Position numbers and translations under genes: made by a program
NCBI RefSeq assembly: GCF_029937755.1
Contig: NZ_JAPYPG010000002.1
Span: 349,648-413,647, forward strand
DNA: 64,000 nucleotides
Origin: Henriciella sp.
GTDB taxonomy: Bacteria > Pseudomonadota > Alphaproteobacteria > Caulobacterales > Hyphomonadaceae
Direction of reading: 5' to 3'
Shown here: piece after piece, positions 1-64,000 of the stretch
Layout: each line of letters begins with the position of its first letter
Position numbering within the stretch: position 1 is the stretch's first letter
Notes under the pieces: generated by a model
Seen by the model: the letters and a program-made list of their open reading frames with translations, nothing else
Databases searched by the model: none
Told to the model about the DNA's origin: nothing

Positions 1-95
1 ATCGTTTTTCAATAATTAATTCTACGTAATGTTACGATTGTAATGTATCCGTCACGTCTTTCCCTTGGCCGCGCATCACTATAGCTCCTTTGCGC

Positions 96-1475
96 ATGGC
101 CCGATCCACGATTGCCTTCGTCTGCCAGAGCTGTGGTGCCACTCATCCGAAATGGGCCGGACGCTGCGAAGCGTGCGGGGCCTGGAATACGCTAGTTGAG
201 GAAGAAACCGCCTCTGCGGCACCGGGCGGGCTGGCGGCTCCGAAGACGCTCTCGAAGAAGGCCGGCAAGGCCGAGCTCACCTCCCTTAGTGCTGTCAGTG
301 AGGCACCGGCCCGCCACGTCATCGGCGTCGACGAACTCGACCGGGTCTTCGGTGGTGGGCTCGTCCCCTCTTCCGCGACATTGATTGGTGGTGACCCGGG
401 TATCGGCAAATCCACGCTCCTTCTGCAAGTTGCTGCCCGGCTTGCCCGTAACGGATTGAAGACCGTGTACGTGTCTGGTGAGGAGGCTGCTGCCCAGATT
501 CAGGAGCGCGCACGCCGCCTGAAAGTTGCCGAAAGCCCCGTCGATCTCGCCACGGAAACCGATCTGCGCAAGGTGCTCTCCACCCTTAAAGCCGCGCAGC
601 CGGAGTTCGTTGTCATCGACTCGATCCAGACCATGTGGTCCGACAGCCTGGAGGCAGCCCCCGGCTCGGTCGCCCAGGTCCGTGCCTGTGCGCAGGAGCT
701 GACACGCTGGGCGAAGAAATCCGGCGTGGCACTCGTGCTCGTCGGCCATGTCACCAAGGAGGGCCAGATCGCCGGCCCGCGCGTCGTCGAGCACATGGTC
801 GATACGGTGTTCTATTTCGAGGGCGAACGCGGTCACCAGTTCCGCATCCTGCGCGCGGTGAAGAACCGCTTCGGCCCGACCGACGAGATCGGCATTTTCG
901 AAATGCACACCTACGGCCTGGCGCCCGCGCGCGAGCCGTCGGCCCTCTTCCTGTCCAGCGATAGCGAGACGTCGGGCGGTGCGGCTGTCTTCGCTGCAAT
1001 GGAAGGGTCACGCCCCGTCCTCGCCGAAGTACAAGCGCTCGTCTCGAACTCGGCCTACGGAACGCCACGGCGCAGTATTGTCGGCTGGGACGCCAATCGC
1101 CTTGCGATGGTTCTCGCCGTTCTGGAAGCGCGCTGCGGGGTCTCTCTTGGTGGGCGTGATGTCTATCTCTCGGTCGCAGGCGGCTACCGAATCAATGAGC
1201 CGGCAGGCGATGTCGCTGCCGCTGCGGCCCTGCTTACCTCTCTTGCTGACAAGCCTGCACCGGAAAAATCCGTCTTCTTCGGTGAAATAGCGCTCTCCGG
1301 CACGATCCGGCCGGTTGCGCGGATGGATCAGCGGCTTAAAGAGGCACAGAGACTGGGCTTTCGTCACGCATTTGTCCCGGATGGCAGCTACTCGGCAATT
1401 GAAGGGTTGACCGTGACGGCCCTCACACGGCTATCTGAACTCGTAGAGTTACTTGGTCCGGATACAGACGCATGA
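96..1475 (+). CDS. radA: DNA repair protein RadA (Sms)
   Basis: Bacterial RadA is a RecA-like ATPase that drives branch migration during recombinational repair. The N-terminus has a four-cysteine zinc finger (CQSCG and CEACG) at about residues 10-30, followed by a Walker A motif GGDPGIGKST near residue 100. The RadA-specific KNRFG motif is present, and a C-terminal Lon-protease-like region with SVAGG follows. I place the start at the ATG at 96; a TTG two codons upstream (90) is possible, and no clear ribosome binding site decides between them. The length of 459 aa is normal. The stop overlaps the next gene by four bases (ATGA), so radA and cvpA are probably co-translated. Confidence 0.95.
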   Translation: MARSTIAFVCQSCGATHPKWAGRCEACGAWNTLVEEETASAAPGGLAAPKTLSKKAGKAELTSLSAVSEAPARHVIGVDELDRVFGGGLVPSSATLIGGDPGIGKSTLLLQVAARLARNGLKTVYVSGEEAAAQIQERARRLKVAESPVDLATETDLRKVLSTLKAAQPEFVVIDSIQTMWSDSLEAAPGSVAQVRACAQELTRWAKKSGVALVLVGHVTKEGQIAGPRVVEHMVDTVFYFEGERGHQFRILRAVKNRFGPTDEIGIFEMHTYGLAPAREPSALFLSSDSETSGGAAVFAAMEGSRPVLAEVQALVSNSAYGTPRRSIVGWDANRLAMVLAVLEARCGVSLGGRDVYLSVAGGYRINEPAGDVAAAAALLTSLADKPAPEKSVFFGEIALSGTIRPVARMDQRLKEAQRLGFRHAFVPDGSYSAIEGLTVTALTRLSELVELLGPDTDA

Positions 1476-2005
1476 TGGACGCCCTCACAGCCTTTGACGC
1501 GATCGTGATCGTCCTTCTGATCATATCGACGCTCATGGCTTTGGCGCGCGGCTTCATGCGTGAACTGGCAACCCTGGGCGCCTTCATCGCCGCACTCGCT
1601 GCCGCCTACTATGCCCGCCTCTTCCTGCGTGACCCTCTGGCCGCGATCATGCCCGCCGATTCGCCGGACTGGTTGCCGGATCTCATCCTGTTCCTGGGCT
1701 TTTTTCTGCTTGTCTATGTTATCGTTGCCTGGTTCGGTGCGAGTCTTTCCAAATCCATTCAGGGCGCCGAAGGCGTTAGCGTTTTCGATCGTGTTGCAGG
1801 GGCAACCTTCGGCTTTGCCCGGGGGGCTGTCGTCCTGATTTTCTTCGTGTTTCTCATGCGGATGGCGCTCGATCAGGATCGCATCCCGGAATGGATTCGC
1901 GACGCGCAGACCTACCCCGTTCTGCAGAATGGCGCCGAGTATGTTGAACGCTACGCGCCTGAGGTTGGCGAGCGCGTTCAACAGCGCATGCCCCTTGACG
2001 AGTGA
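1472..2005 (+). CDS. cvpA: CvpA family inner membrane protein
   Basis: CvpA is a small inner-membrane protein named for colicin V production and often found next to purF; its molecular role is unsettled. The 177-aa product has about four hydrophobic segments spread through residues 1-135 and the typical opening (DAIVIVLLIIS, then ARGFMRE). It starts inside the radA stop codon (ATGA overlap), and purF follows 41 bases later. The radA-cvpA-purF order is common in alphaproteobacteria, which supports the call. A second ATG lies directly after the first. Confidence 0.9.
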   Translation: MMDALTAFDAIVIVLLIISTLMALARGFMRELATLGAFIAALAAAYYARLFLRDPLAAIMPADSPDWLPDLILFLGFFLLVYVIVAWFGASLSKSIQGAEGVSVFDRVAGATFGFARGAVVLIFFVFLMRMALDQDRIPEWIRDAQTYPVLQNGAEYVERYAPEVGERVQQRMPLDE

Positions 2006-2046
2006 CCGGGCCCGGCATACTTCGCTGACAGATTGGTGACAGCGAG

Positions 2047-3492
2047 GTGTCGATGATCTGGGACCATGATGACGACAAGCCTCGCGAAGAGTGTGGCATT
2101 GTAGGCGTCTTCGGACACCCGGAAGCATCCCTTCTGACTGCGCTCGGTCTCCACGCCCTCCAGCATCGCGGACAGGAAGCCTGCGGGATCGCCACCTTCG
2201 ATGGCGAGAAATTCCACAATGAACGCCATATGGGCCTTGTCGGCGAGAATTTCGGTGGTGACCTGACAGCCAGGCTACCGGGCAGCGCGGCCATCGGCCA
2301 CAACCGCTACTCGACCCAGGGCAAGCCTGCCTTGCGCAATATCCAGCCAATTTTCGCCGATCTTGCATCCTCGGGCTTTGCAGTCGCCCACAATGGCAAC
2401 ATCACAAACGCCCGCGCGCTGCGCCGTGACCTGATCGAGAAGGGCGCGATCTTCCAGTCGACCATGGATACGGAAGTCGTCCTGCAACTCGTGGCGCGCA
2501 GCCCGAAGCCGCTGATGCGCGACCGCTTCCAGGATGCCCTCACCTATATTGAGGGCGGGTATGCCCTCGTGGGCCTGACCAACAAGAAGCTCATCGGCGC
2601 CCGCGACCCGATCGGCTTACGCCCGCTCGTGCTTGGCAAGATCGGCAAGGGCTGGGTCCTTGCCTCTGAGACCTGCGCCCTCGACATCATTGGTGCGGAG
2701 TTCGTCCGCGAGATCGAGAATGGCGAAGTGGTGATCATCAGCGAGGAAGGCGTGGAAAGCTACTTCCCCTTCCCGCGCCGCCCTGCAGCGCCGTGCCTGT
2801 TCGAATATGTCTACTTTGCACGCCCTGACAGCGTCGTTCAGGGCCGCAGCGTCTATGAAGTCCGCCGCCGCATGGGCCATCAGCTCGCGCGGGAAAACCC
2901 GGCGGATGTCGATGTCATCGTGCCTGTTCCGGACTCCGGCGTTCCGGCCGCCATTGGCTTTTCTGAAGTCAGCGGCGTGCCTTTCCAGCTCGGCATTATT
3001 CGCAGCCACTATGTCGGTCGGACCTTCATCGAGCCGACCCAGACCGGGCGACAGCGCTCCATCTCACGCAAGCACTCCCCGAACAGGGCCGTCCTCGAAG
3101 GCAAGCGAGTCCTGCTGGTCGATGACTCCATAGTGCGTGGCAACACGTCGAAGAAAATTGTCCAGATGGTTCGCGATGCCGGGGCTCGCGAAGTCCATAT
3201 GCGCTCGGCCAGCCCACCCATCACGCACCCGGATTTCTACGGTATCGACATGGCCGCTCAGTCGGAACTGATGGCGGCCAATCACTCGCTTGAGGAAATG
3301 CGCAACTTCCTCAAGGTCGAGACGCTTGGCTTCCTGTCCGTGCCAGGGCTCTATTCCTCCATCGGTGTCGAACGCAATTCCGAGATGCCGCAATTTGCCG
3401 ACCATTGCTTTACCGGCTGCTACCCGACCCGGCTCGTCGACCATCAGCGTGACGAGAGCGCGAAGGAACGCCAGCTTTCCCTGCTGGACTAA
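2047..3492 (+). CDS. purF: Amidophosphoribosyltransferase (PurF)
   Basis: PurF makes 5-phosphoribosylamine from PRPP and glutamine, the first committed step of purine synthesis. The N-terminal class II glutaminase begins at Cys16 (EECGIVGVFG) after a short propeptide that would be removed to free the catalytic cysteine. The phosphoribosyltransferase signature VLLVDDSIVRG is near residue 360. The gene starts with GTG at 2047; an ATG two codons later is an alternative. Of the positions that bind an iron-sulfur cluster in the Bacillus enzyme, the PCLFEY and HCFTG cysteines are present, but HPDFYGID carries Asp where Bacillus has Cys. The length of 481 aa is normal. Confidence 0.96.
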   Translation: MSMIWDHDDDKPREECGIVGVFGHPEASLLTALGLHALQHRGQEACGIATFDGEKFHNERHMGLVGENFGGDLTARLPGSAAIGHNRYSTQGKPALRNIQPIFADLASSGFAVAHNGNITNARALRRDLIEKGAIFQSTMDTEVVLQLVARSPKPLMRDRFQDALTYIEGGYALVGLTNKKLIGARDPIGLRPLVLGKIGKGWVLASETCALDIIGAEFVREIENGEVVIISEEGVESYFPFPRRPAAPCLFEYVYFARPDSVVQGRSVYEVRRRMGHQLARENPADVDVIVPVPDSGVPAAIGFSEVSGVPFQLGIIRSHYVGRTFIEPTQTGRQRSISRKHSPNRAVLEGKRVLLVDDSIVRGNTSKKIVQMVRDAGAREVHMRSASPPITHPDFYGIDMAAQSELMAANHSLEEMRNFLKVETLGFLSVPGLYSSIGVERNSEMPQFADHCFTGCYPTRLVDHQRDESAKERQLSLLD

Positions 3493-3519
3493 GCGCGCCG
3501 ACGGATTTAGTCCGCCCCC

Positions 3520-4218
3520 ATGGAAAAACGCATCACACTCGTGACCGGTGCCTCACGCGGCATCGGCAAGGCCGCCGCGCTCGAACTCGCTCGCAAGGGG
3601 CATCATGTCGTGGCCACGGCCCGCTCGAAACTGGCGCTGGAAAAGCTCGATGACGAGATCAGGGCCGAAGGCGGCAGCGCCACGCTGGTTCCGATGGACC
3701 TGAAGGAAAAGACCGCCTTCGAGACCCTCGGCCAGGCGCTCGCGACCAAGTTCGGCCGGCTGGACGGACTGCTCGCAAATGCCGGCATTCTCGGAACCCT
3801 CGGACCGCTCCAGGCCATCGGGCCGCGCAGTTTCGAGGAAACCATCGAAGTCAATCTCACGGCCAACTGGCGGCTGATCCGGGCCATGGCACCGCTTCTG
3901 CAGCGCTCAGACAGCCCGCGTGCAGTGTTCATTACCTCAGGCGTAGTGCCACGCCCGCGCGCCTTCTGGGGCCCCTACCAGGCGTCCAAGGCCGGGCTTG
4001 AAGCGCTTGTCGCCGGCTGGGCGGACGAGAACGAGAATCTGAAGCTCCGCGCCAACCTGTTCGATCCTGGGGCCACCCGCACCGGCATGCGCGCTGAAGC
4101 CATGCCGAGCGAAGACCCGATGACACTTCCGACGCCGGAAGAGGTCGTGCAGAAACTTGTCCCGATGCTTGAAGAAAGCGAGACAAGAACAGGCGCGCGG
4201 ATCTCTTTCCGCGACTAG
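3520..4218 (+). CDS. SDR family NAD(P)-dependent oxidoreductase
   Basis: A short-chain dehydrogenase/reductase of 232 aa with a complete classical fold. It has the nucleotide-binding TGASRGIG at residues 9-16, the NAG motif, the catalytic serine in FITSG, and the YxxxK pair in YQASK. The substrate cannot be read from sequence. It lies 27 bases after purF in the same direction, and this purF-SDR linkage is often kept in alphaproteobacteria, so it may share the purF transcript. It ends 4 bases from the convergent der gene. Confidence 0.9.
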   Translation: MEKRITLVTGASRGIGKAAALELARKGHHVVATARSKLALEKLDDEIRAEGGSATLVPMDLKEKTAFETLGQALATKFGRLDGLLANAGILGTLGPLQAIGPRSFEETIEVNLTANWRLIRAMAPLLQRSDSPRAVFITSGVVPRPRAFWGPYQASKAGLEALVAGWADENENLKLRANLFDPGATRTGMRAEAMPSEDPMTLPTPEEVVQKLVPMLEESETRTGARISFRD

Positions 4219-4222
4219 GCGG

Positions 4223-5752
4223 CTACTTCTTCCGCCGCCCTTGCGCCTTGTCGGCATAGGGATTGGCACCCTGGCGCACGAATAGCCGAATCGGTACGCC
4301 CTGCATGTCGAAGGCTTCGCGAATACCATTGACGAGGAAGCGCTTGTACTGCTCCGGCATATGATCGCCGCGTGAAGCGATCAGCACGAAGGTCGGTGGA
4401 CGCGATTTCATCTGCGCCATGTAGCGCGGCTTGATGCGCTTGCCGTGGACAGCCGGTGGCGGATGGCGCTCAATCGTATAGCGCAGCCAACGATTGAGAT
4501 CGCCCGTCTTCACACGCGCACACCAGTCATCATAGACCTTGGCCACGGCCGGCATGAAGCGCTCGACGCGCTTGCCGGTGAGGCCTGACAGCGTCACGAG
4601 CGGCGCGCCTTTGGCATTCGGCAGGAGGCGTTTGGCGAGGTCGGTCAGCTCACGCATTTTCTGGGCGTGGTTCTCGACCGTATCCCACTTGGAAATGACG
4701 AAGACGAGTCCGCGGCCCTCGCGAACAGCGAGGTCGGCAATCTGCAGGTCCTGCTTCTCGAAGGCATCATCCGGATCCATGACGAGCGCGATGATGTCGG
4801 CATATTTGAGCGTGCGAACCGTCTCACCGGTCGACATACGCTCCAGCTTCTCCTGGACTCGGGATTTCCGGCGCAGGCCGGCTGTATCGACCAGCTTCAC
4901 CTTGCGGCCCTCATACATCCAGTCGACTGAAATCGAGTCCCGCGTAATGCCGGCTTCGGGGCCGGTGAGGACACGCTGTTCGCCGAGTAACTGGTTGATG
5001 AGGGTGGATTTGCCGGCATTCGGGCGCCCGACAATGGCGAGCCGGATGGGCTTCTTCTTCGCTTCCTCGCGCGCGGCGAGCTGGGCTTCCGCCTCAGCGG
5101 CATCATCGATACCGGCGGCTTCGAGACGCGCCGTCAGCTCTTCGTCCGACAGGTTCGGATCGTCGACGTCAATCTCGGCCAGCTGGTCGAGCACTTCGTC
5201 ATTGAAGCCTTCGCCCTCGGCCGCATCATCCTCGGCGAAAGCGGCTTCGAAAGCTTCCTCGCCAAGCGCTGTACGAATGGCGGAGTAGAGATCTCCCATC
5301 CCCTCGCCATGCGCGCCGGAAAGGCCGACCGGTTCTCCGAAGCCAAGTCCCCAGGCTTCCGCGATACCAATATCGCCCTGACGCCCCTCAGCCTTGTTGG
5401 CCGCCAGCACGACGGGAAGGTCCGCCTTGCGCAGGACCTCGGCAAAACTCTCATCGGTTGGCGTAACGCCATCACGCGCATCGATCATGAAGAGCGCAAG
5501 CTCCGCCTCGCGGATAGCCGTCTCGGTCTGATGGCGCATGCGGGATTCGAGGGAATCGTCATGGACGTCCTCAAAGCCGGCAGTATCGATCAGGACAAGC
5601 GGCAGGTCAGCCAGCCGGCCCGGTGCTTCCTTCCGGTCACGCGTCACACCCGGCTGGTCATCGACCAGCGCGAGCTGCTTCCCCGCAAGACGGTTGAACA
5701 AGGTCGACTTCCCGACATTCGGGCGGCCGACAATCGCGATCTTCAACGGCAT
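4223..5752 (-). CDS. der: Ribosome assembly GTPase Der (EngA)
   Basis: Der is an essential GTPase with two tandem G domains that helps assemble the 50S ribosomal subunit. The first domain has GRPNVGKS at residues 8-15 and DTAGF; the second has GRPNAGKS near residue 243 and DTAGLRRK. An acidic linker of about 60 residues, rich in Glu, Asp and Ala, separates them. The KH-like C-terminal domain ends in a basic tail (KAQGRRKK). In the second domain the usual NKxD guanine-recognition motif reads SKWD. It is the last gene of the leftward panB-TPR-bamB-der run. Confidence 0.96.
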   Translation of the reverse strand: MPLKIAIVGRPNVGKSTLFNRLAGKQLALVDDQPGVTRDRKEAPGRLADLPLVLIDTAGFEDVHDDSLESRMRHQTETAIREAELALFMIDARDGVTPTDESFAEVLRKADLPVVLAANKAEGRQGDIGIAEAWGLGFGEPVGLSGAHGEGMGDLYSAIRTALGEEAFEAAFAEDDAAEGEGFNDEVLDQLAEIDVDDPNLSDEELTARLEAAGIDDAAEAEAQLAAREEAKKKPIRLAIVGRPNAGKSTLINQLLGEQRVLTGPEAGITRDSISVDWMYEGRKVKLVDTAGLRRKSRVQEKLERMSTGETVRTLKYADIIALVMDPDDAFEKQDLQIADLAVREGRGLVFVISKWDTVENHAQKMRELTDLAKRLLPNAKGAPLVTLSGLTGKRVERFMPAVAKVYDDWCARVKTGDLNRWLRYTIERHPPPAVHGKRIKPRYMAQMKSRPPTFVLIASRGDHMPEQYKRFLVNGIREAFDMQGVPIRLFVRQGANPYADKAQGRRKK

Positions 5753-5806
5753 GAGCCGCCCCTTCTGGAATAGCGCCCCGGCCCGTGCGGAGCAAAACGC
5801 GATCCC

Positions 5807-7153
5807 TTAGCGGATCGCGATCAGGCGCGCATCATCTGTCAACACAAAGAGTTTGTCGCCAACTGAAATCGGTTCGAGATAGACAGGGTCGCCAAGGTCC
5901 AGCGTGCCCATGCGTTCGCCGGTCGTCGGAGACAGGGCAATCAGCCCGCCCAGCGAATTGACGACGATCACCTGGTTCGAGGCGACGATCGGTCCGGAAT
6001 AGGCGATCCGGCCCTTTTTCTTCTTCTCTTTCTCGTAACGGCGAAGCTCCGTCACCCAGAAGACCTCGCCGCTATTGGCCTGAATGGCGGCCACGCGGCC
6101 ATCGGTTCCGGCCACGAAGATGTAGTTACCGACGAGAGCCGGCGCAGAGGTCGAGCCGACTGGCTGGACCCAGACCCGGTTGCCGGTGCGTCCGTCAATC
6201 GCGGCCATGACGCCAGACTGGTTGGCAGCAAAGACCAACCCGCCGCCGATCACCGGGCGCGAGGCAATATCATTGATCGAGGAGATCGGCGTAAACCGGC
6301 CGGGGCGCGACAGGGCTTCCGTCCAGAGACGGCGGCCATTGGCGGCCAGGTAGGCGATGATCTCGCCCGAGGAATAAGGTGTGATGACAATATCCTCGAT
6401 TGCCGCAGAACTCGGCGACCCCAGAACGCGGGCCGATTCCGCGATGGCCTGGTCTGACCACAGCACCCGGCCCGAATTCACATCAAGGGCAAAAACCTCA
6501 TTATTGTTGGACGAGACATAGGCGCGGCCATCCTTGACCGTCGGAGACCCGGTCATCGGCGCTTCCATGTCCGTGCGCCAGACTTCCGCTCCGTTCGACG
6601 TATCGAGCGCACTGACAAAGCCGAAGCCGCTGGCAACGATCAAACGGTCGCCGGCGACAGCCAGGCCCGAACCAATGCCGACCTCGTCACGGCTATTGCC
6701 GGATTTCATCTCACGCTGCCAAAGGCGCTTACCTGTATTGATGTCGAAGGCACGAACCGTCTGGCGGGAATCGACAACGTATATCGCCGTGCTGCTGGCA
6801 ACAGGGGGAGAGGTGAGCGCGGACTTGCGCGTCGAGCCGCGGCCAGCATCAACACTCCAGGCCACCTGGAGGCTCGAGGCCGCAGCGACATGCCCGGCCG
6901 TCTTGGTGGCAGACGCTCCAGCTTGCGGCCAGCTATCGAGCGGTTGCGCTGCCGGCAGGGTAATCTCCCTGCCCTCGAGGTCAGCACTTGCTTCGATGAC
7001 TTCATCCCCGAGCACCATCTCGATGCGACCGGCTTTCTCTTCAGCAGACAGGCGTTCCTTCTCGGCCTTGCTCTGGCCGAGGATGGAACAGCCTCCCAGC
7101 GTGAGCAGGAGGACGCCCCCAAGGGCGAAACGTGCGCGTGTCGACATCGTCAT
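5807..7153 (-). CDS. bamB: BamB-like outer membrane assembly lipoprotein (PQQ beta-propeller)
   Basis: BamB is a periplasmic lipoprotein of the BAM complex, which inserts beta-barrel proteins into the outer membrane. The 448-aa product has a lipoprotein signal with lipobox LGGC near residue 20. It then shows repeated PQQ-type propeller blades (for example GKRLWQRE, GAEVWRTDM, NRVWVQPVG). The start codon overlaps the stop of the upstream TPR gene (ATGA). The TPR-bamB-der order matches the conserved yfgM-bamB-der cluster of other proteobacteria, which makes BamB more likely than a PQQ dehydrogenase fragment. Confidence 0.9.
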   Translation of the reverse strand: MTMSTRARFALGGVLLLTLGGCSILGQSKAEKERLSAEEKAGRIEMVLGDEVIEASADLEGREITLPAAQPLDSWPQAGASATKTAGHVAAASSLQVAWSVDAGRGSTRKSALTSPPVASSTAIYVVDSRQTVRAFDINTGKRLWQREMKSGNSRDEVGIGSGLAVAGDRLIVASGFGFVSALDTSNGAEVWRTDMEAPMTGSPTVKDGRAYVSSNNNEVFALDVNSGRVLWSDQAIAESARVLGSPSSAAIEDIVITPYSSGEIIAYLAANGRRLWTEALSRPGRFTPISSINDIASRPVIGGGLVFAANQSGVMAAIDGRTGNRVWVQPVGSTSAPALVGNYIFVAGTDGRVAAIQANSGEVFWVTELRRYEKEKKKKGRIAYSGPIVASNQVIVVNSLGGLIALSPTTGERMGTLDLGDPVYLEPISVGDKLFVLTDDARLIAIR

Positions 7154-7875
7154 TCCGGTTGTTCTCCATCGGTTGCTGGCGCACCGCTTTCAATGTCAGC
7201 AGGCTCCGCCGCCTCCGTCCCGCTTGTGTCAGCCTCCTCGGCTGCCGGCAGCGTATTAAGCGCATAGCGCGCACGTTGCTGGACGCCCTGGGGCACGTTG
7301 GCGAGGAATCTCAGATCATTGAAGGCCGTACGGGCATACTCATAGTCCTCCTCGGCCACGGCTTTTGCCGCGACGAGTTCCATAGCGAGGGCGCCGAACT
7401 GGCTTTCTTCATCCATGAGGGGGCCGAGATATTCTTCGGTTTCGGCCCGCGTCATGGCGTTCGATTTCAGGTAAGCCGCCTTGATGAGCGACAGCTTTCC
7501 GATCGGTGTTTCAGTATTGGCCGCCTGCTCCAGCGCGGCAATCGCGCCAGCGAGATCGGCACTGCCCTGCAGGCGTGCTTCGGCAAGGTAATTCGACGCC
7601 AGCGGCGCGATGCGGGCTTCGCTGTTGGCCAGCTCGGAGAAGTTTTCCGCAGCGGCCTGGTAGTTCTGTTCCTCGAGACTGGTGCGCGCCGCTTCGAACT
7701 GGCTCGCGCTCTCCTCGACGGTCTGCGCCGTGCGATGTTGAAGGTACTCATTCAGCGCGACGCCGCCGATCAGAAGGGCCGCAGCGATGTAGGCGAAAAC
7801 GCCGTACTTCTTCCACAACCGCGCGGCGCGGTCCTGGCGGAGGCCTTCCTCGACTTCCTCAAAGATATCAGCCAC
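7150..7875 (-). CDS. YfgM-like TPR membrane protein
   Basis: The 241-aa protein has a short cytoplasmic N-terminus (ADIFEEVEEGLRQDR) and one membrane helix at about residues 25-43 (YGVFAYIAAALLIGGVAL). The periplasmic part is alanine- and glutamate-rich and predicted helical, as in YfgM. Known YfgM interacts with the Sec translocon and periplasmic chaperones. It lies directly upstream of bamB with a 4-base overlap, as in many proteobacteria. The C-terminus is acidic and low in complexity. Confidence 0.82.
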   Translation of the reverse strand: MADIFEEVEEGLRQDRAARLWKKYGVFAYIAAALLIGGVALNEYLQHRTAQTVEESASQFEAARTSLEEQNYQAAAENFSELANSEARIAPLASNYLAEARLQGSADLAGAIAALEQAANTETPIGKLSLIKAAYLKSNAMTRAETEEYLGPLMDEESQFGALAMELVAAKAVAEEDYEYARTAFNDLRFLANVPQGVQQRARYALNTLPAAEEADTSGTEAAEPADIESGAPATDGEQPE

Positions 7876-7964
7876 TTGGCGTACTCCGGTCTCTGGCTGC
7901 CGTGCAATTCTCGCGCACCCTAACCCCGGGGCCTGCCCCCGGCAACGCGCGAAAGCGGTTCAGC

Positions 7965-8786
7965 CTATTGTTTCGTCAGCTTGTAGGTTTCGGCCTTGTC
8001 AGGGAAGCGGCGGGCGCGAACATCGGCGGCGTAGGTCTCGACCGCTTTTGTGATTTCCGTGCGCAGGTCGTGATACTTCCGGACGAATTTCGGCGTCCAG
8101 TCGAAGATGCCAAGCATGTCCGGCGTGACGAGGACCTGTCCATCGCAGGTAGCCGATGCACCGATACCGATGGTCGGGCAGGCAACGGACTGTGTGATCT
8201 CCTCAGCGAGATCTTCCGCCACCCCTTCGATCACGATGGCGAACGCGCCGGCTTGCTCCGCCGCCCGCGCTTCCTCGATCACGCGCTTGCGCTCAGTATC
8301 GTTGCGCCCCTGCGCCTTGAAACCGCCTGTGACATTGATCGCCTGCGGGCGCAGTCCGACATGTCCCATTACCGGCACGCCCCGCTCGACGAGGTGCGCG
8401 ATCTGGTGGGCGGCATAGGCGCCGCTTTCAAGCTTCACCGCCTGACAGCCTGTTTCCTTCATGATGCGCGCGGCATTCTCGAAGGCCGTGTCGGCATTGG
8501 TCTCGTAAGACCCGAACGGCATATCAACGACGACGAATGCCTGTTTCGAGCCGCGCATCACGGCCTGGCCATGCAGGATCATCATCTCCATGGTGACCCC
8601 GACCGGCGTCTCCAGGCCATGGACCACCATGCCCACGGAATCACCGACAAGCAGGACGTCGCAATGCGGATCCAGTAGCTCGGCCGTCGGCGCATCATAG
8701 GCCGTCAGGACAACCAGGGGCTGCTGGCCCTTGGCCGAAGCGATATCTCGAACCGTCTTGCGGCGAATCTGCGTTTGTTTCGACAT
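7965..8786 (-). CDS. panB: 3-methyl-2-oxobutanoate hydroxymethyltransferase (PanB)
   Basis: PanB transfers a hydroxymethyl group from 5,10-methylenetetrahydrofolate to 2-oxoisovalerate, making ketopantoate for pantothenate and coenzyme A. The start is the ATG at 8786 (MSKQTQIRRKTV); an open frame runs further upstream but lacks family similarity. Family motifs include LTAYDAPTAELLD, LLVGDSVGMVVHG and MGHVGLRPQ. The length of 273 aa is normal. It heads the leftward group that continues to der, with an 89-base gap before the TPR gene. Confidence 0.95.
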   Translation of the reverse strand: MSKQTQIRRKTVRDIASAKGQQPLVVLTAYDAPTAELLDPHCDVLLVGDSVGMVVHGLETPVGVTMEMMILHGQAVMRGSKQAFVVVDMPFGSYETNADTAFENAARIMKETGCQAVKLESGAYAAHQIAHLVERGVPVMGHVGLRPQAINVTGGFKAQGRNDTERKRVIEEARAAEQAGAFAIVIEGVAEDLAEEITQSVACPTIGIGASATCDGQVLVTPDMLGIFDWTPKFVRKYHDLRTEITKAVETYAADVRARRFPDKAETYKLTKQ

Positions 8787-8828
8787 GCGAGCTGCCTTAG
8801 CGCGCCACCTTCGCAATCTCAAGAAACC

Positions 8829-9254
8829 ATGTTTCTAATGCGCGCCGTGATGTCTTCCTCCTCCCGCCTTCTGCTTAATGCAGCCCTGTACGGTCTCGGT
8901 GCGTTTGCGATCGGTTTCACTTTCGGTGTGCTGAGGGAACTGGTGTTTATTCCCCGGTTTGGTGAGCGTACCGGCCACCTGTTGGAATTTCCGCTGGTAA
9001 CCGGCTGCATCGTTGTATTCGGATGGTGGCTGGCGCGCCTGAAAGGAAGCCGGCCTTCCGCCGCTCTCCTGTTCGGTGTTGGCGGCGTCGGCGTGCTGCT
9101 GGCTATCGAAAGCGCTTTCGCCCTCGGCTTCCTTGGCATGAGCCTCGAAGACTATCTGGCAACCTTCAACCTGGCTCAGGGCGCCCTCTTTCCATACGCC
9201 CTCGCCCTGATGGCGATCGCACCCTTCCTGTCGGCATGGAGCGCGCGTCGCTGA
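8829..9254 (+). CDS. Small integral membrane protein of unknown function
   Basis: I do not recognise a family with confidence. The product of about 141 aa has four hydrophobic segments (starting LLLNAALYGLGAFAIGFTFG, FPLVTGCIVVFGWWLA, AALLFGVGGVGVLLA and LFPYALALMAIAPFL), with a conserved-looking RELVFIPRFGERTGHLLE between the first two. Starts at 8829, 8838 and 8847 are all possible and none has a strong ribosome binding site. It is divergent from panB and ends 4 bases before the convergent NnrU-family gene. Confidence 0.65.
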   Translation: MFLMRAVMSSSSRLLLNAALYGLGAFAIGFTFGVLRELVFIPRFGERTGHLLEFPLVTGCIVVFGWWLARLKGSRPSAALLFGVGGVGVLLAIESAFALGFLGMSLEDYLATFNLAQGALFPYALALMAIAPFLSAWSARR

Positions 9255-9258
9255 ACCG

Positions 9259-9840
9259 TCAGACTGGCAGGGCCGGCACTCCGAACAGGATCGGGTGCAG
9301 CCAGAACAGCATGGCCGCCCAGAAGCCGCCGCCAATCACGACAGCCAGAATGTCCCCCATGATGTTCGGCTGGACATCCGCTGGCGGACCATTATCGCCG
9401 CGCTTCTTCAGGACGATCCGGTCAATCACGGCATAAGCGAGGAAAGAACCGAACAGGATGATCGAGTTGAGTTCGCCATTTGCCAGCAGGTGACCGGCGG
9501 CCCAGACCTTCACACCGACAAGCATCGGATGCTTCATCGTTTTCTTGATATATCCGGTCGGGACGTAGGCCGAAAACAGGATGACGAATGCGATCAGCTG
9601 GAGCAGCACATTGAGGTGCTTCAGTCCGACCGGCGGTGACCAGACCACCATGGCCGGCCGCATCGCCCCATAGCCGATCACAATCAGCACAAGCCCGGCG
9701 ATCGCCGCGAGGCTGAAGAGGCCCATATATGGCCCCTCTCCCATTCTGCGCCGGATATCCCGCTCAGGCGCGTGAGACCGGAACGTCGCAAACAGATGGC
9801 TTCCGAAGAAGATCAGCAGGCCAGCCAGCAGATAAATCAT
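9259..9840 (-). CDS. NnrU family membrane protein
   Basis: NnrU-family proteins are polytopic inner-membrane proteins first linked to nitrite and nitric oxide metabolism and related to the isoprenylcysteine methyltransferase-like fold. The 193-aa product opens with a helix (IYLLAGLLIFFGSHL) carrying the family FFGSHLF motif, followed by RGxGE-like RRRMGEGPYMGLFSL and KKTMKHPMLVGVKVWAAGHL. The ATG at 9840 has a strong ribosome binding site (GGGAGGG, 6-7 bases upstream). The protein has about six membrane segments. No denitrification genes lie nearby. Confidence 0.85.
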   Translation of the reverse strand: MIYLLAGLLIFFGSHLFATFRSHAPERDIRRRMGEGPYMGLFSLAAIAGLVLIVIGYGAMRPAMVVWSPPVGLKHLNVLLQLIAFVILFSAYVPTGYIKKTMKHPMLVGVKVWAAGHLLANGELNSIILFGSFLAYAVIDRIVLKKRGDNGPPADVQPNIMGDILAVVIGGGFWAAMLFWLHPILFGVPALPV

Positions 9841-9989
9841 GATTTGCCCTCCCAAGCTGTCCGCAGCATGTCGCGGAAAGGGTTCATCGGCAAGGTGCTA
9901 TCCTTGGACTTCGCGACAATCCGTCTACGCCCTGTTAGGGGCTTTGCCTGCAATAAGAGGGGTATGGAAACGCAAACAAGACGCCGGTG

Positions 9990-11186
9990 ATGAGACAGCG
10001 GAAAGCCCTGATAGCAGGCGGAGGCATCGGTGGCCTGACGGCGGCACTCTGCCTGCTTCGCAATGGCTGGAGCGTTCATGTCCTCGAAGCGGCCCCTGCC
10101 CTGCAAGAGGTTGGCGCAGGCCTGCAGCTCAGCCCCAATGCAATGAAGGTGATCGATGCGCTGGGACTGTCGGAAGCGATCCGTACGGTCGCCTTTGAGC
10201 CGGAGGCATTGGAACTCCGCCTTGGCCAGTCTGGCCGGCGTGTCTTCAGCATTCCGGCTGGCGAAGCCGCCCGTAAGCGCTGGGGCGCCCCTTACCTGCA
10301 TATCCACCGCGCCGACCTTCTTGGCGTGCTGGAGCAGGCGGTCCGTTCAGACCCGAACGCCGTCATCAGCCTGGGGGCGGAGGTGTCATCCTACGAACTG
10401 AAAGACCAGGGGGCGGAACTTCGCCTGGCTTCCGGAGAGCCCCTGGCTGCAGACCTGATCATCGGCGCCGACGGCATACGCTCCATGCTGCGCACGCAGA
10501 TGCTGGGGCCAGACAGGCCGCGCTTCACCGGCAATCTCGCCTGGCGCATGGTCGTGGAGATGGACAAGCTTTCGACTCCACCGCCACCGACCGCCTGCGT
10601 CTGGGCCGGACGGGGCCGGCATGCGGTGACCTACCGGCTGCGCGGCGGCAAACTTGCTAATCTTGTCGGCGTGGTCGAGCGCACCGACTGGCAGGGTGAA
10701 GGCTGGAGCGAAGAAGGCGCGCGCGAAAACGCGCTGGCAGACTTTGAAGGATGGGTGCCTCAAGTCACGGAAATCATCGACAAGGCCGACACCCATTTCC
10801 GCTGGGCCCTGTTCGGCCGTAATCCGTTGCCCCGGTGGCATGAAGGCGCTGTCGCGCTCCTTGGCGACGCCTGCCATCCGATGCTGCCCTTTATGGCGCA
10901 GGGCGCCGCGATGGCGATCGAGGATGGGTGGGTTCTCGCCCGCGAAGTCGGCCAGGCAGCCACAGTGGAGGCTGGTCTGGCACGCTATGCCGCCCTTCGT
11001 TGGTCACGCGCAACTCGCGTGCAGAATGCCTCACGCGCAAACATGACGACCTTCCACCGGCGCAATCCGCTGATGCGGCTGGCGACCTATGGGCCAATGT
11101 GGATTGCTGGCCAGACCCTGCCCGGCTTCGTGCGTTCACGGCAGGACTGGATCTACGGCCACGACGTCACTGCGACGGATCGATAA
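9990..11186 (+). CDS. FAD-dependent aromatic monooxygenase (salicylate hydroxylase-like)
   Basis: A group A flavoprotein monooxygenase of 398 aa. It has the Rossmann FAD motif GGGIGGLTAA at residues 10-19, the IGADGIRS (DG) motif in mid-protein, and the second FAD motif GDACHPMLPFMAQGA near residue 290. The family hydroxylates aromatic rings such as salicylate or 3-hydroxybenzoate using NAD(P)H and oxygen; the substrate here is unknown. GTG at 9987 or ATG at 9990 can start it. Its last 20 bases overlap the convergent quinone oxidoreductase gene. Confidence 0.85.
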   Translation: MRQRKALIAGGGIGGLTAALCLLRNGWSVHVLEAAPALQEVGAGLQLSPNAMKVIDALGLSEAIRTVAFEPEALELRLGQSGRRVFSIPAGEAARKRWGAPYLHIHRADLLGVLEQAVRSDPNAVISLGAEVSSYELKDQGAELRLASGEPLAADLIIGADGIRSMLRTQMLGPDRPRFTGNLAWRMVVEMDKLSTPPPPTACVWAGRGRHAVTYRLRGGKLANLVGVVERTDWQGEGWSEEGARENALADFEGWVPQVTEIIDKADTHFRWALFGRNPLPRWHEGAVALLGDACHPMLPFMAQGAAMAIEDGWVLAREVGQAATVEAGLARYAALRWSRATRVQNASRANMTTFHRRNPLMRLATYGPMWIAGQTLPGFVRSRQDWIYGHDVTATDR

Positions 11187-12165
11187 TCACCCGTCCGACC
11201 ACGCGACGTTCTTCCATTTCTGCAAACGCTTCGCGCCAGTCATCCAGGCTATAGATACCATGAACGTGCGGGCGGACAGCACGCCGGGCGACGAGGTCCC
11301 ATACCGCCTCTATGTTCTCGCGGCCTTTCTGCGGAAAGCGGCGGCCATATTCGCCTGCCCGTACGCCGACCACAGAGAAACCTTTGATCAGCGGCATGTT
11401 AACCCCGATTTCGGGGATGCGTCCGGACGCAAAACCGATCACAAGCAGGCGGCCATCAAAGGCGATGCACCGCACACTCTCATCGAAGACATCCCCACCG
11501 ACAGGATCGTAAATGACGTCGGCGCCGCCGCCTGTGATTTCTTTCACCTTCTCCCGAAAGCCCTCCGTGACATTGATCAGTGCCTCGGGCTGATAAGCCT
11601 CTCGGATACGCTCCAGCTTTTCATCCGTGGAGGCCGTCGCGATGACTTTGGCGCCCAGATGCTTGCCGAGATCGACTGCGGCCAGCCCCACACCGCCGGC
11701 CGCGCCATGCACGAGCAACCACTCGCCCGGTTGCAGGTTGGCCCGGCGGACCAGCGAAACATAGGCCGTCAAATAGGCCGACCCGACCGCCGCGGCTTCG
11801 GCAAAACCGAGATGGTCCGGGATCTTGCGCGCCCGGCTTGCGGGGTAGACGCCATATTCGGCGAACGCTCCGCCAAGGCCGCCTGTCACCACACGGTCTC
11901 CGACCGCAAACTCCGTCACACCGGGTCCGACCGCAGCCACTTCGCCGGCCACATCGCCCCCGGGCGTAAACGGAAGCTCAGGCTTGTGCTGGTAGCCGCC
12001 GCGCGTCATCAGAAGGTCGGGAAAACCGAGACTGCCAGCGCGTATCCGCAGCAGTATTTCGCCTTCGGACGGCTCGGGCACCGGGACATCGCGAACGGCA
12101 CAGCCTTCGAAATTTTCGCCCAGCGCCTCCACGCGCAGGGCGCGCATTGTTCCGGTCTGGCCCAC
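11167..12165 (-). CDS. Zinc-free NADPH:quinone oxidoreductase family protein
   Basis: A medium-chain dehydrogenase/reductase of the quinone oxidoreductase type, 332 aa. It has the N-terminal GroES-like domain (PFTPGGDVAGEVAAVG) and a Rossmann domain with HGAAGGVGLAAVDLG. The zinc-binding cysteines of alcohol dehydrogenases are absent. The start is GTG at 12165: AGGAG lies 6 bases upstream, a better signal than at the internal ATG at 12147. Such enzymes reduce quinones or enoyl substrates with NADPH; the substrate is not known. Confidence 0.87.
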   Translation of the reverse strand: MGQTGTMRALRVEALGENFEGCAVRDVPVPEPSEGEILLRIRAGSLGFPDLLMTRGGYQHKPELPFTPGGDVAGEVAAVGPGVTEFAVGDRVVTGGLGGAFAEYGVYPASRARKIPDHLGFAEAAAVGSAYLTAYVSLVRRANLQPGEWLLVHGAAGGVGLAAVDLGKHLGAKVIATASTDEKLERIREAYQPEALINVTEGFREKVKEITGGGADVIYDPVGGDVFDESVRCIAFDGRLLVIGFASGRIPEIGVNMPLIKGFSVVGVRAGEYGRRFPQKGRENIEAVWDLVARRAVRPHVHGIYSLDDWREAFAEMEERRVVGRVIIDPSQ

Positions 12166-12262
12166 TATGGTCTCCTGCTACTCCCGTCACCTTGGTTCCC
12201 GGTCTAGGGGAGAGCTGGCGAGACTGTCCATGCTGACATAGGGTCAGGCAGGGGCAGTCAGG

Positions 12263-12793
12263 TTATTGTGGCGGACCGCCATTCATCATGGCTTCGAGCA
12301 TCTGGGCGCGCGCCTCAGCCCTGGCTCGCTCAGCCTCAAGGCGTTCCACTTCCGCCTTCTGCTGGCGTTCAGCTTCCGGTCCAAAAATTACATTGAAAAG
12401 ATCGCGTTCACTCGGATCGTCAGCATTCTTCTCATTGAGCCAGGCGATGACGGCGCAATTGTCCTCGAATACCTGGCCCTCAGCCTTGAGGTAATCCATG
12501 ATGGCTTCCTGGCTCGGCGATAGCGCGCACTGGCCATCGAACTCTGCAGGAAGAATCTCGCTGACGTGGCTCTCATCAATATCGTCGCGGTCTGCAGCAT
12601 CTTCTGGATCGATCTGATCGACCAGACCGCCAGAGTCGACCGTCCGCACACCGATCTGGTTCAGGTTTGCGTTGCTGCGCTTACCGGTCTCATCATCATT
12701 GACACCAAGCTGACCGATAGAAGCGCTGCTGTCCGCCATCGCCGGGATAAATCCCGCAGCGGCAAAGACTGAAGCAATCAAGAGCAGGCGCAT
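12263..12793 (-). CDS. Secreted protein with curlin-like N-terminal repeats, end of the curli operon
   Basis: I do not recognise a named family. The 176-aa product has a signal peptide (MRLLLIASVFAAAGFIPAMA). Two short curlin-like units follow (ASIGQLGVND and ANLNQIGV), then an acidic stretch (DPEDAADRDDIDE), two cysteines about 25 residues apart, and a charged helical C-terminus predicted to form a coiled coil (AERARAEARAQMLEAMM). It sits 13 bases after the 174-aa curlin gene and is the last gene of the leftward curli operon. It might be a capping, anchoring or chaperone component; this is inference. It does not resemble CsgC or CsgE. Confidence 0.7.
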   Translation of the reverse strand: MRLLLIASVFAAAGFIPAMADSSASIGQLGVNDDETGKRSNANLNQIGVRTVDSGGLVDQIDPEDAADRDDIDESHVSEILPAEFDGQCALSPSQEAIMDYLKAEGQVFEDNCAVIAWLNEKNADDPSERDLFNVIFGPEAERQQKAEVERLEAERARAEARAQMLEAMMNGGPPQ

Positions 12794-12806
12794 TCTGTCT
12801 GCTTTC

Positions 12807-13331
12807 CTAGTAACCACCGGACTGCGTGACCTTGATGGTGGAATTCCCATACTGTGTCACGGCAAAACCGAGATTGTCGCCGTTCTGTACGTGCTCGAAG
12901 CGGTTATTGTCACCAAACTGGGCGGCCGCCGAAACATTGTGGTTACCGGTCTGGAGCAACTCATACTCATTGTCGCTGCCATACTGGGCGAGGACCGACG
13001 CGTTGGACTCACCCGACTGGACGATTTCAGCACGGTTGTCCGTGTGAAGCGATGTCTGGGCAGCAATGACGAGATTGCCGGCACCCGACTGATCGATCTC
13101 GATGCGGTTGCCCGTTGTACCTTTCTGGACGACGACAACATTGTTGCCGGATCCCAGCTCGATTTCGCTAGCATCGACATCGCTGTTGCCGCCAAACATG
13201 GCCTCCAGTGGGTCACTGTTGAGTGACTCATATTCGGACGAGCCGTCTGCGAGAGCGACAGCCCCCGAGACAGCCCAGGCCGAAATGGCAACCGCAGCGA
13301 AGCGGATAACACCCTGGATCGCTGCGGTCAT
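12807..13331 (-). CDS. Curlin-repeat protein, short (CsgB/CsgA-like)
   Basis: A secreted amyloid-type subunit of 174 aa. After a signal peptide (about residues 1-28, ending AVALA) comes an acidic spacer and then roughly six curlin repeats of the form Q-x-G-x2-N (for example VQKGTTGNRIEIDQSGAGN and AQYGSDNEYELLQTGNHN). It ends TQYGNSTIKVTQSGGY. The start is the ATG at 13331, with AAGGGG 6 bases upstream; the open frame runs much further upstream but is not coding there. As the shortest of the three curlins here it is the best candidate for a nucleator, which is inference. Confidence 0.85.
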   Translation of the reverse strand: MTAAIQGVIRFAAVAISAWAVSGAVALADGSSEYESLNSDPLEAMFGGNSDVDASEIELGSGNNVVVVQKGTTGNRIEIDQSGAGNLVIAAQTSLHTDNRAEIVQSGESNASVLAQYGSDNEYELLQTGNHNVSAAAQFGDNNRFEHVQNGDNLGFAVTQYGNSTIKVTQSGGY

Positions 13332-13341
13332 AGGCATCCCC

Positions 13342-14457
13342 TTACTGAGCGACGTTGGCGGTGAGGCCAGCGCCAGCCTGAGCCAAGGTGGACGTCGCAC
13401 CGGCACTTGCCTGATGGACATAGGCGACATGGCTGGCACCATCCTGCACGATGCTGGAGGTCGCCATGTTCGAGTCGACTGTCTGGATGTTCGTGGCCAG
13501 ATTGTCGCCGCCAGCGCCAAGATCATCCTTCTGGGTGATTTCGGAGTAGCCCCCAAAACCTTCCTGCTGGATAAGGACCTCGCTGGAGAAGTCGCTGGCT
13601 TCCTGTGTGACCATCGCCATATTGTCACCACCGAACAGGTTTGACAGGTTCTGCTCGATGTTGACGTCACCGGCGGTGCCGTACTGATACACGTCAGCGG
13701 TATTGAAGAAGCCGTCCGTATCGATCTTCACCCGGCCATCAATCCCGTTTTCCGTGACATAGGCAGCGTTGAAGCCGCCGAACTGGTCGATGCGAATCCA
13801 CGGATTGGTACCGTCGGATTTGACATCGGCAATGTTGCCAATGGACGGGAAAGCCGCCGGCGAGTTGATCGGAACGAACTCGCCCTGAAAGATGCGGACT
13901 GCGCCATAATCGGCACGCTGGTCGACAGCCGCCCAGTGATCATCGCCGCCCTGGTCGATCTTGACAAACGCCTCTGTCGAGTTGCGGCGCTGGAGGGCGC
14001 GGGCGAAGTTGCCCGTGCCACGTTGACGAACGCGCGCATCTGCCAAGTCCGTGAATTGACGGATCGTAACGCGGTTACGGTTACCAGAAGCGGCCCCTTC
14101 AAAGGCCTGACGGACAACGGCATTGTTGCCATCGCCACCATTGCTACCGGCGTTGCCACCCTGGGTAAGCTTCAGGGTATTGCCATAACCGTTGTTCGCA
14201 ATCGTCAGACTGGTCTGCTTTACATCAGCGATGTTGGCAACGCCATTCTGGGTGACCTCTGCCAGCGCCTGTCCATTCAGCAGGTTGCCCCAGGTCTGAT
14301 CGACAATCGCGCTGTTGGCGGTGCCGATCTGTTCGATCATTGCGGTATTCTCGTAAGCTGCCGAAGGTTCATAGTCCGGCAGGGGTTCCGAGCCTTGTGC
14401 CATGGCGGGCGCTGCAAGCGCAGCTACAGACACGGCTGAGACAAGGAGTGCTCTCAT
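13342..14457 (-). CDS. Curlin-repeat protein, divergent (371 aa)
   Basis: A secreted curlin-like protein. It has a signal peptide of about 20 residues (ending APAMAQ), then Q-x-G-x2-N/A repeats that are clear at both ends (IEQIGTANSAIVDQTWGN, VTQNGVANIADVKQ, QDGASHVAYVHQ). The middle is degenerate, with Arg, Trp and Phe residues unusual for curlins (TNPWIRIDQFGGFNAAYV). The start has AAAGGA 9 bases upstream. It lies between the 510-aa and 174-aa curlin genes in the same operon. The mixed repeats suggest a specialised fibre subunit rather than a second copy of the major one. Confidence 0.83.
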   Translation of the reverse strand: MRALLVSAVSVAALAAPAMAQGSEPLPDYEPSAAYENTAMIEQIGTANSAIVDQTWGNLLNGQALAEVTQNGVANIADVKQTSLTIANNGYGNTLKLTQGGNAGSNGGDGNNAVVRQAFEGAASGNRNRVTIRQFTDLADARVRQRGTGNFARALQRRNSTEAFVKIDQGGDDHWAAVDQRADYGAVRIFQGEFVPINSPAAFPSIGNIADVKSDGTNPWIRIDQFGGFNAAYVTENGIDGRVKIDTDGFFNTADVYQYGTAGDVNIEQNLSNLFGGDNMAMVTQEASDFSSEVLIQQEGFGGYSEITQKDDLGAGGDNLATNIQTVDSNMATSSIVQDGASHVAYVHQASAGATSTLAQAGAGLTANVAQ

Positions 14458-14480
14458 AATTCAGATCCTTTCGAGGTTAC

Positions 14481-14507
14481 CCGGTTCCCGCCTCAGGCAG
14501 GAACCGG
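14481..14507 (-). promoter_or_regulatory. Intra-operon hairpin between two curlin genes
   Basis: An inverted repeat of 12 bases (CCGGTTCCCGCC and GGCAGGAACCGG on the plus strand) with a 3-base loop and one G-U pair in the RNA. It fills most of the gap between the 510-aa and 371-aa curlin genes. No T-run follows in the direction of transcription, so it is more likely an mRNA processing or stabilising element than a full terminator. Confidence 0.6.
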
Positions 14508-14520
14508 TTGTCTCCTTGCT

Positions 14521-16053
14521 TTACTGGGTGACCGTGGCGGTGTTGCTGGAGCCGTCCTGCGTGACGTAGGACACGGCGCCAAGCGACCCCTGAACGATGC
14601 TGACGGTGTTATAAGACCCACCCCCCTGATGAACGGTTGCCTTGGCGTCACCGCTCACTTGCAGGATGGATATCTCGTTCTCCCAGCCGGACTGATCGAC
14701 CCAGGCATCGTTTTCGGTGCCGAGCTGATCGATATCGGTGGAATTGAGCTCACCGTCCTGATCGGCATAGGCCTTGTTGCCTGTGCCGGACTGATCAAGC
14801 AGCAGTTCGTTGAGATTGCCATACTGCAGAAGCGTAGCGTTGTTCAGGTTGCCGGTGTTCTGCTTCAGGTCCATCACGTTATCCGCACCGTACTGGCGCA
14901 GATACGCTTCATTCATATCACTCGTTTGCGAGACCAGCATGGTTTGCGCATCCCCTTCCTGAACAATGTTCATGAAGTTCGTGTCGCCATCCTGGTTCAG
15001 GTCGACCAGACTGCCATCATACGCGGTCTGGTAAGCCCAGATCGTGTTGTGAGCACCAGTCTGGTTGGACACAAAGTCCGATTCCGCACCATCTTGGTGA
15101 ACGTCCAGCTTGTTATGGAAACCATCCTGAAGGGCCGCCAGTGTGACGTCCGTGCCGTCCTGGTCGCCCGTCATCCGGTTATCGTCGCCATACTGCTCAA
15201 GCGTGACCGACCAGCGGCTCGCTTCCTGCAGGAACGCTTCCGACTCGGTGCCGACTTCGTTGCCGGAGCCGACCTGGATGACGTTCAGCGTGGATGCCGT
15301 GGCACCGGTCTGCTCCAGGTTCGCGAAGTTGCCTTCAGTGCCGGCCACCTGCGTGACCAGGATCAGGCTGCCCGTGGAATCCTGGAGGATCGTGGCAACG
15401 TTCGAGTCACCCGACTGATCAGCAAGTATCGAGTCGTTGGCACCATACTGCTGGATGGTCATCGAGTTCGACGAGTCGTCCTGGTAGACGGTCGCCGACG
15501 TGCCGTCGCCCTGTTGCGTGATGTAGGTTTCGTTGCCGGCTTCCGTGCCAGAGCCGTTGCCCTGAAAGACCTTGGCCGTACCGTCATAGCCATCTTGCTC
15601 GATGTCGGCGACGTTATCCATGCCCTTCTGGTCGACAACGGCCAGAGCCCAGCCAGTGTCATTCTGAACAACGTCGGATGAGTTGCCCGTGCCAAGCTGC
15701 GTGACATTGGCGGTATCGTCTGAGTTGGTCTGTTCGATCGACGACACGTTGGCGTCGTCGCTCGCTGTACCGAGGCTCATCTGGTTCACGACAGCATTGT
15801 TGTAAGTGCCGCCCTGAGTGATGAAGCTGTCATTGAGCGTTGCGCCCACGGCAGCCAGAGCATCGCTCTGCGTGACTTCGGCATAATTGTCCGAGCCCGT
15901 CTGATCGATATCGGATTCGCCACCCAGACCACCGGTCTGGTCGACGTCCGCAATGTGGCCAGTACCAGTTTGGTCAATATCTGACTCACTGGCGAATGCT
16001 GGCGCACTCAATACCAGGGCAAGAGATGCCCCGATGAGAAGGTGTTTGCGCAT
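14521..16053 (-). CDS. Major curlin-repeat protein (CsgA-like, 510 aa)
   Basis: Probable main subunit of a curli-type amyloid fibre. It has a signal peptide (MRKHLLIGASLALVLSAPAFA) and about twenty tandem repeats of the strand-loop-strand type with Q-x-G-x2-N and N-x-A-x-V-x-Q cores (DQTGSDNYAEVTQ, TQLGTGNSSDVVQ, DQSGTGNKAYADQ). It is acidic, rich in Asp, Gln, Thr and Asn, and lacks cysteine. Enterobacterial CsgA has five repeats, so this subunit is several times longer. The start has AAAGGAG 6 bases upstream. It follows csgG directly. Confidence 0.88.
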   Translation of the reverse strand: MRKHLLIGASLALVLSAPAFASESDIDQTGTGHIADVDQTGGLGGESDIDQTGSDNYAEVTQSDALAAVGATLNDSFITQGGTYNNAVVNQMSLGTASDDANVSSIEQTNSDDTANVTQLGTGNSSDVVQNDTGWALAVVDQKGMDNVADIEQDGYDGTAKVFQGNGSGTEAGNETYITQQGDGTSATVYQDDSSNSMTIQQYGANDSILADQSGDSNVATILQDSTGSLILVTQVAGTEGNFANLEQTGATASTLNVIQVGSGNEVGTESEAFLQEASRWSVTLEQYGDDNRMTGDQDGTDVTLAALQDGFHNKLDVHQDGAESDFVSNQTGAHNTIWAYQTAYDGSLVDLNQDGDTNFMNIVQEGDAQTMLVSQTSDMNEAYLRQYGADNVMDLKQNTGNLNNATLLQYGNLNELLLDQSGTGNKAYADQDGELNSTDIDQLGTENDAWVDQSGWENEISILQVSGDAKATVHQGGGSYNTVSIVQGSLGAVSYVTQDGSSNTATVTQ

Positions 16054-16106
16054 AGTTTACTCCTTTGACTTCGCTCAGCCCGTCGTTGACGAGCCCCCTT
16101 CACCAA

Positions 16107-16141
16107 CCGCCCAATCGATATGTTCGATGTCCCCTGGGCGG
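16107..16141 (-). promoter_or_regulatory. Bulged hairpin in the csgG-curlin gap carrying GGGGAC
   Basis: On the transcribed strand CCGCCCA and ATCGA pair with TCGAT and TGGGCGG, closing a 5-base loop. A one-sided bulge of 6 bases reads GGGGAC. The bulge is part of an AGGGGACA element (16128-16135) that recurs in other leaders of this region. The hairpin lies about 55-90 bases before the start of the major curlin gene. Confidence 0.5.
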
Positions 16142-16155
16142 GCCTGAACGACGCA

Positions 16156-17487
16156 TTATGCGCCCTCCAAATTCGACTCCGTTTCAGCTTTGCGCATCGC
16201 GGCATCCGCCACGCGGCGCATTTCCAAAGCGGTTATCGAAAATTCGTCGCCATGCAGCGCCGGGAGGCTGCCAATCGCGGCGTTGTAATTATAAAAATCA
16301 GCGGCCGTCTGCCTGGTCCCGCCGTCCCCTTGCGCGACAGGCTGGACGGCCGCTGGTACCGCGGAGATGGTCTGCGCGGTGTTCCGGGCCGGCACACGAT
16401 GGGGGTCCATCGCAGGCCGGTTTGAGTGTTCTTCTGGCGAGTATGAAGCCACTGCCAGAGGCTCGGACTTCGTCGAAGCCGGAGAGACCTGCATCGAGAT
16501 CTTCTCCTTCGCGACCGGCTGTTTCTGACGCTGCTCGGGAGCCTGCTCAGATGCAGGCGCACTGAGAGCAGCCTCCTGGACGGGCTTTTCCTTCACCGCA
16601 TAGGCCGACTCCATCGTGTCGAAGACGCCATCACGCTCGGCGCGGTAGCGCTCGATGATCTCGGCGCCAGCGACCTGGTCGTGGAAGCCCCAGATGCCGA
16701 GGTCGGCCCCTTCGAGGATCAGCAGCTCAACCGCCTTCTCCGTTGCCTGGCGCAGGGCCAGCAGGTCGGGTTCATTGGTCGTGATGCCGGTGTCGACTTC
16801 CAGAAGTTCCTTGAAGCTCACGAAGCGGAAGACATTCGAGGCAACGCCGATCGAGGCAATCTTCTTGGATGCGACAACCGTGGTGATCACTTCACCGGTC
16901 TTCACGCTGACGGCGCGAAGATAGACGGTGACCTTGTCTTCCCGATAATCGGTCTTCGCGCCGATACCCAGGAAGCGCGCCCCTGCACCACCGGTGATCG
17001 TGTTGGAATCATAGCCGATGATGCCGCCTTCGAGGATGATACCTGCAAACAGAAGCGGCGGAAGCGCGGCCTCGTTGACGTCTTCCTCGCCAAGATACTG
17101 ACGGCGCATCTCACGGATAATCTGGCGTTCCTTCAGGAGGTTGTCGAGATTTTCGCGTTCGATGACAGTGAACCAGGAGCGGTTACCGGCATCCTGAAGC
17201 GCTTTCAGCAGGACCGAGGTCGACCCTTGCGTCACGGCCTTCGACAGGGTCTGGACCCCGGAGGACGGTTTGAACTGACCGGTCTGGTCTTCGAAATTGT
17301 AGACAGCGACGGCAGCCCGTTCGCGTGGCGGCGGAAGCGCCCGCAGCGAGGACTGGGTGTCGGTGACCGTCTCGGAGACGGCTGGTTCGGTTGCGAAATT
17401 CTGCATCGTGCCTGCGGTTGTGGAACAACCGGCGAGCATCATGACGGCAGCCGCAACGGCGGAGCCAAGTTTGAAAACGGGTGCCAT
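16156..17487 (-). CDS. csgG: Curli secretion channel lipoprotein CsgG (CsgG/HfaB family)
   Basis: CsgG forms the outer-membrane pore through which curli subunits leave the cell. The 443-aa product has a lipoprotein signal with lipobox LAGC near residue 21. Its core has family motifs VAVYNFEDQTGQFKP, WFTVIERENLDNLLKERQ and VFRFVSFKELLEVD. E. coli CsgG is about 277 aa; here an extra C-terminal region of roughly 150 residues, rich in Pro, Ala and Gln, is added. The ATG at 17487 lies one base after the csgF stop. Together with csgF it identifies a true curli locus rather than only a holdfast (Hfa) locus. Confidence 0.92.
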   Translation of the reverse strand: MAPVFKLGSAVAAAVMMLAGCSTTAGTMQNFATEPAVSETVTDTQSSLRALPPPRERAAVAVYNFEDQTGQFKPSSGVQTLSKAVTQGSTSVLLKALQDAGNRSWFTVIERENLDNLLKERQIIREMRRQYLGEEDVNEAALPPLLFAGIILEGGIIGYDSNTITGGAGARFLGIGAKTDYREDKVTVYLRAVSVKTGEVITTVVASKKIASIGVASNVFRFVSFKELLEVDTGITTNEPDLLALRQATEKAVELLILEGADLGIWGFHDQVAGAEIIERYRAERDGVFDTMESAYAVKEKPVQEAALSAPASEQAPEQRQKQPVAKEKISMQVSPASTKSEPLAVASYSPEEHSNRPAMDPHRVPARNTAQTISAVPAAVQPVAQGDGGTRQTAADFYNYNAAIGSLPALHGDEFSITALEMRRVADAAMRKAETESNLEGA

Positions 17488-17488
17488 C

Positions 17489-18079
17489 TTAGTAAATCCC
17501 CCCGCTTGGCGTGAGGCTTCCTTCACCCATGCCCTCATAAAGGGACGACCCTGTCAGGTCGCCGGACGTATTCGGCACGACAGGCATGGAGCCCTGTTCC
17601 GAATTACCAGTGAGGGTCGGAGCAAGAATGGAACCGGCCGGATCGCTTCCGTCGGTAACATTCAGAAGCGGGATTTCGATTTCCGTGACCGTACCCGTCG
17701 ACAGGTCGGTGATGGTGAGGTGAACAGATCCGACCCCGCGAACGAACTCGATGATCTGGTCACCGAAGGTGATGGTGCCTTCGTCCTGCGGGTTCTCCCC
17801 GAAAATGGCTTCGTTCACCTCGCCGGCGAGCGACGAAAGCAGACGGCTTTGCAGCTGGCGGATGAACTGATCGGCCTGACTGTCCCGGGAACTCCTCCCA
17901 TCCGGATCGTCATAATCGTTCTGCGCATTCGCGATGCCAATAAGATGAGATGAATTGAAACTGTCACCGCCGAAAGATGGATTAACCGGCGTGTACACCA
18001 ACTCCTGGGCGAATGCTTGTGCGCCGGCCGCAAGACCAGCGGCAGCAAACAGCGCAAAGGCTGCGGAGCGTCCCCTCAT
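17489..18079 (-). CDS. csgF: Curli assembly factor CsgF
   Basis: CsgF is a periplasmic/surface factor that binds CsgG and helps nucleate fibres at the cell surface. The product of about 196 aa has a signal peptide ending AQAFA. It is followed by the CsgF hallmark ELVYTPVNPSFGGDSFN and a segment with QADQFIRQLQSRLLSSL. The C-terminus is extended compared with E. coli CsgF (138 aa). The ATG at 18079 is preceded by TGGGGACA and three bases; an ATG four codons upstream (18091) is less likely. It is the first gene of the leftward curli operon. Confidence 0.9.
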   Translation of the reverse strand: MRGRSAAFALFAAAGLAAGAQAFAQELVYTPVNPSFGGDSFNSSHLIGIANAQNDYDDPDGRSSRDSQADQFIRQLQSRLLSSLAGEVNEAIFGENPQDEGTITFGDQIIEFVRGVGSVHLTITDLSTGTVTEIEIPLLNVTDGSDPAGSILAPTLTGNSEQGSMPVVPNTSGDLTGSSLYEGMGEGSLTPSGGIY

Positions 18080-18082
18080 ATG

Positions 18083-18188
18083 TGTCCCCATTACAAGTAA
18101 CATGCTTGCCCGGACCATCCAGGCGTGCCGTGTCCCCACACCGCTGCATGTTTGATGCCAAGATTACAGGCAATTAAGAATTCGTCAA
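18083..18188 (-). promoter_or_regulatory. csgF leader: candidate promoter and two TGGGGACA copies
   Basis: This AT-rich region feeds the curli operon. A possible sigma-70 promoter reads TTGACG (18188-18183), 16 bases, then TAATCT (18166-18161). Downstream are two copies of TGGGGACA, at 18138-18131 and 18090-18083. The upstream copy sits in GTGTGGGGACAC, where GTGT and ACAC can pair around a GGGG loop. The downstream copy lies three bases before the csgF ATG and probably acts as its ribosome binding site. The promoter call is weak. Confidence 0.4.
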
Positions 18189-18293
18189 TTATAAATCTTG
18201 GTTAATCTTCACTTTTTTTCGAACTGCAACACACTGTATTAAAATGATATTTTCTTGAATACGCAGTGCAACAATCCTTTGAGGCGAGAAGCT

Positions 18294-19655
18294 TCAGTGC
18301 GCCTCGCCTGTTGGATCTATCCAGACCCCTGCCGAAGACAGCTGCCCGGCCTCTGGATCATAGGAAACAATGAATGCACCATTGGAGCCAACATGATCAT
18401 TCGCCGAGTAGTTGAGAGGCGGCGTCATGGCGCCAACAAAACCCTGGATTGATTCAAGCCGTTCCGTAAAACGTTTGCGCGTGACCCCGCGTCCGGCCCG
18501 CATCAGGGCCTCGATGGCCACCACCGCAGATGAATAGATATTGGCTTCGGCGATCGGTGCCATGCCAGGCACCCGCGATCTTGAGCGCACGCGCGCGAAG
18601 CCTCGCTGGGCACCCTCGGAAATCCGATCGACAGCGATCGGCAAGGCAACCGACACGGAGGCCGGCCACTCCTTACGAACCTCCGGCGATATCTGGCTGA
18701 ACACCCGGAATGGCACAAGCAGCCTGGCCGCCGTGCCACCCGCTTCGGCGCAGCTCGCATCCCGCAGAAGGGTAACGCCCTCCGCCGGCGTTGACGATTC
18801 ATTGCACGCCTCAAGCTCGGCAATGCTGGTCGCGCCGAACTGCGTCACGGCGAAGGCCCGCAAGGCGGCAATCTGCTCGGTATCGCCTGCCGTCAGCATG
18901 AATCCCAGTGCCCCTGGCGCCGCGACGAACGAATCCGAAATGGTCGGTACGTCCGGCACCGGCCTCTGCGCTCCGAGCACGGCGAAAACCTCATCCGGGA
19001 CCGGCTCTCCGCCAGCCTCGTCATACGGAATGAAGACGAGTGAACGCCCATGGATGCCACCCGCCGCATTCAGGTCGGCCCTCAGCGCATCGAGTACGCC
19101 CCGCATTGACTGGCCGGTCCGCCAGGCCGGCCCCGACAGGGGCAAGGCAACGCCGATGCGAACCTCGCCTTCATTCAAGCCGGGTTCCGCTTCGTCCTTC
19201 AGCTTGTCGAGAAACGCCCAGAGATCTGACACGTCGGCGGGAGACAGGTTGAAGCGCGGCATCGCATCGGCGAGTGCAGTCCCGCCGGAATCCACCCCCC
19301 GAGTGATCGCGCGCTCGAACAGGGCGCGGTCATAAGGCGGACGAACACGTCCGGCCGCGGCACTCACGGTGTAGGGCCGGGTCAGCGCGTCCCGGGAAAG
19401 ATCACTCGGCGCGACACCGCGTTCAGCCTGTCCCTGCCCGCGTTCGCCATGGCAGCTTGAACAGGGAAAAGACGACGCGGGAAGTTCGGTGTCCATGCCT
19501 CCGATCATTGCGGTTGCCGCCTGCAGTGCAGCCCCATCTTCACCGAAGTAGATTGCCCGCCCCCGCTCTTCAGCCGGACTGAGTTGCGCCCCCGCACTGG
19601 CGCATATGCCGAAACCAGCGAGAAAAAGAGCCGGAAGCCTAGCCGATATTGTCAT
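18294..19655 (-). CDS. Cytochrome c fused to a periplasmic ligand-binding (type 1 PBP-like) domain
   Basis: An exported protein of about 453 aa with two parts. After the signal peptide (ending ASAGAQ) is a class I cytochrome c domain with heme motif CSSCH near residue 65 and a likely axial Met in AMPRF. From about residue 145 it continues as a branched-chain amino-acid-type periplasmic binding domain: VRIGVALPLSGPAWRTGQSMRGV, then ALRADLNAAGGIHGRSLVFIPYDEAGG. The ATG at 19655 overlaps the upstream Sco gene by 17 bases; an ATG at 19688 is possible. It is the last gene of the oxidase operon. No permease or ATPase partner is nearby, so it probably senses or carries rather than imports. Confidence 0.82.
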   Translation of the reverse strand: MTISARLPALFLAGFGICASAGAQLSPAEERGRAIYFGEDGAALQAATAMIGGMDTELPASSFPCSSCHGERGQGQAERGVAPSDLSRDALTRPYTVSAAAGRVRPPYDRALFERAITRGVDSGGTALADAMPRFNLSPADVSDLWAFLDKLKDEAEPGLNEGEVRIGVALPLSGPAWRTGQSMRGVLDALRADLNAAGGIHGRSLVFIPYDEAGGEPVPDEVFAVLGAQRPVPDVPTISDSFVAAPGALGFMLTAGDTEQIAALRAFAVTQFGATSIAELEACNESSTPAEGVTLLRDASCAEAGGTAARLLVPFRVFSQISPEVRKEWPASVSVALPIAVDRISEGAQRGFARVRSRSRVPGMAPIAEANIYSSAVVAIEALMRAGRGVTRKRFTERLESIQGFVGAMTPPLNYSANDHVGSNGAFIVSYDPEAGQLSSAGVWIDPTGEAH

Positions 19656-20274
19656 CGGCGATATCAATAATCTGGCCCGCAATGACATTATCCGGAAGAT
19701 AGGCTGGCAGTTTGCGCCAGCGCGCCGTACCGGTGTTACCGATCAGCAGTGCGGTCAGGTGGGCTTCCTTCTCGAAAACCTGGCCAAGCTTGCTGCTGAC
19801 CGTCTCGACAGCAGCCGTATCGCCGGTCAGGAAGAGCCAGCCCTCGCCCGCATCGAAATCCTGACGGTACACGTTCAGCTTTTCAGGCGTGTCGGTTTCC
19901 GGATCGACCGAAATCGACACAAAGGCGATGTCCTCGCCCATACGCTCGCCAAGCCGGGCCTGAACCTTCTGGAGGTTCTGGTTGATCAACGGGCAGGCAT
20001 CGGTGCAGCTCGTGAAAATGAAGCTGACGACCACCGTCTTGCCTTGCAGCACATCCGAATAGAAGCGCACATCCTTGCCATTGTGATCTTTCAGAACCGT
20101 GTCGGTGAAATAGGCACGGGCCTTTTCATGGTCGCCCACCTCGCCAACATGCTTCGTCTCAGACGTTTCTATCTTCGCGGCGTGACCGGAATGATCCTCA
20201 TCGGAATGCGCGGAGGCGGCGAGCGGGCTCAGGGCGAGACCGGCGGCGGAAATCAGGAGTGCCAAGTGTTTCAT
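19639..20274 (-). CDS. Sco1/SenC-type copper chaperone, copy 2
   Basis: A thioredoxin-fold Sco protein of 211 aa. It has a signal peptide (ending PLAASA), a His/Asp-rich segment (HSDEDHSGHAAK), the copper-binding CxxxC motif in FTSCTDACP, and the Sco motif VSISVDPETDTPEKL. The usual conserved distal His is not obvious: the expected region reads KEAHLTALLIGNTG. Sco proteins deliver copper to cytochrome oxidase CuA sites and can serve other copper enzymes. Here the neighbours are a multicopper oxidase, not a cytochrome oxidase, so loading of that oxidase is the likely role. Confidence 0.9.
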   Translation of the reverse strand: MKHLALLISAAGLALSPLAASAHSDEDHSGHAAKIETSETKHVGEVGDHEKARAYFTDTVLKDHNGKDVRFYSDVLQGKTVVVSFIFTSCTDACPLINQNLQKVQARLGERMGEDIAFVSISVDPETDTPEKLNVYRQDFDAGEGWLFLTGDTAAVETVSSKLGQVFEKEAHLTALLIGNTGTARWRKLPAYLPDNVIAGQIIDIADDNIG

Positions 20275-20291
20275 GTCTCTAAGCTCAGTCC

Positions 20292-20963
20292 CTAGTGATG
20301 ATGAGAGTGGCCGCCATCGGCCTTGCTGCGCATCTCGAGAAGATGGCGCACACGCGTTTCGATCATCGCCGGGTCCGGCAGGCCGAAGACGCGGACATAA
20401 TTGCCGGTGGACGCATCGCCGATGATGATCATCGGGGCATGGTCTTCCGGATTGGTCGAATAGGCGTCCATAGCGACCAGCGCGTCGTCCATGATGCGCT
20501 TCTGGCCGGTCAAAAAGGTCCAGTCCGCCTTGGCTCTTGCAGCGAATTCCGTGAGACGGGCCGGTGTATCGGTATTCGGATCGATGCTCACCGAAACCAG
20601 CGCCAGGTCATCCGCGCTGACATCGGACAGACGCTTGTCGGCTTGCGCCATCAGCGCCGTCGTGACCGGGCAGATGGTCGTGCAGCTTGTGAAAATGAAG
20701 TCGATCACTACGATCCGGTCACCGACAATCTCGCTTGCCATGCGGCGTTCGGCGCCGGTCTGGTCGAACATCGCCGTGTCGGGAAGCGTCACGTCAGCAG
20801 AGGTGACTTCCTTGCCGCCATCATCCTGCATGGCCGCATTATGGGCGGCATGCGGATCATGATCTTCATGCATCCCGTCACCATTCGGACCGGCTATCGC
20901 CACTCCCGCCATGGCACCGGCTGCAAGCAGCACCGCACCCAGTTTCGAAAGATATGCCGGCAT
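20292..20963 (-). CDS. Sco1/SenC-type copper chaperone, copy 1
   Basis: A 223-aa exported Sco-family protein. It has a signal peptide (ending GVAIA), a His-rich N-terminus (MHEDHDPHAAHNAA), CxxxC in FTSCTTICP, VSISIDPNTDTPARL, and EDHAPMIIIGD with the candidate third ligand His. The C-terminus ends in HSHHH, a further probable metal-binding tail. The start has AGGAGGGG closely upstream. It lies between the beta-propeller gene and the second Sco gene. Two different Sco proteins in one operon suggests separate steps, for example reduction and copper transfer. Confidence 0.91.
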   Translation of the reverse strand: MPAYLSKLGAVLLAAGAMAGVAIAGPNGDGMHEDHDPHAAHNAAMQDDGGKEVTSADVTLPDTAMFDQTGAERRMASEIVGDRIVVIDFIFTSCTTICPVTTALMAQADKRLSDVSADDLALVSVSIDPNTDTPARLTEFAARAKADWTFLTGQKRIMDDALVAMDAYSTNPEDHAPMIIIGDASTGNYVRVFGLPDPAMIETRVRHLLEMRSKADGGHSHHH

Positions 20964-20990
20964 AGGTCCCCTCCTCTTGCCGCTACGTCC

Positions 20991-22952
20991 TTACCGGGCT
21001 CCCCCGGCGGCCGGACCGGCGCCGTCGCGCGCGATCACGGTAATGAATGGAAGCTTCGAGAAGCCGAGGCCCTTCGAGCGGACGGCCGGATAGACATAGT
21101 AGACCCCTGCCTTGCCCGGCGTGAGCCTGACCTGATAGCGCCCATTGCCGAGATGCTCGGCCGCCTGTGTGAGCCGCGCATCGCCCGGCGCCCGATAGGT
21201 TACTGCAGTCACATCATCACCCGTATACGGCGCGCCTTCCTTGGCCGTGTCACTCAGCGTGAACTGGACGCTGACATCCTGGCCGGTCTCCACAAGCTTG
21301 CCGCTGCGGGTATCATAGGCGATCCGGAGCGGCAGCTCATCGGCAACAAGCTGCGGGTTCTGTTCGGAGGTAAAGCCGAAGCATTCGATGATCTGCGGGG
21401 AATCCATGGTCATGATGACCCCGAATTCACCCGGAGCCGGCATCTTCACCAGCGAGACATATTCGCCAGGCGCGACCTCCTTGATGGTCCGGTCGGCCAC
21501 AAGCGCAGCCAGCGGCCGGTGGCCATAATTCCGGAAGTTGCCCATCGGGGCGTTCATGCCTTCCATATAGTAGTAGACCGTTGCGTCGCCGGGGCTGACC
21601 GTCAGGGTCGCCGCCTCGGTCACAGCCGGGGCAAACATGTCGGCGGGCAGCAGGCTCGGCGACTCTGCCGGGGCGCGTTCACCCGCCGCGTAACCGAGAA
21701 CCGCCGGTGCTTCCGGTCCGCCAATCTGGGTGAGCTTGATCATTGAGACACGCGGCGTATCGAGCGCCCGGATGAAAGCGAAGTTGCGCGAGAAGACGAC
21801 CTGGAAGGGTTTGCCCTCGATCGCCACGCGGTGGACCAGCCCGTTGGTGGCCGTGTCGAAAATGAAGACCGCATCCTTGGCGGCATTGGTAACGAAGCCA
21901 TAGCGTCCGTCAGGCGTGATCTTCATCGGGCCCAGACCGGCTTCAAGCGTGATCGTCCCGCGGGGCTGGCGTGTTTCCGGATCGATGGCGGTTACGGTCC
22001 CGTTCACGCCATCGGCGACATAGACCGCCTCTGCCAGCGGTGAGTAGGCAACCGCGATCGGTGCGCCATCAAGCGAGATATCCTCGATCTTCTTGAGCTC
22101 GCGCACATCGATCACACTGACCGTGCGGCTCTTGCGGTTGGTGACATAGGCAAACCGATTGTCCGCCGTCACGGTGATCTCATGATGGCCATCCCCTGTC
22201 TCGATATCGGCCACGCGCTTCAGCGTGGTCGTATCAATGACAGAAACACCCGGCTTGTCGCCCGTGCGGCCGACCCAGACATAGCGTCCGTCCGGCTGCG
22301 TAGTGATCCGGTCAGGGTGGTCACCGACCTTGATGGTGGTTTCGAGGCGGAAGGTATCGAGATCGACAACGGCCACGGAGTTGGTGTCCGGCATGGCCAC
22401 GAAGACGCGCTTCTGATCTGCCGATGGTGTCCAGTCAGCGCCGCGTGCCGGCAGGATGATCTGAGTCAGCAGCTTGGTGATGCCCTTCACACCGATGATC
22501 GGGTCGATCACCGCAATCGTCGGGTCATCGTTCAGAACGACGACGTAATAGCTGTTCAGATCTACCATGGGGCGCACGCCGATATAGCCGCTGAGGTAGA
22601 GCCCGGCCTTCTGGCGGCACTGGGCTGCGGTCAATTCATCCCGGCCATTGATTGGATCAACCCATGCGGCCGGGTATAGCCCCGACACAGGTTCACCCGT
22701 CTCCGCGTCAGTAATGGTGAAAGAGACACGAGCCATCTCGCCCTCGATCACGCGGCCTTCGTCATTTGCGACTGAAGCAATCGCGAAATCGACCTTCAGG
22801 CCTTCTCGCTCGAAGCTGCCGGTGTTGACCGGCGCGGCTGCCGCTCTTGCTGACTTGCCGTTGCCCGAAAAGACAATGCTGACAAGGCCGAGAGCAATTG
22901 CGCCAAGACAGGCAGCGCCGATGACGATGGATGGACGGCTGAGACGGATCAT
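20991..22952 (-). CDS. Periplasmic YVTN-type beta-propeller protein with flanking Ig-like domains
   Basis: The product of about 653 aa has an N-terminal signal or anchor helix (IVIGAACLGAIALGLVSIVF). An immunoglobulin-like domain follows at about residues 40-100 (VIEGEMARVSFTITDAETGE). Then come seven or so YVTN-type propeller blades (VFVAMPDTNSVAVVDLDTF, RFAYVTNRKSRTVSVIDV, GYGFVTN-like repeats). A C-terminal Ig-like domain (TGQDVSVQFTLSD, NGRYQVRLTPGKAGVYYVYP) ends it. ATG 22952 has AGGGG 6 bases upstream. It directly follows the giant oxidase gene and is probably its partner, as a scaffold or electron-transfer platform. No heme or copper motif is evident. Confidence 0.8.
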   Translation of the reverse strand: MIRLSRPSIVIGAACLGAIALGLVSIVFSGNGKSARAAAAPVNTGSFEREGLKVDFAIASVANDEGRVIEGEMARVSFTITDAETGEPVSGLYPAAWVDPINGRDELTAAQCRQKAGLYLSGYIGVRPMVDLNSYYVVVLNDDPTIAVIDPIIGVKGITKLLTQIILPARGADWTPSADQKRVFVAMPDTNSVAVVDLDTFRLETTIKVGDHPDRITTQPDGRYVWVGRTGDKPGVSVIDTTTLKRVADIETGDGHHEITVTADNRFAYVTNRKSRTVSVIDVRELKKIEDISLDGAPIAVAYSPLAEAVYVADGVNGTVTAIDPETRQPRGTITLEAGLGPMKITPDGRYGFVTNAAKDAVFIFDTATNGLVHRVAIEGKPFQVVFSRNFAFIRALDTPRVSMIKLTQIGGPEAPAVLGYAAGERAPAESPSLLPADMFAPAVTEAATLTVSPGDATVYYYMEGMNAPMGNFRNYGHRPLAALVADRTIKEVAPGEYVSLVKMPAPGEFGVIMTMDSPQIIECFGFTSEQNPQLVADELPLRIAYDTRSGKLVETGQDVSVQFTLSDTAKEGAPYTGDDVTAVTYRAPGDARLTQAAEHLGNGRYQVRLTPGKAGVYYVYPAVRSKGLGFSKLPFITVIARDGAGPAAGGAR

Positions 22953-22975
22953 TCTGTTCCCCTGCAAAATGATGG

Positions 22976-23005
22976 TCCGGCACGAAGAGCAAGCTTCGTG
23001 CCGGA
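22976..23005 (-). promoter_or_regulatory. Perfect 12-bp hairpin between the oxidase and propeller genes
   Basis: TCCGGCACGAAG and CTTCGTGCCGGA form a perfect 12-base stem with a 6-base loop. It lies 15 bases after the oxidase stop and 24 bases before the propeller start. A TTTT follows several bases later in the direction of transcription. It could be a partial terminator setting lower expression of the downstream genes, or a 3'-end stabiliser for the long oxidase message. Confidence 0.65.
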
Positions 23006-23019
23006 TATTGGTTGGCGAC

Positions 23020-26000
23020 CTATTGTTCAGGCACCGCATCCTCCTCGACCCGAACCAGGCCCCAGAGGCCGTTCTGGTTGCCGAACGAGGCAAGGTCGCG
23101 GAAGAGGTAATCGCCCGGTACCGAGAACGGACCACCTGCCTGGGTCATGATGTTCCACGCCGCAGGCGGAAGGATCATGTCCTGAGAGGTCTTGAACCGG
23201 TGATACGGTGTTTCTTCCATCCGGGCTGCCGGTACGCCGAGATCCCAATCCGAAAGGAACGGCTCTTCTCTCCAGTTATGGCCGAAGATACCGAGCGTGG
23301 TGTTGCGGGCATAGCCAGCCGGCATGGTCACGCGGAAGCGCATCTGCTGGCCGGCTTCTGCACGGTACACCGGCGTCTCCGGATCACGATCGTTGATGAG
23401 CGAGTTCGAATAGGCCTCGTACATGTTCCGGATGCTGGCAAGACCAGGGCCGACCGGAAGGCCAGTCACATCGTCAACGCCGCCACCCAGCCCCCAGTCT
23501 GCGCCCGCAGCCATGCGGAAGCGGAACCAGAGCGGCTCGGTGCGGTAGTTGATGCCCGCGCCGCCAGCATCATGAGCGTCCTCAGGAATGCCGAAGCCTT
23601 CACCCGCAATGTTCTCGACCGGTGAGCTGTCACCGTAGCGCAGGTTGACAGCCTTGTGGAAGATCATCGCAAAGTCGCGGAAAGTGTTACCATCCTCCAG
23701 CGTCACCGTTGCCTGGCTGCTGGTGTCAGGATCTTCTTCCCATGTCGCCCCTTTCGGCAGGACATGGATGGCCCCGAACAGACCCTTCTGGCCCTGCTTT
23801 ATGAAGTCCGCCGGCTGGACCGGCACACCACCGAGCTCGACCGGGCGGGCCTCGAGATTGAAGGAGTCACCGTACAGACCGCCATAATTGCCCGACCCAT
23901 GATTGTGGCCGTAGCCGGAGCGGGCCCGCTGATCGAGCTCCAGGTCGCCGGCATAAAAGCGATAGGTGCGCGATCCACCGGGAGCGACCGTCTGCACAGG
24001 GTTCACGCCCACATTCACACCATCGTCGCGCGAAATATCGTATTCGAGCTTCTGGGTGTGGAACCCGACATGGCTGGATGCCCGGATCAGGTTGTTATTG
24101 AAGGTCGTGTAGCCCTGCGGGTCGTTGCGGTCCCGGATCACGGTATAGTGCTGCATCACGAAGGATGTCAGGTCCGGGGTCACCTCCGGCAGGCGGTTGC
24201 GCACCGTCACCTCGAGACAGTCACCGGCGTTTACACGCATGATCATCGGCTCGAAGTTGTGGTTGTTACGCACCTTTACCGGACACAGCGGATTAGCCGT
24301 GCCGCCGTAACGGTTCCGGCAGAGCATGTCCTCGATCGGTGTCTGGGCGTCCTTGCGGAGGTCATCCGTCGAGACGTAGACGAGAGCCGTCGGGTCATGG
24401 AGCGGACCACGCTCGCCATTCGAAAGGCGGGTGCGGCGCTTGTTATAGACCAGGGTGCCCTTGTTCGGATCCGGCTGGGCGCCGACGTGCATGGTGCGCG
24501 TCTCGTCATCCGGCAGGATGGTGACACCATTCTGGATCCTCTGCAGGACATCGTTCACAGCGACAGCCGTGATGTCGAACGCCTTGACCGGCGCATCGAC
24601 CGGGCAGACCCCGTTATACTCTTCCTTGTTTGTGATCGTGATCGGAAGGTCACGCGGGTTGTTCGGCAGCTGCGCCAGATCGGCCTGGGCGTTGTTGTAG
24701 GTGCGGATAACGCCCCACGTCCCCGTCCAGAGACCTTCCTGCGAGCCATCCCAGAGATAGAGATAGTCGGACACATTGGCGGCTTCGCCGATATCCCCGA
24801 TAATGCTCATTGCGAAGGATGCCTTCTCGGCGAGGCCGAGCTGGAACACGCTGCGCCAGCTTGAGAACCGGCTTTCGCCCCAGCCCCCGCCACCTTCGAG
24901 CCACTTCACACCATGGATCACGGTGTTGTGCTCATGCTCGTGGGCACCGGCCTGAACCTTCACGCGGATAACGTCACCGGCATTCGCACGGATGATCGGC
25001 GTGAACGGGTCACCACGGCGCACGTCGCCCGTCAGCAGCGGATAAGGCGTGTCACCCTTCCTCGTGTTGAACTGTGGTATCGCCCGGTCGGTACGGGTCT
25101 GCAGGGCATAGGCAAGGTCGCCACCCAGCCCGTCGGCCTGCATGCCCGGCTTGCCATCCGGCCCGATCTTGTTCGGATCATAGACGCGGTAGCCGACCGG
25201 CTCATTACGATAGTTGATGACGAACGTCCCGACATCGGCAGCGGACACCGCTTCCGGACATGGCCGCGGCAAGCCGCCGGGGCATGTCGAGTGAATGCGG
25301 GCACCATCCGGCCAGGCATGAGCCTGACGATGAGACGGATTCAGCGCGTAGCGGAAGGTATCCGGCGTTGCAGGTGCAATCTCGCCGTCCTCGGTCCGGC
25401 CGACATAGACGCCTTTGTTGTAGGCGTGGGCAAAGTCCTGCGCCTCCATGTAGAACTCCCGATAGGAGTCGTCTGACCCGTCATTGTCGATGTCGCCGGC
25501 AAGCACGATGGCCTGCCACGAGGTCGGACCGCCGTCATGGCGCGTATAGAGCGGGACACCCGTCTCATTGTGCAGCCATTCGGAGTCAGCCGGGTTGATC
25601 AGCAGCGTCGCGTAGAGACCGATCTGCTGGTGGGTCGACGGACCGAAGTGGTCGTGCGTGAAAGTCACGCCAAGCCCCCGGTCAAAGCCATTGGTATTAT
25701 GAAGCGGATCAACGAACCAGCGCTGGATGTTAGTGCGAGCCCCCATCCACTCGCCGCCATCGCCAGCGCCGAAATACGGGTGCGGCTGCGGCTCGAGAAG
25801 CTGGTCACCGGTGCCCTCATCCAGCACATAGGCGTTGATCGCCTCGATGCGCTCCTGAACGGTTTCAGCACCAAGCACACCGTCTTCATAGTTCCAGCCA
25901 TTGGCCGCACCGTCAGCAGACACGAGGTCCCACTTCGGAAGGTGGATGTGCTGGCCGATGACATCGGTCGGCGTGGTCACCTGATAGTCATCGAGCATGT

Positions 26001-28668
26001 AGAACTCGGGGACCAGATTGGTCTGGTAGTAGTTCGCACAGTCAAACGAGTTCAAGCGCATGATGAACGGCTCAGGCGGACGGGTCTTGTTGAGGGTCGT
26101 CTCCACATCATCCCACAGCGCAATGATGCGCTGCTGCGGATAGTGATCGCCGGCCTTGTTGAAGACCACGTCGAGCTGGATGTTCGCCGCCTTGTAAACA
26201 CGCGGATTATCGGCGCCATAGGTCGGAGAATGCTCGTTGGCGAGGCCGCCAGCGGTTCCGGAAAAAAACTGCCCCGGCTGGCCGGTGACGAAGAGGTCGC
26301 CCTCATCGTCGATACACGGCTCGAAGAAGGGCGCACCCGGAACCGGCAGCTGACCATTGGTCCGGAAGGTTGCGCTTTCGAACGTGCCGCCCCGAAGCAG
26401 GCGGGTCGTGTCATGATAGCGAGTGGCATGGAACGCCATGGCCGCGCGCTCAACATCATTGCCGGTTTCCGGCATGTAGTGTGCCTTGGCCTTATCGATA
26501 TGTTTCTCGAAACTCAGGCGCGACTGCACTGAATGGGTCACACCGCCGACAGCATAGCCGTCGAGATAGTGACGCGGCAGGCCACCATCCCAGCCACCGG
26601 CTGTCAGGTCGCCCGGATTTTCCATCATGTCGAGCGGCGGCGTCGGAGCCCGCTGGCCGACAGCGCCCTCGATCCCGCCGATCCAGAATGGATAGCCGGG
26701 GTTCTTCAGGCCGGTCGGGTTGAGCGGCTCGTTGTGGCCATAGCTGGCCAGCAGCGGACGCATATCGACGAACGCCGGATCGGTATCGGTTCGGTCGATG
26801 ACGGCCTGGCTGGATTCAGGCGTACCGTCATTGTCCTTGTCGACGCTTGCGACATGAACGCGGCCGGGCATCGGCGGAAGGGCCTTGCCAGGCAGCGGCA
26901 CGATTGCCGGGATCGGCGTACCTGCAATGATCTCGCCATCGGGAAGCGCGCGCGATCCAGAAGCCGGGCGGCCTTCCTCAAGCGCGTAGGCATTCTGGTG
27001 GTAGCCATTGTCACCGACCGAGACATCGAGAACCGTACCGGCTTCGAAGACATCGTGGTTGCGCCACAGCGCCCACATGCCTTGCGCGAAGTGCGGGTAG
27101 AAGTGGCAGTGATAGATCGCATCGCCGGCGGACTTGTTGCGGTTCCCCGAACCGCCAAAGGCGATCTCATAGGTATAGGCCGCACCCGGGCCGATGCCCT
27201 GCACGTCCAGATAGTTGGAGTTGTCGTCGTCCGCGTTGGACAGCCACTGGTGGTTGTGAAGGTGGAAGACGTGTAGCTCTTTCGGCCCGGCATGAAGGTT
27301 CCGGAACTTTACGAAGTCACCCACATAGGAGTGGTGAACGTTGGACGGATCGTCGGGATACTTGGCGTAGCTCGCCCGGATGGACGGGTCACGTTCGCAG
27401 AACGGATCGCCCGGATGCGGTGAGCAGAATTCCAGGCCCGCATTGGCCGGCACATCGACCAGCATCGCCGGGTCGCCGACAGCAAAGGCGCTCAGGAAGA
27501 ATTCCTCATAGGCGCAGCTCAGGCAGTCATGCATCGGACCAACACCGAGGCGGTTCGCGATAACTTCAGAGCCAATGCCGCCGGATGCGGAGTTGATCAT
27601 GAAATTGTCGCCCACACCGTGCAGTGTGTGCTCGAAAACCGGATCCTCGAACCAGCCCGGGAAGGCCTGCTTGGAGACCATCTCGTCAGAGAAGATCGAA
27701 ACGTATTCGCGATAGGCTTCGATACGGTTCGGCACCGCCGGGTTGCGTTGGCCGTTTGCTTCCAGCGGATAGACCTCCGGATCGAAAGTGCCGTCCGCAT
27801 TCGGGCCAGAGATAATGGCGTTGATGTCGCTGTGAACGATCTTGTTTTCGTCCTCATCGATCATGTTGAGGATCGGCATGCCGGCCTTGCCCTCTTCGAG
27901 CCATGGGCTCTCATTCGGGTAGCGGGCTTCATAGTCGATGATCGGGTGACCAGAGGTCGTCGTACCTGTTGTGACAAGACGCATATCTTCTTCCGTCACC
28001 TGGCTGCGGTAGAAATCCGCGCCGTGCGGCTGGACCGTGATCGCGCCGAACAGACCGTTACCGATATTGCCGCCTGCACCTTCGCCACCGAAGGTCGCCG
28101 CGTTGGAAACGATGAGGTGGGACCCCTCAGCCGCCGCAAAGAGCGTATAGGTTTCAGATTCGCCGGGCATCAAAAGGGCGTTGTCGTTGCGCCCGGCATT
28201 GGTCGAGATGTCGTCGATATCGTTGACAGCGTTCATGCCGACCGGCGAAAACCCGACGGAGCGGTCCATGACCTGATCATTGATGGTCATGATGTCGTTA
28301 TCGGCATTGTTCGGATTATCGTTGAAGCTCAGCAGGTTCTCAAAATTGACTTCTAGACAGTCGCCAATACGGGCGCGCAGGATCAGCGGACGAGGCCGTT
28401 TGTCCTTACGCAACTCCACAAAACCCGGAATGAGCGTGCCGCCAGCAGCTTCCGATTTTCCGTCGAATTTGCTGACAACATCAGAGCGCAAGGCATACAA
28501 CATGCCGTTGACGTTCTGTGCCCCCATCCGGTTGAACATGAGCGGCTGGTCGATGGCGACGACGTCGGCCTCGATCGTGCGCTCACATGTGGCTTGACCA
28601 CTTGCGGTTGAAACTGTGGCGATAACGGCAACCGCGCTTGCGGCCGCCAGCTTGAAGAAGCGGTCCAT
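23020..28668 (-). CDS. Giant multicopper oxidase-like protein, candidate MnxG-type Mn(II) oxidase
   Basis: A secreted protein of about 1882 aa with a signal peptide (MDRFFKLAAASAVAVIA, cleavage near ASGQA). It is built from many cupredoxin-like domains. Copper-site motifs include FHLHNHQW (His469, 471, 473), and HCHFYPHFAQGM (Cys521, His526, Met531), which fits a type 1 centre with C-x4-H-x4-M. Others are QHIHLP (907, 909), FTHDHFGPSTHQ (1005, 1007, 1013) and AHEHEHNTVIHG (1243-1252). Two Asp/Asn-rich loops, DKDNDGTPE (about 610) and DIDNDGSDD (about 1060), look calcium-binding. Laccases have about 500 residues; the size and motif spread resemble bacterial MnxG-class Mn(II) oxidases, but that assignment is from memory. 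The ATG at 28668 has GGGGGGAC just upstream. Confidence 0.8.
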   Translation of the reverse strand: MDRFFKLAAASAVAVIATVSTASGQATCERTIEADVVAIDQPLMFNRMGAQNVNGMLYALRSDVVSKFDGKSEAAGGTLIPGFVELRKDKRPRPLILRARIGDCLEVNFENLLSFNDNPNNADNDIMTINDQVMDRSVGFSPVGMNAVNDIDDISTNAGRNDNALLMPGESETYTLFAAAEGSHLIVSNAATFGGEGAGGNIGNGLFGAITVQPHGADFYRSQVTEEDMRLVTTGTTTSGHPIIDYEARYPNESPWLEEGKAGMPILNMIDEDENKIVHSDINAIISGPNADGTFDPEVYPLEANGQRNPAVPNRIEAYREYVSIFSDEMVSKQAFPGWFEDPVFEHTLHGVGDNFMINSASGGIGSEVIANRLGVGPMHDCLSCAYEEFFLSAFAVGDPAMLVDVPANAGLEFCSPHPGDPFCERDPSIRASYAKYPDDPSNVHHSYVGDFVKFRNLHAGPKELHVFHLHNHQWLSNADDDNSNYLDVQGIGPGAAYTYEIAFGGSGNRNKSAGDAIYHCHFYPHFAQGMWALWRNHDVFEAGTVLDVSVGDNGYHQNAYALEEGRPASGSRALPDGEIIAGTPIPAIVPLPGKALPPMPGRVHVASVDKDNDGTPESSQAVIDRTDTDPAFVDMRPLLASYGHNEPLNPTGLKNPGYPFWIGGIEGAVGQRAPTPPLDMMENPGDLTAGGWDGGLPRHYLDGYAVGGVTHSVQSRLSFEKHIDKAKAHYMPETGNDVERAAMAFHATRYHDTTRLLRGGTFESATFRTNGQLPVPGAPFFEPCIDDEGDLFVTGQPGQFFSGTAGGLANEHSPTYGADNPRVYKAANIQLDVVFNKAGDHYPQQRIIALWDDVETTLNKTRPPEPFIMRLNSFDCANYYQTNLVPEFYMLDDYQVTTPTDVIGQHIHLPKWDLVSADGAANGWNYEDGVLGAETVQERIEAINAYVLDEGTGDQLLEPQPHPYFGAGDGGEWMGARTNIQRWFVDPLHNTNGFDRGLGVTFTHDHFGPSTHQQIGLYATLLINPADSEWLHNETGVPLYTRHDGGPTSWQAIVLAGDIDNDGSDDSYREFYMEAQDFAHAYNKGVYVGRTEDGEIAPATPDTFRYALNPSHRQAHAWPDGARIHSTCPGGLPRPCPEAVSAADVGTFVINYRNEPVGYRVYDPNKIGPDGKPGMQADGLGGDLAYALQTRTDRAIPQFNTRKGDTPYPLLTGDVRRGDPFTPIIRANAGDVIRVKVQAGAHEHEHNTVIHGVKWLEGGGGWGESRFSSWRSVFQLGLAEKASFAMSIIGDIGEAANVSDYLYLWDGSQEGLWTGTWGVIRTYNNAQADLAQLPNNPRDLPITITNKEEYNGVCPVDAPVKAFDITAVAVNDVLQRIQNGVTILPDDETRTMHVGAQPDPNKGTLVYNKRRTRLSNGERGPLHDPTALVYVSTDDLRKDAQTPIEDMLCRNRYGGTANPLCPVKVRNNHNFEPMIMRVNAGDCLEVTVRNRLPEVTPDLTSFVMQHYTVIRDRNDPQGYTTFNNNLIRASSHVGFHTQKLEYDISRDDGVNVGVNPVQTVAPGGSRTYRFYAGDLELDQRARSGYGHNHGSGNYGGLYGDSFNLEARPVELGGVPVQPADFIKQGQKGLFGAIHVLPKGATWEEDPDTSSQATVTLEDGNTFRDFAMIFHKAVNLRYGDSSPVENIAGEGFGIPEDAHDAGGAGINYRTEPLWFRFRMAAGADWGLGGGVDDVTGLPVGPGLASIRNMYEAYSNSLINDRDPETPVYRAEAGQQMRFRVTMPAGYARNTTLGIFGHNWREEPFLSDWDLGVPAARMEETPYHRFKTSQDMILPPAAWNIMTQAGGPFSVPGDYLFRDLASFGNQNGLWGLVRVEEDAVPEQ

Positions 28669-28956
28669 ACGTCCCCCCATGGAATGACGCTCTATGATTG
28701 TCCCCACGCGAATGTCCCAGACTCGCGTTCATTAACATTATGTCATGGCTTTCTGCACGTCCAGTCGAAAAATCGCGAATTCTCAAAAAATTTCCGGCTT
28801 TCGAAAAAATACTTGGGTATTCTTGCGATGCGCAGCATTTATTGCGATTTTCGTCTCTTTTACCCAGTACATCTCAATCACATGCACACGAGCAGGCTGA
28901 CGAAGATTCGCGTGAGAGGTGAAAACGCTTTTCTGGCCACAACCGAAAGGGGCGGG
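28669..28956 (-). promoter_or_regulatory. Upstream region and structured leader of the giant oxidase gene
   Basis: A 288-base gap, AT-rich between about 28760 and 28880, that must hold the oxidase promoter; I could not pick a convincing -35/-10 pair. Near the gene, on the transcribed strand, ACGCGA (28728-28723) and TCGCGT (28711-28706) form a 6-base stem around an 11-base loop containing TGGGACA. The 3' arm runs directly into TGGGGACA (28706-28699). A further GGGGGGAC lies just before the ATG. The first part of the gap after the gspJ stop shows no gene. Confidence 0.45.
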
Positions 28957-29586
28957 TCAGGCCTCGCGCTCGAAAGCCCTGGCTGGCGGCGCCAGAAGCG
29001 GGCGCACCGTCAAGCTCAGCGGGCCCTCCCGGCCAACCGCGCGCATCGAGATGATGGCTGGCAACCTCGCGGACTGATGCCATTGTGATCGCCAGGTCGC
29101 CGACGGCTCAGTGACATGTGATCCGAAATACTTGAAATCGATTTGGTCCAGACACGTCACAATGGAGCGGGTCACGCTTTCCTGCGAAGGAAACCCATGG
29201 ATTGGCGCGACACTGGCCCAGCTCAGGACGAGGTCCCGCTTGCCCGCACACGTCTCGGACGTCTCGGCCTTGAGGGTTAGGCGCGACAGTCCGCCGGCAT
29301 GAGGGCCCGCCTCACCGGCAACAACAAAACTGACGGCATCCCCTGTCCCGGAGAACAGGGTGCCCGGCTCGGCATTCATGGCTTCATCCGGTATCGCCTG
29401 CTCAAGCCAGGTCCCCGCCAGCCGCAGGATCCGCGACTGCTCACTCGCGGCATCCAGTTGCTCACTGGTGGACCAGAGTTTGACGCCGGTGCGGATTCCA
29501 CCAAGCAACGACACCGAGATGAGCGCCGTCAGCGTCAGGCCAATCAGCGTTTCCATCAGGGTAAAACCGGCCTCGCGCGCACTCAT
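28957..29586 (-). CDS. gspJ: Type II secretion minor pseudopilin GspJ
   Basis: A 209-aa minor pseudopilin. The type IV prepilin signal is AREAG-FTLMETLIGLTL, with cleavage expected after Gly6, Phe at +1 and Glu at +5. A hydrophobic helix follows, then a globular region with WLEQAIPDE and two central cysteines. It is the last of five overlapping genes, and its start overlaps the gspI stop by 4 bases. GspJ forms the tip complex of the pseudopilus with GspI and GspK; the position after gspI supports J. Confidence 0.86.
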   Translation of the reverse strand: MSAREAGFTLMETLIGLTLTALISVSLLGGIRTGVKLWSTSEQLDAASEQSRILRLAGTWLEQAIPDEAMNAEPGTLFSGTGDAVSFVVAGEAGPHAGGLSRLTLKAETSETCAGKRDLVLSWASVAPIHGFPSQESVTRSIVTCLDQIDFKYFGSHVTEPSATWRSQWHQSARLPAIISMRAVGREGPLSLTVRPLLAPPARAFEREA

Positions 29587-29960
29587 CCTGTCCGCTCCTC
29601 CGGATAGAGTTCGTCATGCCACCGCAAGGTCTGGGCTTCGGTCACACGCCCATACGGATCACGTACCACAGCCCGGATCTTTAACAGGCCCGACCCGGCG
29701 GGCTCTATACTCAGGGTCCATTCGAACCCTTCCCGCGTTTCGCCGGAGGTCACGCCCGGCGCATCAAGGCGTACTTCAACCGTCGCCAGAAGGTCACTGA
29801 GCAGGCCAGCAGACTCCAGGCTCGCCTCGGAGCGGGCCTGCGACCGGCTACTCGAAGCGTAACTCTGCATCAGGGCCACCATGGAAAGACTGAACACCGC
29901 GAAAGCGACCAGCGTTTCCATCAGGGTAAAGCCCTGCTCGCCTGCCCTGCCCCGCCTCAT
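29583..29960 (-). CDS. gspI: Type II secretion minor pseudopilin GspI
   Basis: A 125-aa pseudopilin with prepilin motif GEQG-FTLMETLVAFAVFSLS. The body includes ARSEASLESAGLLSDLLATVEVRL, a region where GspI proteins often have A-x-x-L-A. The start is the ATG at 29960, with AGGAGG 7 bases upstream and a 4-base overlap with gspH. It also overlaps gspJ by 4 bases. GspI nucleates the pseudopilus tip. Confidence 0.86.
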   Translation of the reverse strand: MRRGRAGEQGFTLMETLVAFAVFSLSMVALMQSYASSSRSQARSEASLESAGLLSDLLATVEVRLDAPGVTSGETREGFEWTLSIEPAGSGLLKIRAVVRDPYGRVTEAQTLRWHDELYPEERTG

Positions 29961-30421
29961 GAACACGCCTCCTCACGCGTGACCGATCCGGTCAGCCAGT
30001 CGACATTCACACACGCGCGACGTGCAGAATTGTAGAGCTCGATCCGGCCACCGGTGGAGGTGCCATTCTGGAAGAAGACAATCCGGCCCTTCCCTGCGGC
30101 ACTTGCGGAGCCGAAAGCCGCCTCCACCCCGTGCGGCAGCGCAAGCTGGATATCGCCGGTTCGGGCGAACCCGCGCTGTTCGGAATCGAAGTCGACAACG
30201 GTTCGCTGACCATTGGACATGGCATCAAGCCGGGCGGCCCGAAGGAAGTCGGCAATATCGGCGCTCGCGGCACGCACTTCGAAACTGGTCGAGCCGCGCA
30301 TCAGGGTTGTCGCAACCACTCCCATCGACAGGGCGAGGATCATCAAGGCGACGAGAAGCTCGATCAGCGTGAAGCCCCCGGAGCGGGACATTTGAGGCAT
30401 CTGTGCATCAAAGCGCTGCAT
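29957..30421 (-). CDS. gspH: Type II secretion minor pseudopilin GspH
   Basis: A 154-aa pseudopilin with motif RSGG-FTLIELLVALMILALSM, the Glu at +5 being present, followed by the GspH-like region ADIADFLRAARLDAMSNGQRTVV. The first ATG (30421) lies two bases after the gspF stop. Internal ATGs at 30400 and 30391 would give a shorter leader; no ribosome binding site settles this. Placement between gspF and gspI fits H. Confidence 0.85.
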   Translation of the reverse strand: MQRFDAQMPQMSRSGGFTLIELLVALMILALSMGVVATTLMRGSTSFEVRAASADIADFLRAARLDAMSNGQRTVVDFDSEQRGFARTGDIQLALPHGVEAAFGSASAAGKGRIVFFQNGTSTGGRIELYNSARRACVNVDWLTGSVTREEACS

Positions 30422-30423
30422 CG

Positions 30424-31632
30424 CTACACCGCCAGATCATTCACGCTCATGATGGCCCCCAGAAGGGTCAGCACGACACCGCCAATGACAAGCCCGAGCA
30501 CAAGCGTCAGCAGCGGTCCGGCGATCGTGGTGATGCGGCTGATCTGGCGCGCGCTGCGGTCTTCAAAAATATTCGCTGCCTTGGCGAGCATGGCTGGCAG
30601 GGCGCCGGACTTCTCGCCGACAGCCGCCATGTGGGCGGCCGCAACGGGAAAGAAGCCATTATCGAGCAGACTCCGCGAGACGCTCTTGCCCTGGCGCACA
30701 TCCTCCGCGATCTCGCCAGCAGCATGTTGCACGAGTGGATTACCCGAGCCCTCTTTCGCAATAGCAAGCGCCGGAACCACGGTCATGCCATTCTCGAGCA
30801 GGGCCGAGAAGGATGAGAGGAAGCGCGCTGTCTCAACATCCAGCAGCACCTTCCCCATCACCGGAAATTTCAAGGACAGCACACTCAGCGTGTGTCTCCC
30901 CGAGCGGCTGCGCGACCATACCGAAATACCCAGGATAATCGCCAGGAGCGCGATACACCCGGTCGTCCACCATTGTTGCAGGAAGTCGGACGCTGCGATC
31001 AGTGCACGTGCGCTGGCCGGCGTCTGGTCACCGCCAGCATCGAGTACGGGCTTCAGCGCAGGGGCGACGACAAGCAGGATCAGGATGACCGAAAGGAAAG
31101 CCGTCGCAAACAGGATGGCCGGATAGATAAGAGCACCGCGCATTGCATTGGCGAGCCGGATCTCATTCTCGACCGAAGACGAAATCCGGTCCAGGACCGG
31201 CGCAAGGGACCCACCCGCCTCACCCGCCTTGACCAAACCGATCACATAATCCGGCGGTGCCTGCTTCTGCTCGGCGAGCGCGTCGGCAAGCGAACGTCCG
31301 GACATCACGCTTTCGCGCACACCGCTGGCCAATTTCGCAACGACCTTGTCTGACGGGTCGCTGGCGATCAGGCCAAGCGCCTCATCGATCGGCAGGCCCC
31401 CTGCGGTCATGGTCGCAAGACTTCGGGAAAAGCCGGCAAGGGTTCGTGCTGGCAGGCGGCCGGACCTGCGAACCGATGAGACAGCTGCACCGGCCTTTGC
31501 CTCGGCAATCTCGAACGGTGTGAGCCCCTCCCGCATCAACAGACGCACGGCATCTGTCTCGCTCGCCGCAGAGACTACATCACTCAAGACGCGCCCGTTC
31601 GCCCCATAGGCGCGGTAGCGGAAACTCGTCAT
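30424..31632 (-). CDS. gspF: Type II secretion inner membrane protein GspF
   Basis: GspF is the polytopic platform protein of the T2SS inner-membrane complex. The 402-aa product has the cytoplasmic opening FRYRAYGANGRVL, two homologous T2SSF domains (GGLPIDEALGLIA and NGMTVVPALAIAKEGSGN) and three membrane helices, including AILFATAFLSVILILLVVA and the C-terminal LTLVLGLVIGGVVLTLLGAI. The start overlaps the gspE stop by 4 bases. The length is normal. Confidence 0.94.
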   Translation of the reverse strand: MTSFRYRAYGANGRVLSDVVSAASETDAVRLLMREGLTPFEIAEAKAGAAVSSVRRSGRLPARTLAGFSRSLATMTAGGLPIDEALGLIASDPSDKVVAKLASGVRESVMSGRSLADALAEQKQAPPDYVIGLVKAGEAGGSLAPVLDRISSSVENEIRLANAMRGALIYPAILFATAFLSVILILLVVAPALKPVLDAGGDQTPASARALIAASDFLQQWWTTGCIALLAIILGISVWSRSRSGRHTLSVLSLKFPVMGKVLLDVETARFLSSFSALLENGMTVVPALAIAKEGSGNPLVQHAAGEIAEDVRQGKSVSRSLLDNGFFPVAAAHMAAVGEKSGALPAMLAKAANIFEDRSARQISRITTIAGPLLTLVLGLVIGGVVLTLLGAIMSVNDLAV

Positions 31633-33368
31633 AGCCGGCCAGACCCGATCACGGCAAAGACTTCCTCAAGCGAGGTGCGGCCTTGCGCAGCAAGTTGAAC
31701 ACCGGCGTCGAAGAGCGGGATCATACCTTCTTCAATGGCCCGGCGCCGGATTTCCGGCTCTGTCTCCTTACGCAGGATGGCCGACTGGATCGCCTCGCTG
31801 ACCGGCATCACTTCGGCCACGCTCATGCGGCCGCGATAGCCTGTCTGACGGCAGGCGTTACACCCGACCGGCTTGCGCCAGCCGTTATGGCTTCCCGTCC
31901 CGACAATCCCGGCGAGCCTCTCTTCAAGGGCCGGCGGCGGGGCTGAAGGTGTCGCACATGCCGGGCATAGCAGCCGCAGCAGGCGCTGGGCTGCTATCGC
32001 GTTGACCGTCGTCGCGACGAGGTAGTCCTCAACGCCCATCTCGATCAGACGCGTGATGGTGGCGGCGGCAGAATTTGTGTGAACAGTCGACAGGACGGTG
32101 TGGCCGGTAAGCGATGCCTCGATGGCGATCGAGGCGGTCTCGAGATCCCGGATCTCCCCGATCATCAGGACGTTCGGATCATGGCGCAGCACAGAGCGCA
32201 GCGTGCTCGCGAAGGTGAGGCCGATATCCGGTTTCACCTGCACCTGGGACACGCCGGCAATCTCATACTCGACCGGGTCTTCCACCGACATGAATTTAAG
32301 GTCGGGGCTCATCAGATGCTTCAGCGAAGCATAGAGCGTGGTCGTCTTGCCAGACCCGGTCGGGCCCGTGACAAGCGTGATGCCATAAGGCTCGGAGATC
32401 GCTTTCTCCAGGCGCCCCCGCGCCCCGATCGTCAGGCCGAGGCTTTCGAGGCTGAGCTCCGCGGCGGACTGGTCGAGAATCCGCATGACGACCGTCTCGC
32501 CGTAGATGCTCGGCAGCGTCGCAATCCGAAGATCAATCTCCCTGCCCTGCACCGCGGTACGGATACGCCCATCCTGCGGCAGGCGGCGTTCGGCGATGTT
32601 GAGCTTTGCAAGGATCTTGATGCGCGAGACCACCGCTTCGGGCAAACCCGCCAGCGGCCGGTCAACCGGCACAAGCACACCATCGATGCGGTAGCGTACA
32701 CGGAGGGTGTCACGCTCTGGCTCAATGTGGATATCGGACGCGCGCGCTTCGACTGCGGCCGTCAGCAACTCATCCACCCAGCGCACTACCGGCGCGCCAC
32801 GGGCGAGATCCATGAGGCGCTCAAGGTCATCAGCCGAGACATCTTCATTTGCGGCGAAGTCCGGTAGCGCAACCTCTTCCGGTGCCGGCTTGAGCGATGC
32901 CATCCAATCACGCAGCTCACCGGCAAGCGCCACGCCCCGCGCGACACGCTCACCTGTTTTATATGCCACGGCATGAAGGAGCTCGTCGTTCAGCGGATCC
33001 GCCATGAGCAGCATCAGCTCGCCGGACCCTGTCTCGATGGGCGCAATATTATTGTCGAGAAAATAGTCCTGCTTCAGGCCAGCCATGTCAGCCAGTCCGG
33101 CCGGGAAGTCAGCCCGGCGCAGGAAAGGAATCTCTAGGACGCTCGAGAGCGCCTCGGCTACACGCTCCTCGGCGCAAAAGCCAAGTTTGACCAGCACGGC
33201 AGACAGACTCTCCCCTGCGCGATTGGCCGACAGGACGGCCCGAGAAAGGCGGGCTTCGCTGAGATCTCCCCAGTCCACCAGCTGGCGGCCGAGACGATAC
33301 TCTGGCGTATCCTTCAGTGGCTCAACATTATCGGTACGCCCATCTTTGGGCGATTGCAGTCCCCGCAT
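31629..33368 (-). CDS. gspE: Type II secretion ATPase GspE
   Basis: GspE is the cytoplasmic hexameric ATPase that drives pseudopilus growth. The 579-aa product has an N-terminal N1/N2 region, Walker A GPTGSGKTTT, Walker B LMIGEIRD, the His box HTNSAAATITRL, and the tetra-cysteine zinc element CPAC...CNAC. The ATG at 33368 is preceded by TGGGGACA and AGAG, so it is preferred to an open-frame start 11 codons upstream. It is divergent from gspL and leads the E-F-H-I-J block. Confidence 0.95.
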   Translation of the reverse strand: MRGLQSPKDGRTDNVEPLKDTPEYRLGRQLVDWGDLSEARLSRAVLSANRAGESLSAVLVKLGFCAEERVAEALSSVLEIPFLRRADFPAGLADMAGLKQDYFLDNNIAPIETGSGELMLLMADPLNDELLHAVAYKTGERVARGVALAGELRDWMASLKPAPEEVALPDFAANEDVSADDLERLMDLARGAPVVRWVDELLTAAVEARASDIHIEPERDTLRVRYRIDGVLVPVDRPLAGLPEAVVSRIKILAKLNIAERRLPQDGRIRTAVQGREIDLRIATLPSIYGETVVMRILDQSAAELSLESLGLTIGARGRLEKAISEPYGITLVTGPTGSGKTTTLYASLKHLMSPDLKFMSVEDPVEYEIAGVSQVQVKPDIGLTFASTLRSVLRHDPNVLMIGEIRDLETASIAIEASLTGHTVLSTVHTNSAAATITRLIEMGVEDYLVATTVNAIAAQRLLRLLCPACATPSAPPPALEERLAGIVGTGSHNGWRKPVGCNACRQTGYRGRMSVAEVMPVSEAIQSAILRKETEPEIRRRAIEEGMIPLFDAGVQLAAQGRTSLEEVFAVIGSGRL

Positions 33369-33562
33369 CTCTTGTCCCCAAATAGCCAGCGCGCGTCCCA
33401 AGCCACGCCAGCCTTTACAAGTTCTGTGCCTTCATGATCGAACAATTATTACGAAAACGCAATAAAATTGATTGACAGATTTTAATAATTCGGAAATTTT
33501 GATGAAATCGGCAATGGCGAAGGCTCAGGGGGAGCCGGCTTCGTTGCCATGGGGACAAGAAA
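33369..33562. promoter_or_regulatory. Divergent gspE/gspL control region with structured gspL leader
   Basis: This 194-base AT-rich region must drive both T2SS blocks. A TTGACA at 33472-33477 is a possible -35 box toward gspL, but the -10 is unclear. The gspL leader folds an interrupted hairpin at 33510-33548: GGCAA/TTGCC, CGAA/TTCG and GGCTC/GAGCC with loop AGGGG. TGGGGACA (33550-33557) follows directly, then the TTG start. The gspE side has TGGGGACA at 33380-33373, four bases before its ATG, and a GGGAC further upstream. Confidence 0.5.
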
Positions 33563-34672
33563 TTGACGACAGCTAACGCACAAGGCGAAAGCCGGCTGCG
33601 GCGCAAATCGCGTCTGGCCGAGGACTCGCTTGACGTCCTGAGATGGTGGGGGAAAACACTGTTGGGCCTGGTGCCGGACGGATTGGTGAATGCCTACTCG
33701 ACCCGGCGCCAGTCAGTGTTCCTGCTGCAGCGTGAAGACGGCTTCCATGCTGCCCTGCCCGGCAAGGGCGAACTCGGCTCCCTTTCCGATAACCGCAAGC
33801 TCCGTCGCCGGGTAGCGGCCTCTGACCCCGTCCTGCTTCTGGAGCCTCATGATGTTCTGAAACGCCGGCGGCGCATGCCGGTCGGTTCGCTGAACCGGCT
33901 GGCGCATGCCATGCAGCTGCAGATCCCGGCCGAGACACCCTTCTCGCTCGACGAGATCTATTCCGGCATTCGTATCGTTCACGGTCCAGATGCCGACGGA
34001 CAGGTTGTCGTCGAACAGGCAATCGTCCGCCGCGACCTTGCCGAAGCCCGCCTTGCAGACCTCCATGCGCTCGAAATCGACCTCGCTGGCGCCGATGCCA
34101 TGGATGACGATGGCGAACCCTGCGGCTTCAACCTGTTGCCGACAGAGAAGTGTGCCCGTCAGGGGGCTTTCCTGCCGGCGGCCAACCGTGTGCTGAGCTT
34201 TGCCGCCCTCGCGCTCACCGTGGCGCTGGCGACATCCTGGTATCTTGATCTCAGCCGCCAGGCACGCACTTTGGAGACGGCTGCTAACAATACGGGCGAG
34301 GTCGCGCGCGAAGTTCTCACGCTGCAGGCGCAGGCGCAGCAGGACGCCGCCACGATTGAGCAGATCAATTCGACAACCGCCAATCCCGGCCGATTCACCG
34401 CCGCCTATGCCGCCGTGACCGACGCGCTCGGCGACAAGACCTGGCTGGAAGGCTTCACCTATTCCGGAAACACCGCTTCGCTTGCCGGGCTTACACGGGA
34501 GCCGGATACGCTGATCAGCGCGCTGGAATCCTCCCCGCAAGTTCTCAAGGCGCGTTTTACGTCTTCGGTTATCACTGACCGGCGCCACGAGGCAGAGCGC
34601 TTCCGTCTGGAAGTGACTTTCCGTACCGATAAACAGGGCGAGGCCATTGCGGCCATGGAGGACCAGGGATGA
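33563..34672 (+). CDS. gspL: Type II secretion protein GspL-like (PilN-type periplasmic domain)
   Basis: GspL links the ATPase GspE to the inner-membrane platform. The 369-aa protein has a cytoplasmic region to about residue 205, one membrane helix (VLSFAALALTVALATSWYL), a coiled segment, and a ferredoxin-like PilN/GspL domain (GDKTWLEGFTYSGNTASLAGLTREPD). Similarity to classic GspL is low in the cytoplasmic half. It starts with TTG at 33563, with GGGG 8 bases upstream. Its position before a GspM-like gene, with a 4-base overlap, supports the call. Confidence 0.78.
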   Translation: MTTANAQGESRLRRKSRLAEDSLDVLRWWGKTLLGLVPDGLVNAYSTRRQSVFLLQREDGFHAALPGKGELGSLSDNRKLRRRVAASDPVLLLEPHDVLKRRRRMPVGSLNRLAHAMQLQIPAETPFSLDEIYSGIRIVHGPDADGQVVVEQAIVRRDLAEARLADLHALEIDLAGADAMDDDGEPCGFNLLPTEKCARQGAFLPAANRVLSFAALALTVALATSWYLDLSRQARTLETAANNTGEVAREVLTLQAQAQQDAATIEQINSTTANPGRFTAAYAAVTDALGDKTWLEGFTYSGNTASLAGLTREPDTLISALESSPQVLKARFTSSVITDRRHEAERFRLEVTFRTDKQGEAIAAMEDQG

Positions 34673-35250
34673 ACGTTCACGCTCTTTCCCTGCGCAATCA
34701 GCGCCTGCTCGCCCTGGTCCTTTTTGTATTCGCACTGGCCTGTGCCTTCCTGCTCATCGCACAGCCGGTGGCAAGTGCCTTTACCGCGCAGACCACACGG
34801 ATTGATCGGGCCGAAGCCGATCTTGTCCGCTGGCAGGGCGTCATTGCCTCGGAAACTGAAATCGCCGCCGCGGCGGCCAGCCTGCGTCGCGATCCGCGTC
34901 TGGAGCGCGGGACGATCCAGGCGAGCTCTGATACGCAGGCTGCAGCAGGTCTCCAGTCGCTGGTGCGCAAGGCGCTGATCAATGCCGGGGCCGATGTCCG
35001 TAGCTCCCAAATCCTGCCGGCCGATGTGTCCGGCGAACTGGGCATGGTCGGCGTCCGCGCCGTTGTACTCGCCGACAGCGAACAGTTCGAGCGCGCGCTC
35101 ACAGCCATCGAGAATTCGAAACCCGTCATGATCGTACGCGAGGCCGACATCCAGCTGTCCGCCGGAAGCCGCCGCATCACGAATAATAACGAGGCGCCGA
35201 AACTGCAGATCCGTCTCGATATCTATTCCTTCGTCCGGTCTGAGGAGTAA
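34669..35250 (+). CDS. gspM: Type II secretion protein GspM-like
   Basis: A 193-aa bitopic protein with a short basic N-terminus (MNVHALSLRNQR) and one membrane helix (LLALVLFVFALACAFLLIA). A heptad-rich segment follows, then a small periplasmic ferredoxin-like fold ending KLQIRLDIYSFVRSEE. GspM pairs with GspL through this fold. The 4-base overlap with gspL and the 4-base gap to the next gene show one transcript. Confidence 0.78.
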   Translation: MNVHALSLRNQRLLALVLFVFALACAFLLIAQPVASAFTAQTTRIDRAEADLVRWQGVIASETEIAAAAASLRRDPRLERGTIQASSDTQAAAGLQSLVRKALINAGADVRSSQILPADVSGELGMVGVRAVVLADSEQFERALTAIENSKPVMIVREADIQLSAGSRRITNNNEAPKLQIRLDIYSFVRSEE

Positions 35251-35254
35251 GCCC

Positions 35255-35749
35255 ATGGAATTTGTCAGAGGATCGACCTTGCTGGTCACGCTGATGGGCG
35301 CGTGCGTCTGTGCAGCGCTTATCTTCGGATTGACGCTCCTGTCAGCTGGCACGCACCGCACGGCAGCAGCCAGCCCGGCTGAGGTACAGGCAAGCATCAC
35401 AGCTCCGAAACCGCCCAAGGCCTCGATAGGTCAGGTCGCCGCTTTCACGCTGCCCGCCCGGCCGCTTTTCCACGAAACCCGCCGACCTTATGAAAGTGAA
35501 GGCGATCCGGTCGTGGATTTCGCACCGGAACCAACCAACAGCGCCCATCTACAGTTGCGTGGGGTCATCAAGCGGGGTGGCACGGCGCGTGCATATGTCG
35601 AACTAATCGGTGGAGGAGAGCCTGTATGGCTCAACCAGGGAGACACACTGGCTGGATGGACACTTAAACAAGTGACAAGCGACGGGGTCGTGCTCGCAAA
35701 GGGGACGCGAGACATCAACCTCAAGCTCTATCCGCAGTACGATCCGTAA
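35255..35749 (+). CDS. Type II secretion GspC-like (homology-region) protein
   Basis: A 164-aa bitopic protein with a membrane helix (STLLVTLMGACVCAALIFGL), a Pro/Lys linker (ITAPKPPKAS), and a small beta-rich domain. The domain contains LQLRGVIKRGGTARAYVELIGGGEPVWLNQGDTLAGWTLKQV, matching in pattern the HR domain of GspC, which contacts the N-terminal domains of the secretin. No PDZ domain follows, so it is shorter than gamma-proteobacterial GspC. A GspN-type name is possible. It directly precedes gspD. Confidence 0.7.
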   Translation: MEFVRGSTLLVTLMGACVCAALIFGLTLLSAGTHRTAAASPAEVQASITAPKPPKASIGQVAAFTLPARPLFHETRRPYESEGDPVVDFAPEPTNSAHLQLRGVIKRGGTARAYVELIGGGEPVWLNQGDTLAGWTLKQVTSDGVVLAKGTRDINLKLYPQYDP

Positions 35750-35786
35750 TCACCGCTACATCAGTTGAGTTTTGGGGGACATGAAG

Positions 35787-38105
35787 ATGTATGTGTGGGG
35801 GACGCCCGGATCGCGCAAGCGCGCGGTTCTCAAGCTGGGAGTGTCTGTAATGGCACTCGCTTTGACTGGTTGCTCGACAACCACAAACCAGATCGCACCG
35901 GACCGTGAAACGGCCTATCCGATCGAGATTCGCAACGCACAGGATCTTGCCGAGCAAGGCCTGTCGGACGGTTATGGTCAGTCACTGGAAACCGGCGACC
36001 GCCGCTCGGAGCCGCTTCAGTTCGAACAGGTCGGACGTGGCACCTTCACTGGCTCACCAGCCCTGAATGGCAACTCCGCCGTCGCGTCTGGCGACATCAC
36101 CCTTAATCTGGTCAACGTGAACGCGGCCAATGCGGTCCAGCAGGTGCTCGGCCAGATCCTCGAAGTCAATTATGTGATCGAGGCCAACCTGACCGGGTCA
36201 GTCACGATCCAGACCGCGCGCCCCGTCAACGAGGCGACTGTGGTGCGGCTCCTGTCCAGCGCCCTTTCTTCGCAAGGCGCAACCCTTATTGCCGAGGAAG
36301 GCTTCTACCGCGTCGTCTCGACCGGACGGGCTGCTGCCAGCGTCAACGACGCCAATGGCAATGTACGCGTCATTCCGCTGAGCTTCGTCTCTGCAGAATC
36401 CATGGCTAAAATGTTCAGTGGCATGTCGAACTCCGGCGTGACCGTCGAGACCGATGCAGACCGCAACCTTCTCATCCTGCGCGGTGACGCCCGCTCGCTC
36501 TCTGGCATGGTGGACATGGTCAACATGTTCGACGTGAACTGGATGAATGGCATGTCGTTCAGCGCGACGCCTGTCCAGTACACATCCGCCTCGCAGATCG
36601 TCGACGATCTCGACAAGATCTTCTCCACTGAAGCCGGCGGTGCGCTGGCCGGTGTTGTGCGCTTTGTACCGATTGAACGCCTCAATGTGGTGCTGACCGT
36701 CAGCCCGCAACCGGAATACCTCAACGATGCCAAGGCCTGGATCGACCGCCTTGACCGCTCCGGCGGCCAGGCAAGCCAGCGCTTTTACGTCATCCCGATC
36801 CAGAACCGGGCCGCGACCGAGGTGGCCAATATCCTGCGCGATACGCTCGCAGGGGATGTCTCAGTCGGTCAGGCAGCAGACGCGTCCCTGGACCTGCGTC
36901 CAGGTGAAGTGCCGATGTATGAGGCCACCGAGGGTGAAGGGGCCGAAGCCCTCTCATCTGCGCCAGCTTCTTCCAAGCCATCGATCAACCAGATCCGTCT
37001 CTTCGCAGACGATTCCAACAATGCGCTTGTCGTGCTCGCCACGCCGGAACAGTTCGGCCTGATCGAGGGGGCCGTCTCACGGCTCGACATGACACCGAAC
37101 CAGGTCGTTCTGGAAGCCACGATCGCGGAAGTCACGCTCGGTGACGACCTCTCCTATGGCCTGACATGGTTCTTCCAGTCCGGTGAGTTCGACCTGTCCT
37201 TTAGCGACGTCTCCTCAGGTGCCGTAGCACAGCAGTTCCCGGGCTTCTCGGTGCTGTTCTCAGGTGAGGATGGCCGCGCAGCCCTTTCGGCTGTGGCGGG
37301 CGTTACCGACGTGAAGATACTGTCGGCCCCGTCGCTGATGGTGCTCGACAACCGCACCGCGACGCTTCAGGTCGGCGACCAGGTCCCGATCGTGACCCAG
37401 TCGGCAGTCAGTGTAACCGATCCGGATGCGCCGATCGTCAACTCCGTTTCGCTCCGCGACACCGGCATCATCCTGAACGTTACACCGCGCGTGAATGATG
37501 GCGGGCTTGTCATCCTCGACATCGATCAGGAAGTCAGCGACGTTGTGGCAACGCAATCTTCCGGCATCGACTCACCGACCATCCAGCAACGCCGCATCTC
37601 GACTTCGGTCGCCGTCAATGACGGAGAAAGTATCGCGCTGGGCGGCCTGATCCGCGAGCGGATTTCAGACACCAAGACGAAGTTCCCGCTGCTAGGCGAC
37701 ATTCCAGTGCTGGGTGCCGCCTTCTCGACAACAAACCAGTCCACGACGCGGACCGAGCTTCTTGTCCTGATCACGCCAAAGGTCATTCGCAGCCGGTCGG
37801 ATGCCATACTGGTGACGGACGACCTGCGGTCTCGTATGAAGTCCATTGAGGATACCTTCTTCCAGCGCGCTCCGGTCACACCGGCTCCGATCGAGCCGGC
37901 AGCACCGATCGCGCGTAACGAAACGGAAGCCCCCGTTGCCACGGCCCGCTTCGATGAGATGACCGTGCCTGTTTCGCCATATGCCACGATCGAACAGCAT
38001 GAACCGGCCCTGCCGGTCGTCACCGCCAGGTTCGACGCAAATGGCCTTCCGCTTGCTCACTTCGTACCGGTCGGCAGCTTCGACCGTAAGCGTAGCGAGT
38101 CATGA
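35787..38105 (+). CDS. gspD: Type II secretion outer membrane secretin GspD
   Basis: GspD forms the outer-membrane channel of the T2SS. The protein of about 772 aa begins with a lipoprotein-like signal (lipobox LTGC). It has N0-N3 domains (ITLNLVNVNAANAVQQVLGQIL, VRVIPLSFVSAESMAKMFSG) and the secretin C-domain, with VEATI-like VLEATIAEVTLGD and VPIVTQ. The C-terminal signature is ALGGLIRERISDTKTKFPLLGDIPVLGAAF. ATG 35787 has GGGGG 8 bases upstream within TGGGGGACA; ATG 35781 is an alternative. A tail of about 100 residues after the secretin domain is Pro/Ala-rich. Confidence 0.94.
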   Translation: MYVWGTPGSRKRAVLKLGVSVMALALTGCSTTTNQIAPDRETAYPIEIRNAQDLAEQGLSDGYGQSLETGDRRSEPLQFEQVGRGTFTGSPALNGNSAVASGDITLNLVNVNAANAVQQVLGQILEVNYVIEANLTGSVTIQTARPVNEATVVRLLSSALSSQGATLIAEEGFYRVVSTGRAAASVNDANGNVRVIPLSFVSAESMAKMFSGMSNSGVTVETDADRNLLILRGDARSLSGMVDMVNMFDVNWMNGMSFSATPVQYTSASQIVDDLDKIFSTEAGGALAGVVRFVPIERLNVVLTVSPQPEYLNDAKAWIDRLDRSGGQASQRFYVIPIQNRAATEVANILRDTLAGDVSVGQAADASLDLRPGEVPMYEATEGEGAEALSSAPASSKPSINQIRLFADDSNNALVVLATPEQFGLIEGAVSRLDMTPNQVVLEATIAEVTLGDDLSYGLTWFFQSGEFDLSFSDVSSGAVAQQFPGFSVLFSGEDGRAALSAVAGVTDVKILSAPSLMVLDNRTATLQVGDQVPIVTQSAVSVTDPDAPIVNSVSLRDTGIILNVTPRVNDGGLVILDIDQEVSDVVATQSSGIDSPTIQQRRISTSVAVNDGESIALGGLIRERISDTKTKFPLLGDIPVLGAAFSTTNQSTTRTELLVLITPKVIRSRSDAILVTDDLRSRMKSIEDTFFQRAPVTPAPIEPAAPIARNETEAPVATARFDEMTVPVSPYATIEQHEPALPVVTARFDANGLPLAHFVPVGSFDRKRSES

Positions 38106-39058
38106 AACTCCGCCCATCCGCTCGTCCATCACGCGAGCGGGGGGCGGCCCTGATCCTCGTTGTCTGGGCTGTGGGCCTGATGGCAGTATTTGCCGCGTCG
38201 GCCGCGAGGGACGCCAGTCTGGACAACGAGGACGCCCGTTTCCTGAGAGGAACCGCGATCGCAAAAGCGCTGTCTGAAGGCGGCTTGCGCCACGGGACGG
38301 ATCTCTGGCGTTCAGGGGACAGGGCTGTCTTGTTGGGCACCCTGCTCTGTCAGGCTGAAACGGGCCTCCTTCGCATAGACGTTGCGCCCGTGGACTCACG
38401 AATAGACGTCAATCTCGCCCAGGAACCATTGCTTGAAGCGCTCTTTCTTGAGTTGGGCGCCGACCACGCCACGGCAAGAACAGCGGCTGCGCAGATCGCC
38501 GACTATCGCGATGGCGACAGCACCCCGCGTCCGCATGGGGCTGAGCGTTCTGTCTATGAAAGAGCCGGAAAGCCGGGAGGACCGAAGAATGCGGTCATCA
38601 GCCATGTCGGCGAACTTGCCTATCTCCCAGGCCTGCCGGAATGGCTCTTCCGGGCCGCCCTACCTCATCTGACCACAGCCTCATCGAGTGCGGTACCGGA
38701 TGACGATTACGCAAGCGCACCCATCAAGGCCGCGATCGAATCTCTCGGCATCAGCCAGACGGCAAAAGGCGACGCCATCCGCAACTCGCCCCATGTCGAA
38801 GCGCGCGCACTTCGCCGCCGGGCGGTCAGCTCAGGCAGCCAGGCCAATCTTTCCGGAAAAATCCGCGTGCGCGCGGCCGCACGGGCCACGCTCGGTGGCT
38901 ATTATGCCCTCGACGCAGAGATCTCTGGCGGTGGTGCTGGCAAGGCTGGCCGGTTTCTGAGGGTCGACAGCACTTCGACCAGACCAGGTGACTTCTCACC
39001 AATTGATGAAGCCCCCATTCCCGCCTGCGATTTCCAGGGCCCCGACACGAAGCAATAG
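38102..39058 (+). CDS. gspK: Type II secretion minor pseudopilin GspK
   Basis: GspK is the large minor pseudopilin that caps the pseudopilus tip. The 318-aa product has a prepilin-like leader (SRERG-AALILVVWAVGLMAVFAA) lacking the usual Glu at +5, as is normal for GspK. Its large body includes VDSRIDVNLAQEPLLEALFLELG and IADYRDGDSTPRPHGAE, the typical GspK D-W/Y-x-D region. It overlaps gspD by 4 bases and ends the L-M-C-D-K block, convergent with gspG. Confidence 0.9.
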   Translation: MKLRPSARPSRERGAALILVVWAVGLMAVFAASAARDASLDNEDARFLRGTAIAKALSEGGLRHGTDLWRSGDRAVLLGTLLCQAETGLLRIDVAPVDSRIDVNLAQEPLLEALFLELGADHATARTAAAQIADYRDGDSTPRPHGAERSVYERAGKPGGPKNAVISHVGELAYLPGLPEWLFRAALPHLTTASSSAVPDDDYASAPIKAAIESLGISQTAKGDAIRNSPHVEARALRRRAVSSGSQANLSGKIRVRAAARATLGGYYALDAEISGGGAGKAGRFLRVDSTSTRPGDFSPIDEAPIPACDFQGPDTKQ

Positions 39059-39109
39059 AACGGCAGGCCAAAGAATGACGTGCCGGTTCTAACTCATCCG
39101 AAAACCGGC

Positions 39110-39535
39110 CTAAAGGCCGATATCGGCATCCTCGCCCTCACCGCCTTCAGCGCCGTCGCGGCCAAGGGAATAAACTTTCGCCTTCATGCCACCCTCGACT
39201 TCAAACCGGTAAGCATTCCCCCACGGGTCGGCCGGCACGGTATCCTCATCCAGATACGGCCCCGCCCATCCGGGCGCGGCGAGCACCGGCTCGATAAGGG
39301 CGGAAAGCCCTTCCTCCGCTGTCGGATAGCGCCCGACATCGAGCAGGAACATGTCGAGCGACGCCTTGATGTTCTCAATCTGAACATCAGCCGTCTGCGA
39401 TTTCGCGCGGCTGAGATAACCGATGACGCGCGGCCCGACGACCCCCATGACGAGCGCCAGAATGACGAGCGCCACCAGAAGCTCCATCAGGCTGAAGCCC
39501 GCCTGTCCCCGCGCGGACCGATTCTTGCTAATCAT
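39110..39535 (-). CDS. gspG: Type II secretion major pseudopilin GspG
   Basis: GspG is the main subunit of the pseudopilus. The 141-aa product has prepilin motif GQAG-FSLMELLVALVILAL with Glu at +5, and the body motif GRYPTAEEGLSALI. It also has WGNAYRF and the calcium-site C-terminus SLGRDGAEGGEGEDADI. The ATG at 39535 has AAGGA 8 bases upstream, with TGGGGACA just before that. It is transcribed alone, convergent with gspK and divergent from the prepilin peptidase. Confidence 0.94.
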   Translation of the reverse strand: MISKNRSARGQAGFSLMELLVALVILALVMGVVGPRVIGYLSRAKSQTADVQIENIKASLDMFLLDVGRYPTAEEGLSALIEPVLAAPGWAGPYLDEDTVPADPWGNAYRFEVEGGMKAKVYSLGRDGAEGGEGEDADIGL

Positions 39536-39641
39536 GTCGAAATTCCTTTGTCCCCAAGCTGAGTATATTACGCTTTTTTCATCTTGCCGCCAAGCGCATG
39601 CACGCCATACGCGAAGTGATTTTTTCAAAGGCTCCCTTTTC

Positions 39642-40397
39642 GTGTTTCTCGTCCACCTCTTCCTTGTCCTCGCAGGTCCGCTGGTCGGCTCCTTCATTGG
39701 ACTTCTGGCGATACGCTGGCCGGAAGGGGAGCCCTGGGTTGCACGCCGGTCCGTCTGCCGCAGCTGCGAAAGGCAGCTTCGCTGGTGGGAGCTTCTGCCG
39801 CTGCTGAGCTGGCTCGCCCTGCGCGGAAAATGCCGCCAATGCGGGGCCTCGATCCCGTGGATTCATCCGGCCTGTGAGATGGGCGGGCTGCTGGTCGCGC
39901 TCAGCGCCTGGGCATTTGCGCCGGAAGGCACGATCCTTCTCTCGTGCCTGTTCGGGTGGACATTGCTCGCGCTTGCGGCAATCGACCTTCGCAGCTTCAT
40001 ATTACCTGACCCTCTCAACCTTCTTGCAGCCCTGCTCGGCGTGGCAATGGTGTGGTGGACCCGTCCCGATGCCTGGGCCGAGCACCTGATTGGAGCAGCC
40101 GTCGGCTATCTCATCCTGTTCAGTGTGGAAATAACCTACAGATTGATGCGGGGCCGCGACGGTCTAGGCCGTGGAGATGCGAAACTGTTCGGCGTCCTGG
40201 GCCTGTGGGTCGGCTGGACGCGGCTGCCAGACATCCTTCTCATCGCTTCCGTGAGCGGTCTTCTTGCCGCTATCCTTGCAAGCCGGGTTGCCGGAGACGA
40301 CCTCAAGTCTACGACAGCGATTGCCTTCGGCCCGTGGCTTGCCCTGGCCGGCTGGATCGCCTGGCTCACCGGGCCTTTGCTGGTATCCGGACTCTAA
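39642..40397 (+). CDS. gspO: Prepilin peptidase (GspO/PilD)
   Basis: This inner-membrane aspartyl peptidase cleaves and N-methylates prepilins. The product has the tetra-cysteine motif CRSC...CRQC, about seven hydrophobic segments, and the two catalytic Asp motifs AAIDLRSFILPD and GRGDAKLFG. No ATG fits: the coding region most likely begins at GTG 39642 (VFLVHLFLVLAGPLVGSF), giving 251 aa. An open frame extends upstream into the gspG leader but is unlikely to be translated. It completes the T2SS gene set. Confidence 0.88.
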   Translation: MFLVHLFLVLAGPLVGSFIGLLAIRWPEGEPWVARRSVCRSCERQLRWWELLPLLSWLALRGKCRQCGASIPWIHPACEMGGLLVALSAWAFAPEGTILLSCLFGWTLLALAAIDLRSFILPDPLNLLAALLGVAMVWWTRPDAWAEHLIGAAVGYLILFSVEITYRLMRGRDGLGRGDAKLFGVLGLWVGWTRLPDILLIASVSGLLAAILASRVAGDDLKSTTAIAFGPWLALAGWIAWLTGPLLVSGL

Positions 40398-40468
40398 GGG
40401 TTAACTATTTTCTCTTTTTGAGCGAAAGCTATTGCCGACCAACCTAAACCAAGTGTAATCTACTTCGT

Positions 40469-40525
40469 GGCTTCGTGGGACATAGTTGAGGCCGCATGGT
40501 TTAACTGGGACGTATTAGGGGGACA
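40469..40525 (+). promoter_or_regulatory. Structured leader of the secreted 391-aa protein
   Basis: GGCTTC (40469-40474) pairs with GAGGCC (40488-40493), including one G-U pair, around a 13-base loop containing TGGGACA. Two more copies follow: TGGGACG near 40504 and AGGGGGACA ending at 40525, which also serves as ribosome binding site for the GTG at 40528. The layout resembles the oxidase and gspL leaders. Confidence 0.45.
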
Positions 40526-40527
40526 TC

Positions 40528-41703
40528 GTGGTCCGTAAAATCTTATGTGCTGCAGCATCAGCTGCAGCAATCACCGCTGTGTGCGCAACAGCCACAGCGC
40601 AGGTTCTCGTTGAGGTCGAAGGACCCATCGACAACTTCGAAGCCAATGGCCCAGGATCCGACCGGATCCTGACGGTTATGGGCATTCCGGTCATCATCAC
40701 CGGCCAGACATTCCTGTATTCACCGACGGCTGATCGCCGGTCAGCAGATGATCCGGTGGGCATTGCGACCAATAATGGGAACTATAATCTCGGTCAGTGG
40801 TACAAGGGACTGAAATTCCCCGGCCGCAGCGAGCGAGGCTTTATCGGTGGCACCGCCATCGTTCTTGGCACATTCGATCCGAACTATGAAATCGTTGGCG
40901 ACCCTGAGGGCCGGATCGGCGCCATCATTCCGGATGAGGTCTTCTCCGAACCGGCCGAAAACGTCGTTCTCGGCCTGATCACGGATAGCCAGTGCTCCGG
41001 CGATTCCTGTGATGCGGCCGATATCGCCGCAGACGGCATCACCGTCGATCTCTACCGGGACTGGGTCCAGGGCAATGCTGGTCCTTACATGGTGCCGGTC
41101 TTCGATCCACGCATGCCAGCTGGCCCGCTGGTCGACGAGCTCGGCTTCGAACTGGACCTTGATCCCGGCGACAGCCTGACCGGCTTCGAGTTTGGTGTCG
41201 AAGGCTACTATGGTGACACCACCACGCCGATCGACCTTGATGGCAACGGCTCGCTTGATGCCGGCGAAGAGGTGCAGGCCCTTCATTACTTCCACATGGA
41301 ATTGGTTGGTGCCAATGGTGCGCTTCTCGCCAATACCGGCCCGGAAGTCAGCGCCCTGCGCGTCGATTGCCGTGATGGTGACGAGCTGGAAATCCGCGGT
41401 GGCGTGCACTCGCCTGTCGACGCGGCCGGTGACGCAACGGATGGTGGTGCCGTCCAGGGCGCCCGCGTGATCGAGATCTATGTCGACGGTATCCCGACGC
41501 CGTTCTCGCAAAGCACGCCAGCAGACATTGTGGCCCTCGGTGCGCCGGACGGCACAGTGGTGGTCAACGATCCGTTCGCCGAATACCGCCTGCGTGACCG
41601 TACGATCCCGTTCTGCCCGACCGAGATCGACATTGTCTGGACCGACCTTCTCGGTGGCGAGATTGCGCGTCTTGACGACGTTGCGGTCGCAGTCGCGCCG
41701 TAA
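40528..41703 (+). CDS. Secreted protein with EF-hand-like loop, possible T2SS substrate
   Basis: I do not recognise the family. The 391-aa product has a signal peptide (ending ATATAQ) and is acidic and beta-rich. It carries a complete EF-hand-type loop DLDGNGSLDAGE at residues 236-247, with Asp, Asp, Asn, Ser, Asp and Glu at ligand positions. Two mature-region cysteines are close together (SQCSGDSCDAAD) and two more lie later (VDCRDGD, PFCPTE). It starts with GTG at 40528 behind AGGGGGACATC. The gene follows the T2SS, has its own leader, and ends at a strong terminator, so it is probably expressed alone. Secretion by the T2SS is inference. Confidence 0.72.
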   Translation: MVRKILCAAASAAAITAVCATATAQVLVEVEGPIDNFEANGPGSDRILTVMGIPVIITGQTFLYSPTADRRSADDPVGIATNNGNYNLGQWYKGLKFPGRSERGFIGGTAIVLGTFDPNYEIVGDPEGRIGAIIPDEVFSEPAENVVLGLITDSQCSGDSCDAADIAADGITVDLYRDWVQGNAGPYMVPVFDPRMPAGPLVDELGFELDLDPGDSLTGFEFGVEGYYGDTTTPIDLDGNGSLDAGEEVQALHYFHMELVGANGALLANTGPEVSALRVDCRDGDELEIRGGVHSPVDAAGDATDGGAVQGARVIEIYVDGIPTPFSQSTPADIVALGAPDGTVVVNDPFAEYRLRDRTIPFCPTEIDIVWTDLLGGEIARLDDVAVAVAP

Positions 41704-41730
41704 CAGGGACAGCTCTTTTCTAAAAACAGG

Positions 41731-41763
41731 AATGGCGGGCGTTTCGGCGCCCGCCATTTTTTT
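41731..41763 (+). terminator. Rho-independent terminator
   Basis: A perfect 11-base stem (AATGGCGGGCG and CGCCCGCCATT) with a 6-base loop is followed by a run of T. It lies 27 bases after the stop of the secreted 391-aa protein and between two convergent genes, so it may also serve the BCCT gene on the other strand. Confidence 0.92.
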
Positions 41764-41781
41764 GTGTATCCGCCGTAAGCC

Positions 41782-43446
41782 CTACTCGGCTTGCGAAGGG
41801 GACTCTTCAGTATCAGCGCTCTCTTCAGCGGCTTTCATTACCTTCAACTCGTCGCGCATACCGAGGAACAGGCTGACGCAACAGACAAGAACGATGGATG
41901 TGAAAGGCAGCGCTGCGGTGATCGTGCCGGCCTGGAGCGACTGAAGGGTTGCCTTGCCGCCGCCATAGAGCAGCATCGACGCCGTCACGCCAAGCATGCA
42001 GGCCCAGAAAACCCGCTGCGGCACAGGCGCATCTGTCTTGCCGCCTGACGTGATCGCATCAACGACGAGCGCACCGGAGTCGGCTGATGTAACGATGAAG
42101 ACGACCAGCAGGAAGATGGCAGCCGTTGATGTGATCGCAGCGATCGGCAGGCTGTTCAACATCTCGAACAGGGTCAGGGAGGCCGTTGTCATCCCGTCAG
42201 CGAGGTCGCCTGTGCCGGTCTCGAACTGCTGGATGGCGGTCTCACCGAAGGTGGTAAACCAGATGACGCAGATCGCGACAGGCGCAAGGATAACCACCGT
42301 CAGGTATTCGCGCACCGTACGCCCCCTTGAAATACGGGCGATGAACATGCCGACAAAAGGCGACCATGAGATCCACCAGGCCCAGTAGAAGATTGTCCAG
42401 TCATGGAACCAGGCTTCATCCGGGCGCTCGAACCAGCTCGACAGGGAGACTGAGTTTACGACGTAGCCGAGGAGATTCTGGCCGAACCCTGTGATGATGG
42501 CGAGCGTCGGACCGAGAATGAAGACGAAGATCATCAGGATGAGCGCAATGGTCATATTGATGTTGGAGAGCAGTTTCACCCCGCCATCCATACCGCGCAG
42601 CACCGAAATCACGGCAAGACCGGTAATGCTGAGAACAAGGCCGATCTGCATCGCAAGCGTCACCGGCTGACCGATCATGTAGGCAAGACCGCTGCTCGCC
42701 TGCGTGGCGCCAATACCAATCGTTGTCGCAAGACCGAAGACGGTGGAAATCACAGCCAGCGTATCGATGACATGGCCCCAGAAACCCCACACACGGTCGC
42801 CGAGGATGGGATAGAAGGCCGAACGGATCGTCAGCGGCAGGCCCTTGTTGTAGGCGAAAAAGCCGAGCGCCAGACCGACAATCGCATAGACGGCCCAGGG
42901 CGAGACGCCCCAGTGGAAGATCGTCGCGCTGAAAGCCAGCCGGCGCGCTTCAGGCGTTCCCGGCTCAACATTGAACGGTGTACCGAACCAGTCGGAATAG
43001 TAGGCCAGGGGCTCGGCAGCCCCGTAGAACATGAAACCGATACCAACCCCGGCAGCAAACAGCATCGCAATCCAGGAGTGTATTGCGAACTCCGGTCTGG
43101 CATCGACACCGCCAAGGCGGATGCGCCCCAATGGCGATATGGCGAGGCCGAGGCAGAAAACAGTGAGCAGGACCGGTGTCATGGCAAATAGCCAGTCAAA
43201 GGTCTGAAGGGTCCACTCCCGCGCGGCCTCAAGGCCCACGGCCGTGGCAGACGGAAAAATCAGGGAAGCCCCGGCGAAAAGAAGAACCAGCCCCGCACTC
43301 AGGAAAAAGACCGGATTGTGGATGTCGAGGCCGAGCCATTCGACATTGTCCTGGCCGACCTCGTAGTCGGTCTCATATTCAGACTGATATTCACTGTCAC
43401 TCATGGATGTATCGCTAGGAGTATCGCCTTCGGATTGTTTGTTCAT
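41782..43446 (-). CDS. BCCT family transporter (betaine/carnitine/choline type)
   Basis: A secondary transporter of 554 aa with twelve or so membrane helices. The substrate region reads FAAGVGIGFMFYGAAEPLAY, with Val where BetP has Met in GMGIG. The BCCT signature WAWWISWSPFVGMFIARISR with RTVREY follows. The N-terminus is acidic and rich in Ser, Asp, Glu and Tyr. BCCT carriers take up compatible solutes such as glycine betaine, coupled to sodium or protons. The ATG at 43446 has AAGGA 8 bases upstream. It is divergent from the TonB receptor. Confidence 0.93.
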   Translation of the reverse strand: MNKQSEGDTPSDTSMSDSEYQSEYETDYEVGQDNVEWLGLDIHNPVFFLSAGLVLLFAGASLIFPSATAVGLEAAREWTLQTFDWLFAMTPVLLTVFCLGLAISPLGRIRLGGVDARPEFAIHSWIAMLFAAGVGIGFMFYGAAEPLAYYSDWFGTPFNVEPGTPEARRLAFSATIFHWGVSPWAVYAIVGLALGFFAYNKGLPLTIRSAFYPILGDRVWGFWGHVIDTLAVISTVFGLATTIGIGATQASSGLAYMIGQPVTLAMQIGLVLSITGLAVISVLRGMDGGVKLLSNINMTIALILMIFVFILGPTLAIITGFGQNLLGYVVNSVSLSSWFERPDEAWFHDWTIFYWAWWISWSPFVGMFIARISRGRTVREYLTVVILAPVAICVIWFTTFGETAIQQFETGTGDLADGMTTASLTLFEMLNSLPIAAITSTAAIFLLVVFIVTSADSGALVVDAITSGGKTDAPVPQRVFWACMLGVTASMLLYGGGKATLQSLQAGTITAALPFTSIVLVCCVSLFLGMRDELKVMKAAEESADTEESPSQAE

Positions 43447-43753
43447 CGAACTATTCCTTCGCCGGCTAACGACCACATTTATGCGGTATCTCCAACCGAC
43501 AAAACATTCTCTTCATATGTGACATTAACGTCACTTCATGCTAGTGCATTGATTTATTGTAATTTTAATCTGAAAAGATAGAGTCAGTTCTTGGCAGCGC
43601 TAATGCTGCACTGCGGAATTCCTTTTACGAATCGTAATATCCAATTAGATCACCGATTGTTGTGCGCCCGAACGACAAGTCGAGGGCGCCACGCGGCCTG
43701 CCCCGGCTTTCCGGGCGTGCGGGCCTTCGTTGAAACAAGTATGGGGAAGATAC
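43447..43753. promoter_or_regulatory. Divergent BCCT/TonB-receptor intergenic region with inverted repeats
   Basis: A 307-base gap with no gene that I can support. GTGACATTAACGTCAC (43519-43534) is a 16-base palindrome with one mismatched pair, in an AT-rich stretch, and is a candidate operator. GCAGC-6-GCTGC (43594-43609) is a second, shorter inverted repeat. The TonB-receptor gene is preceded by GGGGAAG. No promoter could be fixed. Confidence 0.4.
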
Positions 43754-46366
43754 ATGAACACACTTCGGGGTGGAGCATCGCTGCTCGCCATTGGTGCTCT
43801 GATGACAAGCGTGCCGGTCATGGCACACGCACAGGACGCCGAACCGCAAGCCAGCACGCAGGCGCCGGCACAACCGGCGCCACAAAAAAAGCGTCGCCTG
43901 AAAGCCGTAACCGTTACTGCGACAAAGCGCTCCGAAAGCGCGCAGGACATCCCGGTTACCGTCAACGCGCTGGGCGAAGTCGAACTCGACCAGCTCGGTG
44001 TGAAGAACTTCACGGACTATCTCGTCCAGCTTCCGGGCGTCACCGCCGGTGGCTCCGGGCCCGGCCAGAACACGATCTACATCCGTGGTCTCGCCTCCAC
44101 GACGCCGAACCTGACGGTTGCAGGCGTCGCCGGTCTCGCACCGAATGTCAGCTTCTATCTCGACGAACAGCCGCTTGCCCAGCCGGGCCGGAATCTGGAC
44201 GTCTATGCCGCTGATATCGAACGCGTCGAGGTCCTCTCCGGTCCGCAAGGCACGCTGTTCGGTTCGAGCTCGCAGGCCGGTACGGTCCGCATGATCACCA
44301 ACAAGCCATCCTTCGAAGGCTTCGATGCGGGCTTCAAGGCATCGACCTCCTTCACCGAGGGCGGCGAGATGAGCAACTCCACCGAGGTGATGCTCAACCT
44401 GCCTGTGTCGGACAGTCTCGCCCTGCGCGGCGTTGTCTATAACGACACCCAGGGCGGTTATATCGACAATGTAGGCGGCCAGCTCACGGTCGAGGAATCG
44501 GCCCGGTTCCGTCCGGAAGGGACGGTTCGCGCCAACGGCGTTCCGGTAAACGCACAGCGCGCCGGCTTTCAGGCAGATGCAGACCTTTCGAACGTCAACT
44601 TCATTCCGGCCACAAATGGCACGATCGTCGAAGACGATATTAACGACACGACCTATCAGGGCTTCCGTTTGGGCGGTCTGTATCGTTTCAACGATGACTG
44701 GGACCTGCTGATCCAGCACAGCCAGCAGAAGATCGAAGCCGATGGTGTGTTCTCAGCCGATCCGGAGCTGGATGACTATGACATCCAGCGCTACACGCCG
44801 GAGAATCTGGAAGACAAGTTCCACAATACGGCATGGACGCTGGAAGGCCGCATCGGCATGCTCGAAGCGATCTATACAGGCGCCTATACAGAGCGGACCA
44901 CAGACCAGGTCGTCGACTATTCCGACTACCTCTTCGTTGGCCAGTACCTGCCTTACTATATCTGCGACGGCTCGGTGACCTATCCGGGCGCTGGCGGTCC
45001 TGAAGGCACCTGCTACGCCCCGAATCTCTATGTCACCTCGCACAGCGAGACCGAAGTGCAGACCCACGAAGTCCGCTTCAACACGCCTGACCAGTATCGC
45101 TGGCGCGCAACTTTCGGCGCTTTCTACAGCGACCTCGAACTGGCTGAGCGCAATGACTATGTCTACCCAGGCATTACCATGGTCGAAGGCTTCAACGGCG
45201 AAATCGGCTATGCGCCAAACTATCCGCTGACCAACACGGATGTGACCGGCGAAATCAACTCCGCCTATCCGGGCTACTACAGCCAGCCAGGGCCGTTCCC
45301 TGCAGAAGTCGGCTTCCGCAACGACGTGCTGCGCACGGACGAGCAACTCGGCGTCTTCGGCGAAACGACGTTTGATCTCACCGACCAGTTCGCCCTTACG
45401 CTGGGCGCTCGTTACTACGATGTTGAAGTCGACCTGAAGGGCAGTGCAAACTCGTCCTTCTTCAACCTCGGCCAGGACACCGATGCGCAGCGTGCCGGTA
45501 CGAACATCTCGTTCCTCTATGGTCCTGATGGTCCGGCTGAAGCACCGGATACCGCTTCCACCGACGGCTTCATCTACAAGGCAACGGGTGAGTGGACGCC
45601 GACGGAAGATACGCTCTTCTACGCGACCTACTCCGAAGGTTTCCGCGCCGGCCTGCTCAACCGTCCGGGCGGGGCAAGCGGTCCGGGTGACTACACCGTG
45701 CCGTATGCTGTCGATACCGACGAAGTGAAGAATTACGAGATCGGCTGGAAAACCGAGCTGTTCGACAATTCGCTGCGTTTCAACGGCGCCGCCTTCTTTG
45801 TCGACATCGAAGGTCTCCAGACCACCATCTTCGACCCGTCCATCGTCAACCTGTTCTTCTCGGATAATGCCGCGAATGCAGAGCTGAAGGGCATTGAGGG
45901 TGACTTCACCTGGGCCCCCGACAGCGTCGATGGCCTGACCATCGCCGGTGCCTTCTCCCTCCTCGATACCGAGGTGACGGAAGTCCTGGTGCCGACCGAT
46001 GATGTGGTCGAAGGCTCTGAACTTGCTTTCGCCCCGGCCTATCAGGGGAACATCCGCGCTCGCTATGAGTGGGATCTGGAGCAGGAGATCGCAGGTCAGC
46101 GCCTCGTTGCTCACGTCATGCCGCAAGTTGTCTTCTCCGACAGCTCGTACACGGACATCATCGAGATCAACAAGATGGAGCTTGATGGCTATGTGACGCT
46201 CGGCGCGACGGCCGGTGTCACAGGTGATAATTGGGGGGCAGAACTCTTTGCCACCAACCTCACCAACGAGTATGCTGAACTCTCCGGCAGCTTCGTCTAT
46301 GACCGTGAGCGGATCACGCCGATGCGCCCACGCACGATCGGTGTCCGGGTGAGCTACGACTATTAA
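43754..46366 (+). CDS. TonB-dependent receptor
   Basis: An outer-membrane receptor of 870 aa with a signal peptide (ending MAHAQ), a Gln/Pro/Ala-rich spacer, and a TonB box region (KAVTVTATKRSESAQDIPV). The plug domain has IERVEVLSGPQGTLFGSSSQAGTVRMITNKP-type motifs, and a 22-strand barrel ends in a C-terminal aromatic residue (VRVSYDY). Such receptors import siderophores, vitamins or glycans; the substrate is not evident and no iron-specific neighbours are present. ATG 43754 has GGGG 7 bases upstream. It is followed by a terminator-like hairpin and the TPR-sulfotransferase gene. Confidence 0.93.
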   Translation: MNTLRGGASLLAIGALMTSVPVMAHAQDAEPQASTQAPAQPAPQKKRRLKAVTVTATKRSESAQDIPVTVNALGEVELDQLGVKNFTDYLVQLPGVTAGGSGPGQNTIYIRGLASTTPNLTVAGVAGLAPNVSFYLDEQPLAQPGRNLDVYAADIERVEVLSGPQGTLFGSSSQAGTVRMITNKPSFEGFDAGFKASTSFTEGGEMSNSTEVMLNLPVSDSLALRGVVYNDTQGGYIDNVGGQLTVEESARFRPEGTVRANGVPVNAQRAGFQADADLSNVNFIPATNGTIVEDDINDTTYQGFRLGGLYRFNDDWDLLIQHSQQKIEADGVFSADPELDDYDIQRYTPENLEDKFHNTAWTLEGRIGMLEAIYTGAYTERTTDQVVDYSDYLFVGQYLPYYICDGSVTYPGAGGPEGTCYAPNLYVTSHSETEVQTHEVRFNTPDQYRWRATFGAFYSDLELAERNDYVYPGITMVEGFNGEIGYAPNYPLTNTDVTGEINSAYPGYYSQPGPFPAEVGFRNDVLRTDEQLGVFGETTFDLTDQFALTLGARYYDVEVDLKGSANSSFFNLGQDTDAQRAGTNISFLYGPDGPAEAPDTASTDGFIYKATGEWTPTEDTLFYATYSEGFRAGLLNRPGGASGPGDYTVPYAVDTDEVKNYEIGWKTELFDNSLRFNGAAFFVDIEGLQTTIFDPSIVNLFFSDNAANAELKGIEGDFTWAPDSVDGLTIAGAFSLLDTEVTEVLVPTDDVVEGSELAFAPAYQGNIRARYEWDLEQEIAGQRLVAHVMPQVVFSDSSYTDIIEINKMELDGYVTLGATAGVTGDNWGAELFATNLTNEYAELSGSFVYDRERITPMRPRTIGVRVSYDY

Positions 46367-46395
46367 GGTCGCACCCTGACCCTTGAAGAAACCTG

Positions 46396-46421
46396 CAGCG
46401 CCCCGTTTATTCGGGGCGTTG
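46396..46421 (+). terminator. Terminator-like hairpin after the TonB receptor
   Basis: CAGCGCCCCG and CGGGGCGTTG form a 10-base stem (one G-U pair) with a 6-base loop, followed by CTCTTTCT, a weak T-tract. It lies 30 bases after the receptor stop and 23 bases before the next ATG, so it may only partly stop transcription. Confidence 0.7.
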
Positions 46422-46443
46422 CTCTTTCTACCCCATCGGTTCC

Positions 46444-48438
46444 ATGACAACCCAACCCACCCCGACTGCCGACGCGCTCAAGTCCATCAAAGCCTCCATG
46501 CAGGCGGGACGTTTCGATGAAGCGGCAACGCTGCTCGACGACGTACTGGCAAACGATCCGGAGAACCAGGATGCGGTCTATATGGCTGCGGCCACGGCGC
46601 GCTATCGCGATCGTCCGGAGGAGGCGTTCAAGCATCTTGATACGCTGAAACGCATGGCGCCGGATTTCGGCCGGGCCTTCCAGGAAGAAGGCCATCTGCA
46701 CCGCCGGCAGGGAAATGCTGCGGCCGCCATCACAGCCTATGAGCGTGCCGTGCGCTACAATCCCGCCCTGAACGCCAGCTGGCTCGCCATAGCCGAGCTA
46801 CGGGCTGCGCAAGGTAACACGCAGGCCGCCGCCGAAGCACGCGCGCAGGCCGAACGGCTGAAGCAACTCCCGCGCGAGCTGCTCGCCGTCACGAATTTCA
46901 TCCATGAGGGCAAGGTGCTGCAGGCGGAACGCATCGCCCGCGCCTTCATGCAGCAGAACCCCCGCCATATCGAAGGCATGCGCCTGCTCGCCGATATCGG
47001 CACCCGTCTGGGCGTCCATGAGGATGCTGACTTCCTTTTGGAGACAGCAATCGAGCTCGATCCCGGCAATCCGCAGCTGAAGATCGATCACATACAGATC
47101 CTGCGTAAACGCCAGAAATATGAAGCTGCCCTCGCCCAGGCCGAGAAGCTTCTGGCCCAAGATCCGAAGAGCCCCGTCTTCAAGTCCATCTATGCCATCG
47201 AAAGCATGCAAGCCGGCAATTACGACGCCGCCCTCGCCATCTTCAACGAAGTGCTTAAAACCCTGCCTGACGATCTCGCGACACTGACTTCCCGCGGGCA
47301 TGCCCTGAAGACCGCCGGGCGGACCGAAGAAGCCGTGGCTTCCTATCGCCGCGCGACCAGGATCGAGCCGCTGCACGGCGATGCCTGGTATTCGCTCGCC
47401 AATCTCAAGACAGTCTCTTTCTCTGACGCTGACATCGATGCGATGCTCGCGGCCAAGCAGGATCCCAACCTTTCCCATATGGGCCGGATCCATATTGCCT
47501 TTGCCCTCGGCAAAGCTTTCGAGGACCGGGGCGATTACGACGCCTCCTTCGAGAACTATGCCGAAGGTAACCGGCTGAAGAAGCTCCAGGCGCGCTACAC
47601 GACCGAGCAGATGCAGGAAGAGTTCGAAGCCCAGAAACGCCACTGCACGCCCGAGCTGTTCGAGCGCCGGGCAGGCGTCGGCCATGACGACCCGGCCCCG
47701 ATCTTCATCCTTGGCCTGCCGCGCGCCGGCTCGACGCTGATCGAGCAGATTCTCGCCAGCCACAGCCAGGTGGACGGCACGCTGGAGCTGCCGAACATCC
47801 TGTCGCTGGCCCATCGCCTGCGCGGGCGCAAACAGGTCAGCGACCGCGACCGCTATCCGCGCATCCTGCACGACCTTCCGGACGAAGAGTTCGAGAAACT
47901 CGGCCGTGACTATATCGAGAATACCGCCATCCACCGGAAAGGCGCGCCCTTCTTCACCGACAAGATGCCGAACAATTTCCGGCATATCGGGCTCATCCAC
48001 ATGATCTTGCCCAATGCGAAGATCATCGATGCCCGCCGCGAGCCGATGGCGTGCTGCTTCTCGGGCTACAAGCAGCTCTTCGCCGAGGGTCAGGAGTTCA
48101 GCTACAGCCTCGACGATATCGGCCACTACTATCGTGGCTATGTCGACCTCATGGACCACTGGGACAAGGTGCTGCCCGGCAAGGTGCTCCGTGTTCAGCA
48201 TGAGGATGTCGTGGCCGACCTTGAAGGCCAGGTGCGCCGCATGCTCGAGTTTTGTGGCTTGCCTTTCGAACAGGCCTGTGTCGATTTCCATCAGACCAAA
48301 CGCGCTGTCAGGACGGCAAGTTCAGAACAGGTTCGCCAGCCGATCAGCAAGGCCGGCCTCGACCAGTGGCGCCATTTCGAACCGCATCTTGGCCCGCTCA
48401 AGGAGGCCCTGGGCCCAGCCCTGCCCCAAGAGACATAG
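46444..48438 (+). CDS. TPR-sulfotransferase fusion protein
   Basis: The 664-aa protein has about eight tetratricopeptide repeats in residues 1-350. A sulfotransferase domain follows, with the 5'-phosphosulfate loop FILGLPRAGSTLIEQIL near residue 425 and a 3'-phosphate region (DARREPMACCFSGYKQLF). Sulfotransferases use PAPS as donor; the acceptor is unknown. TPR-sulfotransferases are often next to TonB-dependent receptors in marine alphaproteobacteria, as here. There is no signal peptide, so it is cytoplasmic. MarR follows after 9 bases. Confidence 0.9.
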   Translation: MTTQPTPTADALKSIKASMQAGRFDEAATLLDDVLANDPENQDAVYMAAATARYRDRPEEAFKHLDTLKRMAPDFGRAFQEEGHLHRRQGNAAAAITAYERAVRYNPALNASWLAIAELRAAQGNTQAAAEARAQAERLKQLPRELLAVTNFIHEGKVLQAERIARAFMQQNPRHIEGMRLLADIGTRLGVHEDADFLLETAIELDPGNPQLKIDHIQILRKRQKYEAALAQAEKLLAQDPKSPVFKSIYAIESMQAGNYDAALAIFNEVLKTLPDDLATLTSRGHALKTAGRTEEAVASYRRATRIEPLHGDAWYSLANLKTVSFSDADIDAMLAAKQDPNLSHMGRIHIAFALGKAFEDRGDYDASFENYAEGNRLKKLQARYTTEQMQEEFEAQKRHCTPELFERRAGVGHDDPAPIFILGLPRAGSTLIEQILASHSQVDGTLELPNILSLAHRLRGRKQVSDRDRYPRILHDLPDEEFEKLGRDYIENTAIHRKGAPFFTDKMPNNFRHIGLIHMILPNAKIIDARREPMACCFSGYKQLFAEGQEFSYSLDDIGHYYRGYVDLMDHWDKVLPGKVLRVQHEDVVADLEGQVRRMLEFCGLPFEQACVDFHQTKRAVRTASSEQVRQPISKAGLDQWRHFEPHLGPLKEALGPALPQET

Positions 48439-48447
48439 CTTGACCGT

Positions 48448-48939
48448 ATGGACCAGAAGACGACCACCGCGCTTATTGCCCTGCGCCGTATCCAGCGGCG
48501 AACGGAACTCTATGCCCGCACGCTCGCGCAGAAAACGGATCTCAGCGTCTCGCAGCTGAAGGTCATGCAACTCCTGTCGAGCTTCGGGTCAGCAACGCCG
48601 GGTGAACTGGTCCGGCTGACCGCGCTCAGCAATGCATCCATTACGTCGCTGGTCGACAAGCTCGAAGCCCGCAAGCTCGTCGCCCGCCAGAGGGATCCTG
48701 CTGACGGCCGACGCGTCGTTCTGTTGCTTTCCGACATTGGTGAGGATGTCCTGCGGTCCGCGCCCAATCCGTTGCAGGACCATTTCGAACTTCTCTTCAG
48801 CGACCTGCCCGAATGGGAACGTTCGATGATTGTCTCGGCACTCGAACGCGTGGCCGACATCGTCGACGCGCGGTCCGAGGTGACGGACTCTGAGCCCATT
48901 CTCGACGTTGGCGCCTTCGACAGGGCGGGCGACTCCTGA
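48448..48939 (+). CDS. MarR family transcriptional regulator
   Basis: A winged-helix regulator of 163 aa with the MarR core: SVSQLKVMQLLSSFG, then the recognition helix region LTALSNASITSLVDKLEARKLVARQRDPADGRR and the wing VVLLLSDIGEDVL. MarR proteins bind palindromes near their own operon and are released by small ligands. It probably shares a transcript with the sulfotransferase gene. The palindrome upstream of the TonB receptor is a possible target. Confidence 0.92.
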   Translation: MDQKTTTALIALRRIQRRTELYARTLAQKTDLSVSQLKVMQLLSSFGSATPGELVRLTALSNASITSLVDKLEARKLVARQRDPADGRRVVLLLSDIGEDVLRSAPNPLQDHFELLFSDLPEWERSMIVSALERVADIVDARSEVTDSEPILDVGAFDRAGDS

Positions 48940-48942
48940 GGC

Positions 48943-49875
48943 TCAGTATCCCCGCTGGATATCAACGGATACCGGCGGTTCGCCTGTATCGAGATAGGCT
49001 TCCAAAAGCTCGCAAAAACGGTTCGCCGCGTCATCCGGCAAGGTTAGACCCGAGACGTGCGGGGTGACCGTCACGGCGGGGTGCGACCATCGCCAGTCAC
49101 CCGCCTGCAGAGGTTCAGCCTCGAACACGTCGAGCACCGCATGCGAGACCTGCCCCTTCGACAGGGCTCGCTGAAGCGCGTCATGATCCAGCGTCGAACC
49201 ACGCCCGACATTGATCAGCAGCGCATCGTTCAACTGATCGAGCACTTCTCCATCAACCAGCCCCTCTGTCTCCGCCGTGGCCGGGAGCGCGAGGACCAGC
49301 ACGTCTGGCGACTTTGCCAAGCCGAACTTGGCAACCGGCAGGACATGATCAAATCCCTGCCGGGGGGACCCGCTGCGGGAATACCCTGTCACCTCGGCTC
49401 CAAGCGCACGAAAGGCTCCGGAAATCCCTGCGCCGATGCTCCCTGTACCGAAGACGGCAACCTGTGCATCAAACGCATAGCGAGGCGCGGCTGCCTCCTT
49501 GTTCCAGTCCTCATTTTCCTGAAGCGCACGACGGGTCGCCATCCTCTGGAGATACGCGAGCGCATAGCCCAAGCAGAACTCTCCGATCTGTTCGCCCATC
49601 CGGCCCGTGGTCCGAGTGATGACAGGGGCGCGCTCAGGATCGCCGATCGCCGCACATAAATGATCAACGCCGGCGCCCACGGCATGAACCCAGTCATAGC
49701 CGTTGAGCGGTTCGTCTTCAGGCGGACGAAAGCTCATCAAAACCTTGAGGCCGCTCGCAGCTTCCGCGCTGTCGACGAAACGGATGGACGGAAACCGCGC
49801 TGCGAGCACGTCGCGGATAACCGCCTCATGCTTGTCAATCACGCGCACCGAGATGTCTTTCGATGTCCAGGCCAT
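48943..49875 (-). CDS. D-2-hydroxyacid dehydrogenase (GhrA-like)
   Basis: A 310-aa enzyme of the D-isomer hydroxyacid dehydrogenase family. The NAD(P) motif is VAVFGTGSIGAGI, the catalytic Arg is in NVGRGSTLD, the Glu in FEAEPL and the His in TPHVSG. Proteins of this size and type reduce glyoxylate or hydroxypyruvate, but the substrate is not proven here. It is convergent with marR (3-base gap) and divergent from a small gene. Confidence 0.88.
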   Translation of the reverse strand: MAWTSKDISVRVIDKHEAVIRDVLAARFPSIRFVDSAEAASGLKVLMSFRPPEDEPLNGYDWVHAVGAGVDHLCAAIGDPERAPVITRTTGRMGEQIGEFCLGYALAYLQRMATRRALQENEDWNKEAAAPRYAFDAQVAVFGTGSIGAGISGAFRALGAEVTGYSRSGSPRQGFDHVLPVAKFGLAKSPDVLVLALPATAETEGLVDGEVLDQLNDALLINVGRGSTLDHDALQRALSKGQVSHAVLDVFEAEPLQAGDWRWSHPAVTVTPHVSGLTLPDDAANRFCELLEAYLDTGEPPVSVDIQRGY

Positions 49876-49962
49876 TTCGGTCCCTCCCTTCAGATGCCGC
49901 CACCCGTTGACCCGGGTGGCGCTGCAACAACATCATGCACGGCAGGAAAGCGAGAGAAAGCC

Positions 49963-50232
49963 ATGGCACTGACACCGGAAGCGACACGCTGCGAAGGGAG
50001 CGATCCGGCCATTGTCGAGGTCGCGCTTGCAGGGCGCACTTACAAAGTGACGATCGAACAGGCCGACCAGGCAAGACTTGCCCCGAAGCAATCGCCTGAA
50101 CAGCTTGCGGAGGCCGCCTTCCGCTTCCTGCTCGACCGCGAGCCACCAGACGCCATCATGCCCCGCTTCGGGCTGATGATCATTGCGCGCTACTTCCCGG
50201 AATTCGAGGAGAAGCTGCCGGACTATCTTTGA
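49963..50232 (+). CDS. Small hypothetical protein (89 aa)
   Basis: No family recognised. The protein starts MALTPEATRCEGSDPAIVEV and has a short beta-rich part (AGRTYKVTIEQAD) and a helical part (SPEQLAEAAFRFLLDREP). It ends with a hydrophobic stretch (IMPRFGLMIIARYFPEFEE). No signal peptide or clear membrane helix is seen. GAGAGAAAG lies just upstream of the ATG. The body is free of low-complexity sequence and its codon use matches its neighbours. Confidence 0.75.
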   Translation: MALTPEATRCEGSDPAIVEVALAGRTYKVTIEQADQARLAPKQSPEQLAEAAFRFLLDREPPDAIMPRFGLMIIARYFPEFEEKLPDYL

Positions 50233-50246
50233 CCGGCAGCCACCCT

Positions 50247-51236
<990 letters not shown>

Positions 51237-51310
51237 TCATTCCTTGTCAGTGCCGTGATATGATGATCAGCCGGGGCTTGGAAGCACTGCCCTCGCGGAA
51301 GACACGGGCG

Positions 51311-53797
51311 TCACGATTGCGTCAGGACATCAAGGACACTGTCGGATATGGACTGGCGCACATCGCCATATCCGTCCCAGGGGTCCTCCCTGAGTGAGGA
51401 GAGGCGCTGGCGGATATTGGAAAGCGTGTACTTGTTAGCCGCCTCCACGCCGGAAAGCTCGTCCCAGCGGATGGGGACGGCAACCGGCGCGCCGGGCCGG
51501 GCACGCAGCGAGTAGGGGCAGATCGCCGTTGAGCCGCGCTCATTGCGCAGCCAGTCGATAAAGATCTTGCCCTTGCGTTTGGCTTTCGAGGCTTCGGCGA
51601 CATAGCGGTCCGGCGCGGCTGCTGAAAGCTGCCTGGCGAGCCCCCGTGCCGCCGCCTTTACATCGTTCCACTCACGCCGTCGCTCCAGCGGGACAACAAC
51701 GTGGATTCCCTTGCCGCCGGTCAGCAGCGCAAAGGACTGGAGCCCGGCGCTGTCGAGCACGTCGCGCACCTCGACTGCGGCAGCCTTCACCTGGTCGAAG
51801 TCCATCCCCTCATCTGGGTCGAGGTCGATAACTAGCCGGTCCGGCCGCTCAAGCCTGTCGGTCCGCGATCCCCAGACATGCAGCTCAAGCGCCCCAATTT
51901 GCGCGGCAGAAACAAGGGCTTCCGGCGTGTTCAGGAGAAGGTAGCTCGCTGTGTCGCCATCCTTTTCCTTGATCTCGGTTTCGCCGATGGCGTCAGGGAT
52001 GGAGTCGGTATGGTGTTTCTGGAAAAAGCACTTGCCGCCCGCCCCTGAAGGACAGCGTACAAGGCTCACCGGACGATCCTTGATGTGAGGCAGCAGGCGC
52101 GGCGCAATGTCGGCGAGGTATTCCGCGATCTCGCGCTTTGTAGCCCCCTGCTCTTCATAAACGACACGGTCGGGATGGCTGATGCGGATACCGAGCACCT
52201 TGCCGTCACCGCCGTCCTGTCCGCCTTCGGCCTCGGCCTGCTTTTCGGATGTCGATGTCACGTCCTTTGGCTCCTTGTCCTCCCTCAGGCCCTGAAAACT
52301 CGGATGCCGCAACAGACCATCGGGGGTGCGCTCTGTATAGGCGATTTCGCCAACGAGTTTCGGCGTCAGCCAGACAGCGCCTCGTTTTGCCTCGCCCGGA
52401 ATATCCTTGAAGGGGCACGTCTTGCGCTCGAGCGTCGCCATCTTGCCATCGAGTTCGTTCATCAAGGCCTCGTCGAACCCGGTGCCGACGCGGCCGCGAT
52501 AGAGAAGCTTGCCGTCTTCATACTCACCGAGCAGCAGGGACGCGAAGGGCCGGCCTTTCTTGTCGGACTTTCGGTACCCGCCAATAACGAACTCATCGCG
52601 CCCCACGCACTTCGACTTGATCCAGCTGCTGCCGCGTCCGGACTTGTATTTGGCCGATGTCTTTTTCGAGATGATGCCTTCCAGCCCCATGCCGCAAGCC
52701 TTGCCGATGACGGCTTCACCCTTGCCTGCGATATGGTCGGAAAAGTGCAGGATATCGTCGTCGACGGGTATGATCTTCTCGAGGGCCGACTTGCGATCGC
52801 TCAGCGGCTTCTTGCGCATGTCCTTGCCGTTGAGCGAAAGCAGGTCGAAGGCATAGTAGGCGAGCGTGGCATCGGCGCCGTCATTGGTCGCCGCCTGCAG
52901 CGAGGCGAAGTGGCTGTGGCCGCGCTCATCCAGCGCCACGAGTTCTCCGTCGATGGCGGCCGTCTTGACGTCGAGCCCGGCCAGCGCTTTCGCGATGCCC
53001 GGATAGCGGTCCGTCCAGTCCTTGCCATTCCGGGTGATAAGCCGAACCTGATGGCCCGCGATCAGAGCCTGGATGCGATAGCCGTCGAATTTCAGTTCGT
53101 GCAGCCACTCGTCGCCTTCCGGCGGATCGTCGCGCAGCGTCGCGAGTTGAGGTTTCACGAAGTCGGGGAAGTGCGGTTTTTCTTCCTCGCCCAGGACGCC
53201 CGCATCACCTTGCGCGGCAGCCTCTTCGATATCCTCGAAGTCGCGATCAGTCGTAACACTGGTCTCCCACTTTTCACGGGGATCGGTCTGCTCGTCGGCC
53301 TCCTCGTCACGCTCCTTGATAAGCAGCCAGTTCTGCTTGTCCTTTGTGCTGTTGCCCTTCATCAGGACGAGCGCCCAGCCGCCCTTCAGGCGCTCACCCT
53401 TGAGGTCGAATTTCAGCGAGCCTTTCTCCAGGCCTTCATGCGGATCTTCGCGCGGCACCCACTCGCCCTGGTCCCATAACATGACCGTCCCGGCACCATA
53501 CCCATCCGGGATAACGCCCTCGAAGCTGCCATAGTCGAGCGGATGGTCCTCGGTGCGCACGGCAAGGCGCTTGTCTGACGGGTCGAGGCTGGGCCCCTTG
53601 GTGACCGCCCAGCTCTTCAGGACGCCGTCCAGTTCGAGCCGGAAATCATAGTGAAGCCGGCTCGCATCATGCTTCTGGATGACAAAGCTCAGCTTGCTCT
53701 TCTTCTTGCGCCCGGCCTTGCCTTCAGGCTCCGGCGTGCGCGAGAAGTCCCGCTTCTTGCGATAGGTTTCAAGCGTATCTGACCCCTGCTTTGCCAT
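51311..53797 (-). CDS. ligD: ATP-dependent DNA ligase LigD (NHEJ)
   Basis: LigD repairs double-strand breaks together with Ku. The 828-aa protein has three domains in the order phosphoesterase, ligase and polymerase. The phosphoesterase (residues 35-165) shows HDASRLHYDFRLEL. The ligase (about 215-500) has the nucleotidyl Lys236 in ELKFDGYR. The polymerase/primase (about 545-828) has the catalytic VIDLDPDEG and GGKGIHV motifs. It starts 5 bases after the ku stop, forming a ku-ligD operon. Length and domain order match other alphaproteobacterial LigD. Confidence 0.96.
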   Translation of the reverse strand: MAKQGSDTLETYRKKRDFSRTPEPEGKAGRKKKSKLSFVIQKHDASRLHYDFRLELDGVLKSWAVTKGPSLDPSDKRLAVRTEDHPLDYGSFEGVIPDGYGAGTVMLWDQGEWVPREDPHEGLEKGSLKFDLKGERLKGGWALVLMKGNSTKDKQNWLLIKERDEEADEQTDPREKWETSVTTDRDFEDIEEAAAQGDAGVLGEEEKPHFPDFVKPQLATLRDDPPEGDEWLHELKFDGYRIQALIAGHQVRLITRNGKDWTDRYPGIAKALAGLDVKTAAIDGELVALDERGHSHFASLQAATNDGADATLAYYAFDLLSLNGKDMRKKPLSDRKSALEKIIPVDDDILHFSDHIAGKGEAVIGKACGMGLEGIISKKTSAKYKSGRGSSWIKSKCVGRDEFVIGGYRKSDKKGRPFASLLLGEYEDGKLLYRGRVGTGFDEALMNELDGKMATLERKTCPFKDIPGEAKRGAVWLTPKLVGEIAYTERTPDGLLRHPSFQGLREDKEPKDVTSTSEKQAEAEGGQDGGDGKVLGIRISHPDRVVYEEQGATKREIAEYLADIAPRLLPHIKDRPVSLVRCPSGAGGKCFFQKHHTDSIPDAIGETEIKEKDGDTASYLLLNTPEALVSAAQIGALELHVWGSRTDRLERPDRLVIDLDPDEGMDFDQVKAAAVEVRDVLDSAGLQSFALLTGGKGIHVVVPLERRREWNDVKAAARGLARQLSAAAPDRYVAEASKAKRKGKIFIDWLRNERGSTAICPYSLRARPGAPVAVPIRWDELSGVEAANKYTLSNIRQRLSSLREDPWDGYGDVRQSISDSVLDVLTQS

Positions 53798-53802
53798 TGC
53801 TG

Positions 53803-54687
53803 TCAGGCCGCCTTGTCAGACTTGGATTTTGATCCTGATTTCGCCTTCGACCTGGAAGACGATGATTTCGAAGAGGATTTCTTCTTGCCGGACGAGCCCT
53901 TGTCGACGCTCTTCTTGAGCGCATCCATGAGATCGACCACCTTGCCGCTGCTGCCGGATTTTCCGTCCCCTGACGAGGCATCCTCGCTGACGGCACCCTC
54001 TTCTTTCTTCTCCTTGATGAGTTCCTTCAGCGCATCGGCATATTTCGACTTGAAGGCGTCGGGCTTGAAGGGCGCGGATTTGCGCTCGATCAGCTCGCCG
54101 GCGAGGTCGAGCATCTCCTTGTCGGGCTTCATCTCCGGAATGTCGTCAAAGATCTTGTCGCTCTCGCGGATCTCGTCTGCAAAGCGCAGCGTCTCCAGCA
54201 GCAGGCCATCGCCGCAAGGTTTGATTGCCACGACATAGTCACGCCCACGCACGGCCATCTGGCCGAGACCTACCATCTTGTGCTTGCGCAGCGCTTCGCG
54301 GATGACGGTAAAGCCTTCAGCTGCCACTTCGTCATCGCTCGGGACGACATAATAGGGCTTCTCGAAATAGCGCGGATCAATCTCGCACGCCTCCACAAAC
54401 TGGACGAGATCAATGGTCCGCTTGCTCTCAAGCTTGATCTCGTCGAGCTCATCGGGCTCCAGGATGACGTATTCGTCCTTGCTCGTCTCGAACCCCTTCA
54501 CGATCTCATCTGTATCGACCGGGCCAACACCTTCGGCGACCTTCTGGTAGCGGATCCGCTTGCCGCTCGGCTTGTGGATCTGACGCAGGGATATCCGCCG
54601 CGATGATGCGGTGGCGGTATAGAGTTCAATTCCGATATTCACGAGGGAAAGGCGTAGATGCCCTTTCCAGTATGCACGCAAGGCCAT
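53803..54687 (-). CDS. ku: Non-homologous end joining protein Ku
   Basis: Bacterial Ku forms a ring on DNA ends and recruits LigD. The 294-aa product starts MALRAYWKGHLRLSLVNIGIE and has KPSGKRIRYQKV and the central core YVVPSDDEVAAEGFTVIREALR. The C-terminal tail of about 40 residues is Lys/Ser-rich (SGKKKSSSKSSSS), a form of the DNA-binding extension seen in some Ku proteins. The start at 54687 is chosen by family alignment, with GGAG about 10 bases upstream. Confidence 0.96.
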   Translation of the reverse strand: MALRAYWKGHLRLSLVNIGIELYTATASSRRISLRQIHKPSGKRIRYQKVAEGVGPVDTDEIVKGFETSKDEYVILEPDELDEIKLESKRTIDLVQFVEACEIDPRYFEKPYYVVPSDDEVAAEGFTVIREALRKHKMVGLGQMAVRGRDYVVAIKPCGDGLLLETLRFADEIRESDKIFDDIPEMKPDKEMLDLAGELIERKSAPFKPDAFKSKYADALKELIKEKKEEGAVSEDASSGDGKSGSSGKVVDLMDALKKSVDKGSSGKKKSSSKSSSSRSKAKSGSKSKSDKAA

Positions 54688-54748
54688 GGCTTGATGTCTC
54701 CAGTGCCGAATCAATGCCGGCAAATTGTTTCGGTTCCGCACTGAGTGG

Positions 54749-54782
54749 CGCCGGCCCCGGCTTTGTCCTGCCGGGGCCGGCG
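54749..54782 (-). terminator. Perfect 13-bp hairpin after katE
   Basis: CGCCGGCCCCGGC and GCCGGGGCCGGCG form a perfect 13-base GC stem around an 8-base loop. It lies 21 bases after the katE stop and about 60 bases upstream of the ku start. There is no T-run, so it is either a Rho-independent-like stop of poor efficiency or a 3'-end stabiliser for katE mRNA. Confidence 0.6.
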
Positions 54783-54803
54783 TGATTTCAGCGATGACCG
54801 CGA

Positions 54804-56864
54804 TCAGGCATCGCGATCCCAATAGCGATGCTTGGGCAGGGTCTTGAGGAAGCTGTCGGTCTTGCCGTCATCGAGGGCAAAGCAGCCATCATCGAGCTTG
54901 CCCGCAATCCCGGCTTCCTTCAGCAGTGTCGCCGCCCCGGCCGTATGGGCAATGAACTTGCCATGGGCGAAGGCATCGGTGACGAAGTCGCGCGCCGGTG
55001 GCATGTCGGCGAGCGTTTTGGCACCGTCTTCAGACAGCACCAGGGCCACCGCATCGAACAGGACGGACGGTCCGCCATCCACCTTCTCATGGGCTTCCAG
55101 CTGGCGGCCATCGCTAAGCTTCGCACCGCCCACCTTGGGCGCCACGATGATCGGCAGCGCACCGACCTCTTCCATCGCTTTCTGAAGCGTCTTCACCGCA
55201 TCGGCATCACTGCCATCGGCGATGAGGATACCAAGCTTGCGGCCTTTGAAATCCTTCGGACCGTTCTTGATGATGCTGAGCGCATCGGACGGCTTGAGAT
55301 CGGTGATCGTTTCGCGGGCGGCTTCAGCCGGGTCCGGCAGGTCGAGGCCAAGCCCCTCGGCAACCGATTTGGCGAGATCATCATCAATATTGCGCAGGTG
55401 CGAGAGCATACGCTTGCGCACCCGCATCTCCTGGCACTTGCTGAGTTCGAAGGTCAGCGCATTAGCGATGTGCGTCTGCTCGATGTCGGTCTGGCTGACA
55501 TAGAACTGCCGGGCCTGACTGTAATGGTCCGCAAAAGTTTCAGACCGGGTCACGATCTTTTCACCGCTGACCTCTTCCGGATAATGGACGTAACCCTTTT
55601 CCGGGTTTTCGCGCGGGCCGCCGTCTTCAGGGCCCCAGCTGTTCGGCTCATAGTTTGCCCGCCCCTTGGGGTTATGCATCGCCATGTGGCCGTCCTGCTG
55701 GAAGTTGCGCATCGGACATTGCGGGGCGTTGATCGGGATATGGGTAAAGTTCGGTCCGCCGAGGCGCTTCACCTGCGTGTCGAGGTAGGAGAAGTTGCGC
55801 CCCTGCAGCAGCGGGTCATTCGTGAAGCCGATACCCGGCACGACATTATTGGTGCAGAAGGCGACCTGCTCGGTCTCGGCGAAGAAATTATCGACCACCT
55901 TGTCCAGCACCATGCGCCCGACAATGCGCACTGGCACCTCCTCTTCCGGGATGATCTTGGTGGCGTCGAGCACATCGAAATCGAATTTCTCGGCAAAGTC
56001 CTCGTCGAAGAGCTGCATACCGAGTTCCCAGACGGGATAATTGCCCGTCTGGATCGCATCCCACATGTCGCGGCGATGGAAATCCGGATCGGCGCCATTG
56101 ATCTTCAACGCCTCGTTCCAGACGACCGACTGCAGCCCCTGCTTCGGCTTCCAGTGAAGCTTCACGAAAGTCGATTTGCCCTCGGCATTGATCAGCCGGA
56201 AGGTGTGAACCCCGAAGCCTTCCATGAAACGGAGAGAGCGCGGGATTGTCCGGTCGGACATGATCCACATCACCATGTTCATGGCTTCCGGAGACAGCGA
56301 GATGAAGTCCCAGAAATTGTCATGCGCGGTCTGGGCCTGCGGAAACCCTCGGTCCGGCGCAGGCTTGGCGGCGTGAATCAGGTCCGGAAACTTGATGGCG
56401 TCCTGAATAAAGAAGACCGGGATGTTATTGCCGACCAGGTCCCAATTGCCTTCCTTGGTATAGAACTTGGTTGCAAAACCACGCACATCCCGCGCGAGAT
56501 CCGGAGACCCCTTATTGCCCGCCACGGTGGAGAAACGGGTGAAGACAGGCGTCTTCTCGCCTTTCTGGAAAACGGCCGCCCGCGTGATGTCCGACAGGTC
56601 TTCGGTGCATTCGAAATGGCCGTGAGCAGCAAAGCCGCGCGCATGAACCACCCGCTCCGGAATACGCTCATGGTCGAAATGGAAGAGCTTTTCGCGGAAA
56701 TGGAAATCATCCATCAACATAGGACCGCGCTGGCCAGCCTTGAGATGATTCTGATCGTCGGAGACGGTCACACCCTGCTGGGTGGTCAGGGGGTCATGGC
56801 CATCCTTGGTCGTCTGATGCGGGGCACCGGCATCATCAATGGGGAGATCTTTCTTGCTAGCCAT
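54804..56864 (-). CDS. katE: Large-subunit catalase (KatE/HPII type)
   Basis: A monofunctional heme catalase of 686 aa. The catalytic His is in [12 protein letters not shown], the distal Asn region is [13 protein letters not shown], and the proximal heme Tyr lies in [17 protein letters not shown]-terminal class I amidotransferase-like domain (about residues 540-686; [18 protein letters not shown]) marks the large-subunit clade. The ATG at 56864 is preferred because AAGGA sits 8 bases upstream; the ATG two codons earlier is too close to it. It is divergent from a 67-aa gene. Confidence 0.95.
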
Positions 56865-57079
56865 GGGCATCTTCCTTTGCTGTGTGATGCCAGACCAAGG
56901 TATTGGTTGAGCGTATTGTTCCCCCCTTCCGATCGCGAAATTTTCCATGGCCGGCATAGAACCAGCGCCAGCTTGATCCCGGTTATCAAGAAGTGGGTTT
57001 TTCGGAGCTTCAGACAGAGGAAAGGAACATCCCTCGAGGACGAAAGGTTGAGGAAGATATAGCCAGAAGGACAGTTGCG

Positions 57080-57283
57080 ATGAACGAACCGAAAAAGGCA
57101 AACCATCGTCAATCGACCCTGGACGAAAAGGCGAAGCCTCGAACCACACCGTCTACTGACGAACAGATTGAAGATCAGAAGGCCTTTCGCGAAAGCTCGG
57201 CCTATCCGCCGGCGCCGCCTGAAAACGATGATACTGTAGAGGACGCTGTGCGCCGCAAGAGCTGGGACACTCTCAAGCCCTAG
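57080..57283 (+). CDS. Small hydrophilic protein (67 aa)
   Basis: A short charged protein ([20 protein letters not shown]...) rich in Lys, Glu, Asp and Pro and ending [10 protein letters not shown]. It looks disordered and no family is recognised. AAGGA lies 8 bases upstream of the ATG, a good signal. It is divergent from katE (215-base shared control region) and 97 bases ahead of the epimerase-VKOR gene. A stress-related role is only suggested by position. Confidence 0.6.
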
Positions 57284-57380
57284 GCGGCCCGCAGGAACCC
57301 CTGGCCCCCATCCCACGTTTTACAAGCCTCACAGGAGCCTGCGCTCCAACCGACAGACTGCATCGACCTATGAGGTAAAA

Positions 57381-59885
57381 TTGACGCAATCAGCCGATGT
57401 GAAGCCTATGAACAATTCAGAGGGCGGGGGCCGCCCCGTGGTTTTGATTACAGGTGCCGCTGGCGCGCTCGGCAGTGCCCTTGTGGCTGCTCTGGGAGAT
57501 AAATACCGGATTGTTGGCCTGGATGTGCCGGGCACCGAGGCTGATTGCGAACTGATCGGCTGTGACCTCACGTCTGACCAGTCGGTGCAGGAAGCCCTCA
57601 ACGAGCTTGCCGACAAGCATGGCCGTTCCATTGCCTCGGTAATCCACCTCGCCGCCTATTTCGATTTCACAGGACAGGAGCATCCGCTTTACGAAAAGCT
57701 CAATGTCGACGGCACGAGACGGCTCCTGAAAACCCTGCAGGACTTCGAGGTCGAGCGGTTCATCTATTCCGGAACGATGCTGGTGCATCAGGCCAGCGAC
57801 CCAGGCATGCCGATCTCCGAGGAAACAGAGCTCAATCCGAAATGGGCGTATCCGAAATCGAAGGCGGCGGCCGAAGCCGTCATCCGCGAAGAGCACGGCG
57901 ACATCCCCTACACCCTGCTTCATCTCGCCGGGGTCTATGATGAAGACTCCGCCGTTCCGACGCTATCTGAACAGATCCGGCGTATCTATGAACGCAATCC
58001 CCATGGCCATGCTTATGCGGGTTCGCTTGCGGTCGGTCAGGCCTTCGTCCACAAGGAGGACATGGTCGAGGCCTTCGGCCGCACGGTCGAACGGCGGGCC
58101 GACCTGCCTGACGAGAGCACCATACTGATCGGTGAGCCGGACACGCTCAGCTATGGCGAGCTGCAAGAGGAAATCGCTAACCTCATCCATGGCGACGAAG
58201 ACTGGCGCACATTCACCCTGCCCAAGCCACTCGCATCGCTGGGAGCCTGGCTGGAATCGAAATCCGAACCCGTCGTTCCCGATGATATCGACCAGGGCCA
58301 GAAGCCCTTCATCCGCCCCTTCATGGTCGACATGGCAGACGACCACTATGAACTGAACATCGAACGCGCCCGCCGACTGCTCGACTGGGAGCCTAAGCAC
58401 CGTCTTCGCGATGTACTGCCTGACATGGTCTCCAATCTGAAGGCCGACCCGCTCGGCTGGTACGAGACCAATGGCATCGTGCCGCCACCATGGCTCACCG
58501 CTGCCGGTGAGGAAGACCATGATCCGGATCAGGTCCGGCAAAAGGCCGAAGCCGAGTCGATCGAGCAGCACCGCAATTTCATCTGGGCGCCCTTCCTGAA
58601 CATGGCGATGGGCGCCTGGCTCATGACCAGTCCGAGCGTGATCGTCTACGATTCCGTCCCGCTCATCTGGAGCGACATGCTCAGCGGCCTCACGGTGATG
58701 GTGCTCGCCTTCCTGTCATTGTCCTGGAAGCTGCGCCTCGCACGCTGGGGCATTGCCGCGATTGCAAGCTGGGTGATGTTCGCGCCGCTTGCCTTCTGGG
58801 CGCCGACAGGGGCGGTCTATCTGAACCAGACGATTGCCGGCGCCGTGATTTTCGGCCTCGCCGTCCTGGCGCGACCGACACCGGGCGTGAATCCGGCCGC
58901 GGCCGCTACAGGACCGACCATCCCGCCGGGCTGGGACCAGTCCCCCTCCAGCTGGTTCCAGCGTGTCCCAATTATCGTCCTCGCCGTCCTCGGCTTTCTC
59001 ATCTCGCGTCACATGACCGCTTACCAGCTCGGCCATATCGATGGCGTGTGGGAACCCTTCTTCGCAGGCGCTGGCGGCAACGCAAAGAATGGCACAGAGG
59101 AAATCGTTACCTCATCCGTGTCTGAAGCCTGGCCGGTGCCTGATGCCGGCGTTGGCGCGCTGACCTACATGCTCGAAATTCTGATCGGCATTGTCGGCTC
59201 GACGCGGCGCTGGCGGACCATGCCCTGGCTCGTCCTCATCTTCGGTATCATGATCGTGCCGCTGGGTGTGGTGTCGATCACCTTCATCATCATCCAGCCT
59301 ATCGTCATCGGCACCTGGTGCACCCTCTGCCTGATCGCGGCGGCCGCCATGCTGCTCCAGATCCCCTATTCCGTCGATGAGTTGCTGGCGACCATCCAGT
59401 TCCTGATCCGCCGAAAGAAGCAGGGCCGTCCGGTGCTGTGGGTGCTGTTCCGGGGCGATACCGATGATGGCGGTGACGAACGGGTCGAGGATGATTTTCT
59501 GCAGCCACCGGGAACGATTATACGCGACATGGTCACAGGCGGCATGACCTATCCGTGGACGCTACTCGTCAGTGTTGCGCTTGGTATCTGGCTGATGTTC
59601 ACTCGCCTGACGCTCGGCGCGGAGGGGTCACTCGCCAATGCCGATCACCTGCTCGGCGCACTGGTCGTCACGGTTTCAGTCGCCGCGCTGGCCGAACCGA
59701 TCCGGCCGGTCCGCCTGCTCAATCTCTGTCTCGGCCTCGCCATCGCGCTGATGCCTTTCATCGTGGAGGCAACACTCCTCCAGATGGCTGCAGATGTCGT
59801 TGTCGGCCTCGCCATCGCGGCGCTCAGCCTGCCGCGCGGCAGCATCAATCACCAGTACGGCCAGTGGAGCCGCCACCTGGTCTAG
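57381..59885 (+). CDS. NAD-dependent epimerase fused to SPW-repeat and VKOR-like membrane domains
   Basis: An 834-aa fusion. Residues 20-370 are an extended SDR/epimerase: ITGAAGALGSALVAAL, the catalytic YPKSK and VIHLAAYFDF. About residues 390-500 have SPW-repeat-type helices (FLNMAMGAWLMTSPSVIVYD). About residues 515-700 resemble vitamin K epoxide reductase, with the active-site CxxC in WCTLC (Cys647, Cys650). More helices follow to the end. The paired loop cysteines of classic VKOR are not seen. Start: TTG 57381 has GAGG 5 bases upstream; ATG 57408 is possible. The family oxidises thiols via quinones; the fused epimerase role is unknown. Confidence 0.82.
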   Translation: MTQSADVKPMNNSEGGGRPVVLITGAAGALGSALVAALGDKYRIVGLDVPGTEADCELIGCDLTSDQSVQEALNELADKHGRSIASVIHLAAYFDFTGQEHPLYEKLNVDGTRRLLKTLQDFEVERFIYSGTMLVHQASDPGMPISEETELNPKWAYPKSKAAAEAVIREEHGDIPYTLLHLAGVYDEDSAVPTLSEQIRRIYERNPHGHAYAGSLAVGQAFVHKEDMVEAFGRTVERRADLPDESTILIGEPDTLSYGELQEEIANLIHGDEDWRTFTLPKPLASLGAWLESKSEPVVPDDIDQGQKPFIRPFMVDMADDHYELNIERARRLLDWEPKHRLRDVLPDMVSNLKADPLGWYETNGIVPPPWLTAAGEEDHDPDQVRQKAEAESIEQHRNFIWAPFLNMAMGAWLMTSPSVIVYDSVPLIWSDMLSGLTVMVLAFLSLSWKLRLARWGIAAIASWVMFAPLAFWAPTGAVYLNQTIAGAVIFGLAVLARPTPGVNPAAAATGPTIPPGWDQSPSSWFQRVPIIVLAVLGFLISRHMTAYQLGHIDGVWEPFFAGAGGNAKNGTEEIVTSSVSEAWPVPDAGVGALTYMLEILIGIVGSTRRWRTMPWLVLIFGIMIVPLGVVSITFIIIQPIVIGTWCTLCLIAAAAMLLQIPYSVDELLATIQFLIRRKKQGRPVLWVLFRGDTDDGGDERVEDDFLQPPGTIIRDMVTGGMTYPWTLLVSVALGIWLMFTRLTLGAEGSLANADHLLGALVVTVSVAALAEPIRPVRLLNLCLGLAIALMPFIVEATLLQMAADVVVGLAIAALSLPRGSINHQYGQWSRHLV

Positions 59886-59890
59886 CTGGC

Positions 59891-60619
59891 TCACATGGTT
59901 TCGGAGATGCGGCTGACACTGACCCTGGAGCGGAAACTGTCCTGCTCCCGGCAATACTGGCCGAGATGCACATCAAGCAGGGGTCGCCCGGTTTCAGTCG
60001 CAGCGCCGCGCAGGCAAAGCGCATACCCCATCCCCACTGATGAAGTCAGCGCTTCGGTCGGCAGGCTGCCCATGGCCCAGGACAGGAGAACGCCGCCGCT
60101 CAGATGGGCCATGGACTGCAACAGCATGTCCACGGGGATATCCTTGTCGAGATAACCCTCCTCCCCGGCGGAGTTGACCAGCCCATACCAGATCGCCCGC
60201 ATCTGCTTCAGACGCTCCGGCGAAGCCAGCCCTGTCTCCTCCTGCCCTCTCGTATTGAGAAGCGCGCGCCATATCGTTCGATAGAAATCAGGGTCGCTCG
60301 TATAATATCCGAAAGCGAGGTCGTGGGCGGCGAAGATCCGGTCTATGCTGTTGGCCGTTTCAAGGCGCTGGAATCGTTCCGTAAAGTCTCGCTCATCCTC
60401 GAACACGGCGAGCACCACTGCCCGCTTGGAGCCGAAGAGGTTGTAGGGGGTGGAGAGGCTGACATCCGCACGCTGCGACAGCGCCCGCATGGACAGGTCA
60501 GTGTCCCCGGTTTCGCGGATCAGGTCGCGGGCCGCCTTGACGATACGGAGTCTCCGTTCGGCCTTTGCCTGCTCGCGTTTGCTGATCGCTTCATCCAAAA
60601 GACTTGTCCTCCCCGGCAT
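59891..60619 (-). CDS. TetR family transcriptional regulator
   Basis: A 242-aa TetR-type regulator. The N-terminal helix-turn-helix reads RIVKAARDLIRETGDTDLSMRALSQRADVSLSTPYNLFGSKRAVV, and a larger C-terminal ligand domain follows. Its ATG overlaps the stop of the upstream FAD oxidoreductase gene by one base (TGATG), so it is part of the leftward operon and probably regulates it. It ends 5 bases from the convergent epimerase-VKOR gene. Confidence 0.92.
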   Translation of the reverse strand: MPGRTSLLDEAISKREQAKAERRLRIVKAARDLIRETGDTDLSMRALSQRADVSLSTPYNLFGSKRAVVLAVFEDERDFTERFQRLETANSIDRIFAAHDLAFGYYTSDPDFYRTIWRALLNTRGQEETGLASPERLKQMRAIWYGLVNSAGEEGYLDKDIPVDMLLQSMAHLSGGVLLSWAMGSLPTEALTSSVGMGYALCLRGAATETGRPLLDVHLGQYCREQDSFRSRVSVSRISETM

Positions 60620-62139
60620 CAGGGAGTGGTCTGACGCTGGGCGGCGAGCCGGTCAATGTCGGCCGTGTAGTTGATGGACAGCCCTTGCATCAATTCCTTT
60701 CGGGCCGGCCCCGGACTGGGCGGATAGGCCTCAGCATTACGCTTTTTCCCACGCGACCAGTAATACAGCACCTTACCGAAATTGCCCGGCTTCCCCAGCC
60801 ACTTGTTCGGATGCTCGAGCATGTGAAACCCGCGCATCGCCTGGCGCAGCAGGCGTGTATCAGAGCGTAGGGCAATCCGCACACCATCATCGAAGAAGCT
60901 TTCAATCATCTTGCCGCGCCAGCTCTTGCGGTAGTCCGGCGTCAGGGCCTCCTTGGCACGCTTGATGGCCGAACGGTCCTGGGCGCGCTGGTTGATATAG
61001 TATGGCCTCAGCTCACGGCGCAGCCGGCTGTGATAATCGATCTGACGCTGAACGGGGTCTTGTGTCTCCTCAAGAGTTTCACGCAACACCTCGGCACTGA
61101 CAGCCGCAAATGAACAGCCACGACCATAAAGCGGATTGGTCCGAACAAGCGTATCGCCCAGCGGATAATAGTTTCGCGTGACCGGTTTGCCGTCAGCGAT
61201 CATGTCCCGCCAGCGGCTGATCAGGTCGCCCATGCCATAGACCTTTCCACGGGGTTCCGACCGCTCCGCATTCGTCCAGGGGGCAAGACCGGGAAGCTCC
61301 AGGGTAATCGCATGGAACGTGTCCGGATTGAGTATCGCCTTGCGCAGCTCGAACTCTATCTCCGGCACGGCAATCGTGATCGAAAAGCAGCCATTATCGC
61401 CCGGAAAAACGCCGAACTTCAGATAGCCGAGATCGCCACTGGCGGGCGGATTATCAGACCGCGACGGCTCTTCCACACCGGGCAGGAGCCTGTAGTGGCG
61501 AGTAAAGTACAGGATTCCGGCCGTCTCGCTTTCCTCGGCGATGGGCGCTCCGTCATCCATCAATTTGGTAATCAGGAAGCCGGACTTGCCGCTTGCATCA
61601 ACTGTGCTGTCGGCTTCCAGTTTTACCGGCTCGCCCTGCTCTTCCCCGCTAACACCCAGCACTTCCGTGACCCCGTCTTCGCCCTGCCGTGTCAGCAGTT
61701 CACGCACGAAAAAGCCGGATCTGATGGTGACATTGTCGAGCGTCTCGACATAGCGGCGCATGGCAAGCTCAAGCGTCGTTCGCCGGCTCGTTATGATGGT
61801 GAGATCGGCATCTTCAGGCTCAGGCTCATAGGCCTCACGCTGGCGCTCGGTCAGCATCATGTCGAAGGTCAGGTCACGCACGCCCAGCATCTTCAAGTCG
61901 TCGAGCAGGCGCGGATGCGACCGCTTGATGATGGTCCGCAACCGGGCAAGGAAAGCATGGCTCTGACGCACATGCCCGGCCCCCTGGCGATGCCAGTCGA
62001 GGAAGATGGTATCAGGATCGTCGCCCGGCGGCGCCTGATCGCGCTCGAGGAGGGTAATCCGGCGCCCTGTCGGGGCAAGCGAGAGCGCCGTGCAAAGCCC
62101 GCCAATCCCGGCGCCAATGACGAGAACCTCGTCACTCAT
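60619..62139 (-). CDS. FAD-dependent oxidoreductase (halogenase/reductase-like)
   Basis: A 506-aa flavoprotein with FAD motif VIGAGIGGLCTALSLAP at the N-terminus, the VDASGKSGFLITKLMDD middle motif, and YPLGDTLVRTNPLYGRGCSFA as second FAD site. It belongs to the broad group containing tryptophan halogenases and geranylgeranyl reductases; the halogenase WxWxIP motif is absent. It overlaps the upstream hydrolase gene by 4 bases. The substrate is unknown; its neighbours suggest breakdown of an aromatic or lipid-like compound. Confidence 0.8.
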   Translation of the reverse strand: MSDEVLVIGAGIGGLCTALSLAPTGRRITLLERDQAPPGDDPDTIFLDWHRQGAGHVRQSHAFLARLRTIIKRSHPRLLDDLKMLGVRDLTFDMMLTERQREAYEPEPEDADLTIITSRRTTLELAMRRYVETLDNVTIRSGFFVRELLTRQGEDGVTEVLGVSGEEQGEPVKLEADSTVDASGKSGFLITKLMDDGAPIAEESETAGILYFTRHYRLLPGVEEPSRSDNPPASGDLGYLKFGVFPGDNGCFSITIAVPEIEFELRKAILNPDTFHAITLELPGLAPWTNAERSEPRGKVYGMGDLISRWRDMIADGKPVTRNYYPLGDTLVRTNPLYGRGCSFAAVSAEVLRETLEETQDPVQRQIDYHSRLRRELRPYYINQRAQDRSAIKRAKEALTPDYRKSWRGKMIESFFDDGVRIALRSDTRLLRQAMRGFHMLEHPNKWLGKPGNFGKVLYYWSRGKKRNAEAYPPSPGPARKELMQGLSINYTADIDRLAAQRQTTP

Positions 62140-63098
62140 CCGTCAACCTCCTTCAGAAACTTCAGAATGATGTCGTTGACCTCTTCGGGGGCTTCCTGCT
62201 GGGTCCAGTGACCGATGCCCGGGATGAGCTCATTGATCCTGAGATCGCGCACATAGGTAGGCATGGCTTGATAGGCCTCGGCAGCCATCAGGATCACCCC
62301 GTCATTGGTCCCGGCGGCGAAGAAGGCCGGCTGGTCGATATGCTCCGGGGCGCCCTTGGTAAGCTCCCAGGTCAGATCGTGATTGCGGTAATAGTTGAGC
62401 GGCCCGCGCATGCCCGAGCGGGTGAACTCCTGGGTATAGAATTCCAGGTCTGCCTCACTCAGCCAGCCCGGCAGCGTTTCCGGGTCCGGCAGGCTAGAGA
62501 ACATGTCGTCATCGGGGCCTTTCGGCGCCAATGTGGTGAGGTCGGTCTCTCCGCCCGCCATGACCAGAAACTTCTTGAGCGCTGTGCGTATATCCGCCTC
62601 GAATTCGGCTTCCGCCACACCCGGCTCGAAGAAGTAAAGCTGGTAGAAGAACTGTCCCTTGAACATCTCGCGCATGGCCGGCATCGGCTGAACCGGAGAG
62701 CGCGGCATGAACGGCACCGACAGAGCACCGACCGCGCGGACCTTGTCAGGATGGTGCAAGGCGCAAGCCCAGGCTGTCGGCGCGCCCCAGTCATGGCCGA
62801 TGACCACCGCCTGCTCATAACCAAGCGCCGGGATCAGGCCGATAACATCCTTGCGGACCTCAACCTGATTGTACGCCTCGATCTCTTGTGGCCTGTCGCT
62901 CTTGCCATAGCCGCGCATGTCCGGTGCGACGACATGATAGCCCGCTTCTGCAAGCGGGGCGAACTGATGACGCCAAGAGTACCACGACTCCGGAAAGCCA
63001 TGCAGGAGCAGGACGAGCGGCCCTTCGCCAGCTTCGGCAATATTCAGCTCGATCCCGTTCGTTGCAACACGGCGCTGCGTAACGCCCGGCCAGCTCAT
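62136..63098 (-). CDS. Alpha/beta hydrolase, epoxide hydrolase-like
   Basis: A 320-aa alpha/beta hydrolase. The oxyanion motif is LLLHGFPESWYSWRHQ, the nucleophile Asp is in GHDWGAPTAWA, and a cap Tyr lies in LNYYRN. The catalytic His is in IPGIGHWTQQEAPEEVN, with an acid in GTNDGVI. The H-G-F-P and G-x-D-W-G pattern fits soluble epoxide hydrolases. It overlaps both neighbours by 4 bases. Confidence 0.9.
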   Translation of the reverse strand: MSWPGVTQRRVATNGIELNIAEAGEGPLVLLLHGFPESWYSWRHQFAPLAEAGYHVVAPDMRGYGKSDRPQEIEAYNQVEVRKDVIGLIPALGYEQAVVIGHDWGAPTAWACALHHPDKVRAVGALSVPFMPRSPVQPMPAMREMFKGQFFYQLYFFEPGVAEAEFEADIRTALKKFLVMAGGETDLTTLAPKGPDDDMFSSLPDPETLPGWLSEADLEFYTQEFTRSGMRGPLNYYRNHDLTWELTKGAPEHIDQPAFFAAGTNDGVILMAAEAYQAMPTYVRDLRINELIPGIGHWTQQEAPEEVNDIILKFLKEVDG

Positions 63099-64000
63099 TC
63101 GGCCGCCACCAGCTCAGGCTGGCTTCCTTTTTCACCGGGCAGGACAGCGCCACGGGCTTCCTGGTAACCTTCCTTGGCCGACCAGGCGATGCCGCCACCG
63201 ACAATGACCGTATCGACGCCATGGGAGTCACGCACATAGCGGCTGCCATCCCCGGGTACATCCTGCACGAATTTCTCCACGCCCCGGTCAATGGTTTCCG
63301 GATCGAAGATCGCGATGTCGGCGATATAGCCCGGCTGAAGGAGCCCTCGTTCCGGAATGCCCCAGATGGAGGCGGTGTCGGAGGTGACCTTCTTCACCGC
63401 ATCCTCAAGCCGCATCGTCTTCAGGTCACGCACGAAGTGCGCGAGGAGATAGCCCGTATCGCCATAGGTCGAGAAGGAGAGAATATGCGCCCCGCCATCG
63501 CTCGCCCCGATATGCACGCGCGGGTGCTTCAGCAGGCTGACAACCTTGTCATCATTATTGTGGCCCATGCTGGCCGCCAGGAAGTGGGCGTCCAGGCCTT
63601 CCTCGAGTGAGAGGTCGATCATGGCCTCGACCGGCGTGGTGTCGCGCATTTTCGCGATCTCGCCCAGCGTCTTGCCGACATATTTCTGGTTCGCCTCGGT
63701 CTTCACCTGGCGCAGGACCAGGATCGGCCAGAGGTCATTGTAGACCTTCGCTTCCTCGATAAGGGCCTCGCGTTTCCCGGCATCCGAGAAGGTATTCATA
63801 ATATCCTCATGCGTGCCGAAGCGCATGACCCGGTACCAGCCGGGGATGCGGATGAAGAGCAGGCTCGGCACGGCAAAGGAGAATGAAATGTCGATCGGAC
63901 GTGTCTGGACTTGCGGCCAGACGCGAGCGCCGCGCGCGAACTGCTCATCGACACGGTCCATCACCTTGTCGACTGCATCGACATTGTCCGAATTCACGAA
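63095..64000 (-). CDS. Amidohydrolase, D-aminoacylase-like (partial)
   Basis: The C-terminal part (about 302 codons) of a larger amidohydrolase; the N-terminal half, with the first metal ligands, lies beyond the window. Seen here are the catalytic GASDGGAH, VKKVTSDTASIWGIPERGLLQPGYIADIAIFDPETI, typical of N-acyl-D-amino-acid deacylases, and a C-terminal region with IVGGGIAWSAKEG. The reading frame continues to the window end. It overlaps the epoxide hydrolase gene by 4 bases and leads the operon as far as can be seen. Confidence 0.85.
   Translation of the reverse strand, partial: FVNSDNVDAVDKVMDRVDEQFARGARVWPQVQTRPIDISFSFAVPSLLFIRIPGWYRVMRFGTHEDIMNTFSDAGKREALIEEAKVYNDLWPILVLRQVKTEANQKYVGKTLGEIAKMRDTTPVEAMIDLSLEEGLDAHFLAASMGHNNDDKVVSLLKHPRVHIGASDGGAHILSFSTYGDTGYLLAHFVRDLKTMRLEDAVKKVTSDTASIWGIPERGLLQPGYIADIAIFDPETIDRGVEKFVQDVPGDGSRYVRDSHGVDTVIVGGGIAWSAKEGYQEARGAVLPGEKGSQPELVAAE

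Follow-up and report, generated by a model that had tools for sequence, protein, structure and literature searches.

The locus analysed here raises the question of what a c-type cytochrome joined in one polypeptide to a periplasmic ligand-binding (PBP) domain contributes to an operon for a giant oxidase. It lies within a stretch of 64,000 nucleotides from Henriciella sp. (hereafter the window). A sequence-only reading had proposed that a CSSCH heme domain and a branched-chain-type binding domain are fused at the end of the oxidase operon, with no ATPase nearby, and that the fusion might couple ligand sensing to electron transfer. The operon, read 5' to 3' on the minus strand, encodes a giant multicopper oxidase, a beta-propeller protein, SCO A, SCO B and the cytochrome c-PBP protein. 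These five co-directional genes are tightly packed with short junctions, and the fusion gene is indeed the fifth and last of them. The features concerned are:

23020..28707, minus strand: giant MnxG-family multicopper oxidase, 1895 aa (NF041487)
20991..23135, minus strand: YVTN/YncE-type beta-propeller protein (true start probably near 22950, by eye)
20292..20963, minus strand: SCO1/SenC protein A (Pfam 8.3e-19; CxxxC in the sequence)
19639..20274, minus strand: SCO1/SenC protein B (Pfam 5.9e-22; CxxxC in the sequence)
18294..19655, minus strand: cytochrome c-PBP fusion protein (open reading frame, Pfam and structure model; start at M12)
19449..19463, minus strand: CSSCH heme-binding motif (residues 76-80; Cys, Cys and His invariant in 71 of 71 members)
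19251..19265, minus strand: AMPRF with the likely axial Met143 (Met in 71 of 71 members)
18297..19166, minus strand: type-1 PBP-fold domain (Peripla_BP_6; fold matches with Z of about 18-20)
18741..18809, minus strand: stretch with the two extra cysteines C295 and C313 of the shortened PBP half

The longest open reading frame of the fusion gene spans 18294-19688 on the minus strand (464 codons). Its second ATG (M12, at 19655), which the end of the SCO B gene overlaps by 17 bp, is the likely start and gives the better signal peptide by eye; the predicted product, with this plausible signal peptide, is probably exported. Both halves of the domain pair are recovered in this single frame, Cytochrom_C with an E-value of 6.7e-5 (24.6 bits, cut-off 21.3) and Peripla_BP_6 with 4.3e-16 (60 bits, cut-off 31.7), and because these matches exceed the Pfam cut-offs the two domain calls are more than chance. 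The heme ligand set of two cysteines, a histidine and a methionine is identical in all 71 aligned family members, every one of which has the CxxCH motif and distal methionine of class I c-type cytochromes. From its sequence the protein appears to be a monoheme cytochrome c, with predicted heme attachment, joined to a type-1 PBP domain. A chance CxxCH in the protein and a pseudogene state of the gene were considered and rejected, as was the identity of the product as an ABC transporter receptor.

The oxidase aligns with NF041487, the NCBIfam model of MnxG, over its full length (residues 41-1888) at 2296 bits, which does not reach the equivalog cut-off of 3100 bits. By this match it is a member of the MnxG family, not a proven equivalog, and it is probably a manganese-oxidizing copper enzyme. 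Its best segment is 48-51% identical to Pseudomonas MnxG, and four apparent copper motifs (residues 479-484, 533-544, 920-922 and 1018-1020) keep their His, Cys and Met residues unchanged across five aligned MnxG-like proteins. The beta-propeller protein has a C-terminal YtkA-like match below the cut-off. Scans for promoter-like and terminator-like signals remained near the shuffled level (7 against 5.0 and 13 against 11.9, respectively). Between mnxG and the propeller gene there is a 12-bp perfect hairpin (22976-23005), and strong hairpins of differing sequence occur at the same junction in 9 of the 10 other loci that were picked and folded, the exception being L109; these could possibly be mRNA processing or attenuation signals.

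The operon is of the mnxG type already described in Pseudomonas (PMC11409713, PMC8218464), which the sequence-only reading had not recognised. Table 4 of PMC11409713 gives the mnxG operon of P. putida GB-1 as mnxG and the gene of a YVTN propeller, followed by two SCO1/SenC genes, gene 641547574 and, last, a SurA-domain gene. Gene 641547574, annotated 'Amino acid/amide ABC transporter substrate-binding protein, cytochrome c domain', is the cytochrome c-PBP gene. The same source tells of the operon's conservation in two further strains, and a similar operon is reported from Pseudomonas sp. OF001 (PMC8218464, also in the legend of its Fig. 2). Because these accounts describe the mnxG operon, both the fusion and its place in the operon were already known. 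No functional study of the fusion was found in the open-licence literature, and the available portions of PMC11930936 and PMC10734462 hold nothing on it. The operon in the window shares its gene order with the GB-1 operon, a likeness of order and description rather than of sequence, but differs in being followed by the curli genes csgF and csgG instead of a sixth, SurA-domain gene, in adjoining type II secretion genes, and in a PBP half that is about 60 residues shorter than in Pseudomonas and has two extra cysteines. The operon is thus of a known kind, met here in a different lineage and set apart by its trimmed PBP half. A further likeness, by description only, is offered by the mof operon of Leptothrix discophora and Rubrivivax sp. 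A210, which according to the legend of Fig. 3 in PMC8218464 combines a multicopper Mn-oxidase with the cytochrome c-domain protein MofC, and to which A210 adds a putative copper metallochaperone; there, however, MofB is a Mip-like protein and the portions of that source available tell of no PBP domain.

The operon sits between type II secretion genes, at 28957-33401 on its own strand and 33563-39058 on the opposite one, and a curli region (12263-18139) downstream on the same strand, in which CsgF and CsgG are identified by Pfam and curlin-like repeats by eye. Prepilin-like frames of the type II secretion kind lie upstream of mnxG in all seven loci L065-L071 (frame starts, by eye), and csgF-csgG follow the cytochrome gene in L065, L067, L070 and L071; in L043 (genome G027) the two genes are about 7 kb off on the other strand. 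As far as gene neighborhood is a guide, the giant oxidase may be exported by the adjoining type II secretion system, and a layout of secretion, oxidase and matrix would fit the deposition of Mn oxide at the cell surface. None of the paper titles listed joins curli, manganese and Hyphomonas; the terms for curli and manganese both occur in PMC3056050. The contigs of L067 and L071, which are filed under Acidobacteria MAGs, have a Hyphomonas-like secretion, mnx and curli locus very like that of L070 and are probably misbinned.

The association of the fusion with MnxG was followed across genome contigs. A scan with a single protein found no relative; a scan with the MnxG alignment did find relatives, giving 555 confirmed loci of which the best 80 were kept, so that the counts lean to close relatives, mostly Pseudomonas. 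A locus was taken as assessable with at least 5.3 kb downstream of mnxG or with the gene seen, and eight of the 80 were dropped for a downstream part that is too short (L066, L076, L091, L116, L118, L121, L129 and L136). Within these best 80 of 555, the fusion lies downstream of mnxG in 70 of 72 assessable loci, a count with a slight lean toward presence from L119, which has 5.0 kb downstream and was scored present under this rule. The full order of propeller, SCO, SCO and fusion is seen in 69 of the 70 fusion-bearing loci, L115 having one SCO. The two loci of the 72 without the fusion are L135, in which mnxG and the propeller gene are present and SCO and fusion matches are absent, and L106, whose flank is filled by three tandem mnxG-like frames, so that absence there is not truly assessable. 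Of the tandem frames in L106 (9899-25759, Pseudomonas schmalbachii), the third is cut by the end of the locus. The loci are not independent, as L068 is the G006 contig, L069 is the G027 contig, and L067, L070 and L071 are near relatives. In a genus survey with profiles at E 1e-20, MnxG and the fusion occur together in the same 4 of 29 genomes and neither occurs in the other 25. The MnxG profile matched in 4 of 385 genomes of the class, full-length only in the window's own genome, and tblastn against plasmids returned 8 records, none with at least 80% query coverage. Averaged over the 71 members, distances are lowest for MnxG (0.26), higher for the heme half (0.41) and highest for the PBP half (0.48); the distances of both halves correlate with those of MnxG at 0.95, a value expected from shared descent alone.

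Further fusion loci came from a second survey with the family profile (E 1e-20) of 369 sampled genomes of the class of G661, which gave 32 rows in 20 genomes. Seven rows without a heme motif were left out, four genomes having only such rows; 21 of the 25 heme-bearing rows were examined with their flanks and 4 were not, and the addition of G763 makes 22 loci. In 19 of these a SCO gene lies within 300 bp of the fusion, and in the three SCO-less loci the distance to a multicopper oxidase is at most 850 bp. Such an oxidase, scored by a motif match or by 60 bits or more against one of four queries, is present in 16 of the 22 stretches, 13 times within about 5 kb and three times at 9-11 kb (L189, L198 and L199). 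None was seen in the remaining 6, where weak matches in L195 and L196 were counted as no. Three of the queries derive from L046, L047 and L049, so that L046 and L047 match themselves, though both are confirmed by Pfam; as to the extent of the stretches, L186 starts partway through the propeller gene, and L188 covers no more than 8 kb. Some of the oxidases beside the fusion are of ordinary size, such as the Pfam-confirmed one of 588 aa in L047. The question posed earlier, whether the domain pair always goes with the giant oxidase, therefore has a divided answer: the tie is supported in the MnxG loci and the genus, but it is not exclusive. The L047 stretch (6117-15559) has a PhoX-like gene, the cytochrome c-PBP gene, a SCO gene, a 599-codon frame without a Pfam match, a second SCO gene and the ordinary multicopper oxidase. 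Two uncounted loci are similar in part, L048 with an MnxG-like oxidase, a SCO and a CxxCH protein without a Pfam PBP match, and L054 with a SCO and a CxxCH protein. The 20-kb stretches around heme-less PBP matches (L051-L053) gave no SCO or MnxG match.

ABC transporter genes are not regular neighbors of the fusion. No open reading frame above 150 aa in the 64-kb window combines a Walker A pattern with an ABC signature, which upholds the earlier remark about a missing ATPase at that sensitivity. Among the best 80 of 555 MnxG loci, no ABC-ATPase-like frame lies within 5 kb in any of the 70 with the fusion, and six such frames occur elsewhere in the 80; in the second survey, 3 of the 22 loci have one somewhere in the stretch. 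A common pairing with ABC transporter genes, which would have spoken against the sequence-only reading, is therefore not what we find, and from these counts together with those of the 22 loci the fusion is usually accompanied by SCO and a multicopper oxidase rather than by a transporter.

SCO proteins and cytochrome c are known to act in the assembly of copper centres, and the operon in the window resembles such systems in having a SCO gene beside a cytochrome gene, although in this case a multicopper oxidase would be the target and a PBP fold is attached to the cytochrome. With confidence evenly divided between this and all other readings, we propose that the heme is a redox partner of the SCO protein(s) and the multicopper oxidase, with a PBP-derived docking module. 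The heme would exchange electrons with the SCO or copper centre during the loading of copper into MnxG or, in an alternative timing, within the working oxidase complex during turnover, and the PBP fold would dock the partners rather than serve as a receptor. In favor of this proposal are the near-constant presence of the fusion in the assessable mnxG loci among the best 80 of 555, its co-occurrence with MnxG in the same four congeneric genomes, the closeness of SCO and the frequency of oxidases in the 22 further loci, and the lack of SCO and MnxG matches around the heme-less PBP proteins. Physiological observations point the same way: ccm mutants of P. putida MnB1/GB-1 lose both cytochromes c and Mn oxidation (PMC9634551, citing Caspi 1998 and de Vrind 1998), and a role of ccm in Mn oxidation is also told in PMC11409713. 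Against it, the ccm phenotype may be pleiotropic, and other cytochromes, PetC and cytochrome c5, are raised with Mn at 18 C (PMC9634551). The available text of that source, which gives three hypotheses for the link between ccm and Mn oxidation, does not contain the term mnxG or mention the operon's own cytochrome. The genomic linkage, moreover, does not tell maturation from an electron conduit or a passenger, and the distance correlation with MnxG is no more than shared descent predicts. Six of the 22 loci lack a visible oxidase and three a SCO match, L135 keeps mnxG and the propeller gene without a SCO or fusion match, and in part of the 22 the PBP half is weak or split by profile, with no Pfam PBP match at all in L046.

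A different role for the same heme, to which we give a rather low probability, is that the cytochrome passes electrons from Mn(II) oxidation to the respiratory chain and so yields energy, with the oxidase or Mn(III)-ligand complexes bound by the PBP fold. Because a multicopper oxidase itself reduces O2, it needs no such outlet, and the fusion also adjoins other, smaller multicopper oxidases; on the other hand, its linkage to MnxG is constant, and c-type cytochromes have been proposed to channel electrons from Mn(II) to terminal oxidases (PMC9634551). Between the two, we slightly favor the maturation version of the redox-partner proposal, with SCO as the partner, over a working electron conduit.

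What the PBP half could still bind bears on the remaining readings. The model of the mature window protein, made with 71 sequences, has a mean pLDDT of 90.9 and a pTM of 0.83, and matches type-1 PBPs with Z-scores of 18-20 over about 270 residues (2liv 19.2, 1usg 18.5); Foldseek TM-scores by query length are 0.40-0.48 among the matches listed, for a query that includes the cytochrome domain. The fold is thus that of the LivJ-type PBPs (Peripla_BP_6; 2liv, 1usg, 4gnr), and Peripla_BP_6 is matched in 67 of the 71 members, but the fusion differs from these receptors in having no ABC ATPase nearby, an added heme domain, a replaced LivJ-type sequence and lost secondary-structure elements. When the LivJ protein 4gnr is aligned with the family profile, its PATSGATAA corresponds to PLAPALDSE of the profile and its SPSATQ to GPLSLL, at positions that hold the amino acid in LivJ. 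The PLAPALD-like stretch is kept by the majority of the 64 other members, with its two prolines in 59 and 60 of them, and is altered and partly deleted in the seven of the window type. The PBP half of these seven numbers 288-300 residues; in all but one of the 64 others it numbers 349-370, the exception being L119, which is cut by the end of its stretch. Relative to the model of the P. putida orthologue (pLDDT 89.1, full-length PBP domain), the window model has no counterpart of helices 185-196 and 216-223 (secondary-structure lists, by eye), and a short strand (255-258) stands where the orthologue has a strand-helix-strand unit (271-307).

It is improbable in our estimate that the protein is a ligand-gated sensor or binding protein, in which the PBP domain would bind an organic or metal-complex ligand and modulate the redox chemistry of the heme. 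The retained type-1 fold with its high model confidence and the full-length domain modelled for the P. putida orthologue would suit such a role, and the replaced binding sequence may be compatible with a different ligand, not of the LivJ type. The ligand sensing suggested earlier is nevertheless weakened by the replacement of the LivJ-type positions across the family, by their alteration and partial deletion in the window clade, by the absence from the window model of two helices and the greater part of a strand-helix-strand unit, and by the faster evolution of the PBP half than of either the heme half or MnxG. The sequence-only reading had also noted that the binding domain begins like a true family member; the start GVALPLSGP is present, and a similar one is found in the distant L045 protein, but it is absent from three aligned congeneric relatives.

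Least probable is that the fusion is a decaying solute receptor, an ex-transporter protein kept for its heme domain alone with the PBP half as a passive linker, since the shortening and the lower identity of that half relative to the heme half stand against a confident model, retention of the fusion in 70 of 72 loci among the best 80 of 555, and a shortened half with two cysteines, no more and no fewer, in every one of the seven clade members. These cysteines are 15-18 residues apart, whereas only 2 of the 64 other members have at least two in this half; the second falls in one alignment column in all seven, and in six the first lies within an alignment gap and is taken as equivalent on account of its spacing. 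Our guess is that C295 and C313 form a disulfide in the shortened domain, which looks like a trimmed but maintained domain and not a decaying one.

Returning to the redox-partner proposal, the replaced LivJ-type positions and the confirmed domain pair and fold are consistent with a PBP-derived docking module. More tentatively, and as something we consider less than even in likelihood, the fusion and SCO might constitute a general, as yet unnamed module for the maturation of, or electron transfer with, both giant and ordinary multicopper oxidases, in which the fold of a transporter receptor was taken over as a scaffold for docking and, in the Hyphomonadaceae, trimmed and perhaps braced by a disulfide; its cytochrome would then be the missing one behind the requirement of cytochrome maturation for bacterial Mn(II) oxidation. 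If such a module serves other multicopper oxidases, it would allow better annotation of operons in which this gene passes as part of an ABC transporter. For Mn oxidation itself, the link to be explained is that P. putida without c-type cytochrome maturation loses Mn(II) oxidation (PMC9634551), and the mnxG operon brings a cytochrome of its own, which is thus a candidate for the one seemingly needed in this process in bacteria.
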